Assembly: GCF_014279795.1 (NCBI RefSeq)
Contig: NZ_CP047945.1
Span: forward strand, 2,252,572-2,316,571
Source: Synechococcus sp. PROS-7-1
Lineage (GTDB): Bacteria; Cyanobacteriota; Cyanobacteriia; PCC-6307; Cyanobiaceae
Direction: 5' to 3'
Length of the DNA stretch: 64,000 nt
In this document: one piece after another, positions 1 through 64,000 of the stretch
Numbering within the stretch: position 1 is the stretch's first letter
Layout of the letters: every line of letters begins with the position of its first letter
Made by a program: the position numbers and the translations under genes
Notes under the pieces: model-generated
What the model saw: the letters and a program-made list of their open reading frames with translations, nothing else
Database searches by the model: none
Told to the model about the DNA's origin: nothing

Positions 1-735
1 CAAGCGTCCGAACGCCTCCCGGCACTGCTGACGGGTTTCCTGGCCGATGACCGCATGAAAGTCACGCACCAACATTGGATAGGGGTGGGGACCCGCCACG
101 GACCCGAGGATGTAGTGCGTGGTCTCCACATTGGTGACCCAGTCACGGATCGCTTCACTGGTGGCGTCTTTGAGAGTGGCCGTCCCTGCAGTCACGGGAC
201 GAACGGTGGCACCCAGCAGGCGCATCCGGAACACATTCAAGGCCTGACGGCGCATGTCTTCAGCGCCCATGTACACCACACACTCCAAACCGAAGCGGGC
301 ACAAACAGTGGCCGTGGCCACACCGTGCTGGCCGGCACCGGTTTCAGCGATCACCCGCTTCTTGCCCATGCGCAGAGCCAGAAGGGCCTGCCCTAACGCA
401 TTGTTGATCTTGTGAGCGCCGGTGTGATTGAGATCTTCCCGCTTCAGCCAGATGCGGGGGCCACCGTCGGCACGGCGGTAATGCTCTGTGAGCCGTTCCG
501 CTTCGTAGAGCGGTGTGGCCCGACCGACGTAGTTCTTTAAGAGCCGATTGAGTTCCGCGGTAAACGCGGGATCTTTCCAGGCCTCAGCAGCCGCAACTTC
601 CAGCTCGGCCAGAGCCGGCATCAGTGTTTCAGGTACGTACTGACCGCCGTAACGCCCAAAACGTCCGGCTGCCGCCGGACGCGAGCTAACGGCGAGATCA
701 GAGGCAGAGGGGTTCGAAGGCAGGGTGCTGGTCAC
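1..735 (-). CDS. trpB: Tryptophan synthase beta chain, C-terminus cut by window edge
   Basis: TrpB condenses indole with serine (PLP-dependent) as the last step of tryptophan synthesis in the cytoplasm. The minus strand is open from a GTG start at 733-735 to base 1, giving the first 245 codons of a family usually about 400-420 residues long. After a variable N-terminal tail it reads [19 protein letters not shown]. The PLP-lysine motif [17 protein letters not shown] follows, with the lysine near residue 109, and then [16 protein letters not shown] and [16 protein letters not shown]. The start is a GTG; no ATG fits before the conserved block. The 3' end lies outside the window. The family call is certain; the exact start is less so. 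Confidence 0.95.
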
Positions 736-773
736 GAAGCAACGGACCGCGCGCGCGACCCTTGAGCGTTGAC

Positions 774-1733
774 TCAGCGTAAGCAGGCGATCACGCGATG
801 CCGTGGATCGCAGGTCTTGATCCGCAGATCTCTGAAGCCTGCGGATTGCAGGGCTGCTGCCATATCAAGGCTGAAGTACTGCTCGATGTAAGGCTCCGTG
901 CTTTTTAACAACGTGGCGATCGCAGCAGGCAAACGCTGCAGAACCGACGACGCGGGGTCTTGATCCACCATCACCAGGGCACCACCAGGCCGAAGCAACC
1001 TGAACGCTTCCGCGAGCACGGCATGCGTGGCGCTCTGAGGCAGCTCATGGCACACAAATTGCAGGCTGATCAGGTCGAACGACGACGCCTCCAGGCCTGT
1101 GTTTTCCGCAGCGGCATGCACCCAACCATCGACCACCCCCTCTTGATCTCGCACGCTGGCGACAGCGAGCATCTCAGGGGAAAGATCCAGACCGCGCGTG
1201 CGAACTGGTGAATCCTGTCGACGTTCGGCACGCCGATGCAGCCAGCGGCTGAGGTGCTGGGTGCTCACGCCCACAGAACAGCCCAGATCCAAGGCCTGCT
1301 GCACCGGAGTGGTCAGCAATGGCTCCACCACCTGATGAATCGCATCCCGCAGACGGGTCTGGGCGATCAGGGGGGTCAGGGTCTCCTCCGGCCAGATGCG
1401 TAGAGCCATGGCATCGGTGGCTTGCTCAGCCTCCGTTGCGGCCTGCCAGCAGAGATTGCCCTGCTCGTAGGCATGGAAGCGAACGCAGTAGTAGTCGGGC
1501 GGAACCACGCCAGGCGAGCTCACGGCCGGGAGAAGCGGGCTCGCTTGATCACGCAGCCTCTTTCGCCGCTCCCTCCAGGGGATGCCGTTGCGTTCAGCTG
1601 TGCGGATGATCAGCTGGCGGGCCTGAAAGAACAACGGTCGTCGCAGCCAGCCAATGTTGATCAGCCGCTCGATCCAGAGCCCAACACCCTGACTCGAATC
1701 AGCCCATTGCGGGGTGGATGCTGAATCATTCAT
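774..1733 (-). CDS. Class I SAM-dependent methyltransferase, substrate unknown
   Basis: A 319-residue protein with a Rossmann methyltransferase core in its C-terminal half. The SAM-binding motif I is [12 protein letters not shown] (about residue 147). An acidic motif II region [12 protein letters not shown] and the [14 protein letters not shown] and [13 protein letters not shown] motifs (UbiE/Methyltransf_11 type) follow. The N-terminal ~140 residues contain a [16 protein letters not shown] region typical of a cyanobacterial and plastid-type family whose substrate I do not know. It lies head-to-head with the SUI1-like gene, only 38 bases apart, so the two probably share a short promoter region. 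It could be a quinone or small-molecule methylase; nothing here decides. Confidence 0.8.
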
Positions 1734-1771
1734 CTCAGAGACGGCAGGATGGTGTGGGATTAGGGAGAACG

Positions 1772-2098
1772 ATGCCGAAGGGAGGCTGGCAGGAATTCAG
1801 CAACATCGACAGTCTGCAGCGACCGATAACAGCGTCGTCAGACCCGACACCCAAGGCAGAACAAAGGGTGCGAGTGCAGCCCACCCGGGGGGGCAAGGGA
1901 GGCAAGACCGTCACCGTGATCAGCGGACTGGATCTCGACCCTGCCGGCTTTAAATCACTGCTCAAAAAGCTGAAAACCAGGATCGGCAGTGGCGGCACGG
2001 TGAAAGAAGAATTGATCGAACTGCAGGGTGACCAGGTGGATCTGGCCTTGGAGCTCTTATCGAAGGAGGGATACCGACCGAAGCGGGCCGGCGGTTGA
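1772..2098 (+). CDS. SUI1/eIF1-like translation initiation factor
   Basis: A 108-residue protein with a SUI1 domain from about residue 33 to the end: [21 protein letters not shown], then [22 protein letters not shown] and a final [14 protein letters not shown]. This matches the bacterial YciH/SUI1 family, eIF1 homologues thought to influence start-codon fidelity. I place the start at the ATG at 1772 because AGGGAG sits about 8 bases upstream and the longer reading (from 1718) would run into the divergent methyltransferase start. The next gene, cysC, begins shortly after, so the two may be co-transcribed. Confidence 0.85.
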
Positions 2099-2136
2099 GC
2101 GACAATGCGCCCTCGATTGTTCCCCTCACCTCTGCC

Positions 2137-2760
2137 ATGAGCTCAGCGTCTCCGAAGGCCACCAACATCGTGTGGCATCAGGCCTCGGTGAACCGCGATG
2201 CCAGGGCTGAGCAGCGCGGCCATCGCAGCGCCATCCTCTGGTTCACAGGCCTCAGTGGAGCAGGCAAAAGCACCCTGGCCAATGCCGTGAATCAAGCCCT
2301 GTTTGAACGCGGCCTGGCCACCTATGTGTTGGATGGCGACAACGTTCGCCATGGTCTTTGCCGCGATCTTGGCTTCTCGGACGCTGACAGGGAGGAGAAC
2401 ATTCGCCGCATCGGCGAAGTGGCCAAGCTCTTCCTTGACTCCGGTGTGATCGTGCTCACGGCGTTCGTGTCCCCGTTTCGTGCTGATCGCGACAAGGCCC
2501 GTGCCCTGGTGGGAGAGGGTGACTTTCTTGAAATCTTCTGCTCAGCAGACCTAAGTGTCTGCGAAGAACGCGACACCAAGGGCCTCTACGCCAAAGCCAG
2601 GGCGGGCGAAATCAAAGAGTTCACAGGGATTTCGAGCCCCTATGAGGCCCCGGAGCATCCGGAACTCTCTGTGGACACGGGAGCTGGCGGGCTCGAAACC
2701 TGTGTCAACGAGGTGGTGGCCGCACTGGTGAGTCGGGGGATCATCCCTGCTCAGATTTGA
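2137..2760 (+). CDS. cysC: Adenylylsulfate (APS) kinase
   Basis: CysC phosphorylates adenylylsulfate to PAPS in sulfate assimilation. The 207-residue protein has the P-loop GLSGAGKST near residue 36, [16 protein letters not shown] (APS-binding), [25 protein letters not shown] and a [18 protein letters not shown] segment, all diagnostic for APS kinase. The length is normal for the stand-alone enzyme. A TTG at 2095 would extend it and overlap the SUI1-like stop, but the ATG at 2137 gives the usual N-terminus. The 3' end overlaps the convergent AI-2E-type permease gene by 20 bases. Confidence 0.95.
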
Positions 2761-3820
2761 TCAACTCACTGCTGGCAGGGATGCCCTGACGCTCTGCCCA
2801 GGCATCCACCAGCGTTTTGAAGCAACTGGCCACCGGAACGGCGAGAAGCAAACCCAGCAGCTCTCCAAAGCCATAAAGCTCTCCTGCTTTGGCACCGAGG
2901 GGTAGAGCAATCAGCAACCAGGCCGGTTGGAGTCCCACGATGCTGCCCATCAACCGTGGTTGGATCACCTGATCCACCAGCTGACCGACCAGGATCGCCG
3001 CCACCAGGATCTCCAGACCAGTCTTGGGATCCTGAAAGGCCAGAAGTCCGCTGACCGCAATGATCGTCAGGGCGCTCGCGTAGGGGATCAAGGTAGTGAA
3101 TCCGATCAAAACGGCGAACAGAACGCCGTAAGGAATCTGGAGAACAGTGAAGACCACGATCTGCCCCACCGCCAGGATCAGAGCCAGTAAGACCTGACCG
3201 GCAAAGTATCCCCGGAATGTGCGTGAGAGTGTGCTGATCACCAGCGCACGCCAGTCCGCGGGAAGCCATCGGGCCAGGCCAGCCGCAATCGAACGCCCGC
3301 CAAGCAGGAAGAACACCGCCAGCACCAACACAATCACGGTGTTGATGGTGGTTCCCAGGGTTGCCCCAAGGATGCCGAGCAGCCTCTGGCTGATCTGGCT
3401 GGCCACCCGACCGGCTCGGGTGAGGAGATCACTGCTCAGATCTCCGAATTCACTCGGCAATCCCTTCGCATCAGCCAAGGATTGAAGGCTTGTGATCCAG
3501 CCCTCGGCCTTGTTGAGCAAGCTTGGAAGGGCGTTGATGAGCTGTCCAAGCTGGTCGATCAGCAGAGGCACCAGGGTGATCCCCGCGAACACCAGCACGC
3601 TGATGGTGAGCAGAGTCACCAGCACGATCGCCAACCACCTCGGCAGGCCGCGGCCGGTGAGCCAGACGCAGGGAATATCGAGGAGGAAAGCGATTAGTGC
3701 CGCCGTGAGAAAAAGGCCGGGAAACGGAGCCAGAGGAACCGTGAGCTGCCTCAGCACAAAAAGGTTGAGAGTGAGCAGAGGCAACGCAAGGCTCCAGCGC
3801 ATCCAGGCAGGACCATTCAT
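2741..3820 (-). CDS. AI-2E/PerM family membrane transporter
   Basis: A 359-residue polytopic membrane protein of the UPF0118/AI-2E transporter family. Hydrophobic segments are grouped in the usual way. There are two or three N-terminal helices, then a soluble stretch (residues ~85-150, [15 protein letters not shown] onward), then a cluster of helices including [37 protein letters not shown] and [20 protein letters not shown], a family hallmark. The substrate is not known for this branch; family members have been linked to autoinducer or sodium/proton export. The start overlaps the purE stop as ATGA, so it is translationally coupled to purE. Confidence 0.88.
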
Positions 3821-4392
3821 GGGGCATTGTCTTTTGCACGCATTGTGGCCATGGCATCCAGATAGGCCGCAGACCCGAGCTCGACCAGACGTTGATCCTT
3901 CGCGGTCACCGCATCGTGAAGCTGACGTCGATAGGCCCCGAGACGCTCCAACAGGGCGTGGTCTTGGAGCGACAGGATCTGCGCCGCCAGCAATCCCGCA
4001 TTCAGCCCGCCCCCGATGGCAACCGTGGCCACGGGAATGCCACCCGGCATCTGCACAATCGAATGCAGAGAGTCCACACCGGAGAGCATGGTGCTGCGCA
4101 CCGGCACGCCGATCACCGGCAGGGTGGTGAGAGACGCCACCATTCCCGGCAGGTGAGCCGCGCCGCCGGCACCGGCCACGATCACCTGCAAACCGCGGTT
4201 ATGGGCCTCACGGGCAAAGTCCACCATCTCAAGCGGTGTGCGATGGGCCGACAACACGCGCACCTCCACAGCAACGTTGAGCCTCTCCAGAACCTCAATC
4301 GCTGGTTGAAGGGTAGGAAGGTCGGAATCACTGCCCATGATCACGGCCACCCGCGGTGACATCGATGACTGGACTGGATCGGAAGGCGTCAT
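3817..4392 (-). CDS. purE: N5-carboxyaminoimidazole ribonucleotide mutase
   Basis: PurE isomerises N5-CAIR to CAIR in de novo purine synthesis. Visible class I PurE motifs are [31 protein letters not shown] (with the catalytic His), [15 protein letters not shown] and [18 protein letters not shown] chose the ATG at 4392 (191 residues); the ATG at 4362, just before the conserved [12 protein letters not shown], is an equally reasonable start. A longer reading to 4467 would overlap the start of the divergent nagA. The stop overlaps the downstream permease start by four bases. Confidence 0.93.
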
Positions 4393-4453
4393 GGCAACAG
4401 GCAAAACGCGCAGAGAGGGCGAGACTTCCATCGTCCCGCACCAGACCGCCCGC

Positions 4454-5608
4454 ATGCGCCGGATCACCCACGTGCGACTGCCTCAATGCCCTGGCGCAAC
4501 ACCAAGCCAGGGTCTGCACTGGCTGATCTTGAGTGATCAAGGTGTGATCACCGAGATCGGTCCCATGCCGGCGATGGCTGCGATGGCAGGAGAAAGCTGG
4601 AACGGAGACTGGCTCAGTCCACGGGGAATTGACCTGCAGATCAACGGTGGGCTCGGTCTTGCCTTCCCTGAACTCTGTGACGACGATCTTCCCCGGCTGC
4701 TGCAGCTTCTCGACCAGTTGTGGCGTGATGGTGTCGAGGCCATCGCCCCGACCATGGTCACCTGTGGCGTCGAACCCCTGCGCCGTGCACTCTCCGTGCT
4801 TCGCCAGGCCAGAAGCCTGCACCAAAAGGGCCGCTGCCGCTTACTGGGGGCGCACCTGGAAGGTCCGTTCCTGGCAACAGAGCGCCGGGGCGCTCACCCG
4901 ATCACGCACGTTGCCCCACCCAGCCTTGCTGCGCTGGAGAGGCGGATCGCAGGATTTGAAACCGAGATCAGCCTGGTGACGCTCGCCCCGGAACAACCCG
5001 GGGCGGAGCACGTGATCAGTCAGCTGACCAGCCTCGGCATCACCGTGGCCCTGGGCCACAGCACAGCCACCGGTGAGCAGGCCGCGACAGCTTTCGATCA
5101 GGGGGTCGGCATGCTGACCCATGCGTTCAACGCTATGCCTGGCCTGCATCACCGGGCGCCTGGCCCCGTAGGAGAGGCCTGCCGTCGCGGCGGCATTGCC
5201 CTTGGCCTGATCGCCGATGGCGTACACGTGCACCCCACCATGGCGGTGTTGCTGCAACGCATGGCCGGCGATCAGATCGTGCTGGTGAGTGATGCGCTAG
5301 CGCCCTATGGGTTGGCGGATGGGGAGCACCGCTGGGACGAACGCGTCCTGCACGTGCAAGACGGAACTTGCCGGCTGGAGGACGGAACCCTCGCGGGAGT
5401 AACCCTGCCCCTGCTCGAAGGCTGTTGCCGGCTCGCCCTCTGGAGCGGCGATGCAGATGGGGCGATCTGGGCCGCGACGATGGCACCGAGACGGGTCATC
5501 GGTATGGATCACAGCGTTGAGGGGCTGGTGGGACAACCCATTGACCATCTGCTGCGCTGGGACCTGAGCGACGAGGGAGCATCCCTTGCCTGGCGTGAAG
5601 CTGCTTAA
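4454..5608 (+). CDS. nagA: N-acetylglucosamine-6-phosphate deacetylase
   Basis: NagA removes acetate from GlcNAc-6-phosphate to give glucosamine-6-phosphate, linking amino-sugar recycling or chitin-derived sugars to metabolism. The 384-residue amidohydrolase shows [10 protein letters not shown], the metal ligand motif [45 protein letters not shown] and [10 protein letters not shown] with the catalytic Asp. I start at the ATG at 4454 because it begins right before the first strand; upstream in-frame starts exist at 4391 and 4337 but overlap the divergent purE. It is followed 26 bases later by chlM. Confidence 0.92.
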
Positions 5609-5634
5609 GATCCCGCCGACGCACCACCAAGCCA

Positions 5635-6351
5635 ATGACCCCTGAACAGCAGCTGAAGGACAAGCTGGCCGAGAAGCAGGAGGTGAAGGGGTATTTCGAA
5701 ACCACTGGCTTCGATCGCTGGAATCGCATCTACAGCGAATCCGACGACGTGAACAAGGTGCAGCGCAACATCCGCATCGGCCATCAGAAAACCGTGGATG
5801 AAGTCCTGGCCTGGATCAACAACAGCGGCGAGCTCAGCGAGGTGAGTTTCTGTGATGCCGGCTGCGGTGTGGGGAGTCTCAGCCTGCCCTTGGCGGCGAT
5901 GGGCGCAGGCTCGATCAGCGCCAGCGACATCTCCGAAGCGATGGCCCAGGAAGCAGAACGCCGGGCCCGCGAGGCCGGCCTCGACATGACCAAACTCCAC
6001 TTCTTCGCCAGTGACCTGGAAAGCCTGAGCGGCTCCTTCCACACGGTGTGCTGCCTGGATGTCTTCATCCATTACCCCCAGGCTGCCGCTGAAGAGATGG
6101 TGAAACACCTCTGCAGCCTCAGCGAGCAACGGCTGATCGTGAGCTTCGCCCCTTACACCCCACTGTTGGCGCTCCTGAAGAGCATCGGCCAGTTGTTCCC
6201 AGGCCCCAGCAAGACAACCCGTGCTTACACCCTGAAGGAGGAAGGCATTGTCAAGGCTGCGATGGCCTGTGGCTACGAACCTGTCCGACGCAGCTTGAAC
6301 AAAGCACCGTTTTATTTCTCAAGGCTGATCGAATTTCGCAAGAAAGATTGA
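5635..6351 (+). CDS. chlM: Magnesium-protoporphyrin IX O-methyltransferase
   Basis: ChlM transfers a methyl group from SAM to the propionate of Mg-protoporphyrin IX, an early chlorophyll-specific step at the thylakoid surface. The 238-residue protein carries the family N-terminus KGYFETTGFDRWNRIYSES, then NKVQRNIRIGH, the SAM motif DAGCGVGSLSLPLA (about residue 78) and FIHYPQ. The length is typical. Its stop touches the stop of the convergent lipoprotein gene with no spacer. This gene marks the host as a chlorophyll-making phototroph. Confidence 0.97.
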   Translation: MTPEQQLKDKLAEKQEVKGYFETTGFDRWNRIYSESDDVNKVQRNIRIGHQKTVDEVLAWINNSGELSEVSFCDAGCGVGSLSLPLAAMGAGSISASDISEAMAQEAERRAREAGLDMTKLHFFASDLESLSGSFHTVCCLDVFIHYPQAAAEEMVKHLCSLSEQRLIVSFAPYTPLLALLKSIGQLFPGPSKTTRAYTLKEEGIVKAAMACGYEPVRRSLNKAPFYFSRLIEFRKKD

Positions 6352-6930
6352 TCAGGAGCCAAACTGATTGAAAAGCTTGAATTCAGCGACAGGGGGATTA
6401 CCGGGGACGAACATTGCCGTTCCGATGAAACCGTTATAGATGCCTCCCTGTCCAACAACAGTGGCTTGGTGCTTCACAGGAATGATGTCGCTGATTGCCA
6501 AATCCATTGCCCCGGATTTTGCCATCGCCTGCATCTGGGCAGCATCAGCCTGGAGATGTCCCATCGAGCGAACCTGCAGATTGCCGTCTTTGAAAACAAA
6601 GGTTCCCTGAGCGCTTGTCAGAAAAACATCTTCACCATCAACATCCCGCCGCTCAACAACCTGCTCGATACCAAAAAACGAGCCATCAATCTTGTCGCAA
6701 CCGTCTTTATCTGAAGCTTTAGCAACAACGAGTTTATATGACACGGTATCGCCAACGTCAAATTGACCGTCGTTATTTGAATCAATGAAGGTTCCGTTTT
6801 CGATTCCACAAAAGGCCACTTCCAAGGTTTTGGTCTCAGGCTTCGAAGCCTCTTTTTCACCCGTTGAGCAGCCGGCGGCCAACAGGAGTGAACTCAAAGC
6901 AACAAGAGACAGTGAGCGACGCACGACCAA
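6352..6930 (-). CDS. Predicted lipoprotein of unknown function
   Basis: A 192-residue protein with a clear lipoprotein signal: positively charged VVRRS, a hydrophobic stretch LSLVALSSLLLAAG and the lipobox LAAGC with the acylated Cys at residue 21. The mature part begins with a short E/K-rich linker. It contains NDGQFDVGDTVSYKL, an Asp/Gly-rich segment reminiscent of Ca2+-binding loops or of allene-oxide-cyclase-like barrels (NDGxFDVGDTxxF is common there), and ends in a FVPGNPPVAEFKLF strand. I cannot assign a function. It is convergent with chlM, with no bases between the stops. Confidence 0.75.
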   Translation of the reverse strand: MVVRRSLSLVALSSLLLAAGCSTGEKEASKPETKTLEVAFCGIENGTFIDSNNDGQFDVGDTVSYKLVVAKASDKDGCDKIDGSFFGIEQVVERRDVDGEDVFLTSAQGTFVFKDGNLQVRSMGHLQADAAQMQAMAKSGAMDLAISDIIPVKHQATVVGQGGIYNGFIGTAMFVPGNPPVAEFKLFNQFGS

Positions 6931-6965
6931 TAGCCTTACAACTCTTGAATTCTGGCAAGCAGCGG

Positions 6966-7910
6966 TTAACCCGGGGTAAACCGAGACCCGGCCTCACAAC
7001 TGAGATGCAGGCCGTTCTCAAACACCAGCGTGTGGGCATGCAACAGATAGCCGCCATCCCCAGGCACCGCAGCAGTGTTGATCCGCTGCTGCGGCAGATA
7101 CAGCGGATCCCCGAGCAAGGGTGCCCCCAATTGCGCCAGGTGAATGCGGATTTGATGCGGGCGACCGGTGCTGATGGCCACCTCCACAAGATCGCCTTGA
7201 TCGCAGCGCTTCAGAAGGCAAAGCTCACTGCGGGCAGGAAGGCGCCTGCGCGGAGTCTCTGCGTCGCGAGGATCAGGCCCCCAGACCCATCCCAGGAGCG
7301 GATGGCAACGCTCCACCACATCGGTGGTCACCACCAACGGGTGATCCGCTCGCAACCCCGCCACAGGCTGGGTCCAGGCCAGATAGGTCTTCCGGCAACC
7401 GCCTTCTGGTCGGAACTCTCGTGAAAGCCTGGCCCGTGTTTGCGGTCGACGCGCGCACACCTGAAGCCCTGACGTGAACCGTCCAAGACGATGCACCGGC
7501 TTGGGAGCCTGGCTGGCGCCGGCCGATCGACTGGTCTCCACCAACAAGGAAGAGAGGGTGTGCTGCAGAAATCCACCGCCAGGCATCACCGGTAAACCCG
7601 ACGGCTTGTTAATAACCAGTACGTCACCATCGTCGTAAACGACGGACCACTGATCCGGGATCGCAGGCTCAAGCCACGGAGGTCGTCGCCACTGCACGAC
7701 ATCCCTGAAACCCACAGGCACATCGTTCTGAAGAGACTGTCCATTCAGGAGCAATTCACCGGTACGGATCCGGCTGTCCCAAACGTCCCGAGGCGAGTGG
7801 GCATACCGGCTGGCCATTACTGCACTCAACATCTGGCCCGACTCGGACCCTTTCATTCGATCCGTATAGATCCAGCCCTGATTCAATGCGGCTGGCCGCC
7901 AGCCCTTCAC
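6966..7910 (-). CDS. RluA-family pseudouridine synthase-like protein with altered catalytic motif
   Basis: A 314-residue RluA-fold protein: an S4-like N-terminal part (SRIRTGELLLNGQ), then DGDVLVINKPSGLPVMPGGG, LVWP-less core, RKTYLAWTQPVAG and GRPHQIRIHLAQLGAPLLGDPLY near the C-terminus. All secondary motifs are canonical, but the catalytic segment reads HRLGRFTSGL. A glycine stands where RluA enzymes have the essential Asp (HRLDxxTSG). The codon is GGA, near base 7490. Comparable HRLG variants are known to me among plant and algal PUS5-like proteins, so this may be a real subfamily. The start overlaps the regulator stop by four bases, which suggests coupling. Confidence 0.82.
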   Translation of the reverse strand: MKGWRPAALNQGWIYTDRMKGSESGQMLSAVMASRYAHSPRDVWDSRIRTGELLLNGQSLQNDVPVGFRDVVQWRRPPWLEPAIPDQWSVVYDDGDVLVINKPSGLPVMPGGGFLQHTLSSLLVETSRSAGASQAPKPVHRLGRFTSGLQVCARRPQTRARLSREFRPEGGCRKTYLAWTQPVAGLRADHPLVVTTDVVERCHPLLGWVWGPDPRDAETPRRRLPARSELCLLKRCDQGDLVEVAISTGRPHQIRIHLAQLGAPLLGDPLYLPQQRINTAAVPGDGGYLLHAHTLVFENGLHLSCEAGSRFTPG

Positions 7911-8620
7911 TCCACCAAGCGATGCTGCAGGGCGTAGCGCACCAACTCTGTGCGACTCGAAGTCCCGGTCTTGATGAACAGACGACTCACGTATTTCTCA
8001 ACATTGCGGATCGAGGTTTCTAGCTGCCGGGCGATTTCCTTGTTCATCAACCCTTCGGCGACCAACTGAAGAACACTGCTCTCGCGTGGTGTGAAGCTGT
8101 GCTGCACGGAGTCCTGAACGGGAAGGGCCTCCGCTTGGGCCAGCAGCGAACGGATTTCAGTGATTTGCTTCGCGATCTGCCCCATGTCCGCATCTGCAAA
8201 GCGAGCGGCTTCCTGAAGCAGGCGCTGTTGACGCTGGGCCACGTTGCGAACCCGCGCAACCAATTCATCGGGGTCAAAGGGCTTCGGAATGTAATCGTCA
8301 ACTCCTGCGAGATACCCCTGCGTGCGATCAGCGGTCATTCCCTTGGCCGTCAGGAAAATCACCGGTGTGCCCCCCAGCCGTTCGTCGGCCCGCAGGCGCG
8401 TGAGCAGCCCATAACCATCGAGGCGAGGCATCATCACATCGGTGATCACCACGTCGGGCAGCATCTGCTGAGCTTTGCCGAAACCCTCCTCACCATCCAC
8501 AGCCGTGGTCACCTCGAAACCTTCATCCTCGAGGTAGGCCTGAACGGCGGAACGCAGGCCGGGTTCGTCGTCGACCAGCAACAGACGAACGGGTGGCTGC
8601 TCGGGCACTGAGGCAGTCAT
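7907..8620 (-). CDS. Two-component response regulator, receiver plus LuxR-type HTH (Ycf29-like)
   Basis: A 237-residue regulator. The receiver domain (residues ~12-125) has the acidic pair DDE, phospho-acceptor Asp61 in VITDVMMP, TAK at 91-93 and Lys113 in DDYIPKPFD. A linker with a short helical stretch leads to a LuxR/NarL HTH (FTPRESSVLQLVAEGLMNKEIA, then VEKYVSRLFIKT). This layout and sequence resemble cyanobacterial and plastid Ycf29 proteins. No histidine kinase lies next to it. It is translationally coupled to the downstream RluA-like gene. Confidence 0.88.
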   Translation of the reverse strand: MTASVPEQPPVRLLLVDDEPGLRSAVQAYLEDEGFEVTTAVDGEEGFGKAQQMLPDVVITDVMMPRLDGYGLLTRLRADERLGGTPVIFLTAKGMTADRTQGYLAGVDDYIPKPFDPDELVARVRNVAQRQQRLLQEAARFADADMGQIAKQITEIRSLLAQAEALPVQDSVQHSFTPRESSVLQLVAEGLMNKEIARQLETSIRNVEKYVSRLFIKTGTSSRTELVRYALQHRLVE

Positions 8621-8653
8621 GACCTGATCGAATCTGGGCGGAATCTAAGTGGG

Positions 8654-9169
8654 TCAGCCCCCTGGTAACCGCAGCACTTCTTGAGATTCGATCAGCAGGG
8701 TGGAATATCCGAGTTCTCTCGCCTTGTCCGTTAACGAGTCAGGATCCTTACCAGCCAGTTCGGGATGGCAAGCCGCCCACCACACCAGATGGTCTTCCCT
8801 AGCAGTGGCGCGCACCGGGCCACCTGGGTTGAGTTTGCGGATGTAGAGCGCTTCCTTATCCCGGGTGACCCGCACCGGCTCCTCAGCACTGCAATCCACC
8901 GACTCGCTGGGAATCAAAAGATTGTCGGGATATTCCTGCCACAACTTGAACTTGCGCAGCTCAGGATTGGCCGGGTCGCGCTTGATCGCAAAAATCCCCA
9001 AGGTGTACTCACCGCCCACATCCCGCTTCTCGAGCACGACCAGATCAGGGGGACGCATGGATTTCATTTGTTCGAGGATTTCGTCGCGAGTGATCCCCTC
9101 CGCCATCACAGGTTGAACTGCAGAGGCTGCCATCAGGCCCAGACTGGAGATCAAGCACAAGGCACGCAT
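8654..9169 (-). CDS. Secreted or periplasmic protein of unknown function
   Basis: A 171-residue product when started at the ATG at 9169. That start exposes a signal peptide: MRALCLISSLGLMAASAVQP with a likely cleavage after VMA. The mature chain contains DEILEQMKSMRPPDLVVLEKRDVGG, IFAIKRDPANPELRKF and a final LLIESQEVLRLPGG, with Cys residues at SVDCSAEE and AACHPE that could pair. The longer reading to 9328 would run into the divergent cysteine desulfurase, so I reject it. I do not recognise the family. It lies 33 bases upstream of the response regulator on the same strand. Confidence 0.72.
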   Translation of the reverse strand: MRALCLISSLGLMAASAVQPVMAEGITRDEILEQMKSMRPPDLVVLEKRDVGGEYTLGIFAIKRDPANPELRKFKLWQEYPDNLLIPSESVDCSAEEPVRVTRDKEALYIRKLNPGGPVRATAREDHLVWWAACHPELAGKDPDSLTDKARELGYSTLLIESQEVLRLPGG

Positions 9170-9192
9170 CGCATCGATCACAACGTCACACC

Positions 9193-10371
9193 ATGCTGCC
9201 AACAACCAGCGCCGATCTGATCCCAGGCGACTTAATTCAGCTCGACCATCAAGCCACGACCCCTTGCCATCCCCAGGTTGTGCAGGCGATGGAGCCCTGG
9301 TGGCAGCAGGAATGGGGCAATGCCTCAAGCCGGCAACACCGCCTGGGACTCACCGCAGCGGCAGCCGTGGCTTCAGCACGCGACAGGTTGGCCTCCCATC
9401 TAGGGGTTGAGGCCAACGACCTGATCTTCACCAGCGGGGCAACGGAAGCCAACAACCTCGCCCTGCTGGGCCATGCCCGCGCCCGCGCCAAGGCTGAAGG
9501 GCGTTGCGGCCACGTCATCACCGTGGCCACGGAACACCATGCGGTGCTGGATCCCATGCACCAACTGCAACGGGAAGGCTTTGCGCTGACCGCGCTGCGT
9601 CCTCAGGAGAACGGCCTGATCGATGCGGACATCCTGAACAACGTGCTTCGCGACGACACGCAGCTGGTGAGCGTGATGACGGCCAACAACGAGATCGGCG
9701 TGATTCAGCCAATGCACGAACTGGCGGAGCTCTGCAGGAGCAGGGGCATCACCGTGCACACGGATGCGGCCCAGGCTTTCGGTCACCTCCGCCTGAATCG
9801 GGACGAGCTGGGCTGCGATCTCATCAGCCTCAGCGCCCACAAGCTGAATGGCCCCAAAGGAATCGGCGCACTGGTGAAACGTCGCGGAGTCTCCATCCAG
9901 CCACTGTTATGGGGAGGAGGCCAAGAGCAGGAACTGCGGCCGGGGACCTTGCCCGTGCCCCTGATTGTGGGCTTCGCTGCGGCGGCAGACCTGGCACACG
10001 CCAACCTGGAAACTTGGCAGCAGCAGCTCACCCTCCTGAGGGAGCGACTTTGGCAGGGCCTGAAGTCACGCCATCCCCAATTGGAGATGAATGGAGCCCA
10101 TGAGCCGCGGCTGGCTCACAACCTCAACATCACGATTGCCGATGTCTCGGGCGCCCGTTTGCATCGCTGCCTGAAGCGCTCATTGGCCTGCAGCAGCGGC
10201 TCCGCATGCAGCAGGGGAGAACCCTCCCATGTACTGCAGGCCATCGGCCGAAGCCGCCGCGAAGCGGAAGCCTCCTTACGCCTGAGCCTGGGGCGAACGA
10301 CAACAACGGCGGAGATCGATCGCGCTGTGGACGTGATCTCTACATGCATCAACCAGCTTCAAGGAAGCTGA
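9193..10371 (+). CDS. Cysteine desulfurase, NifS/IscS family
   Basis: A PLP enzyme that takes sulfur from cysteine for Fe-S clusters, thio-cofactors or tRNA thiolation. The 392 residues show LDHQATTPCHPQVV at the N-terminus, TSGATEANNLALLG, the HTDAAQAFG Asp, the PLP lysine Lys217 in SLSAHKLNGPKGIG and RPGTLPVPLIVG. The active-site cysteine is Cys339 in CSSGSACSRGEPS. The short loop around the cysteine fits the group I (NifS/IscS) type. It starts 23 bases from the divergent secreted protein. Whether it is the main Fe-S desulfurase cannot be told from the sequence. Confidence 0.92.
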   Translation: MLPTTSADLIPGDLIQLDHQATTPCHPQVVQAMEPWWQQEWGNASSRQHRLGLTAAAAVASARDRLASHLGVEANDLIFTSGATEANNLALLGHARARAKAEGRCGHVITVATEHHAVLDPMHQLQREGFALTALRPQENGLIDADILNNVLRDDTQLVSVMTANNEIGVIQPMHELAELCRSRGITVHTDAAQAFGHLRLNRDELGCDLISLSAHKLNGPKGIGALVKRRGVSIQPLLWGGGQEQELRPGTLPVPLIVGFAAAADLAHANLETWQQQLTLLRERLWQGLKSRHPQLEMNGAHEPRLAHNLNITIADVSGARLHRCLKRSLACSSGSACSRGEPSHVLQAIGRSRREAEASLRLSLGRTTTTAEIDRAVDVISTCINQLQGS

Positions 10372-10459
10372 GCCACAGAACCAAGCGATTGCCGCCATTC
10401 ACAAAACCTGGAAAAATCCGTCAAAACGGCTACCTTTTGGGGAATTAATTAGTCAGTCC

Positions 10460-11230
10460 ATGACAGCAGCACCTGAAAACGGTCGCCTCCACGTTCTGAA
10501 GGCTGTTGAAGATGGCTGGAATGCATTTGCGAAGGCTCCGTGGACCTTCCTTCTTTATCAGGCTCTTGTAGTAGTGATCGCCTTATGCTTTGCATTTTTG
10601 GCAACCATTAGCGGCCTACGCTTAGCATCATTTGAAGGGCTTTCCGAGATTCACCCAGCAGGAGCAACCCTTGGCCTAATAATTGGCCTCATTGGTTATG
10701 TAATTACTATGCTGTGGGGAGCAATAGGGATTATACGCGGAGCTTGGATCAGCCTTGAAGGACAAAAACCAACCTTTCGAACTTTTACGCGCTGGGATGG
10801 CAACGCGACACGCCGCTTATTCATCAAAGGCATCTCATTAACAGCTGTAATTCTAATCATAGCCATTATCACTTCAGTCGCAGGCCTTGGACTAGCCCAG
10901 ATTAACGGAGTTTTAGCAGTAGCCCCTGCAGCAGTTTTTGTTATTATTTATGTTTACTTGATTATAAATCAAAAGTTCCTACCCTTTATTGCACTCTTTG
11001 AAAAGAAAACGCCCTTTGAGGCAATAGCTCGGGGGCGCAAAGTGGTTGATCCTTCCTGGTGGATGGTTGCCTGGTTCTTCATTGTAGAAGCCGTCTTGTA
11101 TGCAATCGCAGGACTCTTTCAATACGGCGGATTATTTGTCGTCTTTCCCATATTGACTTGCATTTCGACTGCAGCTTACCGTCAATTGTTTGGCAAAGAA
11201 GATCAGACCGGTCTTCTCAGCGGAAATTAA
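10460..11230 (+). CDS. Multi-pass membrane protein of unknown function
   Basis: A 256-residue protein with five or six hydrophobic segments: FLLYQALVVVIALCFAFLA, LGLIIGLIGYVITMLWGAIG, LTAVILIIAIITSVAGLGL, VLAVAPAAVFVIIYVYLII and WMVAWFFIVEAVLYAIAGLF. It has a short cytosolic N-terminus (NGRLHVLKAVEDGWNAF). The pattern resembles small membrane proteins of the DUF975/GPDPase-membrane-domain type, but I cannot name the family. Base composition is clearly more AT-rich than its neighbours, with codons such as ATA, ATT and TTA frequent. That suggests recent acquisition or relaxed selection. The upstream spacer ends in an AATTAATT palindrome. Confidence 0.75.
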   Translation: MTAAPENGRLHVLKAVEDGWNAFAKAPWTFLLYQALVVVIALCFAFLATISGLRLASFEGLSEIHPAGATLGLIIGLIGYVITMLWGAIGIIRGAWISLEGQKPTFRTFTRWDGNATRRLFIKGISLTAVILIIAIITSVAGLGLAQINGVLAVAPAAVFVIIYVYLIINQKFLPFIALFEKKTPFEAIARGRKVVDPSWWMVAWFFIVEAVLYAIAGLFQYGGLFVVFPILTCISTAAYRQLFGKEDQTGLLSGN

Positions 11231-11490
11231 GCGCAGCAATTCCGAGAAGAACCAGCAGCTCCTGGGCTACCAGGCTCACCAGCAAACTAGCCACCGAACC
11301 TTCGATCAATGGATGGTTCCAGGCTGCGAACGGTTTGATGGAGAACCCGCACCTGGGCATCACTGCCGCCGGCGTGATCAATCCAGCCACGGATCGGCAG
11401 TAACAGCTCCCAGGCTGTCGCTCTCCGCCCGCAGACCGCAAACGCCATCGAGCCAACATAAGCACGCAGGAAGGGATGAGCCTGTCATCA
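11217..11490 (-). pseudogene. Possible decayed or frameshifted small gene
   Basis: Between rsmH and the membrane-protein gene no single long frame is convincing. Three minus-strand frames carry protein-like pieces one after another. One starts at an ATG overlapping the rsmH stop (36 codons). One runs 11448 to 11287 (53 codons, with WELLLPIRGWIDHAGG and VRVLHQTVRSLEP). A third ends at 11217 with a hydrophobic tail, LLVSLVAQELLVLLGIAAL. This is compatible with a gene broken by frameshifts, a sequencing error, or chance coding in a high-GC spacer. I do not recognise a family. Confidence 0.28.
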
Positions 11491-12405
11491 AGACTCTGAA
11501 CGCTTCCTAGCGATTCGCAGCTTGGCACTTCGGCTACGCGGGTTCTGCTCCTGTTCCTCTTCAGAGGCCACCAGCGGGCGACGCGTGATCCGTTCCAGCC
11601 GCTCATCCTGGAGAAATGCCGTTTTCACACGCCGGTCCTCAAGGGAGTGAAAGCTGATGATCGCCAGCAGACCTCCCGGCTGCAGCCAATCAGGGGCGGA
11701 GCTCAGGAGCTTCTCCAACACGCCCAGTTCGTCATTAACGGCGATGCGCAGGGCCTGAAACGTGCGGGTCGCAGGATGAATGCGCCCACGTCGGGCCTTG
11801 GGTGGATAGCAACCGGCGATCGCGTAAGCGAGGGCGGCGGTGCCTGCGTAGGCCCCCTGCGCTGCCAAATCCGCCTTGATCCGGCGGGCAATCCGGCGGG
11901 ATAGACGTTCCTCGCCGTAGGCATAGATCAGATCGGCCAGGTCGGACTCCTCTAACCGTTCGATCAGCTCCGCTGCCGTCTCACCCCCACCCTCCGGATT
12001 CATGCGCATGTCGAGGGGACCATCGAGGCGAAAGCTGAACCCCCGCGCTGCCACATCAAGCTGGGGACTGCTGACACCAAGATCCGCCAGAACCAGTGAT
12101 GCCGACTGAGGGGGGCTGTAATCGGCGAAATTGGTGGCCACGATGCTGACCCGCTCCTCCCAAGGGCGCAGACGCACGGCGGCCGCCGCTCTCGCGGTGG
12201 CGTCCTGGTCGAGCCCGATCATGCGCAAGTCGGGATAACGGTCCAGCAACAGACTGCTGTGCCCCCCACCGCCGAGCGTGGCATCCACAACCAGGCCAGA
12301 CTGCCAGTGATCACTGGGCTCCTGGTCCAACGCATTCAACAAAACATCGGCCAAGACCGGCACATGCCGAAACGTCGAATCGGTCGCAGGGAGCTGATCG
12401 GGCAT
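11488..12405 (-). CDS. rsmH: 16S rRNA (cytosine1402-N4)-methyltransferase
   Basis: RsmH (MraW) methylates the exocyclic amine of C1402 in 16S rRNA, tuning the ribosomal P site. The 305-residue protein begins with [15 protein letters not shown] and has the SAM motif [70 protein letters not shown], the substrate-side [16 protein letters not shown] and [13 protein letters not shown]. It is a typical full-length member. The gene is divergent from ndhH with 44 bases between start codons. Confidence 0.96.
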
Positions 12406-12449
12406 GGGTCCTTCCTAAGATCCCAACACGATTGTTTTGTACCGGCCCC

Positions 12450-13634
12450 ATGACGCAGCTGGAAACGCGCACGGAGCCGATGGTGGTCAACTTCGGCCCC
12501 CATCACCCCTCCATGCACGGGGTGTTGCGGCTGGTGGTGACCCTCGACGGTGAAGACGTGGTGGATTGTGAACCGGTGATCGGTTACCTCCACCGCGGCA
12601 TGGAGAAAATTGCCGAGAACCGCACGAACGTGATGTTCGTGCCCTATGTGAGCCGCATGGACTATGCGGCAGGCATGTTCTACGAGGCCGTTGTGGTCAA
12701 CGCCCCGGAGAAACTGGCCGACATCCCCGTGCCCAAGCGCGCCAGCTACATCCGGGTGCTGATGCTGGAACTGAACCGGATCGCCAACCACCTGCTCTGG
12801 CTTGGTCCCTTCCTCGCTGATGTGGGCGCTCAGACTCCGTTCTTCTACATCTTCCGGGAAAGGGAGATGATCTACGACCTCTGGGAAGCCGCCACCGGCC
12901 AGCGGCTGATCAACAACAACTATTTCCGCATCGGCGGAGTCGCCGCTGATCTTCCTTGGGGCTGGCTGGAGAAATGCCGTGATTTCTGCGACTGGTTTGG
13001 CCCGAAGATCGATGAATACGAGAAACTCATCACCAACAACCCGATCTTTCGCCGTCGCATCGAAGGCCTGGGTGTGATCGGCAAAGAGGAAGCCATCAAC
13101 TGGAGCTTGTCTGGGCCGATGCTGCGCGCCTCAGGTGTGCCCTGGGATCTGCGCAAGGTGGATCACTACGAGTGCTACGACGACTTCGACTGGGATGTGG
13201 CCTGGGAGAAAGAAGGTGACTGCTTCGCGCGTTATCGGGTGCGCATTGAAGAGATGCGCCAGTCCCTGAAGATTCTTCGTCAGGCTTGCGACATGATCCC
13301 CGGTGGACCCACGGAAAACGTGGAAGCCCGTCGCATGGCCGAGGGCAAAGACAGCGAATTCGCAGGCTTCGATTACCAATACGTGGCCAAGAAAGTTGCC
13401 CCCACGTTCAAGATCCCGAACGGTGAGCTTTACACCCGCCTGGAATCAGGCAAAGGGGAGATCGGAATTTTCATTCAGGGAAACAACGACGTCACTCCCT
13501 GGCGTTTCAAAATCCGGGCCGCTGACAGCAACAATCTTCAGATCCTTCCCCACATCCTCAAGGGACACAAGGTGGCCGACATCATGGCGATCCTGGGATC
13601 GATCGACGTGATCATGGGATCCGTTGATCGCTGA
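12450..13634 (+). CDS. ndhH: NAD(P)H-quinone oxidoreductase subunit H
   Basis: NdhH is the 49-kDa-type core subunit of the thylakoid NDH-1 complex, used in respiration and cyclic electron flow. The 394-residue protein has [75 protein letters not shown] and [21 protein letters not shown], and ends with [19 protein letters not shown] use the ATG at 12450; an upstream non-ATG start at 12432 adds only six residues. The next gene (DHNA-CoA thioesterase) starts inside its last codons. Confidence 0.98.
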
Positions 13635-14085
13635 TTCCTCCAGCTGGCTGAAGTTGTCAAAAAAGGTGCGCTTCGGCGACACCGATGCTGCCGGTGTGAT
13701 GCATTTCCATCAGCTGTTGCGTTGGTGCCACGAAGCCTGGGAGGAGAGCCTTGAGCGTTACGGCGTCGCAGCCCATGCTGTCTTTCCAGGCTGCCGCGGC
13801 CAGGAGCGATGGCCGGCGATTGCCCTACCGGTGGTGCACTGCCGTGCCGACTTTCTTAGGCCGGTGCATGGCGGCGATCAACTGAGCCTGCATCTCACCC
13901 CACAACGCCTGGATCCCAGCAGCTTTGAGGTGCACCACCGCTTTCTGCTGGAGCAACAGGATGTCGCCCATGGCTGGATCCGGCACGTGGCCATCAGCAC
14001 GGAAACACGACGACGCTCTGCCTTGCCGGATGCCATTGAACGTTGGCTGGAAGCCTCTCTGATCGGCCGGATCAGCGAGCTCTGA
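13624..14085 (+). CDS. menI: 1,4-dihydroxy-2-naphthoyl-CoA thioesterase, hot-dog fold
   Basis: This 153-residue hot-dog thioesterase resembles the cyanobacterial DHNA-CoA hydrolase (Slr0204 type), which frees DHNA for phylloquinone synthesis. The key motif [29 protein letters not shown] holds the catalytic Asp and is placed as in 4-hydroxybenzoyl-CoA thioesterases. The start is a TTG at 13624 overlapping the ndhH stop by 11 bases; no ATG precedes the conserved motif. The convergent menE starts its 3' end 23 bases away, so the men genes flank it, which supports the role. Confidence 0.82.
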
Positions 14086-14108
14086 GGGCTCTTCAGAACA
14101 ACAGCTTG

Positions 14109-15365
14109 CTAGTGCTGCAACGCCAGCCATTGGCGCCAACGCTGACGCTCCCACTTGCCGGCCGCTGTGGGTTCCAGATCCGGACAGTGCAGCCAACGCC
14201 TTGGACGTTCCGCGGCAGGCCAGTCGGACACCAAAGCCATCAAAGACTCCAACGGAGGCTCGGAGCCAAAGCTGATCGACCAACGAAACAAGGCAACCAA
14301 CTGCTCGCCCCACTCCAGCTGCGGTTCCCCGAGCATCAAAACAGCATCGAGCGGCAGGCCTCCATGCCGAGCCGCAGCCATCAACCGCTCCTCAAGCTGG
14401 GATGGATACACCGTGACCCCTCCAGAGAGGATCGCGCCATCCCGGCGCCCCAGAACATGCAGGTGTGGCTGAGCAGCAGTCTCTGAAAGCCGGGCCCGAT
14501 CACCGCTCCACCACCAGCCCGCAGGATCGGACAGCGGATGCAACGCGCCGGCAGGATCGACCCTGGCCAGGGCCAAGCGATCACAACGCACAGCCAGGGC
14601 TCCATCCCCATTCACCTTGAGATCAACGCCCTCAAGAGGCTGACCACAGCCATCGCCGCCCTTGAGAAAATCCCAGGGCTGTTGGGCCGTGACCATCGCA
14701 GCGGTTTCGGTTGCGCCGTAACAGGGAGCCAGCTTCAAACCGATCTCGCGCGAAGCGGCAGCCAGATCCTCGGGCAAGCCTGCCCCGCCAACCCAGATTA
14801 CATCCATGGCCTGCAACCAACGGCAACCGCCGGGGTGGGCCAGCAAACGCCGCAGCTGGGTAGGAACAAGCGACAGCAGCATCGGCCGCTGCCGCCAGGC
14901 AGGGTGTTGCACACTCCACTCCAGCAGTCGAGCCGGGTCTTTCATCAGCTCGGGAGCCAGCCAGCCGTGGGCAGCGTCCCACTGGCGTGCCCGCCACCAG
15001 GGCATGAAGCCACTCACATGCTGAAACGGGAGCGGATTCCAGACCAAGGCCGTGGTGGGGTCGATGCTGATGCCGCGAAGCCACTGGGCAGTGGCCTGAG
15101 CTGAGCGCTCGAGATTGCCAACGGAATGCAGGCAGAGGGATCGTCCGCCAGTGCTGCCTCCAGTGGACAACACCAAACCAGGGCCTTCTGGCCACCCAAC
15201 AGCCTCTGGCCACCCAACAGCCTTTGGATGCAGTGAAGCCGGGTCCGCCGAAGGATCACGGACGAGCAGCCGCACCCACTGTCCCTGACCCATGGCCTCC
15301 TGCAGGCGGGTGATGGTGTCCTCAGGGTTCAGGGGATCGCACAAAAGGGCGACAGCAGAGGTCAT
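14109..15365 (-). CDS. menE: O-succinylbenzoate-CoA ligase
   Basis: MenE activates o-succinylbenzoate with CoA (AMP-forming) in phylloquinone synthesis. The 418-residue adenylate-forming enzyme has a shortened N-terminus, the P-loop-like LVLSTGGSTGGRSLCL, the motif LAPCYGATETAAMVTA, WWWSGDRARL (the conserved Asp) and LGRRDGAILSGGVTVYPSQLE, with PTAAGKWERQRW holding the C-terminal lysine. It is shorter than the ~450-500 typical of bacterial MenE, as is usual in picocyanobacteria. The start overlaps the menC stop as ATGA, so menA, menC and menE form one minus-strand operon. Confidence 0.93.
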   Translation of the reverse strand: MTSAVALLCDPLNPEDTITRLQEAMGQGQWVRLLVRDPSADPASLHPKAVGWPEAVGWPEGPGLVLSTGGSTGGRSLCLHSVGNLERSAQATAQWLRGISIDPTTALVWNPLPFQHVSGFMPWWRARQWDAAHGWLAPELMKDPARLLEWSVQHPAWRQRPMLLSLVPTQLRRLLAHPGGCRWLQAMDVIWVGGAGLPEDLAAASREIGLKLAPCYGATETAAMVTAQQPWDFLKGGDGCGQPLEGVDLKVNGDGALAVRCDRLALARVDPAGALHPLSDPAGWWWSGDRARLSETAAQPHLHVLGRRDGAILSGGVTVYPSQLEERLMAAARHGGLPLDAVLMLGEPQLEWGEQLVALFRWSISFGSEPPLESLMALVSDWPAAERPRRWLHCPDLEPTAAGKWERQRWRQWLALQH

Positions 15366-16372
15366 GGCATTCCCTCCGCAGCCTGGGCCCAGACCTGCTC
15401 AGGTTCAGAGGCGAACAACGGTCCTGAAGGGGTCCACCCAGGCGCGAGGCCGGGGGCGACAGGTGTGGGGCCCTGCTGTTGCACCTGGGCCAGCAGAGCA
15501 AGCCAGCGCGCACCGATGCCGGTTTCAAACGCCGTGCTCAGCATCAGCTTTGGACGTCCTCTCTGCAGATCCTGAAGCAAGGGTCTGGGATCACCCTCCA
15601 ACGCCGGACGCCGGACCTGCCAACCCGGCCAGTACTCACGAAGCTCAGGGTTCAGGGCCAGAGATTCATCCAACGCCACGGGGACCCTTTCCCCTAATCG
15701 CGACAACCCCTCCAAATCATCGGCCGCCAGCGGTTGCTCCAGCCAGTCCAGACGCGGATCGCCCTCGACGGCATCGGCCCAGCGATCGGCAGTGACCCGG
15801 TCCCAGCCGCCATTGGCATCCAGACGCAGCCGAGCCTCGTCGGGGAGACGCTCGAGGAGCAGGCCCAAAAGCCCCCACTCCAAAGCCGGCTCAGCAGCAG
15901 CCACTTTCCACTTCAACGTGAGCGGCGCCACCCCGCACGATTCGCCCGAAGCCTCTCCGAGCTGCGCGAGCAGGGCCTCAAGCGCTGCGGGCATGGCATG
16001 ACCCGCCGGGAGCAGTTGGGCCGATTGCGGCGGGGAACACCAACGCTGACCATGGGCATCACCCACCACACCGTCGAGCTCTGCCAGGGCGGCTCCGATC
16101 GCGAAGGCCAGGGCAGCGGGAAGGGTCGGCAGCAGCGCCTCCAACTCCTCACGGGAGCGGCACAGGTGCAGGGTCCAAGCGTTGAGCATGCGCTCACAGC
16201 AGCGTTGCTCGCCAGGATCGAGCGGGGACACCTCCCCCCATCCCGACGCACCGGAACCAGGGGCAACGATCCTGAGTAGCCAGCCTCGGCGCTGCTGCCA
16301 GCTCCCGCGCGAGGTCACCAGCGGCCGCGTGAGCTGGAAGGCATAGGGACGGAACACCAGCTGCAGGGTCAT
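15362..16372 (-). CDS. menC: o-Succinylbenzoate synthase
   Basis: MenC dehydrates SHCHC to o-succinylbenzoate. It belongs to the enolase superfamily. In the 336-residue product I see TLKWKVA with the acid/base lysine, LRLDANGGWD and WLEQPLAADD with metal-binding Asp and Glu, VALDESL, and KLMLSTAFETGIGARWLALLAQ with the second lysine. The ATG at 16372 starts just before LQLVFRPYAFQLTRPL; an extension to 16396 would overlap menA. Four bases separate this start from the menA stop. Confidence 0.93.
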   Translation of the reverse strand: MTLQLVFRPYAFQLTRPLVTSRGSWQQRRGWLLRIVAPGSGASGWGEVSPLDPGEQRCCERMLNAWTLHLCRSREELEALLPTLPAALAFAIGAALAELDGVVGDAHGQRWCSPPQSAQLLPAGHAMPAALEALLAQLGEASGESCGVAPLTLKWKVAAAEPALEWGLLGLLLERLPDEARLRLDANGGWDRVTADRWADAVEGDPRLDWLEQPLAADDLEGLSRLGERVPVALDESLALNPELREYWPGWQVRRPALEGDPRPLLQDLQRGRPKLMLSTAFETGIGARWLALLAQVQQQGPTPVAPGLAPGWTPSGPLFASEPEQVWAQAAEGMP

Positions 16373-16376
16373 GCCC

Positions 16377-17357
16377 TTAGAGCAACCGGTGAACAACGGC
16401 CTCGAACCGGGGTCCGATCGCCAGGCCGATACTCAGCCCCAGCCCATTGAGCGCCTGGAAGCGCAGGGCCAGGAATTTGCTGCCGGCGACCCTCTCAGCA
16501 TTCCGGTGGTGGTCGCGCAGCAGTCGAATGAGCGCTGAAGCTGCAGGCAAGCCCAGGCCTCCCAGCAAAGCGGTCAGCGGCCAGTGTCCATCGAGAACCG
16601 GCACCCATTCCAGAGCAAGGGTGCCGGCGATGAACCAGGGCACGAGCGCCGCAGCGCGGGCCGTTCCCATCCGCACCACGGGCGAGCGCTTGCCGTGCCG
16701 AGCATCCGTCTCCACCTGATGGAAATGGGAGCAGAACAGCACCAGGGTGGTGGCGATCGCAGGACCCGATCCGAGTGCCAGGGCTGAGGCCCAGGGCACC
16801 GTTGCCGTCGCGGCGACAGGCTGAACAGGGGTGAGCACCATCAGCGCTGCTGCAGTAGCCAATGGACCAAAGGCCATCCAGCACAGGGGCTCCCCCAGTC
16901 CGAGGTATCCCAAACGAAAGGGAGGCCCCTGATAGAGGTAACCCAGAAGGCAGCACAGCAGCACAAGGCCCAGCACCCAAACGCTGCTGCGCAAGGCGAT
17001 CACCGCCATCAGCAGCAGCCCCGCCACCAGGGCGCCATGCGCCAGCCGGCGGACCGGCCGTCGTCGTCCCAACAACGCCACCACGGAATGGGGTTTCCCC
17101 TCAACATCCACCCCGGTGTCGGCATCGAACAGATCGTTGCTGAGATTTTCCCAGAGCAGCAGCAAGACCGCTGCCACAAGAAATGCCATGGCCTGTCCCC
17201 AACGCACCGGAAGACCGGCGCCGATCCTCCAGCCCAGGGCCAGAAGCATCGGCATCACCGCCACGGAGTACATCGGCCACTTGATGGCCGCCTTCCAAAG
17301 ACGCCGCCGTTCCGCCTCCGGGGAGTGAAGGGTTGCAACAGCCTGGCGATCTGACAT
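16377..17357 (-). CDS. menA: 1,4-dihydroxy-2-naphthoate phytyltransferase (prenyltransferase)
   Basis: MenA attaches the phytyl chain to DHNA in the membrane, the committed step to phylloquinone, the photosystem I A1 acceptor. The 326-residue UbiA-type protein has the first Asp-rich motif NLSNDLFDADTGVD and a second acidic motif HQVETDARHGKRSP, with about eight hydrophobic helices. The ATG at 17357 is used; a longer reading to 17384 would overlap the divergent menF. It is first in the menA-menC-menE operon. Confidence 0.94.
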   Translation of the reverse strand: MSDRQAVATLHSPEAERRRLWKAAIKWPMYSVAVMPMLLALGWRIGAGLPVRWGQAMAFLVAAVLLLLWENLSNDLFDADTGVDVEGKPHSVVALLGRRRPVRRLAHGALVAGLLLMAVIALRSSVWVLGLVLLCCLLGYLYQGPPFRLGYLGLGEPLCWMAFGPLATAAALMVLTPVQPVAATATVPWASALALGSGPAIATTLVLFCSHFHQVETDARHGKRSPVVRMGTARAAALVPWFIAGTLALEWVPVLDGHWPLTALLGGLGLPAASALIRLLRDHHRNAERVAGSKFLALRFQALNGLGLSIGLAIGPRFEAVVHRLL

Positions 17358-17427
17358 GGACTGGACCCCTGAAGTCCTCATCAAGACTCATACATTTGAG
17401 CAGCACCCTTTCAACACTGCCGCCCGG

Positions 17428-18867
17428 ATGTCGGCCGAGTCCTTCCCCAGCTCGATGGCGATGCGCTTCGGCGATCGGCTCCAGCAGGCCCTGCAGGCCT
17501 GGGAGCAGCGCCAGGGTGAGGACTGTGTGATGAGTCTGGCCGTGCCCATCGGCGGCCTCGACCCCCTGCGGCACCTGCCAGGCCTGCAGTCCTCAGACCC
17601 TTTCCGCTTCCTTTGGGACGGGGCACCGGGTCTGTGCCTGGCCGCATCCGGTCGCTGCCACCATCTGGATCTCGCGGGTCCGAAACGATTCGAACTGGCA
17701 CAGCGTTTCTGCGATGCCACCCTCGGCAGGGTCGTGGAAGGCTCTCCAGACGCACCGGCACAGGCCCGATCGCGCATCCTGCTGGCCTTCTCGTTTTTCG
17801 AGCAGCCGAGCGAACAACAGCCCATGGGAGGCATGCCCTCCGTGCAGGCCGTACTGCCCCGATGGCAACTGAGTCGACAAGGTCGCCAGGGCTGGCTTCG
17901 GATCCACGGGGTCGCCCACGAAACAGAAGATGTTCGCCTGCTGATCGAAACGCTTTGGTTGATGGCCGAGCGGCTTCAAGCCCAGCCCCAGCTGTCAGAA
18001 CCATGGGCGGAAACGGTGCAGGGCAGTATCAGCCCTGGCGATTGGGAATCGCGCTATGCGTCGGCCCTTGAACGGGGGCTGGAGCTGGTGAATGAGGGTG
18101 AACTCCACAAGCTCGTGCTGGCCGTTCGGCAATCAATCCAGCTCAGCGCGCCCCTCAATCCCCTGCCGCTGCTTGATCGCTTGCGGCACCAGCAGGCCGG
18201 CAGCTGCCGCTTCCTCTGGCAGCGGGACGCGCAAGACTCCTTCTTTGGAGCGTCTCCCGAACGGTTGCTGAGCCTGCGTAACGGACAGCTCCGCAGCGAT
18301 GCGCTGGCCGGAACAGCCGGTCGGCTTGAAACCGGAGAGTCGCTTCTGAATTCCGAAAAGGACCGCAGGGAACATGAATTGGTGGTGCAGGCGATCACTG
18401 ATCATCTGAAGAGCCTCGGGCTAACACCCCGCAGACCCAGGCGCCCCCAACTCGCCCGGCACGGCCGCTTGATGCATCTCCATACCCCGATCACTGCCGC
18501 GGCCGAGGAACAGTTGCCGCTGTTCCTGGCTGGTGCCCTGCACCCCACACCGGCAGTAGCCGGGCTGCCCAGACGTCAGGCCATGGGTTGGCTGCGCAGC
18601 CTTGAACCCTTCGAGCGCGGAGGGTATGCCGCTCCCATCGGCTGGATCGACAGTGCCGGCGACGCCGAACTACGGGTTGCCATCCGCTGCGGCCATGCCC
18701 ATGGCTCTCAACTCGACCTCACCGCTGGAGCCGGACTGGTCAGGGGTTCGGTGGCGGAGCGGGAGCTGCAGGAAGTTGCACTCAAACTGACCGTGTTGGC
18801 CGATCAGTTGGACCTGCAATCAGGATCCGGAGCGCTGGAGAGCACGTTGCCGCCATTGCATGGATGA
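17428..18867 (+). CDS. menF: Isochorismate synthase
   Basis: MenF converts chorismate to isochorismate, entering the phylloquinone path. The 479-residue product contains the chorismate-binding core in its second half: EGELHKLVLAVRQSI, FFGASPERLLSL, LAGTAGRLETGESLL, LMHLHTPITAAAEEQ, LHPTPAVAGLPRRQAMGWL, GGYAAPIGWIDSAGDAELRVAIRC and LTAGAGLVRGSVAERELQE. An ATG at 17356 could add 24 residues but would overlap the divergent menA start, so I prefer 17428. The 3' end overlaps the convergent peptidase gene by 48 bases. Confidence 0.92.
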   Translation: MSAESFPSSMAMRFGDRLQQALQAWEQRQGEDCVMSLAVPIGGLDPLRHLPGLQSSDPFRFLWDGAPGLCLAASGRCHHLDLAGPKRFELAQRFCDATLGRVVEGSPDAPAQARSRILLAFSFFEQPSEQQPMGGMPSVQAVLPRWQLSRQGRQGWLRIHGVAHETEDVRLLIETLWLMAERLQAQPQLSEPWAETVQGSISPGDWESRYASALERGLELVNEGELHKLVLAVRQSIQLSAPLNPLPLLDRLRHQQAGSCRFLWQRDAQDSFFGASPERLLSLRNGQLRSDALAGTAGRLETGESLLNSEKDRREHELVVQAITDHLKSLGLTPRRPRRPQLARHGRLMHLHTPITAAAEEQLPLFLAGALHPTPAVAGLPRRQAMGWLRSLEPFERGGYAAPIGWIDSAGDAELRVAIRCGHAHGSQLDLTAGAGLVRGSVAERELQEVALKLTVLADQLDLQSGSGALESTLPPLHG

Positions 18868-20874
18868 CTGATCGAGCACGTCTCCGAACGGCTGTGCTCG
18901 ACCGCCAAGATGCTCACTGAGAAAAGCTTCCACCAGAGCGGTCAGCGCCAGCGCATTGCGCGGGTTGGACAGGCCGTGGCCTTCATCGGGGAACACCACG
19001 AAATCAACGGGCAATTGCCGAGCGACCATCGCCTCAGCGATGGTTTCGCTTTCGCTGAGCTTGACCCTGGGGTCGTTGGCGCCATGAACAAGCAGGAGTG
19101 GGCGCTGAATCCGATCCACATGGCGAATCGGTGAAATGGCGTCGAGATCAACGGATCCCACCCCAATCATGCGTTCGAAGATGACGCGGGCCGACTCCCA
19201 GTAGGGAGGAATTGACTCCAGAAGGGTGCGCACATTGGAGGGCCCCACCTCCGCAATCGCAGCCGCGAAGAGTTCCGGGTCCCGCGTCAATCCTGCTAAT
19301 GACGCATAACCGCCATAAGAGGCGCCCATGATGGCAATGCGATCAGGGTCAGCGATGCCTTCCTCAACAGCCCAGCGGACGGCATCGACCAAATCATCCT
19401 GCATGCGGGCGTACCACTCGCCCTCACCCGCGAGGAGATGAGCCTTGCCGAAACCGGTGGATCCTCGGTAGTTCACGCTGAGCACGTGGTACCCACGATT
19501 GGCCAGCAATTGATGCGTCGGATTCAGTCCCCAGTAATCCCTGGCCTGGGGACCTCCATGCACAAGCAACACCAAAGGACCAGGGCTGTCATTAGCGCCC
19601 AGGGCCGTGCGAGTGAGATAGCTGGGCAAACGCCTGCCATCCCGAGCCTGCAGATTCAGACTCTCCATCGGACGAAGCTCGTAATCATCCAACCGCGGCT
19701 GCACTGAAAACAAGCGCCGGCTCTGTTGGCGGTCCCGATCCCAAAGGAGATATTGCGGACCCTGGTCATCAGAGCCAACCACCACAAGCCAGCGGCGATC
19801 GTTCAGATCCTGATCCACCACGCTGAAGTCCTTGGTCCCTGCCAGCCGCTTCAGCTGATCGACATCCTGCTGAATGGAAGGATCCAGCACCACAAGACGG
19901 CGGCGCAGATCCACCTCATTCAGGGCAACGGGCAGACCAGTTTCTGGATCACTCAAGGCACCCCCAAGGGCACCGGCTGAGGAGCGATAGACCAACTCTG
20001 GGGTGCAGTCGTCACCACAGGTCTTGAGGTGATCCCGACTCCAACGCACGAGACGGGGAATCTCCTCGTCCGTGCTTAGGATCCCGTAAAGCCACTGGCC
20101 ATCCCGGGTGAACGCACTCGGTCCCGACGCACTGATCGTGTCCTCAAAACTGAACGTGAGGAAGGGCCTCCAGTCGGCCTCACCCGGCAGCCGCAGTTCC
20201 CAGGCACTGCCGCCGTCTGGGAGCACCTGAGAGCGCAACACCGGCTGCCAAGCCCCGTCGATCCAATCCACCGACACATTGCGTCCGTCGTCGGTGGAGC
20301 GATACAGCAGGCGGCGCTGGCCGGTGTTCACATCGATGACATACAGATCGTGAAACCGGGGGTCACGATCATTGAGACCCACCACAAGCTCGGAGGGAGC
20401 GTCCTGATCACCAGCCACCAGAATCGCCTTCACACCTTTGGCAGGCGTGAGGTCGGTGGCTTCGCCACTCCTGGGATCGATGCGAACCAGCACGGTGTTC
20501 TCATCGCCATCAGCATCCCTGGATGAGATCAGATAGCGGCCATCCGCAGTCCAACTGGCAGCGCGCTGTGGTCGATCCCGTTTCTGGGTGAGAACGCGGG
20601 CCGGAGCGTCGCCATCGAGATCTCGAACCCAGAGATTCAGCACACCACCGGAGGGCGCCAGGTAGGCAATGCGCTGGCCATCCGGGCTGAGCGAGACGCC
20701 AGCGATCTCAGGATTACCGAACAACACCTCCCGGGGGATGAGAGGCGGGGGGGACCCTGCCAGCACCGGACGCACCGGGGAAGAGAGGGTCCCGATTGCT
20801 CCAACCAACAGAACTGTGCCGAGCAGAAATCCTTTCTTCAACACAGCCGATCCACCTTTAAGTGGATTGTGCAC
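18820..20874 (-). CDS. Exported prolyl oligopeptidase family (S9) peptidase
   Basis: A 684-residue serine peptidase of the S9 (acylaminoacyl peptidase/DPP-like) family. The N-terminus has a signal-like helix (KKGFLLGTVLLVGAIGTLSS), then a beta-propeller with WD40/TolB-like blades (LSPDGQRIAYLAPSGG, ASWTADGRYLISSRD). The C-terminal hydrolase domain shows PLVLLVHGGPQARDYWGL, the nucleophile in IMGASYGGYASLAG, the Asp in VHGANDPRVK and the His in FPDEGHGL. It is two bases downstream of gshB, so it is probably in the grx-gshB operon, possibly handling periplasmic peptides. Confidence 0.9.
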   Translation of the reverse strand: MHNPLKGGSAVLKKGFLLGTVLLVGAIGTLSSPVRPVLAGSPPPLIPREVLFGNPEIAGVSLSPDGQRIAYLAPSGGVLNLWVRDLDGDAPARVLTQKRDRPQRAASWTADGRYLISSRDADGDENTVLVRIDPRSGEATDLTPAKGVKAILVAGDQDAPSELVVGLNDRDPRFHDLYVIDVNTGQRRLLYRSTDDGRNVSVDWIDGAWQPVLRSQVLPDGGSAWELRLPGEADWRPFLTFSFEDTISASGPSAFTRDGQWLYGILSTDEEIPRLVRWSRDHLKTCGDDCTPELVYRSSAGALGGALSDPETGLPVALNEVDLRRRLVVLDPSIQQDVDQLKRLAGTKDFSVVDQDLNDRRWLVVVGSDDQGPQYLLWDRDRQQSRRLFSVQPRLDDYELRPMESLNLQARDGRRLPSYLTRTALGANDSPGPLVLLVHGGPQARDYWGLNPTHQLLANRGYHVLSVNYRGSTGFGKAHLLAGEGEWYARMQDDLVDAVRWAVEEGIADPDRIAIMGASYGGYASLAGLTRDPELFAAAIAEVGPSNVRTLLESIPPYWESARVIFERMIGVGSVDLDAISPIRHVDRIQRPLLLVHGANDPRVKLSESETIAEAMVARQLPVDFVVFPDEGHGLSNPRNALALTALVEAFLSEHLGGRAQPFGDVLDQSSMQWRQRALQRSGS

Positions 20875-20876
20875 GT

Positions 20877-21800
20877 TCAGCCCAGTTGTTGCAGCCGCTC
20901 GATCACCTGATCAGCGAGGGGTTGCTGCATCAGCCGTTCCACTTCTCGAATCCCGGTGGGGCTGGTGACATTGATTTCACTGAGCATTCCGCCGATCACA
21001 TCGATGCCGACGAAGAACAACCCCTCGGCGCGCAGGGCAGGCGCCAGCGCCGCACAGATCTGGCGTTCCCGTTCGCTGAGTTCGGTGACCTCCGGCTGAC
21101 CTCCCACGGCCAGATTGCTGCGGAACTCCCCAGCCGCGGGGCGGCGATTGATGGCCCCCAACGGCTCCCCATCCACCAGAAGAATGCGTTTATCGCCTTC
21201 GGACACCGAGGCAAGAAAACGCTGCGCCATGACGGGAAGCCGTTCCTGCTCGGTGACCAATTCCAGCAGGGCTCCCAACCCCGGAGCTTGCGATGACACC
21301 CGAATCACCCCAAGACCCGCCCTGCCGCCCAGAGGCTTGAGCACGATTTCGCCTTGGTCCTTGGCAAAGGCCTGCAGTTCTCCAACCCGGCCAGAAACCA
21401 GGGTCGGGGCCATCCAGCGGCTGAATCGCAGGGCGCCCAGCTTTTCATTCCAGCTGCGCAAGGAGGACGGCCTGTTCAGCACACACACACCCGCTCGCTC
21501 CGCCACATCCAGCAGATGGGTGGCATAGAGGTAGGCCTCATCCACCGGCGGATCCTTTCGCATCCAGATCACCTTGAAGGTGTTGAGCGGCAACCGCTCG
21601 CGCTCCCCGATCCTCACCCAAGGATCGGGCTGGACCGGGGCCGCCATCGCCAGAGGCTCATCACCGAGGGCGATGAGATCAGCAGGCGTACAGGCCCAGA
21701 CCTCCAAGGAGGCACGCGAGGCCGCCTGCATCAGCGCCGCCGTGGAATCCTTGGCGGGGTTGATCCGCTCCAGCGGATCGAGCACGAACAGATGGCGCAT
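20877..21800 (-). CDS. gshB: Glutathione synthetase
   Basis: GshB joins gamma-glutamylcysteine and glycine with ATP to make glutathione. The 307-residue ATP-grasp protein starts [20 protein letters not shown] and shows [92 protein letters not shown] and [16 protein letters not shown], all diagnostic. I use the ATG at 21800; 21815 adds only five residues. It lies 23 bases after the glutaredoxin gene, a functional pairing since glutaredoxin uses glutathione. Confidence 0.96.
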
Positions 21801-21823
21801 AACCAGACCAGTCAATCCGTGGC

Positions 21824-22078
21824 TTAGGAGAGCAGGGCGTCAAGTTTCCCGGCTCTTTCAAGAGCATGGAGTTCGTCGCATCCCCCGATGTGCTGATCCG
21901 CGATGAAGATCTGGGGAACACTGCGGCGGCCATTCCCCCGTGCAGCCATGGCATCGCGGGCCGGCTCATCACCGTCTACGGAGTACTCGGTATAGGTGAC
22001 GCCCTTGCGATCCAACAGCTGCTTGGCGCGGATACAAAACGGGCAGGTGCGCCAGGTGTAGATCTCGACGCTCGGCAT
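21824..22078 (-). CDS. grxC: Glutaredoxin (GrxC type)
   Basis: An 84-residue dithiol glutaredoxin that reduces disulfides with glutathione. It has the redox motif CPFC at residues 12-15 ([15 protein letters not shown]), the cis-proline motif [20 protein letters not shown] and the usual C-terminal helix. The start at 22078 gives the normal family length; the longer frame to 22168 overlaps the divergent FUSC-like gene. It is first in a minus-strand operon with gshB and the S9 peptidase. Confidence 0.94.
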
Positions 22079-22130
22079 GGAGCACTCATCATGGACCCGA
22101 ATCTTATGCAGGGCTGACCGCTTCGGAGCG

Positions 22131-22925
22131 ATGGCGATCCACCCACCATCCGCGCGGCAGATCCGCAACGCAATTCAGGTGGGGTTCGCAGGCTTCCTCG
22201 CCACGGGTTTTTTCGTGATTGCAGGGGCAGAAGCCACCCGGGTCGATGCTTTCTATGTGGTGTATGGCGTAGCCCGCAGCCTTCTGCCCACCCCGGAAGC
22301 CTCGCTGAAGGCAGCACGGGCGAGGGTCGTGGGCACCCTGTTCGGTGGCCTCGTGGTGATGATGCTGATCAAAGCGGTGAGCAACTGGCTCGCCGTGGGC
22401 ATCGGCTACGTGCTGGTGAAACTGCTGGGTCGGCGACTGGGGCTGGATCAAGCCACGTTGATGAACGCAGTGCTGATGGCGGTGCTACTGGTGGCGATCC
22501 CTGGTTATCGGGACCTGGGCGGCCTGTATGTGCTGTATCGGACCGGGTGGCATCTGCTTGGGTTGATGCTTGGAATGGCGGTTGAACGGCTGTTCTGGTT
22601 CACTCCCTTGCTGACGCGGCTGCAGCGCAGCGAATCAGAGCTAGTCGGCCAGCTGCACGATTTGCTGAATCAGGATCCGGCGCAACGGGCTACGGAGTTG
22701 ATCAGTGCTTATGCATCCCACTGCAGCCTGCGCAGCATCGTGCTGAAGAGTGATCAGGCCGCCATACTCGGCACCCCTGAATCCCAGCAGCGGCAGGAAT
22801 GGCTGGAACGGGCCGTGCGCCATGGCGTGGCCCGGCAGCGGGTCCCGCTGCCGTTGGCATCAATTGATGCGGACGGATGCCGGGATGCGCTGCGTCAGCT
22901 CGAATCCATTGGTGGGGTTGCATGA
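22131..22925 (+). CDS. FUSC-like membrane protein, first of a coupled pair
   Basis: A 264-residue protein with about four or five membrane helices in residues 15-150 (VGFAGFLATGFFVIAGAEAT, ARVVGTLFGGLVVMMLIKAV, LMNAVLMAVLLVAIPGY, WHLLGLMLGMAVERLFWFTP). A soluble tail of about 100 residues follows. The order and the conserved RVVGTLFGGL segment resemble the FUSC/aromatic-acid-exporter fold. The next gene has the same layout and starts by an ATGA overlap. I infer that the two chains together form a complete transporter; the substrate is unknown. Confidence 0.75.
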   Translation: MAIHPPSARQIRNAIQVGFAGFLATGFFVIAGAEATRVDAFYVVYGVARSLLPTPEASLKAARARVVGTLFGGLVVMMLIKAVSNWLAVGIGYVLVKLLGRRLGLDQATLMNAVLMAVLLVAIPGYRDLGGLYVLYRTGWHLLGLMLGMAVERLFWFTPLLTRLQRSESELVGQLHDLLNQDPAQRATELISAYASHCSLRSIVLKSDQAAILGTPESQQRQEWLERAVRHGVARQRVPLPLASIDADGCRDALRQLESIGGVA

Positions 22926-23953
22926 CGGCGACGCCACAACTGGCCCTGGTGCTGCGCAACGGAGTGTTGCTGATGCTGTCCCTGGCAGCCGTGGACAGGA
23001 TCGGCCTGCCCGAAGGCCTGTTTCTAGCCCTCGCCATCCTCGTTGTTCTCGAGGCGGATCTCGGTGGGGGGGTGATTGCAGGCCGAGAGCGGGTCATCGG
23101 AACACTGATGGGCTTGCTGGCCGTGGTGATCACCGCGGGGATCACCCTGGTGCTGCCGCTACCGGCAAGGGTGTTCAGCGGCCTGCTCTTGGTGCGCCTG
23201 TTTGGCTTCGCGGCTGGCTTGAGCAGTGGATTCATCGTGGGCGGCCATGTGGTGGCCGGCAGCCTGCTCCACCATCCCGACAACTGGTGGTATTACGCCT
23301 TCTGGCGCACGGTGATGACGATCCTCGGCGTTTTGATCGGCGTCTACATCTCGCGTCATTTGTACAGCCAACGGTCGGTGAGCCGTTGGCGAGAACAATG
23401 CCGGAGCTGGACCGGGGATCTGGCGCATGCCCTCCTCCACCTCAACAACATCCCCGAGCGGGAGCTCTTTTTTCTGAATCTTCGCGAGCGCCGCAATGCG
23501 TTGCGTCGCAGTCTCCCCCAGCTGATCGCCGAGCAATCCATCACCCGCAGCAGGCAGGACAGCGTGCGCTGGGCCCAGGAAGTCCTGCAGCACTGCAGCA
23601 CCGTAATGAGCAGCTGCAGGGACCTCAGCACCCTGCTTCAGTGCCAAACCGAGCTCACTCCAGCCCTAAACGAATCCGTGCATGGGTTGCAGCGCCTAGG
23701 TAGCGAGCGCCTGAAAGCCATTGGACAGGACCTCTCCATGCAAAACGCCGCACAGAACAACGAATGGTCTCGCCTTCGCCTTGAGCTGAAACAGGCGGTG
23801 GAAGCGTCGTTGCTCCATCCGACTGGAACGGATCTCCGTTCCGAAGACCCTGAGCTCCAGCAAAGGCGCTTGCTGGCCAGCCGTCTGCTGCTGCTCAGCG
23901 ATGCCCTCGAGCAGATGCCCTGTTCGCCCTCGGGCAAGGGTGTAGCTCCCTGA
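22922..23953 (+). CDS. FUSC-like membrane protein, second of a coupled pair
   Basis: A 343-residue protein starting at an ATG that overlaps the previous stop (ATGA). The first ~140 residues hold about five helices ([95 protein letters not shown]). [12 protein letters not shown] repeats the motif of the preceding protein. The remaining ~200 residues are soluble, Arg/Gln/Leu-rich and helical. The pair looks like a FUSC transporter encoded as two subunits, in contrast to the single long AaeB/YccS-type chain. Confidence 0.75.
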
Positions 23954-23986
23954 GATAGGGTCTGAAAATCTTGCCTCAGCGCACCT

Positions 23987-25115
23987 TTGCTCGATCTCAC
24001 AGACTTCAAGCGCGACCTCTCCGAGCTCACTGACCGCCTGGGCCATGCCCAGGACTGTCTTTGACGTTCCTGCTCTGAACGCACGGCAGCAGGACCTCGA
24101 ACAACTGGCTGCTCAGCCTGACTTCTGGGACGACCAACAGAACGCACAAAAGCAGATGCGGCGCCTCGACGAGGTGAAAGCGATGCTGCAACAGCTTGAG
24201 ACCTGGCAGGGCGCGGTCGCCGACGCGCAGGCCACGCTTGAGCTTTACGACCTTGAACCCGACGACGACCTGTTGGGCGAGGCCCAAGGTGGCCTGAACC
24301 AGTTGCGCCGTGACCTGGATCGCTGGGAACTGGAACGCCTGCTCAGTGGTGAGTACGACAAAGAGGGAGCCGTGCTCTCCATCAATGCCGGCGCTGGAGG
24401 AACCGACGCCCAGGACTGGGCCCAGATGCTTCTGCGCATGTACACCCGCTGGGCTGAAGACCGCGGCATGAAAGTGACGGTGGACGAACTCAGTGAAGGA
24501 GAGGAAGCGGGCATCAAGAGCGCCACGATCGAAATCGAGGGCCGTTACGCCTACGGCTATTTGCGCAATGAAAAGGGCACACATCGCCTGGTGCGCATCT
24601 CGCCGTTCAACGCGAACGACAAGCGTCAGACCAGCTTCGCCGGCGTGGAGGTGATGCCCAAGCTGGAGGAAGATGTCGACATCGACATTCCCGACAAGGA
24701 TCTGGAAGTCACAACCTCACGATCCGGAGGTGCTGGCGGCCAGAACGTGAACAAGGTGGAAACCGCAGTTCGCATCCTGCACATCCCCACGGGCCTGGCG
24801 GTGCGTTGCACCCAGGAGCGGTCGCAACTCCAGAACAAAGAGAAAGCCATGGCCCTTCTCAAGGCGAAGCTGCTGGTGATTGCTCAGGAGCAGCGTGCTG
24901 CTGAGATCGCCGATATCCGGGGCGACATCGTGGAAGCGGCCTGGGGCAACCAGATCAGAAATTATGTGTTTCACCCCTATCAGATGGTGAAGGATCTGCG
25001 GACCCAGGAGGAAACCAATGATGTTCAGGGCGTGATGGATGGCGACCTGGACCCCTTCATCCAGGCCTTGCTGCGCCAGGGTGTCGACAGCCCCGGCCAG
25101 GAGGAGGACAGCTGA
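23987..25115 (+). CDS. prfB: Peptide chain release factor 2, expressed by programmed +1 frameshift
   Basis: RF2 recognises UGA and UAA stops. The coding sequence is in two frames: a TTG start at 23987 gives [20 protein letters not shown] up to CTT at 24059-24061, followed by an in-frame TGA at 24062-24064. Skipping base 24062 joins it to [15 protein letters not shown] and the rest, giving about 375 residues. The main part has the SPF stop-recognition tripeptide (VRISPFNAN) and the GGQ motif ([17 protein letters not shown]). Annotators using one frame would start it at 24045 and lose the N-terminus. The next gene follows two bases after the stop. Confidence 0.95.
24051..24065 (+). promoter_or_regulatory. 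RF2 autoregulatory +1 frameshift site (CTTTGAC)
   Basis: The slippery stretch reads CTT TGA C at 24059-24065, the same heptamer as the classic prfB site. A Shine-Dalgarno-like AGGA starts at 24051, a few bases upstream of the shift codon, as needed for efficient slippage. When RF2 is scarce, slow reading of the UGA lets the ribosome shift +1 and make more RF2. The element is seen directly; its use here follows from family knowledge. Confidence 0.9.
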
Positions 25116-25117
25116 CC

Positions 25118-25291
25118 ATGCCCGAGCAGGAAGGACCCACCACCCCACCGCCAAGTTTCGTCAAACAGGCGATGCGCAACATGGTGCGCAAAGGGAGCAA
25201 AAGCCTGTTCCACTTCGGACTCACTGCCGCTGGCTTCATTGGATTCATCCTTGTGGTGGCCTGGCTGGGACGCCCAACCCTTCCGCAATGA
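25118..25291 (+). CDS. DUF3285 small membrane protein
   Basis: A 57-residue protein. A Pro-rich N-terminus (EQEGPTTPPPSFVKQAMRNM) leads to VRKGSKSLFHF and one hydrophobic helix, GLTAAGFIGFILVVAWLG. This matches the DUF3285 family of short, cyanobacteria-specific proteins of unknown function. A GGAGGA ribosome-binding site lies about 12 bases upstream of the ATG. It sits two bases after prfB, and its TGA overlaps the ybeY start (ATGA), so the three genes are translationally linked. Confidence 0.85.
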   Translation: MPEQEGPTTPPPSFVKQAMRNMVRKGSKSLFHFGLTAAGFIGFILVVAWLGRPTLPQ

Positions 25292-25890
25292 GCGCAAGAC
25301 GGCGCGATCCGGTCGTTCTTGACCTGGCCTTTACAGGTGCTGACGACGCCCAGATCAACACTCTGGGAACGTTGGCCTCAACCAGACGGCTGCAGAGCCC
25401 GGAGCCCTGGCAAAGCGACCTCTGTTGTTGGCTTGAGGCACTGAAGCAGAGCTGGGAGCGACCAACAGCCCCCCAACTGAAGGACTGTGTGGACGTGAGC
25501 CTGGGCCTGCAATTGACCGGCGATCGAGAGATCGCTGAGCTCAATGACCGTTGGCGTGGCCTGCCACAGGCAACGGATGTGTTGTCGTTTGCCGCACTTG
25601 AGTCGGAGATGCCGCTCCAGCAGGCGACAACCCTGGAACTCGGGGACATTGTTGTCTCCGTTCCGACGGCAGCACGCCAGGCGATCGAGCAGGGACACAG
25701 CCTGGAGAGGGAGCTGCAATGGCTCGTCAGTCACGGGCTGTTGCATCTCCTCGGCTGGGATCACCCCGATGAGACAACGTTGAACGCAATGATTGCTTGT
25801 CAGGAGCGCCTGCTTGCCATGGCCGGTAATGTTCAATCCCACGGTGAGATCAACTGTGAAACAGCAGATGAAATCACTGCTGAACCCTGA
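25288..25890 (+). CDS. ybeY: Endoribonuclease YbeY (16S rRNA maturation)
   Basis: YbeY is a zinc-dependent endoribonuclease involved in 16S rRNA 3'-end maturation and ribosome quality control. The 200-residue protein has LNDRWRGLPQATDVLSF, LGDIVVSVPTA and the Zn motif SHGLLHLLGWDHPDE with the three histidines (H-x3-H-x5-H). The ATG at 25288 overlaps the DUF3285 stop; the long frame beginning at 25039 is an artefact. The 3' end overlaps the diacylglycerol-kinase start by 23 bases. The neighbour order ybeY-dgkA is common in bacteria. Confidence 0.94.
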   Translation: MSARRRDPVVLDLAFTGADDAQINTLGTLASTRRLQSPEPWQSDLCCWLEALKQSWERPTAPQLKDCVDVSLGLQLTGDREIAELNDRWRGLPQATDVLSFAALESEMPLQQATTLELGDIVVSVPTAARQAIEQGHSLERELQWLVSHGLLHLLGWDHPDETTLNAMIACQERLLAMAGNVQSHGEINCETADEITAEP

Positions 25891-26341
25891 AGACGGAGCG
25901 CCGTTGTCCGAGGAGATCAGCCAGCGCAGCACCCACCAGGCCCATCGAGCTGCCCAACGGGGCGCCTGGCGCATTGCTGGCGATCTGCCGGCCAGTTTCC
26001 GCTATGCCACCCAGGGACTGGTTTACGGGTTTGTCAGTCAGAGGAACTTCCGCATCCATGTGTGCATTGGTTCGGTGGTCTTTGGCCTGGGACTCTGGCT
26101 TCAACTGCCCCCCATTCAGCTGGCCGTTCTGGTGCTCACCGTGGCCGCTGTCTTGGTGCTCGAACTGCTCAACACGGCCATCGAATCGGTGGTGGATCTG
26201 GCCATCGGCCGCCGCTTCCACCCCCTGGCACGGATCGCCAAGGACTGCGCTGCGGCGGCGGTCTTGGTGGCGGCCATCAGCTCGCTGCTGATCGCCCTCT
26301 TGCTGCTGCTTCCTCCTCTGACCCTTCGCCTCAGTCTTTGA
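25868..26341 (+). CDS. dgkA: Diacylglycerol kinase family membrane protein
   Basis: A 157-residue integral membrane lipid (or undecaprenol) kinase. After a ~50-residue cytosolic N-terminus it shows ASFRYATQGLVYGFVSQRNFRIHVCIG, then helices LGLWLQLPPIQLAVLVLTVA and VLVAAISSLLIALLLLL. The active-site signature VLELLNTAIESVVDLAIGRRFHPLARIAKDCAAA contains the conserved Glu and Asn. The ATG at 25868 is preferred; an upstream start at 25793 would lie deep inside ybeY. It is followed four bases later by trpG. Confidence 0.9.
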   Translation: MKSLLNPEDGAPLSEEISQRSTHQAHRAAQRGAWRIAGDLPASFRYATQGLVYGFVSQRNFRIHVCIGSVVFGLGLWLQLPPIQLAVLVLTVAAVLVLELLNTAIESVVDLAIGRRFHPLARIAKDCAAAAVLVAAISSLLIALLLLLPPLTLRLSL

Positions 26342-26344
26342 ACG

Positions 26345-26953
26345 ATGCTCCTCGTCATCGATAACTACGACAGCTTCACCTACAACCTGGTGCAGTATTT
26401 CGGCGAGTTGGCGGCCCAGCATCCTCTGGCCGCCGAGCTGCGGGTGGAGCGCAACGATGCCCTCACCGTCGCAGAGATCAGTGCACTTAAGCCCGATGCC
26501 ATCCTTCTCTCCCCTGGGCCTGGTGATCCCGATCAGGCCGGCGTTTGCCTCGATGTGCTCAGGCAACTGTCTCCGCAGATCCCAACCCTGGGGGTGTGCC
26601 TAGGGCATCAGGCCCTGGCTCAGGCCTACGGCGGCCGCATCGTCCGCGCGCCTGAACTGATGCATGGCAAGACATCCCCGGTGCAGCACCGTGGGGAAGG
26701 GGTGTTCGCAGGCTTGCCGCAACCACTTACGGCCACGCGGTACCACAGCCTGATCGCCGAACGCAGCAGCCTGCCTGCCTGCCTTGAGGTCACCGCCGAA
26801 CTGGAGGATGGCACCGTGATGGGCCTGCGCCACCGCGACCACCACCACCTGCAAGGGGTTCAGTTCCACCCCGAAAGTGTGCTCACCGAAGCCGGCCATA
26901 ACCTGTTAGCCAACTTCCTGCAGCAAGCGGAAAGTCGCGTGCAGCACTGCTAG
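26345..26953 (+). CDS. trpG: Anthranilate/aminodeoxychorismate synthase glutaminase subunit
   Basis: A 202-residue class I glutamine amidotransferase supplying ammonia for anthranilate (and possibly p-aminobenzoate) synthesis. Motifs are [33 protein letters not shown], the nucleophile in [26 protein letters not shown] and the His-Glu pair in [17 protein letters not shown]. Its partner trpE is not in this window; one TrpG can serve both pathways. It belongs to the prfB-DUF3285-ybeY-dgkA-trpG run. Confidence 0.93.
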
Positions 26954-26979
26954 CTTCCAAAGCCCTCCGGTACGCCCCC

Positions 26980-27723
26980 ATGACCGATCTCCTGCACAAA
27001 CGGAGTGCCGGCCGCATGGCCTCGGCACTGGCGGCGACGGCCCTGCTCAGCACACTCTCCATCCCTGCGGTCCGAGCCGCAGGGGTGACCATCACCAGCT
27101 ACGGCCACAGTGCTCTGCTGATCAACGGAGGGGGACGCTCGGTGCTGGTCAATCCCTTCAAGGCCGTTGGCTGTGCCAAAGGACTGCGCGAACCGCGCGT
27201 GAACGCCACCGTGACGCTCGCCAGCTCTGAGCTGCCTGATGAAGGGGCACGGATCGGGGGAGGGACGTATCTGGTGAAGCCCGGCTCCTATCGGGTTGGT
27301 GGGCTCAACCTTGAGGGATTTGCGGCGCCCCATGACCGTGTCGGGGGCCGACGGTTCGGCAACGCCACCATCTGGCGGTGGCAGCAGGGTGGCTTGAGCT
27401 TCGCCCATCTTGGTGGTAGCGCCGCTCCCCTCAGCGGGGAAGACAAGGTGCTTCTCGGCCGCCCTGATGTGCTGATCATCGGCGTGGGCGGCGGCGGCAA
27501 GGTGTACGACGGCAAGGAAGCAGCTGAGGTGGTGAGGCAGCTGAACCCACGGCGCGTGATTCCCGTGCAATACGTCAGCGGCGATGCGCCCCAGGGTTGC
27601 GACCAAGGAGGCGTGCAGCCTTTCCTCGATGCCATGGGTGGAACGAAAGTTCGACGCGTGGGCACAACGCTGTCCCTGCCCGGAACCTTGGGTGACAACA
27701 CCGTGATTGATGTGATGCGCTGA
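26980..27723 (+). CDS. Exported metallo-beta-lactamase-fold protein with degenerate metal motif
   Basis: A 247-residue protein with an Arg-rich N-terminus, a hydrophobic helix (ASALAATALLSTLSIPAV) and a probable cleavage at VRA-AG. The rest resembles the UlaG-like metallo-hydrolase fold: ITSYGHSALLINGGGRSVLVNPF, a central FAHLGGSAAPLS and a C-terminal RRVIPVQYVSG. The HxHxDH zinc loop expected after the first strands is missing; the region reads VTLASSELPDEGARIG. It may therefore be non-hydrolytic or use another site. It is convergent with the hisC-like gene. Confidence 0.8.
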   Translation: MTDLLHKRSAGRMASALAATALLSTLSIPAVRAAGVTITSYGHSALLINGGGRSVLVNPFKAVGCAKGLREPRVNATVTLASSELPDEGARIGGGTYLVKPGSYRVGGLNLEGFAAPHDRVGGRRFGNATIWRWQQGGLSFAHLGGSAAPLSGEDKVLLGRPDVLIIGVGGGGKVYDGKEAAEVVRQLNPRRVIPVQYVSGDAPQGCDQGGVQPFLDAMGGTKVRRVGTTLSLPGTLGDNTVIDVMR

Positions 27724-27730
27724 GCCTGGA

Positions 27731-28843
27731 TCAGGCGCAGATGCTGCTGTAAGCCCGCCAGAACCGCTGCATCTGCTCGAGGGTGCCGATGCTCACCCGC
27801 AAGGCACCCTCGAGCTGGGGCTTGCCGGTCATCGAGCGCACGAGGACTCCTTGAGAGCGCAAAGCCTGCTCCACCGCATCAGCAGGCCGCTCTGGCCACA
27901 CCAACAGGTAATTGCCCCCGTCACAGTGAAAAACAACACGCGAACGCGTCATTTCTGACACGATCCAATCACGCGCGCGTAACACTTCCTGCACATACTG
28001 GTTGGTGTAGGCCTGGTCCTCCAGGGCCGCAAACGCCGCCGCCACCGCCAGGCTGTTCACGTCATAGGGACCGGTGACGCGGCCAACCCTGTCCACCACT
28101 CCGGGGTGTCCAATGGCAAAGCCCAGTCGCAGCCCGGCCAGACCCGCTGTCTTGGCGAGAGAGCGCAGCACCAGCACATTGGCCTGCGCCCGGAAATCGA
28201 CAACTGGCAGCACGCTGTCTCCGGTGAACGCTTCATAGAGCTCATCCACCACCACCAGTGTGTCCGGGGCAGACGCAGCGAGGGCCAGCACCTGATCCGC
28301 CGCCAGGCGGGCGCCGGTGGGATTGTTGGGGTTGCAGAGCATCAGAATCCGCGGCTTGCGCTCCAGGGCCGCGCGAAGCGCATCGAGAGGAACCACGAAC
28401 CCCGGCATGCCATGGGGAATCGCTTCAAGCTCCATTCCCTGCATCGCAGCGCAGGGGGCGTAGTAGCCGAAGGTGGGACTCGTGGTGAGCAGGATGTCCC
28501 CTGGAGCCCCATAGGCGTGAATCACGGCATGGATCGCCGCATCCACGCCGTTGAACACCCCCACCTGTTCCGGTACCAGGGGATGCAGCATGCCCTCCTT
28601 CGACGCCTCGAGATTGGCGATCAACGCCTCGCGTAGTCCGTCGTATTCCGGATAAACGGCGATGAGTTCCTCAGGGAATGATCGAATCGCAGCCACCACC
28701 TTCGGACTGGGGCCCAGGGTGTTTTCGTTGAAATCCAGGCGCAGCTGACCGCGACGCCCTTCCAGGGGAGCGCTGTAACCCTTGAGGCGTTCCACCTCGG
28801 CCCGAGCGGGAGGGGGAGGGGAGGGTGGAGTTGATTCAGTCAT
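27731..28843 (-). CDS. hisC: Histidinol-phosphate aminotransferase-like PLP enzyme
   Basis: A 370-residue class I/II aminotransferase most like HisC, which makes histidinol phosphate. Seen are LDFNENTLGPSPKVVAAI, FNGVDAAIHAVIHAYG, TTSPTFGYYAP, the LCNPNNPTGA motif, VVDELYEAFTG and the PLP lysine in VLRSLAKTAGLAGLRLGFAIG. It could act on another substrate, because the window also has a CobD-like relative and the gene lies 15 bases downstream of an ATP-grasp ligase on the same strand. The N-terminus has a Pro-rich tail. I favour HisC-type at moderate certainty. Confidence 0.75.
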   Translation of the reverse strand: MTESTPPSPPPPARAEVERLKGYSAPLEGRRGQLRLDFNENTLGPSPKVVAAIRSFPEELIAVYPEYDGLREALIANLEASKEGMLHPLVPEQVGVFNGVDAAIHAVIHAYGAPGDILLTTSPTFGYYAPCAAMQGMELEAIPHGMPGFVVPLDALRAALERKPRILMLCNPNNPTGARLAADQVLALAASAPDTLVVVDELYEAFTGDSVLPVVDFRAQANVLVLRSLAKTAGLAGLRLGFAIGHPGVVDRVGRVTGPYDVNSLAVAAAFAALEDQAYTNQYVQEVLRARDWIVSEMTRSRVVFHCDGGNYLLVWPERPADAVEQALRSQGVLVRSMTGKPQLEGALRVSIGTLEQMQRFWRAYSSICA

Positions 28844-28858
28844 GGCCTCAGCAACGCG

Positions 28859-30337
28859 TCACATCTCCAGCAGCCGGGCCCGCGTGCGGGCATCCACCTC
28901 CCGAGCCTCCGCCAGGGTGGTGCCGATGCAGGTCATTCCCAGCTTGCCGTGTTCTGAAAGACAACCCAGAAGATGAAACACGCTTCCGCTCTCCTTGAGG
29001 GCGTCGTAATGCAAACCAGCCTCAGCCACCGCATCGATCAGATCCATGGGCAGCAGGCCACGCAGACGGGGATGCACGAAGTTGTCCGTCGCCAGGTAGT
29101 GCAGCTCACTGCCCTGGGGAGACAGGAAGGCACCGGTGGCGGCATCCATCTGGCCATTGCTGAGAAAGCGCAGCACCTGATGGGGATGGGTGGTGCCACC
29201 TTTGCGGAGATTGACCTCAATGGCCTGAAGATCCCAACGATCGCCGAAACGCCTGGCCAGCCCATCCACCGAGAAATGATCCAACGCCCCCAGCGCAGCC
29301 AGAGCCTCGCCAACCGCCCGTCCCCAGCGCTGCAGCTCAAGCCGGTAGGCCGGATCGGCCGGGAACTGACAACCGAGATACACCTGGCCGGACTCCCCGC
29401 CCAGATGCTGCTCATGGGTGGAGAGCACCTCCACGCGACCTCCGGGATGGATCACACCCTGCACGCTGGGTGAGGAGATCGCCTCACCACCCTCCAGCCA
29501 TTCCTCCACCAGCGCCCCCTGATCCTGAAGCTGGGTGTGCCATCCGGCCGCAGGCATGGGCAAGGTGTCCAGCGCCAGCCTCAGGCGGTCACGGCGCTCC
29601 TGCGCTGAACAGTCCAGAAGTTGCAGCGACTCCAGCTCGAGCCGGGCATTGCCCTCGCCACTGAACCCCTGATTGAGCTTCACCACCGCCCGGCGCAATC
29701 CCGGCTTGCGCTCCAGCAGATCCAGGCAGGCATCAAGCAAGCCGTCGAAGCTAAACACCAACTCTGATCCATCCGGATGGGGGAGCCCGCAGCGACGGAA
29801 CAGGGTGCGACCACCAGCCTTATGACCCCAGTTGGACAGCTGCGGATCGCACCCCATCAGGGGAAGCTGCAAGGCCTCGGACAAGCGGCATTCGAGATCA
29901 CCGACGTTGTAACAGCTCAAGTAACTGCGCCCCGGCCGCAAGCTGTCGCGGATGCGCTTCAGCAGCCGCGGTCGCTCCAGCAACTTGGCAGCCAAAGGGC
30001 GGGGACTGGCGTCATCGGTATCGAACAGCTGCAGGCGTTGACGGGCATGGGAGATCGGCACCCCTTGCAGCAACTCCAGGACGGAATCCACCACCAGATC
30101 AGGCAGCAGCTTGCTGGTGACAAACACCATGCGTGCCCGTGGCTGCCGCAAGCGGATCAGCTCAAACAACTGGCGTTCCTCGTAATGATGCGCCCCCTCA
30201 ACAAGCGCCATCTGCTCCTGGCTCATATTCAGAGATGGCATCACCAGCACATCCCAGGGGTCACTCCCTGGTCTCACCTGGGCGATATCGGGTTGCAACT
30301 GGCGCTGCAGATCCTGGAACGACAACGTCAACCCCAC
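28859..30337 (-). CDS. PGM1-like ATP-grasp carboxylate-amine ligase
   Basis: A 492-residue ligase. Residues 1-~200 look like the pre-ATP-grasp domain of the PGM1 peptide-ligase group (YEERQLFELIRLRQPRARMVF, SYLSCYNVGDLECRLSEAL, GCDPQLSNWGHKAGGRTLF). The ATP-grasp core has VVKLNQGFSGEGNARL, LVEEWLEGGE, SVDGLARRFGDRWDLQAIEVNLRKGGTTHP (metal-binding Glu and Asn) and LGMTCIGTTLAEA near the end. Such enzymes form amide bonds; the substrate is unknown. It precedes the HisC-like gene on the same strand and is divergent from selO. Confidence 0.78.
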   Translation of the reverse strand: MGLTLSFQDLQRQLQPDIAQVRPGSDPWDVLVMPSLNMSQEQMALVEGAHHYEERQLFELIRLRQPRARMVFVTSKLLPDLVVDSVLELLQGVPISHARQRLQLFDTDDASPRPLAAKLLERPRLLKRIRDSLRPGRSYLSCYNVGDLECRLSEALQLPLMGCDPQLSNWGHKAGGRTLFRRCGLPHPDGSELVFSFDGLLDACLDLLERKPGLRRAVVKLNQGFSGEGNARLELESLQLLDCSAQERRDRLRLALDTLPMPAAGWHTQLQDQGALVEEWLEGGEAISSPSVQGVIHPGGRVEVLSTHEQHLGGESGQVYLGCQFPADPAYRLELQRWGRAVGEALAALGALDHFSVDGLARRFGDRWDLQAIEVNLRKGGTTHPHQVLRFLSNGQMDAATGAFLSPQGSELHYLATDNFVHPRLRGLLPMDLIDAVAEAGLHYDALKESGSVFHLLGCLSEHGKLGMTCIGTTLAEAREVDARTRARLLEM

Positions 30338-30406
30338 ACCTCCAGAGACACCGGATCACTCTGATCCTTCAGGTTCCGCATTTCATGATGGAGCGGTATC
30401 GGGGCC

Positions 30407-32116
30407 ATGCCCATGGGAGCCAGCTCCAAATTGTCAGACGCACCCACCACAGCAACGTTCAGTGCGTTCGCAGAGAAAGCGGACTACTCGTTGCTGAACC
30501 AGCTGAAGGCGGATCCTCAGTCCACGGCGGACGGACGCGATCACCGCCCCCGCCAGGTGCAGTCGGGCCACTACGTGCCGGTGCAGCCGACCCCGCTCCC
30601 CGATCCCGCCTACGTCGCCCACAGTGCTGCCCTGTTCGATGAGCTTGGGCTGAGTGAAGCGCTGGTTGATGACAATGCGTTTCGCAGGCTGTTTTCCGGA
30701 GACCACACTGCGGCCGCCGATCCCATGCGTCCCTGGGGCTGGGCCACTGGTTATGCCCTGTCGATCTACGGCACTGAGTACAACCAGCAGTGTCCGTTCG
30801 GAACCGGCAACGGCTACGGCGACGGCCGGGCCATCTCCGTGTTTGAGGGAGTGTTCAACGGCCAACGCTGGGAGATGCAACTCAAGGGCGGCGGACCGAC
30901 GCCCTACTGCCGCGGTGCCGACGGCCGCGCCGTTCTGCGCTCGAGCGTGCGCGAATTCCTGGCCCAGGAGTTCATGCACGCCCTCGGTGTGCCCACCTCC
31001 CGTTCGCTGACGCTCTACGCCTCCCAATCTGAGACGGTGGCCAGGCCCTGGTACTCGGAGAACTCACGCTCCTTCGATCCGGACGTGATGGTGAGCAATG
31101 CCGCCGCGATCAGCACCCGCGTGGCCCCCTCCTTCCTGCGGGTTGGGCAGATCGAACTGTTCGCGCGCCGTGTCCGCAGCGAGGCCCACCCTGAAGCACG
31201 TCAGGAGCTGCAGCTGATCGTGGAGCACCTGATCGAAAGAAATTACCGGCCGGAGATTGATCCGGGCCTGCCCTTCCACCGGCAGGTCATTGCGTTGGCA
31301 CGCCTCTTTCGCGGACGGCTCACGTCGCTTGTCGCCAACTGGATGCGCGTCGGCTACTGCCAGGGCAACTTCAACAGCGATAACTGCGCTTCCGGCGGCT
31401 ACACCCTCGATTACGGCCCCTTTGGATTCTGCGAACTGTTCGATCCCCGCTTCCAACCCTGGACCGGTGGCGGGACCCACTTCTGTTTCTTCAACCAGCC
31501 CGTGGCCGCAGAAACGAACTTCAAGATGTTCTGGTCGTCCCTGCGCACGCTGCTGGATGGCGACACCCAGGCCCAAGAGGAGCTTGACGCGCTGCACGAC
31601 GGTTTTTCCAGGGCGATGCAAGAGGAGATGGAGGCGATGTGGAGCAGCAAGCTGGGCCTGAGCGCCTACGACGAAACCCTGGTGATGGAACTGTTGCAGC
31701 TGCTGGCATCAACCCGAGCTGACTACTGCAAGGCCTTCCGCATCCTGTCGACGCTTCCCAGGGACGTCTCCGAGCTAGATCCCAGTTTCTACCTGCCCTG
31801 TTCTGATGAACTCACAGGCCAATGGCAAAGCTGGCTGCAGCGCTGGCGCAGCAGCCTGGAAACCCAAGCTGACCTCCACCAGGCGGCCGCGCTGATGCAG
31901 CGCAGCAATCCCGCCATCACCTGGCGCGAATGGTTGATCGCTCCGGCTTACCAGCAAGCAGAACTCGGAGACATGCGCCTCATCCATGAGCTGCAGTCGG
32001 TGTTCAAAGATCCCTACACCCCACTACCAGCTGACCTGGCAAGCCGCTACGACCAGCTGCGACCCCGGGAACTCTTCAACGCCGGTGGGCTGTCGCACTA
32101 CAGCTGCTCATCCTGA
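30407..32116 (+). CDS. selO: SelO/YdiU family protein adenylyltransferase (pseudokinase fold)
   Basis: SelO proteins transfer AMP to Ser, Thr or Tyr of target proteins, a role tied to redox stress. The 569-residue product has GWATGYALSIYGTEYNQQCPFGTGNGYGDG, QLKGGGPTPYCRGADGRAVLRSS with the conserved Lys, VREFLAQEFMHALGVPTSRSL, YCQGNFNSDN (the metal site) and TLDYGPFGFCELFDP. Bacterial SelO usually starts closer to the core; here an N-terminal extension of about 45 residues precedes DYSLLNQLKADP. It lacks the C-terminal selenocysteine-type end seen in some relatives (ends GLSHYSCSS). Confidence 0.93.
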   Translation: MPMGASSKLSDAPTTATFSAFAEKADYSLLNQLKADPQSTADGRDHRPRQVQSGHYVPVQPTPLPDPAYVAHSAALFDELGLSEALVDDNAFRRLFSGDHTAAADPMRPWGWATGYALSIYGTEYNQQCPFGTGNGYGDGRAISVFEGVFNGQRWEMQLKGGGPTPYCRGADGRAVLRSSVREFLAQEFMHALGVPTSRSLTLYASQSETVARPWYSENSRSFDPDVMVSNAAAISTRVAPSFLRVGQIELFARRVRSEAHPEARQELQLIVEHLIERNYRPEIDPGLPFHRQVIALARLFRGRLTSLVANWMRVGYCQGNFNSDNCASGGYTLDYGPFGFCELFDPRFQPWTGGGTHFCFFNQPVAAETNFKMFWSSLRTLLDGDTQAQEELDALHDGFSRAMQEEMEAMWSSKLGLSAYDETLVMELLQLLASTRADYCKAFRILSTLPRDVSELDPSFYLPCSDELTGQWQSWLQRWRSSLETQADLHQAAALMQRSNPAITWREWLIAPAYQQAELGDMRLIHELQSVFKDPYTPLPADLASRYDQLRPRELFNAGGLSHYSCSS

Positions 32117-33100
32117 GAGTGTTTTGAGCCGTGCCGCCAAAGCATCGCGATCGTCTCCTGCCATCAAGGCCAACAGCAACAGCACTCGTGCCTTCTGAGG
32201 ACTGAGATCACCGGCAGGAAGCAACCCAAGCTTGGCGTGGTCCTCGCAACGGTGCACGGGCCCCGAACCGCAGCGGTTCGCGCGCAGCATCAGGGGCGGT
32301 TGACCATCCCACTGCGCAAGGGCATCCCGCTCCACAACCGACAGCTGCCCAGCTCCAGTGCCTGTGAACACCAGGCCCTGCACCCCAGCGGATAGCAACG
32401 CTGGAATCAAGGCCTGGGGAGGCTCAACACATCCATGCAAGATCACCACCTGTGGCCAGCACGGAGGCAACGACAGTCCAGCGAAAGGCACCGGGCCATG
32501 GCGTTCCAGTCCCGGCAGATGGACACCGAGATCATCCACCCAGCCCAGGGGACCTCGACCTGAACTGTGAAAGGCCCCCACCCCCTGGGTGGCGCGTTTG
32601 CTGACCTGACGGGCACTGTGAATCTGTCCGTCCATCACCACCAGCACGCCGCGGCCGCGCGCCTCTGCACTGACGGCCACCTGAACAGCCTGGTAGAGGT
32701 TGAGGGGGCCATCGGCACTGAGAGCGGACGCAGGCCGCATGGCCCCCACCAACACCACAGGCCGGGGGTCGTCGATCAGAAGTTGCAGCAGCCAGGCCGT
32801 TTCCTCCAGGGTGTTGGTGCCATGGGTGATCACCACCCCCGCCAGGCCAGGATCATCCGCCAGGGACTGCCGAATCCGTTCCACCAGAGAGCGCCAATGG
32901 CTGAAACGGAGGTCGGCGCTGTCCACATTGGCGATCTGTTCCACCTGGATCTCGGCCAGTGAGGCCAACTCCGGCAAGGCATCCAGCAGACCCTCGGCAT
33001 CGATCACCCCCGCGGCATAGCGATGCAGCTGAGTCGACTCAGGCGCTGTTCCGGCGATGGTGCCACCGGTGCCGAGCAGGAGGAGCCGAGGATGTTGCAT
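32108..33100 (-). CDS. ansA: L-asparaginase, type I/II family
   Basis: A 330-residue asparaginase hydrolysing asparagine to aspartate. It has the first catalytic Thr in LLGTGGTIAGTAPES, the second in VVITHGTNTLEETAWLLQLL, VLVGAMRPASALSADGPLNL and KRATQGVGAFHSSGRGPLG. No signal peptide is visible, which suggests a cytosolic enzyme. The 3' end overlaps selO by nine bases. It ends the minus-strand run that begins with the TerB-like gene at 37820; six bases separate it from the upstream membrane protein. Confidence 0.9.
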   Translation of the reverse strand: MQHPRLLLLGTGGTIAGTAPESTQLHRYAAGVIDAEGLLDALPELASLAEIQVEQIANVDSADLRFSHWRSLVERIRQSLADDPGLAGVVITHGTNTLEETAWLLQLLIDDPRPVVLVGAMRPASALSADGPLNLYQAVQVAVSAEARGRGVLVVMDGQIHSARQVSKRATQGVGAFHSSGRGPLGWVDDLGVHLPGLERHGPVPFAGLSLPPCWPQVVILHGCVEPPQALIPALLSAGVQGLVFTGTGAGQLSVVERDALAQWDGQPPLMLRANRCGSGPVHRCEDHAKLGLLPAGDLSPQKARVLLLLALMAGDDRDALAARLKTLSG

Positions 33101-33106
33101 GGCCGA

Positions 33107-34615
33107 TCAATCAGGACGGGATGGGAAGGCTGGAGGCCGGCTGAGTGGGGCATCCGGGGGAGGCTCACCGTTGAAGAGTGGGGCATCCAGCAACGCGCAT
33201 TGGGCGTAGGGAGAGCGCGGGAACCACTGATCGTCACGCTGCACCGGCACACCGTCATCCGCACCACTGCGGTATGCAGCTAGGTCTGAAAAGAATGACT
33301 CCAGCACCAACCGTCTGGCGGCCACGGGTCTGAGCTGCGCGGACGGACCCAGCAGCAGCACCATCACCAAGACCGATCCCGCCAAGACAACGGTGCACTG
33401 GGTGACGCGCCGCTCGCTGCGCTTCAGGGCTGCCGAGAGCTCTGGGATGAGGCGTTCGAGGGTGTGCGCCATGCACAGCAGCAGGAACGGCAGCAGCACC
33501 ATGCCGGCGTACACATGGAACACAAACAGATTTTTCATCACCACCAGCCAGAGCACAGCAGTCCCCCCGGTACTCCAGAGCATCTGGCGACGGAAGGTCA
33601 GCGCCTGCTCAGGCAGGGCAGGGGGGATTGAGCCAGCAGCCGATGAGAGCCGTCTGCGCCTAGTGACGAGGCGCGTCAGCACGAGCACCGCCGCGACCAG
33701 CAAAAGCGGCAACATGAACTCCGTGCTGTAAGCGATCAGTTTGGGCAGTGCCCCCCCCAACCAGCGGGTGCGCTCAAGAGCTCGCTCGGAAAACCCATTC
33801 CCGCTAAGGCCAAGTCTGCGCAGAGCTGACTGCACCACCGTGGTGCTGGTCCAGCTCACAGCATTGAGGCGGGCTTCCCAAACGATGTTGTAAGCGGTTG
33901 CGACGCCAACGGTTGCGAAGGCGATCGGCACGCCCAGCCACAAACCCCTGCGCCGGCCGGCCAGACCCCGCTGCAACGGCAACACCAGGGAGGCGATCAG
34001 CACGACCGCAGACCGACCGCTCAGGGCGGCCAGGCACACTGCCGCCCAGTACCAGCGCAGATCAGGCTGATCAGGAAGAACCTTGCGCACCACCACGAGC
34101 AGCAGCAGCACGTAGGCCAGCAACGCAGGCTGGTCGAAGTGGAACATGTTGCGGTACTGCAGCACCACCGGGGCTGAGAGCGTGAACAGCAGGGAGGCCA
34201 TCGCCACCGGCCGGGAGAAACGCAGGGCCCGAAGCCACCACCACAGCACCAGAGCTGTGGCGATAAAAATCACATTCATCCACTGCCGAGCGGCATACAG
34301 CCAAGCCGCCCCATCAGCGGCCCAGGGCGAAAGCAGCCATCGACTCAAAACCGCGAAGACGATCGGGTAGCGATTGAAGTACTCGAGGTGCGTGGAACCA
34401 TCTGAAGTCAGCCACTCACAGGAATAACCAACGCCGCCGTTGGCCAGGCTGCTGTGACGGGCGATGGCCAGGGAGTGAAGCGACACCCAGTTGAAATGCC
34501 CTTTCTGAAAGAAATCAACGATCGCTGGCTCTGACAGAAAGAGCACGGCCGCGAGCACCATGGCGATGCCGATTGGCCAGTGCAGGGTTCGCAGACCTTG
34601 CAGCCGTCGATGCAT
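33107..34615 (-). CDS. Polytopic membrane protein, glycosyltransferase (GT-C) -like
   Basis: A 502-residue protein with about ten hydrophobic helices, starting with LHWPIGIAMVLAAVLFLSEP. An early lumenal loop holds an Asp and Glu-rich stretch (FFQKGHFNWVSLHSLAIAR, SDGSTHLEYFNRYPIVFAVLS). Later helices include MNVIFIATALVLWWWL, AYVLLLLVVVRKVL and FMLPLLLVAAVLVLT. The overall pattern (long loop after helix 1, then a helix ladder) is that of GT-C lipid-sugar transferases, but no signature proves it. The start ATG shares one base with the argS stop. It may act in cell-surface glycosylation. Confidence 0.7.
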   Translation of the reverse strand: MHRRLQGLRTLHWPIGIAMVLAAVLFLSEPAIVDFFQKGHFNWVSLHSLAIARHSSLANGGVGYSCEWLTSDGSTHLEYFNRYPIVFAVLSRWLLSPWAADGAAWLYAARQWMNVIFIATALVLWWWLRALRFSRPVAMASLLFTLSAPVVLQYRNMFHFDQPALLAYVLLLLVVVRKVLPDQPDLRWYWAAVCLAALSGRSAVVLIASLVLPLQRGLAGRRRGLWLGVPIAFATVGVATAYNIVWEARLNAVSWTSTTVVQSALRRLGLSGNGFSERALERTRWLGGALPKLIAYSTEFMLPLLLVAAVLVLTRLVTRRRRLSSAAGSIPPALPEQALTFRRQMLWSTGGTAVLWLVVMKNLFVFHVYAGMVLLPFLLLCMAHTLERLIPELSAALKRSERRVTQCTVVLAGSVLVMVLLLGPSAQLRPVAARRLVLESFFSDLAAYRSGADDGVPVQRDDQWFPRSPYAQCALLDAPLFNGEPPPDAPLSRPPAFPSRPD

Positions 34616-36408
34616 CACATGCGGTCCAGGGTGGGGATGCCCAGAAGGCCGAGGCCCGATTTGAGCGTGTCGGCGGTCAGCCGGCAAAGCGCCAGCCGGG
34701 AGGGGAGGGCCTCCGCGTCAGCCTTGAGCACAGGTACCTGGTCGTAGAAGCGGTTGAACACCTGGCTGAGCTCGAACAGGTAGCTGCAGAGGCGGTTGGG
34801 CAAGAGCTCTTCCTCCACCTCGGCAATCACGGCATCGAACTTGAGCAGCTCGCGCACGAGGGCCCATTCCTGGGGTTCGCTGAACTGCAGCTGGTCCGTC
34901 GACACCTCCAGGTCACCACCTTTGCGGGCGATGCCGGCGATGCGCACCACCGCATACAGCAGATAAGGGGCCGTGTTGCCCTGCAACGCCAACATCCGGT
35001 CGAAGGAGAACTGGTAGTTGGTGATCCGGTTCTGGCTGAGGTCGGCATATTTCACTGCCGCCAGGCCGACGGTGGCGGCGACGTGGTGAATGAACTCCTC
35101 GGACTCACGACGCTCCTCCTCCTTCAGACGCGAGCGCAGGTCAGCTTCGGCCCGCTCCACCGCTTCATCGAGCAGATCCCGCAACCGCACCGTGTCACCG
35201 GAGCGGGTCTTGAGCTTCTTGCCGTCCTCCCCCTGCACCAGCCCGAAGGGCACATGCTCGAGGCGAGCGCCTTCCGGGATCCAACCGGCCCGCTGCGCCA
35301 CCTGGAACACGCCGGCGAAATGATTGGCCTGTCCAGCATCGGTCACATAGATCACCCGGCGAGCGTCATCCCCTTCCGGTGCGGCACCAAAGCGGTAGCG
35401 GATCGCGGCCAGGTCGGTGGTGGCGTAGTTGAAGCCACCATCGCTCTTCTGCACGATCACCGGCAGGGGCTTGCCGTCCTTGCCCTGAACGCCTTCAAGG
35501 AACACGCACTGGGCACCGTCGTCGGTGACCAGCAACTCGGCAACCTTCAGCCCATCAATCACCGCCGGCAGGAAGGGGTTGTAGAACGACTCACCTCGCT
35601 CATTGAGGCGAATGTCGAGCCGGTCGTAGATCTTCTGGAACTCACGCCGCGACTGATCGCAGAGCAGTCCCCAGGCCTTGAGCGACACAGGATCGCCGCC
35701 CTGCAGTTTCACCACCTCTTCCCGGGAGGTGGTCTGGAAGGCATCGTCGTCGTCGAAGCGTTTCTTGGCCTCGCGGTAGAAGGCCACCAGATCGCCCAGA
35801 TCCACTGCATCGGCGGTGTCCAGGGCGTCCGGCGCCACCTGCTTGAGATGAGTAATCAGCATGCCGAACTGGGTGCCCCAGTCGCCCACATGGTTGAGGC
35901 GCAGCACAGGGTGGCCGCGGAACTCCAGCACCCGGGCCAGGGAGTCGCCGATGATCGTGGAACGCAGATGCCCCACATGCATCTCCTTGGCGATGTTGGG
36001 GCTGGAGAAATCCACCACCACCGGAGCCGCCTGCTCCACTGCAGGCACACCGAGTCGCTCATCTCCCAGCCGTGCTGACACCTCGGCCGCCAAACGCTCG
36101 GGCCGAATCGTGAGGTTGATGAACCCAGGCCCGGCGATCTGGGGATCGAGGCACAGGTCTGTGAAAGCAGGATCAGCCTGCAGTTGCTCAACGATCGCCG
36201 TGGCGATCTGGCGCGGCGCCTGCTTCAGCGGTTTGGCCAGAGGCAAGGCTCCATTGGCCTGGAAGTCACCGAATTCCGGCTTGCTGGCCGGGGCCAACTG
36301 GGGGTCGAGCGGTTGCGAAGCCTGTCGGGCGGCCGCTGCCTGCTCCGGAAACGCCCGGTCCATGGCCGCACGCAGCTGAAGATCCAAACGATGGGCAATG
36401 CGCAGCAT
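34615..36408 (-). CDS. argS: Arginyl-tRNA synthetase
   Basis: ArgS charges tRNA-Arg. The 597-residue class I synthetase has the N-terminal Add-1 domain, the HIGH-type motif [73 protein letters not shown], the KMSKS-equivalent [24 protein letters not shown] and the C-terminal anticodon domain ending [11 protein letters not shown]. This is the usual bacterial size. It is coupled to the downstream membrane-protein gene (TGATG overlap) and follows nadC by 30 bases. Confidence 0.97.
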
Positions 36409-36438
36409 GGAAGAAGCGTTGGGCTTGGCGGGCCCTGA

Positions 36439-37314
36439 TCATCCCGCGGCGCCGGCAAAGCGCATGCTCAGATCGAGCCAGCTGCTGCGCGTGACCGGAG
36501 CACTGGTGGAGACCAGATCAATGCCGGTGGCGGCATAGGCAGCCAGGGCATCCGGATGAATCCCCGAAGCCTCCAGCACCACAGGTGCAGCATCGTCACG
36601 GCCGCGCGCCTGATCCCGCAGCCTCGGCACCAGCATCGCCAGCTCCTCCGGGCTGAACTCATCGAGCAGCACACCATCGGCTCCTGCCTGCACCGCGGCC
36701 ATCGCCTCCGCCTCTGTTTCCGCTTCAACGATCACCCGGGCCGGCCAAGGCGCAGAGGCCCTCACCGCAGTGATGGCCGCCTCCACGCCACCGGCCCAGG
36801 CCAGGTGGTTTTCCTTGAGCATGGCGGCATCATCCAAGCCGAGCCGGTGATTGATCCCGCCTCCGCAGCGGACGGCGTACTTCTCGAGCTGCCGCAGGCC
36901 AGGCGTTGTTTTACGGGTATCCGCGAGCCGAACACCGGTTCCATCAAGTTCTGCCACCAGGACTGCCGTGGCCGTGGCGATGCCCGACAACCGCATGGCC
37001 AGGTTCAAGGCCGTGCGCTCAACAGCGACCAGCGCCGTGGCCGCACCCTCCACCTCCAGCACACGCTGCCCTGATGCGACCCGCTCTCCTTCAGCCACCA
37101 GCAGCCGGACCTGAGCCAACGGATCGAGCGCATGCACCAACGGTTCGAGGAACACCCCGCCACAGAAACGCCCCTCAGCTTTGGCGATCCAGTGAGCGGC
37201 GCCATGGCACCCCTGAAGGGCTGGAGCTGTGAGATCGCCGCGGCCGAGATCCTCGAGCAACCAGGCCTCCAGCTGCCGTTGGAGCTGGGGAGTGATCGGC
37301 AAGGAAACCACCAT
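36439..37314 (-). CDS. nadC: Nicotinate-nucleotide (quinolinate) pyrophosphorylase
   Basis: NadC converts quinolinate plus PRPP to nicotinate mononucleotide in NAD synthesis. The 291-residue protein shows LLEDLGRGDLTAPAL, AEGRFCGGVFLEPL, ALNLAMRLSGIATATAVLV, LADTRKTTPGLRQLEKYAVRCGGGINHRLGLDDAAMLKENHL (split here across the motif; the Lys-Glu-Asn and Arg residues bind quinolinate), VIVEAETEAEAMAAV and VLEASGIHPDALAAYA. I use the ATG at 37314, which overlaps the upstream TerB-like stop; the longer frame lacks homology. Confidence 0.95.
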   Translation of the reverse strand: MVVSLPITPQLQRQLEAWLLEDLGRGDLTAPALQGCHGAAHWIAKAEGRFCGGVFLEPLVHALDPLAQVRLLVAEGERVASGQRVLEVEGAATALVAVERTALNLAMRLSGIATATAVLVAELDGTGVRLADTRKTTPGLRQLEKYAVRCGGGINHRLGLDDAAMLKENHLAWAGGVEAAITAVRASAPWPARVIVEAETEAEAMAAVQAGADGVLLDEFSPEELAMLVPRLRDQARGRDDAAPVVLEASGIHPDALAAYAATGIDLVSTSAPVTRSSWLDLSMRFAGAAG

Positions 37315-37820
37315 CAGAGCCAACTGGTCCCGGATGCTTCCAGCGCGGCCACGGAAGGCCAGGCGCCCCAGCCAAACAGAAGCTGATTGAGGCGGTCGAT
37401 GAGAGCGGGAGTCTCCTTCAGGGCCTGGCGAGCAGCCCATTCAGCCTCCTGAACCTGGGCGTCAGGCAGGTCGAGAGCATCGAGAAGGCGCCGGTAGGCC
37501 ACACGCTCAGCAGGATTGATGGCACTGTCATCCTCCTCACCCTGGCTGCTGCAGACCATCTGAAAGGCCAAGGACACCATGGCCATGCGCTCGTCACTGC
37601 CTTGGAGCTGAGCCACCCAAGCTTCCACTTCCGTCTCCTGCTCAGCCTGCAACGCGGCCAGCGCATCCTCAGGATCCTCAAGCGGCAGCAGGCGTGCCGA
37701 GAGCTTGCTGAGCAGCGCCCGCTCCTCCGAAGCCACATCACCATCCACACTCGCCACCCAGCACAGCACTTTCAACTGGGCCCACTGCGAGGGCTTGAGA
37801 GCAGCCAGTGGATCAATCAC
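37314..37820 (-). CDS. TerB-family (tellurite resistance-like) protein
   Basis: A 168-residue acidic, mostly helical protein. The pattern VLCWVASVDGDVASEERALLSKL (conserved DG-x-E metal-type loop) plus MVSLAFQMVCSSQGEEDDSAINPAERVAYRRLLDAL matches the TerB/DUF533-like helical domain, which binds metal or partner proteins in some systems. No other ter genes are near, so the tellurite link is only by family name. Its stop shares a base with the nadC start, making it the first gene of the terB-like > nadC > argS > membrane protein > asparaginase run. Confidence 0.78.
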   Translation of the reverse strand: MIDPLAALKPSQWAQLKVLCWVASVDGDVASEERALLSKLSARLLPLEDPEDALAALQAEQETEVEAWVAQLQGSDERMAMVSLAFQMVCSSQGEEDDSAINPAERVAYRRLLDALDLPDAQVQEAEWAARQALKETPALIDRLNQLLFGWGAWPSVAALEASGTSWL

Positions 37821-37907
37821 AGGAGGTTCCGATCGAGGCCTTCATTCTGAGGGAGCTGCGGCTCAACAAGACCGACGATGGAGTCAGCCTTGTTCCCAAA
37901 CGCTGCC

Positions 37908-38441
37908 ATGACCATCCGCGCCGTGCTCCGGCTTGGCCACCCGGCCCTGCGCCAACGAGCCCGTGAAATCCAGGACGAGGTGTTCGGAACCCAGCAGCTG
38001 CAAACACTGATCGACGACCTCCTCGAAACGAAAGCAGCCCGTTCCGGCGCCGGGCTGGCGGCACCGCAGATCGATGAGCCCTGGCGGGTGGTGGTGGTGG
38101 GCATGGGGGCCAACCCCCGTTACCCCCAAGCACCACCAGTGCCGGAGCGGGTGCTGATCAACCCAGAGATCACACCCCTGAGCGACGCAACCACCGCCGG
38201 CTGGGAAGGCTGCCTCAGTGTGCCCGGGCTGCGGGGCGAGGTGGTGCGCTGGCAGCGGATCCGCCTGACCTGGCGCGATCCAAACGGTGGCTCTCACCTC
38301 GAAGAGCTGGAAGGCTTCCATGCCCGTGTGGTGCAACACGAATGCGACCACCTCGATGGCGTGCTGTTCCCGGATCGGTTGCGCGATCCCACGGCCTTTG
38401 GCTTTGAAGCCGAACTGCAGTCGGATGGACGGATCCCCTGA
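37908..38441 (+). CDS. def: Peptide deformylase
   Basis: Def removes the formyl group from nascent proteins. The 177-residue product carries the three metal and active-site motifs: SGAGLAAPQID (GxGxAAxQ), WEGCLSVPGLRGEVVR (the Cys ligand) and VVQHECDHLDGVLF (HExxH, HECDH here). The ATG at 37908 starts at MTIRAVLRLGHPALRQ, as usual in the family; an ATG at 37878 would add ten residues. It is divergent from the TerB-like gene and convergent with mnmE, four bases before its stop. Confidence 0.95.
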   Translation: MTIRAVLRLGHPALRQRAREIQDEVFGTQQLQTLIDDLLETKAARSGAGLAAPQIDEPWRVVVVGMGANPRYPQAPPVPERVLINPEITPLSDATTAGWEGCLSVPGLRGEVVRWQRIRLTWRDPNGGSHLEELEGFHARVVQHECDHLDGVLFPDRLRDPTAFGFEAELQSDGRIP

Positions 38442-38445
38442 GCCG

Positions 38446-39828
38446 TCACTTACCGATGCAGAAACGGGAGAAGATCCGATCGAGCACCGATTCGGTGAGC
38501 TCCTCCCCGGTGATCTCACCAAGGCCGTGGATCGCCTGACGCAGATCGATCGTCCAGAAGTCCCAGGGCAAGCCGTCGGCCGCCACCTGCGCACTGCGGG
38601 CCAGGGCATCGGCTGCCTGCTGCGCCAAATCGCCCTGGCGCTGGTTGAGGGAGAGCAGCAGGGAGCCATCTGTGAGGGCTCCACAACGCTCCAATACGGC
38701 TTGCACAAGCTCAGCCTCCCCAGCTCCCGTACAAGCACTGAGACGAATGTCGGCAGCAGAGCCGCTGGACCCCGCGCGCGCATCTGTGCCAGCAAGATCC
38801 ACTTTGTTGCCCACCAGCAGGTAGGGCACCGCAGCGGGGATGCGTTGCCGAAGGGCCTCATCGTCTGGCGTCCAGCCCACACTCAGATCAAAGAGAAGCA
38901 GCACCAAATCCGCACTGGCCAGGGCGTCATGACTGCGGGCGATGCCGAGCTGCTCCACCGCATCGCTCGTCGCTCGGATACCAGCCGTATCGAGAAGGGT
39001 GATCGGCACTCCCTCCAGCACGATCTCGCTCTCCAACAGATCACGGGTGGTCCCGGGCAGATCGGTCACAATCGCCCGCTCCCGACGGCTGAGCCGATTA
39101 AGCAACGAGCTCTTGCCCACATTCGGGCGTCCCACCAGGGCCACCCGCAGCCCCTGGCGCAGAGCGACACCAACCTGTCCGTCCTTCACCAGCTGCTGCA
39201 ACTCACCACGCACCCTTTGCAACTCCTCGAGCAGAGCCGCTCCATCCAGCGGTGGTAGGTCCTCCTCGAAATCCACCCGGGCCTCCAGCTCGCTGAGCTG
39301 ATCCAACAGGCGTTCACGCAGTGCGGTGATCCGTTTCTGAATTCCCCCATCCACGCCGGCCATCGCCAACTGCGCAGCACGCTGACTGCGCGCCGCCACC
39401 AGATCACTGATGGCCTCCGCACGGGTGAGATCAAGACGACCGTTGAGCACAGCCCGCTGGCTGAACTCCCCCGGAAGCGCGCGACGCACCCCAGGCTGTT
39501 CCAACACTCTGGCCAGCACCCGTTGCACGGCGATCACACCCCCATGGCAATGGATCTCCACCACGTCTTCCCCCGTGAAACTGCGAGGCGCCAGCATCAA
39601 CAGCAGCAGCACCTCATCAATCCGCTCCTCGCCGTCAGCGGCGAGCACGTGGCCGTAAAGCACCCGATGGCTCTCCCAGGGCTGGTAGCCAGGAATGCGC
39701 GTCACGGCCTGCACAGCGGCCTTGGCCTGGGGACCGGAGAGACGGATCACGGCGATCCCGCCCTGCCCCGGGGCCACGGCGGTGGCAACCGCGGCAATCG
39801 TCTGCGCGTCTCGAATGATCTCCTGCAT
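38446..39828 (-). CDS. mnmE: tRNA modification GTPase MnmE
   Basis: MnmE (TrmE) with MnmG modifies U34 of certain tRNAs. The 460-residue protein has the folate-binding N-domain (QTIAAVATAVAPGQGGIAVIRLSG, DEVLLLLMLAPRSFTGEDVVEIHCHGG, LPGEFSQRAVLNGRLDLTRAEA), the inserted G domain with VALVGRPNVGKSSLLNRLSR, DLPGTTRD, LLDTAGIR and VGNKVDLAG, and the C-terminal FCIGK. The start at 39828 gives the usual N-terminus; 39840 adds four residues. It is complete. Confidence 0.97.
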   Translation of the reverse strand: MQEIIRDAQTIAAVATAVAPGQGGIAVIRLSGPQAKAAVQAVTRIPGYQPWESHRVLYGHVLAADGEERIDEVLLLLMLAPRSFTGEDVVEIHCHGGVIAVQRVLARVLEQPGVRRALPGEFSQRAVLNGRLDLTRAEAISDLVAARSQRAAQLAMAGVDGGIQKRITALRERLLDQLSELEARVDFEEDLPPLDGAALLEELQRVRGELQQLVKDGQVGVALRQGLRVALVGRPNVGKSSLLNRLSRRERAIVTDLPGTTRDLLESEIVLEGVPITLLDTAGIRATSDAVEQLGIARSHDALASADLVLLLFDLSVGWTPDDEALRQRIPAAVPYLLVGNKVDLAGTDARAGSSGSAADIRLSACTGAGEAELVQAVLERCGALTDGSLLLSLNQRQGDLAQQAADALARSAQVAADGLPWDFWTIDLRQAIHGLGEITGEELTESVLDRIFSRFCIGK

Positions 39829-39905
39829 CGAGCAGCTCACCAGGGCCTGCGCTCCTTCCTACGATCACACTCTCCTTCGCGGTGCAGGGACCGCAGTCGA
39901 CTCCC

Positions 39906-40355
39906 ATGGGCCGGATGCTGATGGAGGCACGCCAACGCGTGCAAGATGCCCTGCAGTGGCTGTGGCAACAGGAGGGCACACCTGGCCAGCGCGCCCGCGG
40001 ACTGGCTGCGGGGATCTTCTGCGGCTGCTTTCCGATCTTTGGCTTCCAGACCCTTCTGGGCATCGCCCTGGCCAGCGTGGTGCGCGGCAATCACCTTCTG
40101 GCCGCCGCCGGCACCTGGATCAGCAATCCTTTCACCTACGTGCCCCTCTACTGGTTCAACTTCAGAGTGGGATCGCTGGTGCTGGGTCCGGGGCGCCCCT
40201 GGCCAGGGTTCGACGCGGTGCGCCAGGAGGGCTTCAGCGATGTGGGCTGGAGCGTTCTCACCCGACTGCTGCTGGGCTCGGCCATCACCGGTGCGGTCTG
40301 CGCCGCACTGGGGTGGTGGTTGAGCCTGCGCTGGCTGCAGCGTGCAAAGCCATGA
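39906..40355 (+). CDS. DUF2062 membrane protein
   Basis: A 149-residue DUF2062 protein. A basic helical N-terminus (MEARQRVQDALQWLWQQEG) precedes ARGLAAGIFCGCFPIFGFQTLLGIALASVVRGNHLLAAAGTWISNPFTYVPLYWFNF, split here over the family's signature of a glycine-rich re-entrant helix pair and the NP motif. A last helix is LLLGSAITGAVCAALGWWL. Function is unknown for the family. I prefer the ATG at 39906 over a GTG at 39882. Its TGA overlaps the next ATG (ATGA), coupling it to the HExxH-type gene. Confidence 0.85.
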   Translation: MGRMLMEARQRVQDALQWLWQQEGTPGQRARGLAAGIFCGCFPIFGFQTLLGIALASVVRGNHLLAAAGTWISNPFTYVPLYWFNFRVGSLVLGPGRPWPGFDAVRQEGFSDVGWSVLTRLLLGSAITGAVCAALGWWLSLRWLQRAKP

Positions 40356-40813
40356 TCTTGGACGCCATGCTGCCGGCGGCCCTGGTCGCCTCAACACTGG
40401 CTCCCCAACCACTCGATCGACTCCCGGCTGATCTGAATCCTCTGATTCAGGCTTTGCAGAGCAAAGGGTTCAGCGTGCGCATCGCTCTGCCGCCGGTGCG
40501 CGGCAGCTATGGACTGTTCCAGGCCCAAAGCAAAACACTGTGGATTTCTCCACTCACCATTCCTTTGGGCATCGCGCGGCAGACCGTTCTGCATGAAGCC
40601 GTTCATGCGGTTCAGAGTTGCCCCAGCGGCAGGCTCACGCCCCTCGGCTGGTCAGCCCAGTTGAATCCTGTGGTGGAACGAGAAATCAGCGCCATCCTCC
40701 TACGCAGCTACCACCACGGCGACCGCGTGCTGGAACGGGAGGCCTTCATGCTGCAAGGCCAGCGGGATGCGGTTCCAAAACTTGTGAAAGCCATCCAGCA
40801 GCGCTGCAGCTGA
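40352..40813 (+). CDS. Small putative metalloprotease-like protein with HExxH motif
   Basis: A 153-residue protein easily missed because a longer frame from 39695 covers it. The N-terminus is hydrophobic (MILDAMLPAALVASTLAPQP), perhaps a signal peptide. Then come GFSVRIALPPVRGSYGLFQAQSKTLWISP and RQTVLHEAVHAVQSCPSG, where HEAVH fits the HExxH zinc signature. ERE residues downstream (NPVVEREISAILLRS and LEREAFMLQ) could give the third ligand. It is coupled to the DUF2062 gene by an ATGA overlap. The family is not recognised; peptidase activity is inference. Confidence 0.72.
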   Translation: MILDAMLPAALVASTLAPQPLDRLPADLNPLIQALQSKGFSVRIALPPVRGSYGLFQAQSKTLWISPLTIPLGIARQTVLHEAVHAVQSCPSGRLTPLGWSAQLNPVVEREISAILLRSYHHGDRVLEREAFMLQGQRDAVPKLVKAIQQRCS

Positions 40814-40821
40814 ACAGCAAC

Positions 40822-43155
40822 TCAACCCTGCCCCGTGCGGGCGATATCGAGCACATCCGCCATCGAACGGATCTGATCCATGGTGCGCTGCAACAAATCG
40901 GCCCCAGCCAGCTCCACGCGCAAATCGATCCGGGCTGGTTTGCCATACGTCGTTTTCACACGAGCATCGCTGACGTTGATCGCTCCATCTGAAAGGCGCA
41001 TCAGGATGTCTTTAAGGATGCCCACCCGGTCGATCACCTCGATGCGCAACTGCACCGGGAAGCGCTGTCCATTGCGAGCATTGGCTGGATTCCAACGCAC
41101 CGGCAGGCGCCGTTCGCTCGGGATCACCTCCACATTGGCGCACTCTTGCCTGTGAATGGTGATGCCATGGTTGCCGAGTGCCACCGTGCCCACAATCGCC
41201 TCACCAGGCAGAGGGCTGCAGCAACCGCCCAGGCGATAGTCAAGTCCCTCCACTCCGAGAATCGGCACGGCGCCGACATGGTCTTGCCGAACCGGCGCTG
41301 ATTCCGCCTGCTCCACAAGCTTGCGGGCCACGTCCTCATTGCTGAGGGGCTGGGTCTCCGCATCGGCTTGCAAACGGATTTCCTCCCGCAGTCGGTTGAG
41401 CACCTGATGGAGAGTGACGGCACCAAATCCAAGGGCCGCCAGCAGATCATCGGTGCAGTGCAGGTTGCAGCGTTCAGACACGCGGGTCATCGCTTCGCTG
41501 TTCAGCAGAGCATCAAAACCACTCCGCCCCAACTCGCGCTCGAGCAGCTCCTTGCCGCGTTGAATCGTTTCATCGCGATGGCTGCGCTTGTACCACTGAC
41601 GGATACGATTTCGTGCCGTTGGTGTGGCCACGAAGTTGAGCCAATCGAGGCTGGGATGGGCGGTTTTGCTCGTGAGGATGTTGACGAAGTCGCCGTTTTG
41701 CAGCGGTGTGGAGAGCGGACAGAGACGATCATTGATCCTCACGCCATGACAGTGATTACCAACCTCGGAGTGGATGCGATAAGCAAAGTCCACGGCCGTT
41801 GACCCCTTGCGCAAACCGAGAACATCACCCTTGGGGGTGAACACAAACACCTCCTCATCGAAGAGATCTTCCTTGATGGAAGCGAGGTAATCGTTGTGAT
41901 CATCGGAACCACCCTCCTGCTGCCAGTCGACCAGCTGCCTGAGCCAGTTGAAGCGTTCGGTGTCGCCCCCTGCGGCGGGTGAGCCTCCTTCCTTGTATTT
42001 CCAGTGGGCGGCAATCCCGAACTCCGACACCTGGTGCATCTCCAGGGTGCGGATCTGCACCTCGATCGGCCGATGCCGGCCAATCACTGCCGTGTGCAGC
42101 GACTGGTAGCCGTTGGGCTTGGGCAAACCGATGTAGTCCTTGAATCGGCCGGGGATCGGCCGGAAGGTGTCATGCACCACAGCCAGTGCCCGATAGCAAG
42201 CTTCCACACTTGGGGTGAGGATGCGCAGGGCCGCCACGTCGTAGATCTCGTGGAAGGCTTTCTGCTGCCGTTGCATCTTGGTCCAGATGCCGTAGAGGTG
42301 TTTGGGTCGTCCATTCACCTCGCAGTTCTCAAGGCCCGCCGCCGCCAAGCGGTCACGGAGCAGCTGCACGGTCACCCCTAGGCGCTCCTCCCGCTCGCTG
42401 CGTTTGGTGGCCACCTCCTGCTGCATCTCCCGGAAGGCCTCCGGCTCGAGCAGCTTGAACGAAAGGTCCTCCAGTTCCCACTTGAAGCGGCCGATCCCGA
42501 GGCGATTGGCCAATGGGGCATAGATCTCGCGGGTTTCTCGGGCGATGCGCTGCCGCTTCTCCTCACGTAAGGCCCCGAGGGTGCGCATGTTGTGGAGTCG
42601 ATCAGCCAGTTTCACCAGCACAACGCGGATGTCGCTGGCCATGGCCAGAAACATCTTGCGCAGATTTTCAGCCTGAGCCTCAGTGCGGTTGGTGAAATGC
42701 AGGCCTCCGAGCTTGGTGACGCCCTCCACCAGCTCCCTCACTTCCGGTCCGAAATGACTTTCCAGTTGCTCTGGGGTCACATCGGTGTCTTCCACCACAT
42801 CGTGGAGGAAGCCAGCAGCAATCACGCTGGCACTTGCACCGATATCGCGCAGCAGATCAGCCACCGCCACAGGGTGCACGATGTAAGGGTCACCGCTGGC
42901 GCGGAACTGCCCTTCGTGAAGCTGGAAAGCGAAATCGAAAGCCGCAGCCAGCAAGGCTTCGGAATCGGTCGGGCAGCTATGGCCAATCCCGGGGGGGACA
43001 TGGTTGATGCATTCGCGCAGCCAGTACGGCAGCTCGATGCCGTAATCGTCTGGAGAGCGGATCTGACGGTCGCGTAACGCCACCAAACCGCAAGCGGGGT
43101 GAGCTGATCGTTGGTCGATCGGCTGAACATCCGGTGCGGAGGTGGCGTTGAGCAT
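40822..43155 (-). CDS. spoT: Bifunctional (p)ppGpp synthetase/hydrolase
   Basis: A long RSH protein (777 residues) that makes and breaks the alarmone (p)ppGpp. Domains in order: HD hydrolase (IVHPVAVADLLRD, AGFLHDVVEDTDV, LVKLADRLHNMRTL), synthetase (YDVAALRILTPS, IPGRFKDYIGLPKPNGYQSLHT, VEVQ-type strand read IEVQIRTLEMH, AAHWKYKEGG), TGS (VFVFTPKGDVLGLRKGSTAVDFAY), a zinc-finger-type region (GCCSPLPGEAIVG) and a C-terminal ACT domain. Both HD and synthetase residues appear intact. An ATG at 43215 would extend it into the divergent ABC gene; I prefer 43155. Confidence 0.95.
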   Translation of the reverse strand: MLNATSAPDVQPIDQRSAHPACGLVALRDRQIRSPDDYGIELPYWLRECINHVPPGIGHSCPTDSEALLAAAFDFAFQLHEGQFRASGDPYIVHPVAVADLLRDIGASASVIAAGFLHDVVEDTDVTPEQLESHFGPEVRELVEGVTKLGGLHFTNRTEAQAENLRKMFLAMASDIRVVLVKLADRLHNMRTLGALREEKRQRIARETREIYAPLANRLGIGRFKWELEDLSFKLLEPEAFREMQQEVATKRSEREERLGVTVQLLRDRLAAAGLENCEVNGRPKHLYGIWTKMQRQQKAFHEIYDVAALRILTPSVEACYRALAVVHDTFRPIPGRFKDYIGLPKPNGYQSLHTAVIGRHRPIEVQIRTLEMHQVSEFGIAAHWKYKEGGSPAAGGDTERFNWLRQLVDWQQEGGSDDHNDYLASIKEDLFDEEVFVFTPKGDVLGLRKGSTAVDFAYRIHSEVGNHCHGVRINDRLCPLSTPLQNGDFVNILTSKTAHPSLDWLNFVATPTARNRIRQWYKRSHRDETIQRGKELLERELGRSGFDALLNSEAMTRVSERCNLHCTDDLLAALGFGAVTLHQVLNRLREEIRLQADAETQPLSNEDVARKLVEQAESAPVRQDHVGAVPILGVEGLDYRLGGCCSPLPGEAIVGTVALGNHGITIHRQECANVEVIPSERRLPVRWNPANARNGQRFPVQLRIEVIDRVGILKDILMRLSDGAINVSDARVKTTYGKPARIDLRVELAGADLLQRTMDQIRSMADVLDIARTGQG

Positions 43156-43213
43156 CCGTCCTGGCAGTTCAATCCATGGTATGTAGCCGTCAGCCCCAGC
43201 GCCTCCTTCTGCC

Positions 43214-44818
43214 ATGACCGCCGCACCTGGGGCCGTTCTGGAACTCCAACAGCTGCGCCTGCGTTACCCGGGCAGCCCCGCCTGGACCCTCGACGGCCTT
43301 GATCTACGCCTAGAAGCCGGGGAGCGGCTGGCGCTGGTGGGGCCTTCCGGCTGCGGCAAAAGCACCGTTGCCCGTGCAGCCATACAACTGCTGCCCCAGG
43401 GAAGCCGCTGCGAAGGAAGCCTGTCTCTTAATGGCCATGATCCGCGCCGCCTGGCGATCCCCGATCTGCGCGCACTCCGGGGAGACTCGGTCGGCCTGGT
43501 GTTCCAGGACCCGATGACCCGACTCAATCCCCTGATGACTGTGGGGGGGCATCTTCTGGACACCCTTAGGGCCCACCGGCCGGACATGGATGCTTTATCG
43601 AGGCGGCAACGGGCCGAAGAGCTGCTGGAACAGGTGGGCATCGGTGCTGAGCGCTTCAAGGCCTACCCCCACGAATTCAGCGGTGGCATGCGCCAGCGCC
43701 TGGCCATCGCCTTGGCCATTGTTCTGCGCCCTCCCCTGGTGATCGCTGATGAACCCACCACCAGCCTGGATGTGGCTGTGGCCGGTCAGGTGATGGCGGC
43801 CCTGCGCGACCTCTGTGATGACCTCGGCAGCGCCCTGCTGCTGATCACCCACGACCTGGCCATGGCCCACCGCTGGTGTGAACGCATGGCAGTGCTGGAC
43901 GGTGGAAAGGTGGCGGAAATCAATCGCAGCGACGTGGTGCTCACCTATCCGAGTTCGCGGGTGGGGCAGCGACTGCTGGCGGCGGCCCGTGCCCGGGAGG
44001 GGGGCGCAACCCCGGCAGCCCCTGCAGCCACCACCGTGCTGGATGTGCAGGAACTGCGCTGTTGGCACAACCTGGGGGGACCGCCCTGGGCCCCCAACTG
44101 GTTAAAGGCGGTTGATGGGGTCAGCTTTCAGCTGAAAGCAGGCGAAACCCTGGGAGTGGTGGGCGGATCAGGTTGCGGCAAAAGCACGCTCTGCCGCGCT
44201 CTGATGGGGTTGACACCCATTCGTGGTGGACGGGTGCAGCTGTTCGAACGGAACCTGCTGCTGTCCCGCGGACGGGACGCCAAAACGATGCGGCGCTCGA
44301 TCCAGATGGTGTTTCAGGACCCCCTGGCATGCCTCAATCCCGCGATGACGGTGGCAGATGCCATCGCCGATCCTCTGCTGATTCATGGCTTGGCCTCCCG
44401 TGCCTCGGCGAGGGAACGAGCCCGAGAGCTACTGGAACGGGTGGGGCTGGGACCAGCGGAACGTTTTCAGAACCGCCTGCCTCGCCAGCTGTCTGGGGGC
44501 CAACAGCAACGGGTGGCCATTGCCAGGGCGCTGGCCCTGGACCCCAAGGTGCTGATCTGCGATGAGAGCGTCAGCATGCTGGATGCGGAAATCCAAGCCG
44601 ACGTGCTGGCTCTGCTACGCCAACTGCAGCAGGAGCTGGGACTGGCGATGATCTTTGTTACCCACGATCTCTCGGTGGCCAGCGGCTTCTGTCACCGCCT
44701 GATCGTGCTGGATCGCGGCCACATCGTGGAGAGCGGTCCAGGTGATCAGCTGCTGAGCAACCCTCAGGCAGAGATCACGCGAACCCTGGTGGATGCCTGT
44801 CCGCGGCTGCCGGTCTAA
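43214..44818 (+). CDS. ABC transporter protein with two fused ATPase domains (peptide/nickel type)
   Basis: A 534-residue fusion of two oligopeptide-type ATPases, as in YejF/GsiA. Domain 1: Walker A GPSGCGKST (about residue 44), FQDPMTRLNPLMTVGGHL, signature FSGGMRQRLAIALAI, Walker B LVIADEPTTSLD. Domain 2: Walker A GGSGCGKST (about 320), FQDPLACLNPAMTVADAI, signature LSGGQQQRVAIARAL, Walker B VLICDESVSMLD, where the usual Pro is Ser. No permease or binding-protein gene is adjacent, so its partners are elsewhere. It is divergent from the RSH gene. Confidence 0.9.
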   Translation: MTAAPGAVLELQQLRLRYPGSPAWTLDGLDLRLEAGERLALVGPSGCGKSTVARAAIQLLPQGSRCEGSLSLNGHDPRRLAIPDLRALRGDSVGLVFQDPMTRLNPLMTVGGHLLDTLRAHRPDMDALSRRQRAEELLEQVGIGAERFKAYPHEFSGGMRQRLAIALAIVLRPPLVIADEPTTSLDVAVAGQVMAALRDLCDDLGSALLLITHDLAMAHRWCERMAVLDGGKVAEINRSDVVLTYPSSRVGQRLLAAARAREGGATPAAPAATTVLDVQELRCWHNLGGPPWAPNWLKAVDGVSFQLKAGETLGVVGGSGCGKSTLCRALMGLTPIRGGRVQLFERNLLLSRGRDAKTMRRSIQMVFQDPLACLNPAMTVADAIADPLLIHGLASRASARERARELLERVGLGPAERFQNRLPRQLSGGQQQRVAIARALALDPKVLICDESVSMLDAEIQADVLALLRQLQQELGLAMIFVTHDLSVASGFCHRLIVLDRGHIVESGPGDQLLSNPQAEITRTLVDACPRLPV

Positions 44819-44822
44819 CGCC

Positions 44823-45515
44823 ATGGTCGCTGGCACGTCCTTGACGAGTGATCTGGAGCGAGCGCGGTCGATCCGGGCACTGATCGCCGATCAGGATCTG
44901 TTGATCTGCCTGTATCCCCATCTGTTCGCTGTGAAACAGATGGCTCGACTAGCCGGCATGCACAGCCGACGGCAACGGGTGTTTGTTGAGAGCAGAGCCG
45001 ACGCGCTCAGCCACCTCGGAACCATGACCACGGTTCCTTGGATCCTGGTGTCCGAGCGCTTAAGCGATGGCTCGGGACTGACGCTGCTCAGCGACTGTCG
45101 ACGGCTCCTCCCCAGCCATCGCAATCTGCTGCTGCTCAACCGCCCCAGCGCTGACACCCTGAAGATCGCCCGCCAGCTTGCCGTTGATGCTCTGTTGGAT
45201 GAGCGCAGCGTGGAGAAGCGGTCGGGTGCACTGATTCAGGCGCTGACTGCCCTCAAGGAGGGTTCGCGCTACGAAGATCCAAGGCTGCAAGCCGACAATG
45301 AAGCGCCGTACACCAGCACCAAGACGCTTTCAGGCCGGCAACTCGAGATTCTCGCTCTGGTAGCGGAAGGTCTCAGCAATCGGGACATCGCCCAACAGCT
45401 GCTGATTTCGAGCAACACCGTGAGAGATCACCTGAGCGAGATCATGCTGCGACTGGAGGTGAACAACCGCGCCAGCGCGGTGTCATCGGCCCTGCGGCGA
45501 GGGCTGATGCCCTGA
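44823..45515 (+). CDS. LuxR-type regulator with a pseudo-receiver domain
   Basis: A 230-residue protein. The N-terminal ~150 residues follow a receiver fold (LLICLYPHLFAVKQMARLAG, VPWILVSERLSDGSGLTLLSDCR, NLLLLNRPSADTLKIARQLAVDALLDE). The phospho-acceptor position reads VSERLSDGSG, where TDxRLPDGSG is expected, so the Asp is replaced by Ser. The C-terminal HTH is canonical: LSGRQLEILALVAEGLSNRDIAQQLLISSNTVRDHL. It follows the ABC protein by four bases. It likely responds to something other than His-Asp phosphotransfer. Confidence 0.85.
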   Translation: MVAGTSLTSDLERARSIRALIADQDLLICLYPHLFAVKQMARLAGMHSRRQRVFVESRADALSHLGTMTTVPWILVSERLSDGSGLTLLSDCRRLLPSHRNLLLLNRPSADTLKIARQLAVDALLDERSVEKRSGALIQALTALKEGSRYEDPRLQADNEAPYTSTKTLSGRQLEILALVAEGLSNRDIAQQLLISSNTVRDHLSEIMLRLEVNNRASAVSSALRRGLMP

Positions 45516-45705
45516 ACCAAAAGCACGGAGTGCAAACCCCCCATTTGGAGGATGGTGAATCACGGCCTTGCAGATCTGAATAGGTGAGCCAAAAGACCGC
45601 ATTCAGTCCGCATCAAAGTTGCTTCTGGTCACACAGAATTTGCAGCCCGTTGCATTTGCTGCATCCCTTCTCGCTGGACTGAAACGGTTGCCTGCCCTTC
45701 AACCC
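45516..45705. other. Spacer upstream of the CBM2 gene, no gene seen
   Basis: About 190 bases with no convincing coding frame or RNA gene. An in-frame TTG at 45619 would extend the following CBM2 protein by 29 residues (including VAFAASLLAGL, mildly hydrophobic). I consider this a possible but weaker start because neither it nor the ATG has a clear ribosome-binding site. Confidence 0.5.
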
Positions 45706-47289
45706 ATGGCTCCCTCCAACACGCTCCAGATCTCCGTCAATGGAGACCTCTGGTGGGGTGGTTTCACAGCCGAAATCACCGTGCGCAATGCCTCGGACCA
45801 GCCACTGGACAGCTGGAGTACGAGTTTCATCAGTGCCCATGATCTAGACCCTGAGGCCTGGGGGGTGGAAATCAACCGAGAACTCCTGGGGGAAGGCCTC
45901 AGCCTCTACACACTCACAGGAACCTCATGGGGACAGAGCATTCCCGCAGGAGGGGAACTCCGCGTGGGATTCAATGGCAGTCAGAGCGTCGACCTCGGCA
46001 GGAATGGCGCCTTGACCGAAGCCATGCTGATGGCTGAGAGGTCCATGGGCGAATCGGTGATGGCCGACGGAGGCGCACACACGGCTGAACACACCGCTGA
46101 ACACCCTGCTGAACACGCCGCGATGTCCCATGGCCACAACACCATGACTGGTCCCTACACCGACATCACCACCTGGGGTAGCTTCCACGGCTCGAACCAC
46201 AACTCCGAGCACAACGAACTGGTGGGGGGCCGCACGGCGATCACCACCGAAGCGATGGAGGCCTACAACGGCTTACGCGCCTTTGCTGGCCTTGAGTCGG
46301 TTGCGCTGGAGGATGTTGGTGCCTGGGCTTATGCCCAGGGTTTGACCAACAACGCGCAGGCCTGGGGCGATGACACCAAAGGCGTGGGCCTCTGGTATGC
46401 GATGCAAGCAGCCAAGGTGGGGTGGATCTCGGATGAGACCTACAACCCCCAGATCCTGGCTGACATCCAACGCACCGCCCGCCAAGGCGAGACCGATGCG
46501 GTGATGGCGATGGTGGAGACCTTCGGCCATGAAGGCTTCGCCAGCTATCTGCGCAGCAATGCGCTGGTGGACACCTTCACCAACACCCTGAAGATGGAGC
46601 CCCACTACGGCGGCTGGATGCACGGCCGCACCCATGGATTCCTCAGCATCGAAGGCGTGGCCATCAACCACGACATCAACCACCTGACGGTGCTGGGCTG
46701 GGATCAGCAGCAGCCCTTCATGAATGACACCTTCGACTACCCGCAGTGGCCTGCGTTGGAGGTGAGTGATGACACAGTCATCAACTACTTTCAGTCGATC
46801 GTGACGCTGGGAGACCCGCTCAGCAGTCAGCTGGAGACCCTGGGAGCACCGAGTGGGATTGGGCCAAACGAGACGCCACCTCTTGCGAGCACTCCATCTC
46901 CCTCCCCTGAGACGGAGTCCACAAACAACGATCCAATCACTGGTGAATCGCTGGCTGTGGAGATCAGCGGAGATCTCTGGTGGGGTGGCCTGACGGCCTC
47001 ACTGGCGGTGACCAACACTGGCGACCAAAAAACAGACAACTGGGGGCTGAACTTCATCAGTGCCCATCAATTCACCGGAGACAGCTGGGGCACAACGATC
47101 GAAACCGAGACACTGGCCGATGGTCTGTACCGCTACCAGCTCACGGGTGCCGACTGGGGACAGTCCATCGATGCTGGAGAAACCATCCGTGTGGGGTTCA
47201 ATGCGCGATCGGCTGACAGCGGCGAGAGCGAGGGTGCACTGACCACTGAAATCCTGCTGGCACTCAACAGCGAGCTGGTGGTGGTCTGA
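45706..47289 (+). CDS. Modular protein: CBM2, His-rich linker, unknown domain, CBM2
   Basis: A 527-residue protein with two family-2 carbohydrate-binding-like modules at its ends (residues ~4-105 and ~415-525). Both share GDLWWGGxTA, WxxxFISAH, LTGxxWGQSI and RVGFN. CBM2 modules bind crystalline cellulose or chitin through surface Trp. After module 1 comes a linker with repeated TAEH/PAEH and SHGH histidines. The ~230-residue middle domain is one I do not recognise (TTEAMEAYNGLRAFAGLESV, GGWMHGRTHGFLSIEGVAINHDINH, VLGWDQQQPF). A Pro/Ser-rich linker leads to module 2. No signal peptide is seen from the ATG; export is inferred. Confidence 0.82.
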   Translation: MAPSNTLQISVNGDLWWGGFTAEITVRNASDQPLDSWSTSFISAHDLDPEAWGVEINRELLGEGLSLYTLTGTSWGQSIPAGGELRVGFNGSQSVDLGRNGALTEAMLMAERSMGESVMADGGAHTAEHTAEHPAEHAAMSHGHNTMTGPYTDITTWGSFHGSNHNSEHNELVGGRTAITTEAMEAYNGLRAFAGLESVALEDVGAWAYAQGLTNNAQAWGDDTKGVGLWYAMQAAKVGWISDETYNPQILADIQRTARQGETDAVMAMVETFGHEGFASYLRSNALVDTFTNTLKMEPHYGGWMHGRTHGFLSIEGVAINHDINHLTVLGWDQQQPFMNDTFDYPQWPALEVSDDTVINYFQSIVTLGDPLSSQLETLGAPSGIGPNETPPLASTPSPSPETESTNNDPITGESLAVEISGDLWWGGLTASLAVTNTGDQKTDNWGLNFISAHQFTGDSWGTTIETETLADGLYRYQLTGADWGQSIDAGETIRVGFNARSADSGESEGALTTEILLALNSELVVV

Positions 47290-47305
47290 GCCCAGGAGCG
47301 GACAT

Positions 47306-47338
47306 GGGGACACGGTTATGGACTTGACTGGTGTCCCC
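47306..47338. repeat. Inverted repeat GGGGACAC/GTGTCCCC between two accessory genes
   Basis: Perfect 8-base arms at 47306-47313 and 47331-47338 flank a 17-base centre. It sits 16 bases after the CBM2-protein stop and 15 before the next ATG. There is no T-run after it on either strand, so a simple terminator is unlikely. An operator or an mRNA hairpin covering the ribosome-binding site of the GluR0-like gene is possible. Confidence 0.45.
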
Positions 47339-47352
47339 TGTGCGAGAGCGTC

Positions 47353-48465
47353 ATGCATCCCATGCTCAGCCGGAGTGTCCGTCTGACGATTGGGGCACTT
47401 TGCAGCGTCCTGCTGACAGCTGAGTGCATCCAGATCAGTCAGGCCCAAGACCTCACTGTCGAGGACACCGATCCGGTGGATGTGATCTGGTTCCCGAACC
47501 CTCCCTACGCAATGAACGAGAAGGGGATCCCCGCAGGCTTTGAAATCGATCTGTGGCGGATGATTGCGGAAAGTCGGCAGATCCCCTACCGCATCCGCAA
47601 AGCCGACAGTTTTGAAGATCTCCTCGCCGCGATCAGCAGCAACCAGGCCGACTTGGCGATCTCAGGCGTGCTGATTAATGAAAACCGCAGCAAGGCCTTT
47701 CGGTTTTCCTTTCCCACGGCCAGCAGTGATTTAAAGATCTACACCGTCAACAGCGAGGAACCAACAGCCGTCAAATTACTTCGGGTTTTGTTTTCCAGGG
47801 AAGTGCTGCTGATTTTCCTGGGATTGATTCTGATTGCCTGCATCTTTGCTCTGCCCGTTTGGATGATGGAGCGTCACCGACCAGACCTGGCCGACAAGCA
47901 GAAGCGCCATCAATTGGTGCTCATTCTTCAGAAAACTTTGCTGCTCTCCACAGACCATACAAAACGCACGAAAACTCGCTTGATTTCAATCGGCTCACTG
48001 TTTGCCAGGGTTTTATTAACAGCCTATTTTGCTTCTTACATCCTTAAAGTGGCCAGCAGCGAACAACTCTCTAAAAAACAAAATATGATCGAGGAGATTA
48101 ACTTTGAAACCCTCAAAGACACAACATTTGCTGCGATTCCAGGCTATATCCAGACATCCATCTTGAAAAGCAACGGCGCCAAAACCATTGCATGCGATGT
48201 TGCAGAAACATGCATTCAACTGCTCAAAACAGGGCAAGCCGATGCCATCCTCGACGACATGCTGACCATGCAAACAACCTTGCCCTTGATGCAGGGAGCG
48301 AAAGTATCCGCTGCTTCAGAGAAACTCATGACCCTGTTCATGGCCTTTGCAATCTCCAAAGACTTCAGCAAAGATCAACGCTCACTCGCCATCAACGATG
48401 CAATCGCCAGGAGCTATTACGACGGCTCTCACGCCAAGCTGAGCAGGATTTGGCTGCGGCCATGA
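47353..48465 (+). CDS. GluR0-like periplasmic-binding membrane protein without K+ filter
   Basis: A 370-residue protein with the layout of bacterial ionotropic-glutamate-receptor-like channels. It has a signal helix (LTIGALCSVLLTAECI), then ligand lobe S1 (VIWFPNPPYAMNEKGIPAGFEIDLWRMIA, DLAISGVLINENRSKAFRFSFP). Helix M1 (VLLIFLGLILIACIFALPVWMME) is followed by a short loop, helix M2 (SLFARVLLTAYFASYILKVAS) and lobe S2 (FAAIPGYIQTS, GQADAILDDMLTM). Where GluR0 channels have a P-loop with TVGYGD, this protein has LILQKTLLLSTDHTK. It may be a receptor or sensor rather than a channel, or carry an altered pore. Confidence 0.8.
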   Translation: MHPMLSRSVRLTIGALCSVLLTAECIQISQAQDLTVEDTDPVDVIWFPNPPYAMNEKGIPAGFEIDLWRMIAESRQIPYRIRKADSFEDLLAAISSNQADLAISGVLINENRSKAFRFSFPTASSDLKIYTVNSEEPTAVKLLRVLFSREVLLIFLGLILIACIFALPVWMMERHRPDLADKQKRHQLVLILQKTLLLSTDHTKRTKTRLISIGSLFARVLLTAYFASYILKVASSEQLSKKQNMIEEINFETLKDTTFAAIPGYIQTSILKSNGAKTIACDVAETCIQLLKTGQADAILDDMLTMQTTLPLMQGAKVSAASEKLMTLFMAFAISKDFSKDQRSLAINDAIARSYYDGSHAKLSRIWLRP

Positions 48466-48503
48466 GCATTAGCCACTCTTGGTCAAAATTTGACCTTGCC
48501 GCT

Positions 48504-49496
48504 TTACGTAATCGAGGAACGCCGCCTCAGCACCGCCAGCAGTTTGTCCATCACTGGTGGCAGCGGCGCTTCAAACAGCATCCGTTCCCTTGTGATCGGG
48601 TGATCCAGCCCCAGCTGAAACGCATGTAGAGCCTGTCCAGGCAGCTCGATGGGCAATTTGCGGCAACGGCTGTAGGTGGGGTCCCCCACCACCGGATGGT
48701 TCATATGCGCGCAATGCACGCGGATCTGATGGGTGCGGCCCGTATCGAGCTTGAAGCGCAGCAACGAGTAATCACCGAGTCGCTCCTGCAAGCTCCAGTG
48801 GGTGCAAGCAAAACGACCGCTCTCGCTGCTCACCACCGCATATTTCTTGCGATCCACCGGGTGGCGGCCGATGGCCCCCACGATCGTGCCGCTGTCTCCT
48901 GACGGCACCCCATGCACCACCGCGAGGTACTCCCGTGAGGCAATGCGCTTTTGGATCTGCAGCTGCAGCTTCACCAGTGCCTCCTGGGATTTGGCGATCA
49001 CGATGCAGCCGGTGGTGTCTTTGTCCAGACGGTGCACGATTCCCGGCCTGAGCTTGCCACTGATCCCCGGTAGATCCGGGCAGTGATGCAACAGACCGTT
49101 CACCAGGGTTCCATCCTTGTTACCAGGGGCTGGGTGCACGGTGAGGCCAGCGGGCTTGTTGATCACAATCAAGTGCTCATCTTCGAAAAGCACATCCAGA
49201 TCCATGGCCTCAGGCTTCAGGTAGGGCAGCGGCTCAGGTGGGGGCATCCAGAGCTGCACCTCATCGCCCTGACGCAGGGGGGTCTTCGCTTTACCCGTTC
49301 GACCATTCACACGCACCAAACCCGCATCAATGAATTTCTGAATTCGGGCGCGACTCTGTTCGCGACGCTGGCTCACAAGCCAGCGGTCAAGCCGCATGGG
49401 CAAAGGCTTGGGGTAAGTCAGGCTGAGCAACTCTCCCTGGCCTTCACCAAAAGCCTTGTCAAACGAGAGTTCAGGAAGAGGGGGATGGTCTGGCAA
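48504..49496 (-). CDS. rluD: 23S rRNA pseudouridine synthase, RluD type
   Basis: A 330-residue RluA-family enzyme with an N-terminal S4 domain (MRLDRWLVSQRREQSRARIQKFIDAGLVRVNG), DEHLIVINKPAGLTVHPAPG, the catalytic HRLDKDTTGCIVIAKS with the Asp present, REYLAVVHG, RFKLDTGRTHQIRVHCAHMNHPVVGDPTY and a C-terminal strand. RluD modifies helix 69 of 23S rRNA. Its 5' end overlaps the 3' end of the MFS gene by 26 bases, on the same strand. It is a useful contrast to the HRLG variant at 6966-7910. Confidence 0.92.
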   Translation of the reverse strand: MPDHPPLPELSFDKAFGEGQGELLSLTYPKPLPMRLDRWLVSQRREQSRARIQKFIDAGLVRVNGRTGKAKTPLRQGDEVQLWMPPPEPLPYLKPEAMDLDVLFEDEHLIVINKPAGLTVHPAPGNKDGTLVNGLLHHCPDLPGISGKLRPGIVHRLDKDTTGCIVIAKSQEALVKLQLQIQKRIASREYLAVVHGVPSGDSGTIVGAIGRHPVDRKKYAVVSSESGRFACTHWSLQERLGDYSLLRFKLDTGRTHQIRVHCAHMNHPVVGDPTYSRCRKLPIELPGQALHAFQLGLDHPITRERMLFEAPLPPVMDKLLAVLRRRSSIT

Positions 49497-50649
49497 TGGT
49501 CAGCCCAGAACACTGGGAAAGCATGGCCAGCAGAACCAGCCCTAAAGCCAGGTATAAAACACCGTGCCATCCCCAGATGGGCCAAAGTCTCACCAAAAGA
49601 AGACCGCTGAGAGCCGCAGCCCCGAACGCAGAGATGAAGAGCAAGGCACCGAGCCTTGATCGTGCTGCCAGATCAAGCGACAACACCCGCGACTGATTCG
49701 CGACGTAACTTCCCTGCACTCCAAAGTCGATACAACACATTGAGACAAGAATCGCCACAACGGATGTATCCCAAACAATCAGACCGATCACACCCAGCAA
49801 GGTCATCCCACTACACCCTGTGATCACCTGACGGGCGCCGAATCGATCCACCATGCGACCAACCCAGGCTGCGGATGTGATGCTGGCCAGGCCAACAAGA
49901 CCGAAAGCACCAATCTGGGCTGGGCCGAACGACCAGGGGGGATTCGCCAAACGCAATGAAAGCCCTGTCCAGACAACAATAAAAGCAGCGAATTGAAAGC
50001 CTTGGCTGGCACAGGCTTGCCTGAGAACATCAAAACGCCGAAACAATGAGAACTGACGACTGATCACGAGTCCATAGGGCTTGTTCACACTCTCGGTGTC
50101 AGGCGGAATCAAACGAGGCCACAAGAGAGCGACTCCACCCATCAGAACTGCAGACACCAAATAAATGCTCCGCCAGCCAAACCAATGCGCCATCAGTCCA
50201 CTAAAGAAACGGGACAAGAGGATGCCTGCAAACTGACCACTGAGCAATCTGCCGATCACAAACCCTCGCTCATGAGGGCCAACCAGACCGGAAACAAAAG
50301 CGGGGAGAATATACGAGCTTAACGAACAAAAACCCAAACTATAAAAAGCAACAAGAAGTAGCGAGAAGTCTCCTGACAAGACAATTGAAAAGGCCGACAG
50401 CGATGCCCCACAAGCAATCAAGCGAAGCATTTTACGGCGATCAAGAAGATCCCCAGCCGGCAACAGGAACACAAGAGAGGTCAACAACCCCGCCTGCAGC
50501 ATCACCGGCACGACCCCAACACGACCAGACGGCAAGTCAAATGCTGAAGAAATGACAGGTAACAGGGACTGGGAATAGAACATGTTGCCGATGCTCACTC
50601 CCATCACCGCCCCTAGAATCGTCAAGGGAAATTTCTGGCTCGCACGCAT
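49471..50649 (-). CDS. MFS transporter, drug/metabolite efflux type
   Basis: A 392-residue major facilitator with about twelve hydrophobic segments (FPLTILGAVMGVSIGNMFYSQ, LLLVAFYSLGFCSLSSYILPA, WRSIYLVSAVLMGGVALLW, RLGALLFISAFGAAALSGLLL, VLYLALGLVLLAMLSQ). It has the motif-A-type PAGDLLDRRKMLRLIACG between helices 2 and 3. The pattern is that of small 12-TM efflux permeases (AraJ-like). It is the left border of the accessory cluster and starts head-to-head with the MmgE/PrpD gene; the ATGs overlap by two bases. Export of the cluster product is inferred. Confidence 0.85.
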   Translation of the reverse strand: MRASQKFPLTILGAVMGVSIGNMFYSQSLLPVISSAFDLPSGRVGVVPVMLQAGLLTSLVFLLPAGDLLDRRKMLRLIACGASLSAFSIVLSGDFSLLLVAFYSLGFCSLSSYILPAFVSGLVGPHERGFVIGRLLSGQFAGILLSRFFSGLMAHWFGWRSIYLVSAVLMGGVALLWPRLIPPDTESVNKPYGLVISRQFSLFRRFDVLRQACASQGFQFAAFIVVWTGLSLRLANPPWSFGPAQIGAFGLVGLASITSAAWVGRMVDRFGARQVITGCSGMTLLGVIGLIVWDTSVVAILVSMCCIDFGVQGSYVANQSRVLSLDLAARSRLGALLFISAFGAAALSGLLLVRLWPIWGWHGVLYLALGLVLLAMLSQCSGLTIARPSPSS

Positions 50650-52045
50650 GTCTACAGTCCCCAGTTCACAGCCTGGTCATAGCACGAATAAAAGCAATGA
50701 CTGGCGTGAATGGGGAACAGAAGCGACCTCACTAAGCCAGGCAATCAATACACAGTGGAAGCACGATCAAACACCTGAGAAGCAATCAATCATTCAAGCA
50801 ACACGCCTCGTGTTACTCGACACATGTGCGGTCATCATCAATGGATTGTCCAGCGATCTCATTCAGGCGTACAGCGAGAACAATGCCAATCTCGAGCCAG
50901 GTCATCTGCACTTTCCTGGGATCCGACAAACACTGAGTATCCACGGCCTGATCAGCGTGCTGTCAGCAGCAGCTCCATGGAATGAATTGGTTGAAGGCAA
51001 TGCCAAGGCCCATGGCCGCCCCGCACTTCACGTGGTTCCAATCAGTATCGGGCTGGGCCTGAGTCTGAATTGCACGCTCGATGAGATCTTGCGGGCCATT
51101 CTTCAGGGCTATGAAATCGGCACCCGATTCGGTGAAGCGTATTCCGTACCCCCCGGGGAACACGTGGACGGCACATGGGGAACCATCGCAGCGACCGTGG
51201 CCGCATGCACACTTCTGAAGACAACACCGGAGCAAACCAGAGGCGCGATCAATGGCGCGCTCTGTCAGATGAGTCGAAGCCTGTTTGCACCTGTGGAGGC
51301 GGGAAGCGGTTCACGCTTGCTCTACTCCGGCTTGTCTGCCCTAACAGGGCTCCAGCTGGCCTTAGCCTCCAGGGCCGGATTGCACGGACCAGCCCGACCA
51401 GGGCGAACGTCAAGCGACCATCAACAACGCTGGCCATCGGCACCAGACCTCACGATCAGAGCGGAATTCGCGATTGAAGACAGCTATGTAAAGCTCTATC
51501 CAGGGGCACGCCACCTGCACTACGGCATGGAAGCTGCTCTGAATTGGCGCCTAAGCCACGGATATCACTCAGAACAGACCCTGAGACAACAAGACATCCC
51601 CAGCACAATCACAATTGAAACTTACCCTGAAGCAATCAACTATTGCGACCAAAGCGAACCGAGCAATCGCATACAGGCTCAGTTCAGCCTGCAATACGCA
51701 ACCTGCATTTGCCTACTGACAGGTGATACGAGTACAAACATCTTTAATCAGAGCTGGCTGCATCATCCAGTCGTGGCCATCCTCATGAGTCGAACCAAAC
51801 TCCTGGCCAACGATCATCAATCAGGACGCTGGGCTGTGCTGAATCTGACTGACCAACAAGGGAGGAGAAGTCGCGCCGAATGCAAATATCTGAAAGGGGA
51901 CCCAGGCTATCCTCTCAGCATCGATGACCGGATCACGAAAGCCAAACGCCTACTGGAAGATCATCTTGAAACACGATGTGCCGAACGATTAGTCAACCAT
52001 TGGCTTGAGGGAGACCTCAGCAATGGCCTACTACCCGAAGCATAA
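50648..52045 (+). CDS. MmgE/PrpD-family protein
   Basis: A 465-residue member of the MmgE/PrpD fold (2-methylcitrate dehydratase, cis-aconitate decarboxylase, iminodisuccinate epimerase). Typical features are RLVLLDTCAVIINGLSS near the N-terminus, NELVEGNAKAHGRPALHVVPISIGLGLSL (where family enzymes have N-x-x-H/D and H-P-S), ILQGYEIGTRFGEAY, HVDGTWGTIAATVAACTLLKTT and VKLYPGARHLHYGMEAALNW (usually K-x-Y-P-x-C-x-x-x-H). An N-terminal tail of about 35 polar residues is unusual. It is the only plus-strand gene in the cluster. Confidence 0.85.
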   Translation: MSTVPSSQPGHSTNKSNDWREWGTEATSLSQAINTQWKHDQTPEKQSIIQATRLVLLDTCAVIINGLSSDLIQAYSENNANLEPGHLHFPGIRQTLSIHGLISVLSAAAPWNELVEGNAKAHGRPALHVVPISIGLGLSLNCTLDEILRAILQGYEIGTRFGEAYSVPPGEHVDGTWGTIAATVAACTLLKTTPEQTRGAINGALCQMSRSLFAPVEAGSGSRLLYSGLSALTGLQLALASRAGLHGPARPGRTSSDHQQRWPSAPDLTIRAEFAIEDSYVKLYPGARHLHYGMEAALNWRLSHGYHSEQTLRQQDIPSTITIETYPEAINYCDQSEPSNRIQAQFSLQYATCICLLTGDTSTNIFNQSWLHHPVVAILMSRTKLLANDHQSGRWAVLNLTDQQGRRSRAECKYLKGDPGYPLSIDDRITKAKRLLEDHLETRCAERLVNHWLEGDLSNGLLPEA

Positions 52046-52058
52046 ATACAGAAAAAAG

Positions 52059-52847
52059 TTAGAAGGGATTGAACAGTGAATCAACTTCAGACCAGTCACT
52101 CATAGATGCAAAACGCTCGAGTTTCTCGTATAGCTTGCAAAACAAGACCGAACCACGAAGTCCACGATCACCACAATGAGATAGAAGCCAGCGAGCCGCT
52201 GCCAGATTGGAAGACAGCAACGGAGCAGGATAACGATCAATCAAGTCCTCGATCACCCCAACCGTACGCATCCCTGTTCCTGAAAGAAGAACAGGAGCGC
52301 CATCATGGAAGGTCAAAGATTGAAGATAATCCTCCAAAGCCTCAGAGTCAATCGCGTAAGCATCTTGTACCTGGAGTGCATCGAGAATCGAATTGGCAGC
52401 AACAACTTCAATGCCAGCTTGCTCCCAATAGCACTTCGCCTCATTGATGAGCCATTGCGGATAAGGAAGTTCAAGGTGAAGACGCTTGAATTGCAAATGA
52501 TGGAGTAATTCAAGGATGGCCAGACTGGTGGTCACAAATGGAACGTTCAGCCTCGCCGAGAGTTCGTCACAAAAACGCCTATCTTCTCCCGGTCCTGAAG
52601 CATAATTTGAACCGGTAAGACCAACAAGAATGGCAGACAGCGGTAGCTTGCCAAAGCGAAGCGAAGTATCCAGATACTCCTGAAGATAACGCCTGTTGCG
52701 TTCCGCTAGGTCACAATCAGGGAAGACAGGAAGCCTGGACACATAAAGATAAGGCTGATCATCCAAGAGCTGTTTGAGCTCGATTTCCAGCGTTGGATTG
52801 GAAGGAGGCACCAAAAGCCCAACAGAGTGCATTGATTCAAGAGTCAT
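52059..52847 (-). CDS. Asp/Glu racemase superfamily protein (maleate isomerase/arylmalonate decarboxylase-like) lacking both cysteines
   Basis: A 262-residue protein starting HSVGLLVPPSNPTLEIELKQLL, like the PSSNTTVE-type opening of maleate isomerases. The two motifs that normally hold the catalytic cysteines read ILVGLTGSNYASG and VLLSGTGMRTVGVIEDL. In family enzymes (CTSGS and SCxxLRTLDVI forms) Cys is expected, here Leu and Gly. The fold seems intact, so it may use another mechanism or bind without catalysis. Its ATG overlaps the FAD-monooxygenase stop (ATGA); it is last in the four-gene operon. Confidence 0.8.
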   Translation of the reverse strand: MTLESMHSVGLLVPPSNPTLEIELKQLLDDQPYLYVSRLPVFPDCDLAERNRRYLQEYLDTSLRFGKLPLSAILVGLTGSNYASGPGEDRRFCDELSARLNVPFVTTSLAILELLHHLQFKRLHLELPYPQWLINEAKCYWEQAGIEVVAANSILDALQVQDAYAIDSEALEDYLQSLTFHDGAPVLLSGTGMRTVGVIEDLIDRYPAPLLSSNLAAARWLLSHCGDRGLRGSVLFCKLYEKLERFASMSDWSEVDSLFNPF

Positions 52848-54010
52848 CGGCGCAAAGACTTTGAATACGAAAGTAGGTCAAGAAGTGAAGCACGCATCAG
52901 CGCCCCAAACGACTCACTAGAAGGCCTCAGGAAACGAGGGGTCCGTCCCGCCAGCAACTGCTGGGTGCGCGCCATCAAGGCATCTTGCGTCAAACGCGAC
53001 CAGGTCAGATTCCAATGCTGCAATGCTTGCCAATCAGGATGGTTCAAAAAACAGGATGCCAATGCATAGGCTTCCATTAATCCGAAATTCATATTCAAAC
53101 CTCCTCGGGTGTTGGTGACATGGGCCACATCACCCAAGAGAAACACCCTTTGAACTTGTCGGGTTTTCACACAACGCTGCGCAACGCGATAGGAGTCACG
53201 CATGGCCGGAATCGATTCCCACCACTGAGCCGGCACGCAATCCCTGAAGACACCGGCCAAACGTTGCCGTGCCCATGCAGTACCCGCTAGTGCCTGCCGC
53301 AGTTCAGATAAGCGAGGCCGCAGTACAAAACGCCAACCGTCGGTCATCTTGAGGCAGCTCACCGAACCACCTTCTGATTGGACATAAGACACCCCAGCCA
53401 ATTGCCCCTGCAGAGAGTCAGGAATCATTGGCACGGAAAGACGCACAACTGGGGTTGGCAAGTCATACCCCTCAAAACGAAGACCCAGCTGATCACGCAA
53501 CACACTGCGCGCTCCATCACAGAGAATCAGATAATCCCCTTGAAATGTCTGGCTCAAGCCACTTGATCCAAAGCGATTGACCCGTACAGACACGCCTTTG
53601 TTGCAACGATCAAACTGCAAGGCGACAGCATCTGCCTTGTCCACCAGACAACAACACCTGGAAGCTTGGAGTTCGGCGATCAACTCCGCGCGCAATGCAG
53701 CCTGATGTAAATGCAATCGGTAAGGGAATTGGGTCTGAGCCGAGAGCGCGTCATAGCTTGATCGTTGTTGAGTCGATCGTTCGAGATTCCAAGACATGAC
53801 GTCTGAGACAACCTCTCCCTGGGCCAAAAGCTCAGGCCAACAGGCAAATTCAGACAAGAGCTCAAGGGTGGCTGGCTGAAGCGTTGAGGCTCTCGAAAAT
53901 GTCTGATTGAAATCATGACGCTCAATCAAGACACACTCGTGCCCCTCCCGAGAGAGCTTGGCGCAGAACATAAGCCCAACCGGACCAGAGCCAACCACCA
54001 GGATTCGCAT
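52844..54010 (-). CDS. FAD-dependent aromatic-ring-type monooxygenase
   Basis: A 388-residue class A flavoprotein hydroxylase. It has the FAD-binding ILVVGSGPVGLMFCAKLSREGHECVLIERH at the N-terminus, an RASTLQPATLELL segment, the DG motif YLILCDGARSVLRDQLGL and the GD motif VFLLGDVAHVTNTRGGLNMNFGLMEAYALASC. The short C-terminus fits single-component PHBH/UbiH-type enzymes that hydroxylate activated rings. The ATG at 54010 overlaps the HemB-like stop (TGATG); a TTG at 54013 is one codon longer. A pyrrole or aromatic substrate is inference from context. Confidence 0.88.
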   Translation of the reverse strand: MRILVVGSGPVGLMFCAKLSREGHECVLIERHDFNQTFSRASTLQPATLELLSEFACWPELLAQGEVVSDVMSWNLERSTQQRSSYDALSAQTQFPYRLHLHQAALRAELIAELQASRCCCLVDKADAVALQFDRCNKGVSVRVNRFGSSGLSQTFQGDYLILCDGARSVLRDQLGLRFEGYDLPTPVVRLSVPMIPDSLQGQLAGVSYVQSEGGSVSCLKMTDGWRFVLRPRLSELRQALAGTAWARQRLAGVFRDCVPAQWWESIPAMRDSYRVAQRCVKTRQVQRVFLLGDVAHVTNTRGGLNMNFGLMEAYALASCFLNHPDWQALQHWNLTWSRLTQDALMARTQQLLAGRTPRFLRPSSESFGALMRASLLDLLSYSKSLRR

Positions 54011-54915
54011 CAATCAGAAACATGATGCAGGAAATTATCAGCTGCATAACCAATCACATAACGAGCCCCACAACGGGCGAACGCAGCATGGATCTCAGAA
54101 AAATAGGCTTGGGGATCCAACAAACCAGTCTTAGCTGCAGCCATCGCCATCGCATACTCACCACTCACGTGATAGACAGCCACCGGACGCCTTGAGCGAC
54201 GGCAAGCGTCCTGCAGGACATCGAGATAAGGCAACGCTGGTTTCACAATGGCGATCTCCGCTCCTTGCCTGAAGTCTTCATCCATTTGGTGAAGTGCCAT
54301 CTCTGCATCAGAGAAATCAAACTGATAACTTTTGCGCGCTAACCCCAGCGAGGAGCCGACCGTCGACCGATAAGGTCCATACAACGAAGAGGAAAACTTC
54401 GTGCTGTAAGGCATCAATCCACACACTAGATCTCTACTTCTCAAAGCAGCGGCCAACCGGGATGTCTGATCAGGCAATGAAAGACAAGGAGCCACATAAT
54501 GAGCGCCTGCGTCAGCGAATCGCAAAGCCAGACGAATCGCAGCCTGATAGGAGGCCTCCAGATCGACCAGACCCTCCTTCAATACAACACTGTGGCCAGA
54601 AGCGAGATAAGGAGACAATCCCACATCAGCGATCAACATGACCTGATTGCGCGCCCATCGCGCACTAACCTGTTCAAGGAAATGAGCCACGCAGAAATTC
54701 GGCTCATCAAGCTGATCCAAACCTGGTTGATCATTCACAGCTACAACCAACCAACGACTCAACCCCTGAGAAAGACGACGCTCAACATGAGCCAAGGCTG
54801 ATTCAACGCTATGAATCAGGTTTCTCTCAAGAGGCGACTCTCGAGGCTCCTGCGCTGCAGAAATGAATAGGCATTCGATGTAGTCCAACGGACGGGCCAA
54901 GAATCCCACCCCCAT
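54010..54915 (-). CDS. HemB (porphobilinogen synthase) paralogue
   Basis: A 301-residue protein clearly of the HemB fold but not a normal HemB (about 325-335). It keeps the Schiff-base lysine motifs LMPYSTKFSSSLYGPYRSTVGS and EIAIVKPALPYLDVLQDA, plus PVAVYHVSGEYAMAMAA and RYVIGYAADNFL. The metal loop reads DVGLSPYLASGHSVVL, lacking both the Zn cysteines and most Asp residues of the Mg form. The N-terminal arm used for octamer packing is shortened. It may condense a different aminoketone or work without metal. The ATG overlaps the P450 stop (TAATG). The true hemB should lie elsewhere in the genome. Confidence 0.87.
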   Translation of the reverse strand: MGVGFLARPLDYIECLFISAAQEPRESPLERNLIHSVESALAHVERRLSQGLSRWLVVAVNDQPGLDQLDEPNFCVAHFLEQVSARWARNQVMLIADVGLSPYLASGHSVVLKEGLVDLEASYQAAIRLALRFADAGAHYVAPCLSLPDQTSRLAAALRSRDLVCGLMPYSTKFSSSLYGPYRSTVGSSLGLARKSYQFDFSDAEMALHQMDEDFRQGAEIAIVKPALPYLDVLQDACRRSRRPVAVYHVSGEYAMAMAAAKTGLLDPQAYFSEIHAAFARCGARYVIGYAADNFLHHVSD

Positions 54916-56135
54916 TACACAGGCGAAGCCTTGAGCAAGAGTCGATCAAACCCTCGGAAACGGTCTGCAAGCAAACGTCGACTCTCACCTTCAACAATCT
55001 CAAGTGATTCAAAATGATCACAGAGTGCATTCAGGAAACATGCTCCTGCCATCCTCGCCAGGTGAAGGCCAAGGCACTGATGCAGACCAGGCGCAAAACT
55101 GAGATGGTGATTCGGATTCCGATCAATCAGGAACTGATCCGGATGTTCAAACACGCGAGGATCACGATTTGCGGCACTCACCAAAACAGAAACTGACTCA
55201 CCAGCCCGAATTATTTTTCCATCAATCTCCATATCCTCAAGAGCCGTACCGGCATTAATCGCCTGAGCGGGCGGGTCCCAGCGCAACACCTCTTCAAGCG
55301 CAGGTGCGACCAACTGACGATCAGCTCGAATTCGCGTATACACCTCCGGATGCAGAGACAGAGCCCAGGCGACTGTGCCAACCAGCAACCGAAGGGTATA
55401 AATACTTGCTGAATAGAAATTACTGCTGATCACCAACAGCAATTGCTCATCAGTGAGATGCATATTTTCCTGATGATCCGAAATCAAACGGCTCAGCAAG
55501 TCTGCAGAAAGATGCTGACGCTTTTCGCGAATCAATGGCAGGAAATACTCATTATAAAAGCCTATTGAATCATCACCTTCTTCCACAGTGGACTGCGTCT
55601 GTGTCAACCCGCGAGCACGCACAAAGGCACCCACCTTATGACAGACCATCTCCTGCTGCTCAGAAGGCACTCCCATCAGTTCGCTGACCACCATCACTGG
55701 CAGGGGGTTGGCAATCTCGCGAACGAGGTCAATCACTGGCTCACCAGCAATCGCCTGAAAGCGATCATGCAAAAATGCCTGGGTGAATGTTGCCAACAGT
55801 TGAAAATCTATACCCCGATAGGCCTGAGTAACATGATGTCTTAAACGGGCATGTTCACGTCCATCCATATAAGGCAAATCATTTTTCTGGCGTTCAAAAA
55901 TATGGCCATGGCCAAATCGGGCAATCAATTCATCAAGGTGACTCTGCCGGCTAAAGCGAGCATCCTTCATGTGGTCAACAGCCTCTTGATAAGCAACAAT
56001 CATCCACAAGTTCGGACCTTCACACCAATGAATGGCAGATTCTTCCCTTAAAGCCGCATAAACCCGATACGGATCATCCAGCCCCGGCAGACAAGGATCC
56101 TGCTTAAACCACTGAATAGCTTGCTGAAAATCCAC
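54915..56135 (-). CDS. Cytochrome P450 with atypical I-helix
   Basis: A 406-residue bacterial-type P450. It has HARLRHHVTQAYRG (C-helix), the ExxR motif in ALEEVLRWDPPAQ and the heme loop LSFAPGLHQCLGLHLARM with the thiolate Cys. The I-helix, normally AGxET/AGxDT for oxygen activation, reads LLLVISSNFYSASIYTLRLL, with no acid-alcohol pair. The chemistry may be unusual (peroxide-type, dehydration, rearrangement). The start is a GTG at 56133-56135. No ferredoxin or reductase gene is adjacent. It is first in the P450 > HemB-like > monooxygenase > isomerase-like operon. Confidence 0.9.
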   Translation of the reverse strand: MDFQQAIQWFKQDPCLPGLDDPYRVYAALREESAIHWCEGPNLWMIVAYQEAVDHMKDARFSRQSHLDELIARFGHGHIFERQKNDLPYMDGREHARLRHHVTQAYRGIDFQLLATFTQAFLHDRFQAIAGEPVIDLVREIANPLPVMVVSELMGVPSEQQEMVCHKVGAFVRARGLTQTQSTVEEGDDSIGFYNEYFLPLIREKRQHLSADLLSRLISDHQENMHLTDEQLLLVISSNFYSASIYTLRLLVGTVAWALSLHPEVYTRIRADRQLVAPALEEVLRWDPPAQAINAGTALEDMEIDGKIIRAGESVSVLVSAANRDPRVFEHPDQFLIDRNPNHHLSFAPGLHQCLGLHLARMAGACFLNALCDHFESLEIVEGESRRLLADRFRGFDRLLLKASPV

Positions 56136-56200
56136 CGAAGCGCATCATTTCCCACACTCAAGCAATGGATTCCAAACCCGGCAACATCAGATGGCAAACA

Positions 56201-56229
56201 ATAAGATAACTTTTTTATTGTAAAATCAA
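56201..56229 (-). promoter_or_regulatory. Candidate promoter of the P450 operon
   Basis: The 110-base spacer between the rbgA stop and the P450 start is strongly AT-rich. On the minus strand TTGATT (56224-56229) and TCTTAT (56201-56206) are 17 bases apart, a -35/-10-like pair matching four of six bases each. The predicted transcript would start about 60 bases before the GTG. This is a pattern match only. Confidence 0.3.
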
Positions 56230-56246
56230 CTGGCGTTGACAACGGC

Positions 56247-57116
56247 TCAATCAAACGGCAGTTCCAGCGCGATGCTGCCTAAAGCAGATTTTCGGAAATC
56301 ATCGAGCAATCGCTGGGCCATCCGCGCTGTATCCCCTGAGGTGTGGCGCTCCGCCACAGCCTCCAGCCAGTAGGCAGGATCTTCGGTGGCCCCTTCCAGA
56401 GGAACGCCATAACGACTCTCCAGGAGCGCCAAGCCCACGCCTGAGGCCTCCTGCGGCTGCAATCCCTTCAGGAGATTCAGAAACGCCTGGGCCACGAGCT
56501 CACCGTCGTAAGCCGCTTGGCCGATGTCGTCGCACAACGCCAGATGCAGTGCTGCCTGCTGGTCATCCAGCCGCGGCGGCAGCACCCCGGGCGCATCAAG
56601 CAGATCAAGATCCTGCCCCAAACGCACCCAACGCAACGTGCGCGTGACACCGGCACGCCGGGCACTGGCCACCACCTTCTGCTTCACCAAGCGGTTGATC
56701 AAGGCCGATTTGCCCACATTGGGGAACCCCAGAGTGAGCGCCCGCACCGGACGTGGACGCATGCCGCGGTTACGCCGCCGCTCATTGAGCTGATCGCCGG
56801 CGCGGATCGCTGCCTGCTGCACCTGCTTCACACCGGTGCCCGCTTTGGCATCGCACCACACCGTGCGCTGGCCGCGGGCTTTGAACCACGCTTCCCAAGC
56901 AAGGCGTGCAGCGGGGGTGACCATGTCACGCCGGTTGATCACCAGGAGATGCTGCTTGCCGCTGATCCAACGATTGAGATGGGGGTGCCCCGTCGCCAGG
57001 GGAATGCGCGCGTCGCGCACTTCGATCACCAGGTCCACCTTGTCGAGATTGCGCTTGAGCTGCTGCTCCGCTTTGGCGATATGGCCCGGATACCACTGAA
57101 TCGGCGGTGAGCTCAC
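56247..57116 (-). CDS. rbgA: Ribosome biogenesis GTPase, RbgA/YlqF type
   Basis: A 289-residue circularly permuted GTPase needed for late 50S assembly. The motif order is G4 first (LLVINRRDMV, with Arg for Lys), then G1 LTLGFPNVGKSALINRLVKQK, the G2-type threonine in AGVTRTLRWV and G3 LLDAPGVLPPRLDD, with the YlqF opening IQWYPGHIAKAEQQL. The start is the GTG at 57116, since the longer frame has no homology; this GTG overlaps the upstream universal-stress-protein stop. It forms the right border of the accessory cluster. Confidence 0.92.
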   Translation of the reverse strand: MSSPPIQWYPGHIAKAEQQLKRNLDKVDLVIEVRDARIPLATGHPHLNRWISGKQHLLVINRRDMVTPAARLAWEAWFKARGQRTVWCDAKAGTGVKQVQQAAIRAGDQLNERRRNRGMRPRPVRALTLGFPNVGKSALINRLVKQKVVASARRAGVTRTLRWVRLGQDLDLLDAPGVLPPRLDDQQAALHLALCDDIGQAAYDGELVAQAFLNLLKGLQPQEASGVGLALLESRYGVPLEGATEDPAYWLEAVAERHTSGDTARMAQRLLDDFRKSALGSIALELPFD

Positions 57117-57496
57117 GGCACCACCAACACTGGGCAGGGGGCCAACTGAATCACCCGCGACGCCGTACTGCCGCTTTCGGCTTGCAAATTCACACCCCGC
57201 GTTCCCATCACGATCACATCCACATTCAACTCGTCGGCCACATCGCAAATCACAAACGCCGGCTTGCCCTCGCGCTCCACCACATCGCACGCCACCCCCG
57301 CCTGTTCAAAACGGGTTCTGGCCTCAGCCAACAAAGTGGCTACCGCCTGATGGTCGTGCATCTCCGGCCGCTCGGGCTGCACCACCGACAGCACCACCAG
57401 CCGGCTGTTATGACTGCGCGCCAGCTCAAGGGCCTTCCCGGCAGTCTCCACAGCCTCCCGGCTCTGATCGATCGGGAACAGAACGGTTTCAAACAT
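57113..57496 (-). CDS. Universal stress protein (UspA family)
   Basis: A 127-residue UspA-fold protein: METVLFPID-type start ([20 protein letters not shown]), a long central helix region and the C-terminal nucleotide motif [34 protein letters not shown] (G-x2-G-x9-G(S/T) type, here somewhat altered). It probably binds ATP or AMP and acts in stress tolerance. It is first in a short operon with rbgA (four-base overlap). It lies divergent from pgk with a 100-base spacer. Confidence 0.88.
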
Positions 57497-57596
57497 CGCG
57501 ACGGCCTCCAGCAGACAGCGCTTCCTTAGTCCTAGCGCCAAGAGCCGGGAACTCGGGTTAACCTCACCCCGTTTTCCTACCGCACGACACAACCCC

Positions 57597-58805
57597 ATGG
57601 CGAAGCGTTCCCTGGCAAGCCTTTCCGGCACCGACCTCAGCGGAAAGCGTGTGCTTGTGCGGGTTGATTTCAACGTGCCCCTGAACGATGCCGGTGCGAT
57701 CACCGACGACACCCGCATCCGCGCAGCCCTGCCCACGATCAACGACCTGATCAGCAAAGGCGCCAAGGTGATCCTCTCAGCTCACTTCGGCCGTCCCAAG
57801 GGTCAGGTGAACGACGCCATGCGTCTCACCCCTGTGGCCGCCCGTTTGAGCGAGCTGCTGGGTAAGTCCGTGGCCAAGACCGACAGCTGCATCGGCCCTG
57901 ACGCTGAAGCCAAGGTGGGCGCCATGGCCGATGGCGATGTGGTGCTGCTGGAGAACGTGCGCTTCTTTGCCGAGGAAGAGAAGAACGAAGCCGGCTTCGC
58001 TGAAAAGCTCGCCGGCCTGGCTGAGGTGTACGTGAACGACGCCTTCGGCGCCGCCCACCGCGCCCACGCCTCCACTGAGGGCGTGACCAAGTTCCTCAAG
58101 CCCGCCGTCGCTGGCTTCCTGATGGAGAAGGAGCTTCAGTACCTCCAAGGCGCCGTGGATGAGCCCAAGCGTCCCCTCGCCGCCATCGTCGGTGGATCCA
58201 AGGTGAGTTCCAAGATTGGCGTGCTCGAGGCCCTGATCGACAAGTGCGACAAGGTGCTGATCGGCGGCGGCATGATCTTCACCTTCTACAAGGCCCGCGG
58301 CCTCTCGGTGGGCAAGAGCCTGGTGGAAGAGGACAAGCTGGAACTGGCCAAGGAGCTAGAAGCCAAGGCCAAGGCCAAGGGCGTTGAGCTGCTGCTGCCC
58401 ACCGATGTGGTGCTGGCCGACAACTTCGCCCCCGATGCCAACAGCCAGGTGGCTGATGTCACCGCCATCCCCGACGGCTGGATGGGTCTGGACATCGGTC
58501 CCGATGCGGTGAAGGTGTTCCAGGCCGCCCTGGCCGATTGTCAGACCGTGATCTGGAACGGCCCCATGGGCGTGTTCGAATTCGAGAAGTTCGCCACCGG
58601 CACCAACGCCATCGCCACCACCCTGGCGGAGCTCAGCGCCAAGGGCTGCTGCACGATCATCGGCGGTGGTGACTCGGTGGCTGCTGTGGAGAAGGCCGGT
58701 CTGGCCGAGAAGATGTCCCACATCTCCACCGGTGGCGGCGCCAGCCTCGAACTGCTGGAAGGCAAGGTGCTGCCCGGCGTGGCCGCCCTCAACGACGCTG
58801 CCTGA
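57597..58805 (+). CDS. pgk: Phosphoglycerate kinase
   Basis: Pgk interconverts 3-phosphoglycerate and 1,3-bisphosphoglycerate in the Calvin cycle and glycolysis. The 402-residue enzyme shows [115 protein letters not shown] and [13 protein letters not shown]. Codon use is strongly biased to C/G-ending codons, as expected for a highly expressed gene. A clear terminator follows. Confidence 0.98.
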
Positions 58806-58828
58806 TTCGCGAACAAACTCATGCTGTG

Positions 58829-58854
58829 GCCGCCCCTGATGGGGCGGCTTTTTT
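58829..58854 (+). terminator. Intrinsic terminator after pgk
   Basis: A perfect 8-base GC-rich stem (GCCGCCCC at 58829-58836 and GGGGCGGC at 58841-58848) with a TGAT loop is followed by six T at 58849-58854. It lies 23 bases after the pgk stop. This is a textbook rho-independent terminator. Confidence 0.92.
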
Positions 58855-58918
58855 GATGGGTTGCACTGTGAACCGGGTGGGCCGGTTCGCCAGGATCTAA
58901 CTGAGATGGGAGTGAACC

Positions 58919-59827
58919 ATGACCGGATCTGATCTCAAAGCTCCCAGTCGACTCGCCTTCGTCGGCCTCGGCGCCCTTGGCCTACCGATGGCCGCCAACC
59001 TGCACCGTGCCGGCTATTCACTGCAGGTGCACACCCGCAGCCGCAACGCCGAGAACGATCCGAGCCTGCATCAAGGGGATCCAGCCGCAGCGACCCTCTG
59101 CTGCGCATCCCCCGCTGATGCTGTTCAGGGCTGCCAGGCACTGATGCTCTGCGTCAGTGATGACGACGCCGTGGAGACTGTGCTCTGGGGAGAAAACGGT
59201 GCCGGGCCTGCACTCGTGGAGGGGAGCCTGGTGATCGACTGCTCCACCATCAGCCCATCCACATCCCAGCGAATGGCACAACGCCTGGCCAAACGAGGCG
59301 TGAGCTATCTGGACACCCCCGTCACGGGAGGAACGGAAGGAGCCAAAGCCGGCACACTCACCGTGCTCTGTGGCGGCAGCGACGCCGACCTGGATCGCGC
59401 CATGCCAGTGCTGGAGACGATCGGTGGCTCGATTCACCACTTCGGTGCTGTTGGCAGCGGCCAACAGGTGAAAGCGGTGAACCAGGTGCTGGTGGCCGGC
59501 AGCTATGCCGCCGTAGCGGAAGCCATCGCCCTCGGGCAGCACCTGCAGCTGCCAATGCAGCAGGTGGTGGATGCTCTCCGGCACGGCGCCGCCGGATCCT
59601 GGGCCCTCGAGCACCGATCCAGCGCCATGCTCAGCGATCACTATCCCCTCGGCTTCAAGCTGGCGCTGCATCACAAAGATCTGGGCATCGCTCTTCAAGC
59701 CGCCGCCGAGGCCGGCCTTGACCTGCCAATCACCCAGGCTGTGCAGGCTCAGGAACAGACCCTGATGGACGCAGGCCTGGGCAACGCTGATGTTTCAGCT
59801 CTGCGCAGACATCTGCCCAGGGTGTGA
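58919..59827 (+). CDS. NAD(P)-dependent beta-hydroxyacid dehydrogenase family oxidoreductase
   Basis: A 302-residue enzyme of the 3-hydroxyisobutyrate dehydrogenase/glyoxylate (tartronate semialdehyde) reductase family. It has the Rossmann motif [35 protein letters not shown], substrate-binding [24 protein letters not shown] and the catalytic lysine in [16 protein letters not shown], with [18 protein letters not shown] later. The glyoxylate-reductase role would fit photorespiratory metabolism but is not proven. An ATG at 58919 follows GGGAGTGAACC. The convergent secreted unknown ends two bases away. Confidence 0.88.
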
Positions 59828-59829
59828 TG

Positions 59830-60594
59830 TCACGGCTTGAGCTTGCTGCGGTCGTCGACCACCTGCACCCGCTTGCTCACCGTGACAACGCCATCGGGAT
59901 GCACCAGCAGAGCAGCCCAGACCTGCGATCCCGGTTGAAAGGGAGCCTGCACAGACTTAAACAGACCGCCGCCACCCAACGGTTCAAGCTGGATATCGGG
60001 GCTTTGCTGCTCCAGCACTTGCTGCGGCGTCACGGAGATCAGTCCTCCGGCCAGCAACGACTTGCCGAGTGGTTGATCCACCACCACATCCACGTCGTAA
60101 CGGCTGCCGGTGAGCACGGTGTCTGGAATCAGCAGTGAGATCGGCAGGGGCTTGCTGGCACTGGTGAGCACGGATTGATCGCTGAGGATCTCCTGATCGG
60201 CGATCAGACCGTTCTCCAATGCCAGGGCAACCGTCTGTTGAGCCTGGAAGGAATAACTGAGTCCGTCCTGCTGGCGGGTGCCGCTCACGGCAAATTCCAC
60301 GGTCTGACGGCCATCATCTAAGGGCTCACCGGCCCTGACCGCCCAACGGGTTTCCGGGAACCGTTCAGTGAAGCGGCGGAAGCGACCAGCGAGGGTGCTC
60401 GCCTGCTCTGGAACCATCAACGCCTCCAGCTGCTTGCTGCTGTCATCGGCATTGAGTGCCTGCTGCAGACGGCTGCTGAGATCGGCTCCCGTCTGAGCCC
60501 GCAACGGCATCGCTGTGAACAGCGCCGTCCCGCACATCCATGACGCCATTGCGACACGCAGGAACGGGACCATGAAGTTGCCTCTGGAATCCAT
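59830..60594 (-). CDS. Secreted protein of unknown function
   Basis: A 254-residue product with a signal peptide (VPFLRVAMASWMCGTALFTAMP, likely cleavage after LRA). The mature part has a helical start (GADLSSRLQQALNADDSSKQLEALM), then a beta-rich region with RFPETRWAVRAGEPLDDGRQTVEFAVSG and TVLTGSRYDVDVVVDQPLGKSLLAGG. It ends QVWAALLVHPDGVVTVSKRVQVVD. I do not recognise the family; it looks like a periplasmic or surface beta-sandwich protein. An alternative start at 60573 would shorten the tail by seven residues. It is divergent from murG. Confidence 0.75.
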   Translation of the reverse strand: MDSRGNFMVPFLRVAMASWMCGTALFTAMPLRAQTGADLSSRLQQALNADDSSKQLEALMVPEQASTLAGRFRRFTERFPETRWAVRAGEPLDDGRQTVEFAVSGTRQQDGLSYSFQAQQTVALALENGLIADQEILSDQSVLTSASKPLPISLLIPDTVLTGSRYDVDVVVDQPLGKSLLAGGLISVTPQQVLEQQSPDIQLEPLGGGGLFKSVQAPFQPGSQVWAALLVHPDGVVTVSKRVQVVDDRSKLKP

Positions 60595-60628
60595 TTAAGT
60601 TAGGCCCCGTTTTTACGATCCGCCCTTC

Positions 60629-61705
60629 ATGCCCCGGCTTCTGATCGCCGCCAGCGGCACCGGCGGACACCTTTTTCCGGCGTTATCGGTTGCGGATGCG
60701 CTTCCGGACGGCTGGACCGTGCGCTGGCTCGGGGTACCGGATCGGCTCGAAACCACCCTTGTTCCCGAGCGCTACCCGCTCACCACCGTGAAGGCTGGCG
60801 GCTTGCAGGGGCGGGGCCTGAAGAAAGTGATTCAGCTGCTCCGCCTGCTGGCGGCCAGCCGCGATGTTCGCAGGCTGATCCGACGCAACGGCATCGACGT
60901 GGTGTTCACAACGGGGGGCTATATCGCCGCCCCGGCCATCCTTGGCGCCCGCTGGAGTGGCGTTCCAGTGGTGCTGCATGAATCCAATGCCATCCCCGGC
61001 CGGGTAACCCGGCTGCTGGCACGCGCCTGCACCCAGGTGGCCATCGGTCTGCCAGCCGCCGCTAGGCGCATCCCCGGCTGCGAGGCGATCGTGACCGGAA
61101 CGCCTGTGCGCAACAGCTTTCTTCAGACCCAGTCACTGCCTGACTGGGTCCCCCAGGGTCCAGGGCCACTCCTGGTGGTGATGGGCGGCAGTCAAGGCGC
61201 GCTGGGACTGAACCGCATGGTGCGCCCCCTGCTGCCCATGCTGCTGAGCGAAGGCTGCCGGGTGGTGCATCTCACCGGCAGCAACGATCCCGATGTAAAC
61301 AGCATCGAACATCCCAGGCTCGCCGAACGACCCTTCAGCGATGACATTCCAGCGCTGCTGCAGCATGCCGATCTGGCCATCAGCCGTGCCGGTGCAGGCA
61401 GCCTGAGTGAACTCGCCGTGAGCGGCACACCGAGCGTGCTGGTGCCGTTTCCCCAGGCCGCCGATCGCCATCAAGACGCCAACGCCGCCTGCGCCGCAGC
61501 GCTGGGTGCTGCGGTGATCGTGCATCAGCACTCGCCCACCGAACCAGCTCTGCGCCAGACCCTCTGGCGCTTGCTCGGCCCGAGACTGCGAGGCTGCGAT
61601 CCAGCCGCTGACCCGCTGGTGTCGATGGCGCGAGCGATGCGCACCCTTGCCGAAGCGGATGCTGATCAGCAACTGGCCGCGTTGCTCCAGGGGCTGGTGC
61701 GGTGA
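60629..61705 (+). CDS. murG: UDP-GlcNAc:lipid I N-acetylglucosaminyltransferase
   Basis: MurG makes lipid II, the last cytoplasmic step of peptidoglycan synthesis, at the inner face of the membrane. The 358-residue protein has the G-loop [123 protein letters not shown] and a C-terminal helix. This is the standard size. It is followed by the convergent CobD-like gene with one base between stops. Confidence 0.96.
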
Positions 61706-61706
61706 C

Positions 61707-62855
61707 TCACACCAGGGGCTGATGCCGCAGGGCCCTGCGCAGCGCTTGCAGGATGCGGCGATTGCCTCGGCGATCCTGCAGACCAATCCGCAGCCAGCGC
61801 TCCCCCAGGCCCTCAAAGGAACGGCAATCGCGCAGCAGCACGCCACGCTGGGCCACCTGTTCGCGCACCGCCAGCAACGACGCTTGGCTCTCCACAAGCA
61901 GATAGTTGGCGCTCGAAGGGCGTGGGTTCAGACCCGGGAGCTGGCGCAACTGGTGCTGCAACCAAGCACCCTCGTTGCGCACCCAATGCTGCACACGCTG
62001 CTGCCAGTGCTCGAAGCCTTGTTGGTCGGCCATCACAGCGGTGCCAGCGGCGAGCGCCAAACCATTCACCGGCCAGGGATCGCGCCACTGACTCCACTGC
62101 TGAAGCCGCTCAGGCGCAGCGATGGCGTAACCCAGTCGCAACCCCGCCACCGCAAACAGCTTGGTGAGGCTGCGGATCACTACCAGGTTGGGATATTCGG
62201 CTAAGAGCGGTATCAACGTTTGCCGTTCACCCTCCGGCACCAGGGGCAGGAAGGCTTCATCGCAGATCACCAGGCGGTGACGCGCCAAGAGCGGCTCCAG
62301 GGACGCGCGGCTCCAGAGCTGGCCGGTGGGGTTGTGGGGATTGGTGATCCAAACAACGGATGCATTCGCCAGCGAGTCCGGTGCGAACGGCCAGGGATGG
62401 GGATCGCTCTGATCAGACCAGGCGAGCGGTAGCGACACAGATACACAGGCGGCGTCCCAGCAGCGCAGGGCCCTGGCGTAATCAGCGAAACCCGGCTGGG
62501 GCAGAGCACTGACCCCGAGCGCGGCAGCATCACGGGCCACCCATGTGAAGAGCTCGGCAGCACCGTTGCCGGGCAACACCTGCTCTGGCGGGACGCCATG
62601 CCAGGCAGCGATCGCTTCACGAAGCGCCGCTTGGCTGCGATCGGGATAGTCACGCAGGGCACTGCTGCGCATGGCCTCAGCAAGGGCCTGTCGCAGTCGG
62701 CGGGGTGGAGAAAACGGCACCAGCGAGGCGCTGGCATCTAGAACCCGCCCTGGATTCAGGCCAAACCGCTGCGCTTCCTGGATCAGGTTGCCGCCATGGG
62801 GAGGTGGTCCGTTGCTCACACCAGACGCCAGCTGCTTTCGCTCCATCCTGCCCAT
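61707..62855 (-). CDS. CobD-like threonine-phosphate decarboxylase / class I-II aminotransferase
   Basis: A 382-residue PLP enzyme. Its opening GGNLIQEAQRFGLNPGRVLDASASLVPFSPP matches CobD/CobC, which decarboxylates L-threonine phosphate to the aminopropanol linker of cobamides. The usual N-P-x-G near LDASASLVPF is partly changed. Also seen are LPGNGAAELFTWVAR, WITNPHNPTGQLWS, VICDEAFLPLVPEGE, the PLP lysine in VIRSLTKLFAVAGLRLGYA, and a C-terminal RIGLQDRRGNRRILQAL. Marine Synechococcus make pseudocobalamin, so the role is plausible; a histidinol-phosphate aminotransferase-like activity cannot be excluded. Starts at 62855 or 62846 fit. Confidence 0.78.
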   Translation of the reverse strand: MGRMERKQLASGVSNGPPPHGGNLIQEAQRFGLNPGRVLDASASLVPFSPPRRLRQALAEAMRSSALRDYPDRSQAALREAIAAWHGVPPEQVLPGNGAAELFTWVARDAAALGVSALPQPGFADYARALRCWDAACVSVSLPLAWSDQSDPHPWPFAPDSLANASVVWITNPHNPTGQLWSRASLEPLLARHRLVICDEAFLPLVPEGERQTLIPLLAEYPNLVVIRSLTKLFAVAGLRLGYAIAAPERLQQWSQWRDPWPVNGLALAAGTAVMADQQGFEHWQQRVQHWVRNEGAWLQHQLRQLPGLNPRPSSANYLLVESQASLLAVREQVAQRGVLLRDCRSFEGLGERWLRIGLQDRRGNRRILQALRRALRHQPLV

Positions 62856-62892
62856 GGCAGGACGGTCGAGCCGACGGCAGTCAGAAGCCCGT

Positions 62893-63621
62893 CTAGCTTT
62901 TGCATCCAGCTGCGTAGTCCTTCGGCAACGGCGCACCCCAGTCGTTCTGGGGAAGAGTGTTGAACGGTGGGGCGTAGACCTGTTTCACCATTTCAAAGCC
63001 CGTGGGGATCGCGGAGCGTTGAGGGTCGTAATTGACAATCCAGAAGTAGTCGTAGTTCTTGCCAGGCCATGTTTTTGGCACGCCTGGAAGCTGGTCAAGG
63101 TTGAGTAACTGGCGCAGGGTGACCTTCTCACCAGGGTTTTGACGCTCGAGGCGAGCACTGGCGATGGAGGTGTGCTGCCAGGTCATCACAACAGTGCGGT
63201 CATGCCAGGCCGGATTGGTCAACACATCAGCAGCGGCAATGCTTGTGGCGTTCTTGAGCTCCTGTGGCACAGCTGCTCCACCACCATCAAGCGGCACGAC
63301 GGCATAGGTGTTGATCGGCATCCCCCAACTCTGAGCGGAGGGAGCAGCCAACTCCAACGTGTGCAAGGTGATAGCCAAAAAAGCCGCAGGGGCCTGACCA
63401 CCCAACAGCACGCTGTTCGTGGCATTACGACCCAAGTAGGTGTCACGCAGCGCAAGAGATCGTTGCTGCCCGATCGCACACAAGGCGTAGGCATTGGCCT
63501 TTTCGCCATGGCGCAGAAGGATGACCTTGCGAGGCACCGCGTGAGCAGACGACAGACAGGTGCCAAGCATGGACAGGACGACACCTGTTACCAGAAGGGG
63601 GCGGACTCTCTGGGAAAGCAT
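62893..63621 (-). CDS. Exported histidine-phosphatase-superfamily protein
   Basis: A 242-residue protein. From the ATG at 63621 there is a signal peptide (VRPLLVTGVVLSMLGTCLSSAHA, cleaved before VPRK). The RHG motif follows at once: VILLRHGEKANAY with the phospho-accepting His. A second histidine is in VVMTWQHTSIASARL, in the place of the usual SHGxxI. It may be a periplasmic phosphatase or a non-enzymatic relative. The longer reading to 63696 adds a non-signal extension, so I reject it. Four Cys residues are present, one at the C-terminus (AAGCKS). Confidence 0.8.
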   Translation of the reverse strand: MLSQRVRPLLVTGVVLSMLGTCLSSAHAVPRKVILLRHGEKANAYALCAIGQQRSLALRDTYLGRNATNSVLLGGQAPAAFLAITLHTLELAAPSAQSWGMPINTYAVVPLDGGGAAVPQELKNATSIAAADVLTNPAWHDRTVVMTWQHTSIASARLERQNPGEKVTLRQLLNLDQLPGVPKTWPGKNYDYFWIVNYDPQRSAIPTGFEMVKQVYAPPFNTLPQNDWGAPLPKDYAAGCKS

Positions 63622-64000
63622 CGGGACACAGAGGGTGGCTATCGAGCTTTTGGTAGCAACGAATTTGCGTCGAGAGTTAGAGGGCAAGGTGCCCATGACC
63701 AGCGCGAGGAGCTGTCTAATACCAACGCCTGGCGAGGCGAGAACCAGGAGAGGGCAAACTTCCCGAAGTAGAGACCAGGGGGAGCGTGCAGAGCAGCTCC
63801 GGACGTCCCTCGAGAGGAATCAACACCATGCGAACCAACAACCAGACCATGGAATGGACTCAGGCGCTAGTCATTACAACTTGGAAAGATGGCGATGAAC
63901 CTTGGTCAAGAATGGGGAGCAAACAGACGAGAAGAATTCGCAACAGATGGATACATCCCCTTTCACCAAAGAGCAAAAAAGCTCCAACGTTGAGAAAGAC
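63622..64000. other. Right-end region, no confident gene
   Basis: About 380 bases with no convincing gene. Three short plus-strand frames open near the end. One starts at ATG 63828 and runs off the window, with AGAGGA 12 bases upstream. One is a complete 32-codon frame at 63895-63993. One starts at ATG 63947 (MDTSPFTKEQKSSNVEKD) and also runs off. At most one can be real; the sequence beyond base 64000 would decide. Base composition becomes AT-richer here. Confidence 0.4.

Follow-up and report, generated by a model that had tools for sequence, protein, structure and literature searches.

Six genes lie between the core genes rluD and rbgA in the stretch of Synechococcus sp. PROS-7-1 DNA analysed here (the window, 64,000 nt). 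The ORF list places them at the positions given in a preliminary description of this DNA, and a Pfam search of the six proteins returned MFS_1, the N and C domains of MmgE_PrpD, Amdase, FAD_binding_3, ALAD and p450 (Table 1). The stop/start overlaps described earlier (TAATG, TGATG and ATGA) are present in the sequence, TAATG being the P450/HemBL overlap. The PrpD gene probably starts at 50648, not at 50582, since the first in-frame start of the orthologue from genome G256 is the equivalent Met; with this start the head-to-head MFS and PrpD genes do have overlapping ATGs, as had been described, in the form CATG, and the same overlap is found in three other loci (L014, L026 and L027). The FMO start is probably ATG 54010 and not TTG 54013. 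No consensus sigma-70 site was found in the gap between rbgA and the P450 gene, promoter and terminator scans gave nothing better than shuffled sequences, and an Rfam scan of positions 47000-59000 yielded no match.

Table 1. Genes and features of the rluD-rbgA interval (positions in the window)
Feature	Coordinates	Strand	Remark
Cytochrome P450 (406 aa, GTG start)	54915..56135	-	First gene of the operon
HemBL, HemB/PBGS-like (301 aa)	54010..54915	-	
FMO, class A FAD monooxygenase-like	52844..54010	-	ATG 54010; ORF opens at TTG 54013
AMD, AMDase/maleate isomerase-like (262 aa)	52059..52847	-	
PrpD, MmgE/PrpD-family protein	50648..52045	+	ORF opens at 50582; likely start 50648
MFS transporter (392 aa)	49471..50649	-	Start codon overlaps that of PrpD, head to head
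AT-rich 111-bp gap, rbgA to P450	56136..56246	-	Presumed site of the operon promoter
rluD, RluA/RluD-type pseudouridine synthase	48504..49496	-	Core flank; one arm of the recombination tract
rbgA/ylqF (YlqF/RbgA)	56247..57110	-	Core flank; other arm of the recombination tract

Two family searches, which share listing and tallies and apparently used one and the same draw of 400 Cyanobiaceae genomes, found AMD and HemBL in an identical set of 13. Inside these carriers, where FMO, PrpD and MFS were scored, FMO and PrpD accompany AMD and HemBL in 13/13, so that the conserved neighbourhood proposed earlier does recur; the cluster P450 is found in 12/13 and the MFS gene in 11/13 (the contig of G203 ends before MFS, and the locus of G051 is disrupted). 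In both G163 and G632 the cluster is spread across two contigs. Pieces shorter than 60% of the query were skipped, namely the FMO of G632/L096 and G163/L124, the P450 of G051, the SBP in the window and the Pgk of G678; the P450 of G236 was left out of the P450 sequences. Locus L025 of G678 is possibly mis-binned (canonical HemB 91% vs RbgA 98%); it is kept in the count of 13, the strict count being 12. Gene order is constant wherever it is readable, at rluD-rbgA and elsewhere, at identities down to 38-64%. Because of this co-occurrence and synteny the six genes are a real unit, well beyond chance, and the idea of a single accessory functional unit that includes an MFS transporter is supported.

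The carriers are scattered marine and freshwater picocyanobacteria, for which we use the labels marine-type and freshwater-type, taken from record titles and from recall. The rluD gene directly adjoins rbgA in 27 of the 30 genus loci read; G225, from another species, has a decayed copy at this site, with the P450 and MFS genes open and the rest lost. No AMD relatives were found in viral contigs. Among plasmids 659 records matched HemBL, all at <60% identity (the best 31.7% over 97%), and the best 20 of the 659 are mostly annotated hemB or unannotated. A HemBL profile run against 386 genomes of the phylum gave matches in 218; among the matches listed, only that in G000 reached 572 bits, the next best having 184 bits. 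Beyond cyanobacteria the scan comprised two AMD peptide patterns, and as far as searched the cluster appears peculiar to Cyanobiaceae. The matches listed for open-licence PubMed Central literature included no description of it.

In comparison with G231, dS is 0.041-0.051 across the six genes, against 0.249 for rbgA and 0.296 for pgk. A tract of 95-99% identity extends from ∼48.75 to 56.75 kb and starts and ends within the flanking genes. This contrast and this tract support horizontal movement: the block moves whole, and it has recently been exchanged by recombination. Of the earlier proposal of horizontal acquisition, the movement is supported; recent arrival from outside is not required. The block of G632 is a mosaic. 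Values of dN/dS are 0.06-0.34 (two comparisons per gene, with dS saturated in the G256 comparisons). In all six gene trees, a fully supported split sets the same five marine-type rows apart from the others. Since these trees resemble host-marker trees at clade level, the cluster looks old in Cyanobiaceae, often lost and recently re-spread by recombination in the marine-type group.

The low GC content noted earlier is real for the block in the window (51.9% vs 62.1% in the remainder), and the three marine-type loci measured have 50-52%. It is not a general trait: six freshwater-type loci have 61-69%, within ∼3 points of their surroundings. Low GC as a general proof of foreign origin was rejected on this ground.

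The model of HemBL has the PBGS fold (TM 0.85), with pLDDT <50 at residues 100-107 and 174-201, both part of the active site. The Schiff-base lysines Lys173 and Lys225 (K205 and K260 in Pseudomonas aeruginosa) are present in 13/13 HemBLs, as are the equivalents of R215, Q233, S286, Y324 and D127; position 229 is Arg, a residue that 11 of the 29 other HemBs from cyanobacteria have there too, this set being made of top scorers of the phylum search and so leaning to HemBL-like HemBs. A supposed loss of A-site carboxylate residues was rejected, the alignment showing them kept. The metal/amine aspartates are replaced in all 13 by Ser101 and Ser109 (D131S, D139S), and S175C, D179P and R181Q are fixed in all 13 as well. 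By contrast, in all of the 44 ordinary cyanobacterial HemBs compared, positions 131 and 139 are Asp or Cys, position 175 is Ser and position 179 is Asp. In PBGS, D131, D139 and S175 have roles towards the substrate amines. According to the titles of PDB entries, a zinc site has been built at PBGS positions 129, 131 and 139, and D139N has been studied with 5-fluorolevulinate.

HemBL scores 191 bits against the PBGS NCBIfam equivalog, below the cut-off of 297, and an ordinary hemB is present in 15/15 genomes examined, including all 13 carriers. With serines in place of the metal/amine aspartates, it is improbable that HemBL serves as a spare PBGS. The earlier suggestion that it condenses aminoketones is plausible; condensation of two ALA molecules exactly as in PBGS is unlikely, because the lysines and carboxylate clamps are kept and the metal/amine aspartates are not. 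A metal-independent PBGS is known from Rhodobacter capsulatus, as PMC535902 indicates, and loss of metal ligands alone is therefore no proof of a new reaction. The block has no ALA-producing or ALA-activating gene.

AMD scores 40.7 bits with Pfam Amdase (cut-off 25.9), and in the PDB its model fits maleate isomerase Iso (Pseudomonas putida S16) best. The catalytic Cys site is Gly190 (LLSGTGM, with no Cys) in 9/9 proteins; upstream of it, position 77 retains Cys in 6/9 and is Leu in the window. The earlier term ‘Cys-less’ fits the catalytic positions and fails for the protein overall, which has other cysteines, C93 being invariant (9/9). PrpD has both MmgE/PrpD domains and scores 16.9 bits against the equivalog, far below the cut-off of 458. 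It has Arg146 at the position of IRG1 His103 (10/10), a residue called the most important one in PMC7347537.

The P450 retains the haem ligand Cys354 and the ExxR motif E282-x-x-R285, both invariant (10/10). Its I-helix reads A243-S244-x-[YF]246-T247, with the acid of the usual motif AGx[DE]T changed to Tyr/Phe246 and Thr247 kept (10/10; register read by eye from three HMMER alignments). Judged from the alignments, HemBL, AMD and PrpD thus each lack residues that define catalysis in their families, and the P450 is without the usual I-helix acid. The FAD motifs GxGxxG, DG and GD of FMO are present as GSGPVG, DGARS and GDxAH (by eye; the fragment from L028 is without the N-terminal motif). P450s of this subfamily, 53-57% identical, occur elsewhere in Cyanobiaceae; at the seven such loci read, an EF-hand protein stands beside four, a related MFS protein beside three and neither in two. 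The loci with EF-hand and/or MFS share the I-helix in the two translations read and differ in having no adjoining match to HemBL, FMO, AMD or PrpD. As the P450 and MFS genes occur without the other enzymes there and in G225, their function may be separable. Whether genes of the block are scattered in unrelated contexts thus has two answers: AMD and HemBL, which share the 13 carriers among the 400 genomes searched, are not; the P450 and MFS partly are.

The interpretation that we consider somewhat better than an even bet is a self-contained small-molecule cluster in which HemBL would form the scaffold, the other enzymes would tailor it and the MFS protein would export it; reaction order, product and export are inferred, and the substrates are guesses from residues. 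HemBL, as the likely scaffold former, would apply PBGS-type double Schiff-base chemistry to two 4-oxo-acids held by the carboxylate clamps, an ALA-like keto acid and an unusual partner. At least one substrate, on the A side, would probably be without the free amino group of ALA; if so, the product would not be porphobilinogen and would not feed into tetrapyrroles. P450 and FMO would then oxidise it, AMD and PrpD would probably modify its carboxylate side chains (by decarboxylation, dehydration or isomerisation), and the MFS protein would export it. Repeated loss combined with homologous recombination in flanking core genes would explain the patchy persistence, often at rluD-rbgA. The narrower proposal, that a PBGS-fold enzyme stripped of its metal/amine site has been repurposed to make a non-tetrapyrrole scaffold from an ALA-type keto acid and a partner lacking the 5-amino group, is put forward tentatively, with the odds slightly against it.

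Catabolism or detoxification is an unlikely alternative: the MFS protein would import an N-heterocycle or a product of tetrapyrrole breakdown, which P450 and FMO would hydroxylate, AMD and PrpD would process the resulting dicarboxylate and HemBL would run in the retro-aldol direction. Degradation of N-heterocycles repeatedly involves FMO and maleate-isomerase-like folds, the match of AMD to Iso points the same way, and classical scaffold genes, PKS and NRPS included, are absent from the block. Neither a ring-cleaving dioxygenase nor a regulator nor a path into central metabolism can be recognised in the block, however, and the maleate isomerase Cys is missing from all nine AMD proteins; catabolic genes often travel on plasmids, where HemBL was not seen (all 659 records being distant matches). 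Somewhat less probable is a pair of fused modules, with tailoring and efflux by P450 and MFS as the functional core and the four other enzymes as an add-on that changes the product. The related P450s elsewhere with their EF-hand (4/7) and MFS (3/7) neighbours, and the retention of just these two open genes in G225, would agree with it; against it, the four enzymes always occur with the P450 or its traces in the 13 carriers, P450 and HemBL share the TAATG overlap in the window, and two of the seven P450 loci have neither neighbour.

We regard as improbable, a shade more so than the fused modules, that the cluster makes an alaremycin-like inhibitor of PBGS and that HemBL is the resistant PBGS copy of the producer. 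Biosynthetic clusters commonly carry a self-resistance copy of the target enzyme, and the title of PDB 2woq indicates binding of an alaremycin-type compound to PBGS. Yet the metal/amine aspartates are missing from all 13 HemBLs, as is the S-D-M-M-D-G-R segment, a score of 191 vs 297 bits makes a working spare PBGS unlikely, and the translational overlap of HemBL within the enzyme operon fits a biosynthetic role better. That unrelated accessory genes merely gathered at a recombination hot spot is very improbable: exchange clearly does take place at rluD-rbgA and the block of G632 is mosaic, but the order is kept at this site and elsewhere, down to 38-64% identity, and AMD and HemBL are present in the same 13 genomes; on both points we count this explanation as already refuted.

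If the proposal of a repurposed PBGS-fold enzyme is true, it opens a class of clusters that detection based on core genes for PKS, NRPS, terpene or RiPP products would be expected to miss. A transporter-linked cluster that is both conserved and mobile and has a changed HemB at its base would represent a new type of pathway and would show that the PBGS active site is adaptable to other condensations; HemBL and AMD offer specific sequences with which further clusters of this kind can be sought.

Among known systems, PBGS (HemB/ALAD) shares with HemBL the TIM barrel, the pair of lysines that form Schiff bases, and the Arg/Lys(Arg)/Gln and Ser/Tyr residues that bind carboxylate; it differs in the SDMMDGR segment, which is CLSLPxQ in HemBL. 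Compared with the host's own HemB, the N-terminal arm of HemBL is ∼18 residues shorter (by eye). AMD resembles arylmalonate decarboxylase and maleate cis-trans isomerase in fold and sequence family, and its Gly190 stands in place of C194 of the Nocardia isomerase and C188 of AMDase. Cis-aconitate decarboxylase (IRG1), IDS epimerase and 2-methylcitrate dehydratase share both MmgE/PrpD domains with PrpD; the equivalent of IRG1 His159 is kept as His194, and position 207, Lys in mouse IRG1, is Arg245 (alignment numbered by hand). The tolyporphin cluster BGC-1 of HT-58-2, as described in PMC10459692, likewise combines an accessory cyanobacterial hemB with genes for P450 and FAD proteins, but it carries hemA, hemL, hemC, hemE and two hemF genes for a full tetrapyrrole, whereas hemC/E/F-type genes are absent from the six genes and three flanking proteins scanned here, and hemA and hemL from the six cluster genes.

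Between rluD and rbgA, this Cyanobiaceae host, whose 2.565-Mb genome is a single contig, carries six ORFs. Downstream of rbgA, and like it on the minus strand, the genes for a P450, a HemB-like protein (HemBL), a class A FAD monooxygenase-like protein (FMO) and an AMDase/maleate isomerase-like protein (AMD) follow one another in that order; the stop/start overlaps between them (TAATG, TGATG and ATGA) are borne out by the sequence, as is the head-to-head exporter/PrpD pair that the preliminary description had also reported. After AMD comes the MmgE/PrpD-family gene (PrpD) on the plus strand and then MFS on the minus strand, with their likely ATGs overlapping as CATG, which is also seen in three loci from the comparison (L014, L026 and L027). 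If both genes do start there, each promoter would have to lie inside the coding sequence of the other. All six proteins score above the Pfam cut-offs and none reaches the curated threshold of an NCBIfam family among the matches listed (for FMO, the best 25 of 65); thus, they are recognisable by fold family and match no known equivalog.

The six genes are a unit. A first search of 300 genomes found AMD relatives at 50–99% identity in eight other genomes, along with two weak matches (22–23%) to other AMDase-like proteins. In a larger draw of 400 Cyanobiaceae genomes AMD (E-value up to 1e-20) and HemBL (up to 1e-60) were each present in 13, the same 13 in both cases. Counted within these carriers, FMO and PrpD occur in 13 of 13 loci read, P450 in 12 and MFS in 11. 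The P450 exception, Cyanobium sp. Morenito 9A2 (G051), retains only pieces near a contig end, and MFS was not found at its cluster locus; in G203 the contig ends before MFS. By eye, G051 also carries an IS transposase-like ORF beside the cluster, on the side away from the broken P450. The cluster is split over two contigs in G163 and G632, and gene order and orientation are constant wherever neighbours are readable. Co-occurrence and constant order confirm and strengthen the six-gene block proposed from the sequence. Among the matches listed in the open-licence PubMed Central literature searched, none describes this cluster.

Two AMD peptide patterns, which would miss divergent relatives, were run against 84,980 species genomes and yielded 12 loci: 11 cyanobacterial and one from Brevibacterium (38% identity), whose neighbourhood is unrelated to the cluster. 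The Brevibacterium protein has similar CTGSxY and SGTGM motifs; by eye, its gene lies downstream of a large relaxase-like ORF and upstream of homocitrate-synthase-, LysX-, ArgC- and ArgB-type genes, possibly a different biosynthetic cluster with the same fold.

Coordinates of features in the window and in the compared loci
Feature	Locus	Position	Remarks
Long ORF	window	45619-47289	two similar WWGGxTA...SFISAH segments and His-rich linker
Solute-binding protein	window	47353-48465	next to rluD; SBP_bac_3 and sub-threshold Lig_chan-Glu_bd match (Pfam)
MFS/PrpD start overlap	window	50648-50649	CATG
IS transposase-like ORF	L020 (G051)	5634-6773	
AMD relative	L036 (Brevibacterium)	8932-9720	
Remnant at rluD-rbgA site	L155 (G225)	8600-11600	
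Second 3' pgk fragment	L151 (G246)	C1:2178423-2178623	

Both rluD and rbgA flank the cluster on one contig in five genomes, that of the window (G000) and G231, G678, G256 and G069, and on two separate contigs in G632; in the other seven carriers the cluster is elsewhere or its neighbours are not readable. Searching 31 genus genomes for rbgA (one gave a weak match only) left 30 loci to read, of which three hold the cluster and 27 have rluD adjoining rbgA. The closest relatives lacking the cluster are G204 and G246, with RbgA 98% identical to that of the window; a second 3' pgk fragment ∼5 kb past pgk in G246 is a possible trace of integration or duplication. Beside rluD in the window, the solute-binding protein has its extracellular domain split by apparent membrane segments and is possibly a prokaryotic glutamate-receptor-like channel. 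The long ORF, which has a 1023-aa relative in L014, looks by eye like a carbohydrate-binding or surface protein.

Horizontal acquisition, suggested in the preliminary description, holds in the sense of block exchange. Relative to G231, dS (Nei–Gojobori, purpose-written script) is 0.041–0.051 in each of the six genes versus 0.249 in rbgA and 0.296 in pgk, and sliding identity holds at 95–99% between a point in rluD (∼48.75 kb) and one in rbgA (∼56.75 kb), falling thereafter; the whole block was therefore recently exchanged through its core-gene flanks. G632, a MAG, which is a caveat here, appears mosaic (L026 and L096), with P450 and the start of HemBL drawn from a divergent allele (64–70% DNA identity) and the remainder 82–94% identical to the window. 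At the same site G225 carries a decayed cluster: P450 (66%) and MFS (62%) are open, HemBL is an N-terminal scrap, PrpD is in scraps, and FMO and AMD are absent.

A single recent import is disfavoured. All six protein trees (midpoint-rooted; G051 left out for P450, G203 and G051 for MFS) set the same five rows, here labelled marine-type, apart with full support (G000, G231, G678, G632 and G256). The canonical HemB tree has the same split; G069 and G051 lie closer to the marine-type rows in the Pgk tree. Divergence is much faster in the cluster proteins than in HemB and Pgk: between the window and freshwater-type members, identity is 38–64% for the former and 83–87% for the latter. The low GC noted for the block is confined, among nine loci measured, to the marine-type group. 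Trees, divergence, the G225 remnant and the common rluD–rbgA site together favour an old cluster, repeatedly lost and locally exchanged. The P450 profile (E-value up to 1e-20) matched 32 of 400 Cyanobiaceae genomes, comprising cluster P450s, distant weaker ones and a subfamily carried by eight genomes (G051, G142, G108, G069, G189, G062, G218 and G236, the last cut short). Seven of the subfamily loci were read, and a broken copy besides (L156–L163 together). At the seven, the P450 is 53–57% identical to that of the window; an EF-hand protein of ∼200 aa lies beside it in four, a related MFS in three and neither in two, while the broken copy, in G195 (L163), has both. The P450–MFS pair may be the older core.

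Several of the enzymes have changed catalytic residues. In AMD, Gly stands in for the catalytic Cys in 9/9. PrpD has Arg at the positions of IRG1 His103 and Lys207 and keeps His159 (for the roles of the two histidines, see PMC7347537). The P450 retains the haem Cys and ExxR, with A-S-x-[YF]-T replacing A-G-x-[DE]-T in the I-helix (register by eye), and FMO looks ordinary.

The housekeeping enzyme is not HemBL, since every carrier has an ordinary hemB as well. The HemBL model aligns over its length with porphobilinogen synthase (PBGS) structures and, in P. aeruginosa numbering, all 13 sequences keep D127, K205, R215, Q233, K260, S286 and Y324, with Arg at 229. Replacements D131S, D139S, S175C, D176L, D179P, R181Q and E245Q are likewise fixed in 13/13. 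In ordinary HemBs (15 Cyanobiaceae and 29 other cyanobacterial) 131 and 139 are always Asp or Cys, 175 Ser, 179 Asp and 245 Glu, with one exception each at D176 and R181. Titles of P. aeruginosa PBGS structures place an engineered zinc site at 129, 131 and 139; we take D139 and D131 also to handle the amino group of the A-side substrate. The small-molecule pathway proposed earlier is partly supported, in that the make-up of the unit, its conservation, its decay and its exchange are established; its chemistry and transport direction we infer: HemBL would build a scaffold from two 4-oxo-acids via lysine Schiff bases, P450 and FMO would oxidise it, AMD and PrpD would act on its carboxylate arms and MFS would export the product. 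R. capsulatus PBGS works without metal (PMC535902), so that loss of metal ligands alone is no proof of a new reaction; the combined residue loss in the HemBL sequences argues for one. Relative to PBGS, HemBL has both carboxylate clamps intact and the amine/metal side not, for which the simplest fit would be a P-side molecule like 5-aminolevulinate (ALA), the normal substrate, paired with an A-side partner that lacks the 5-amino group.
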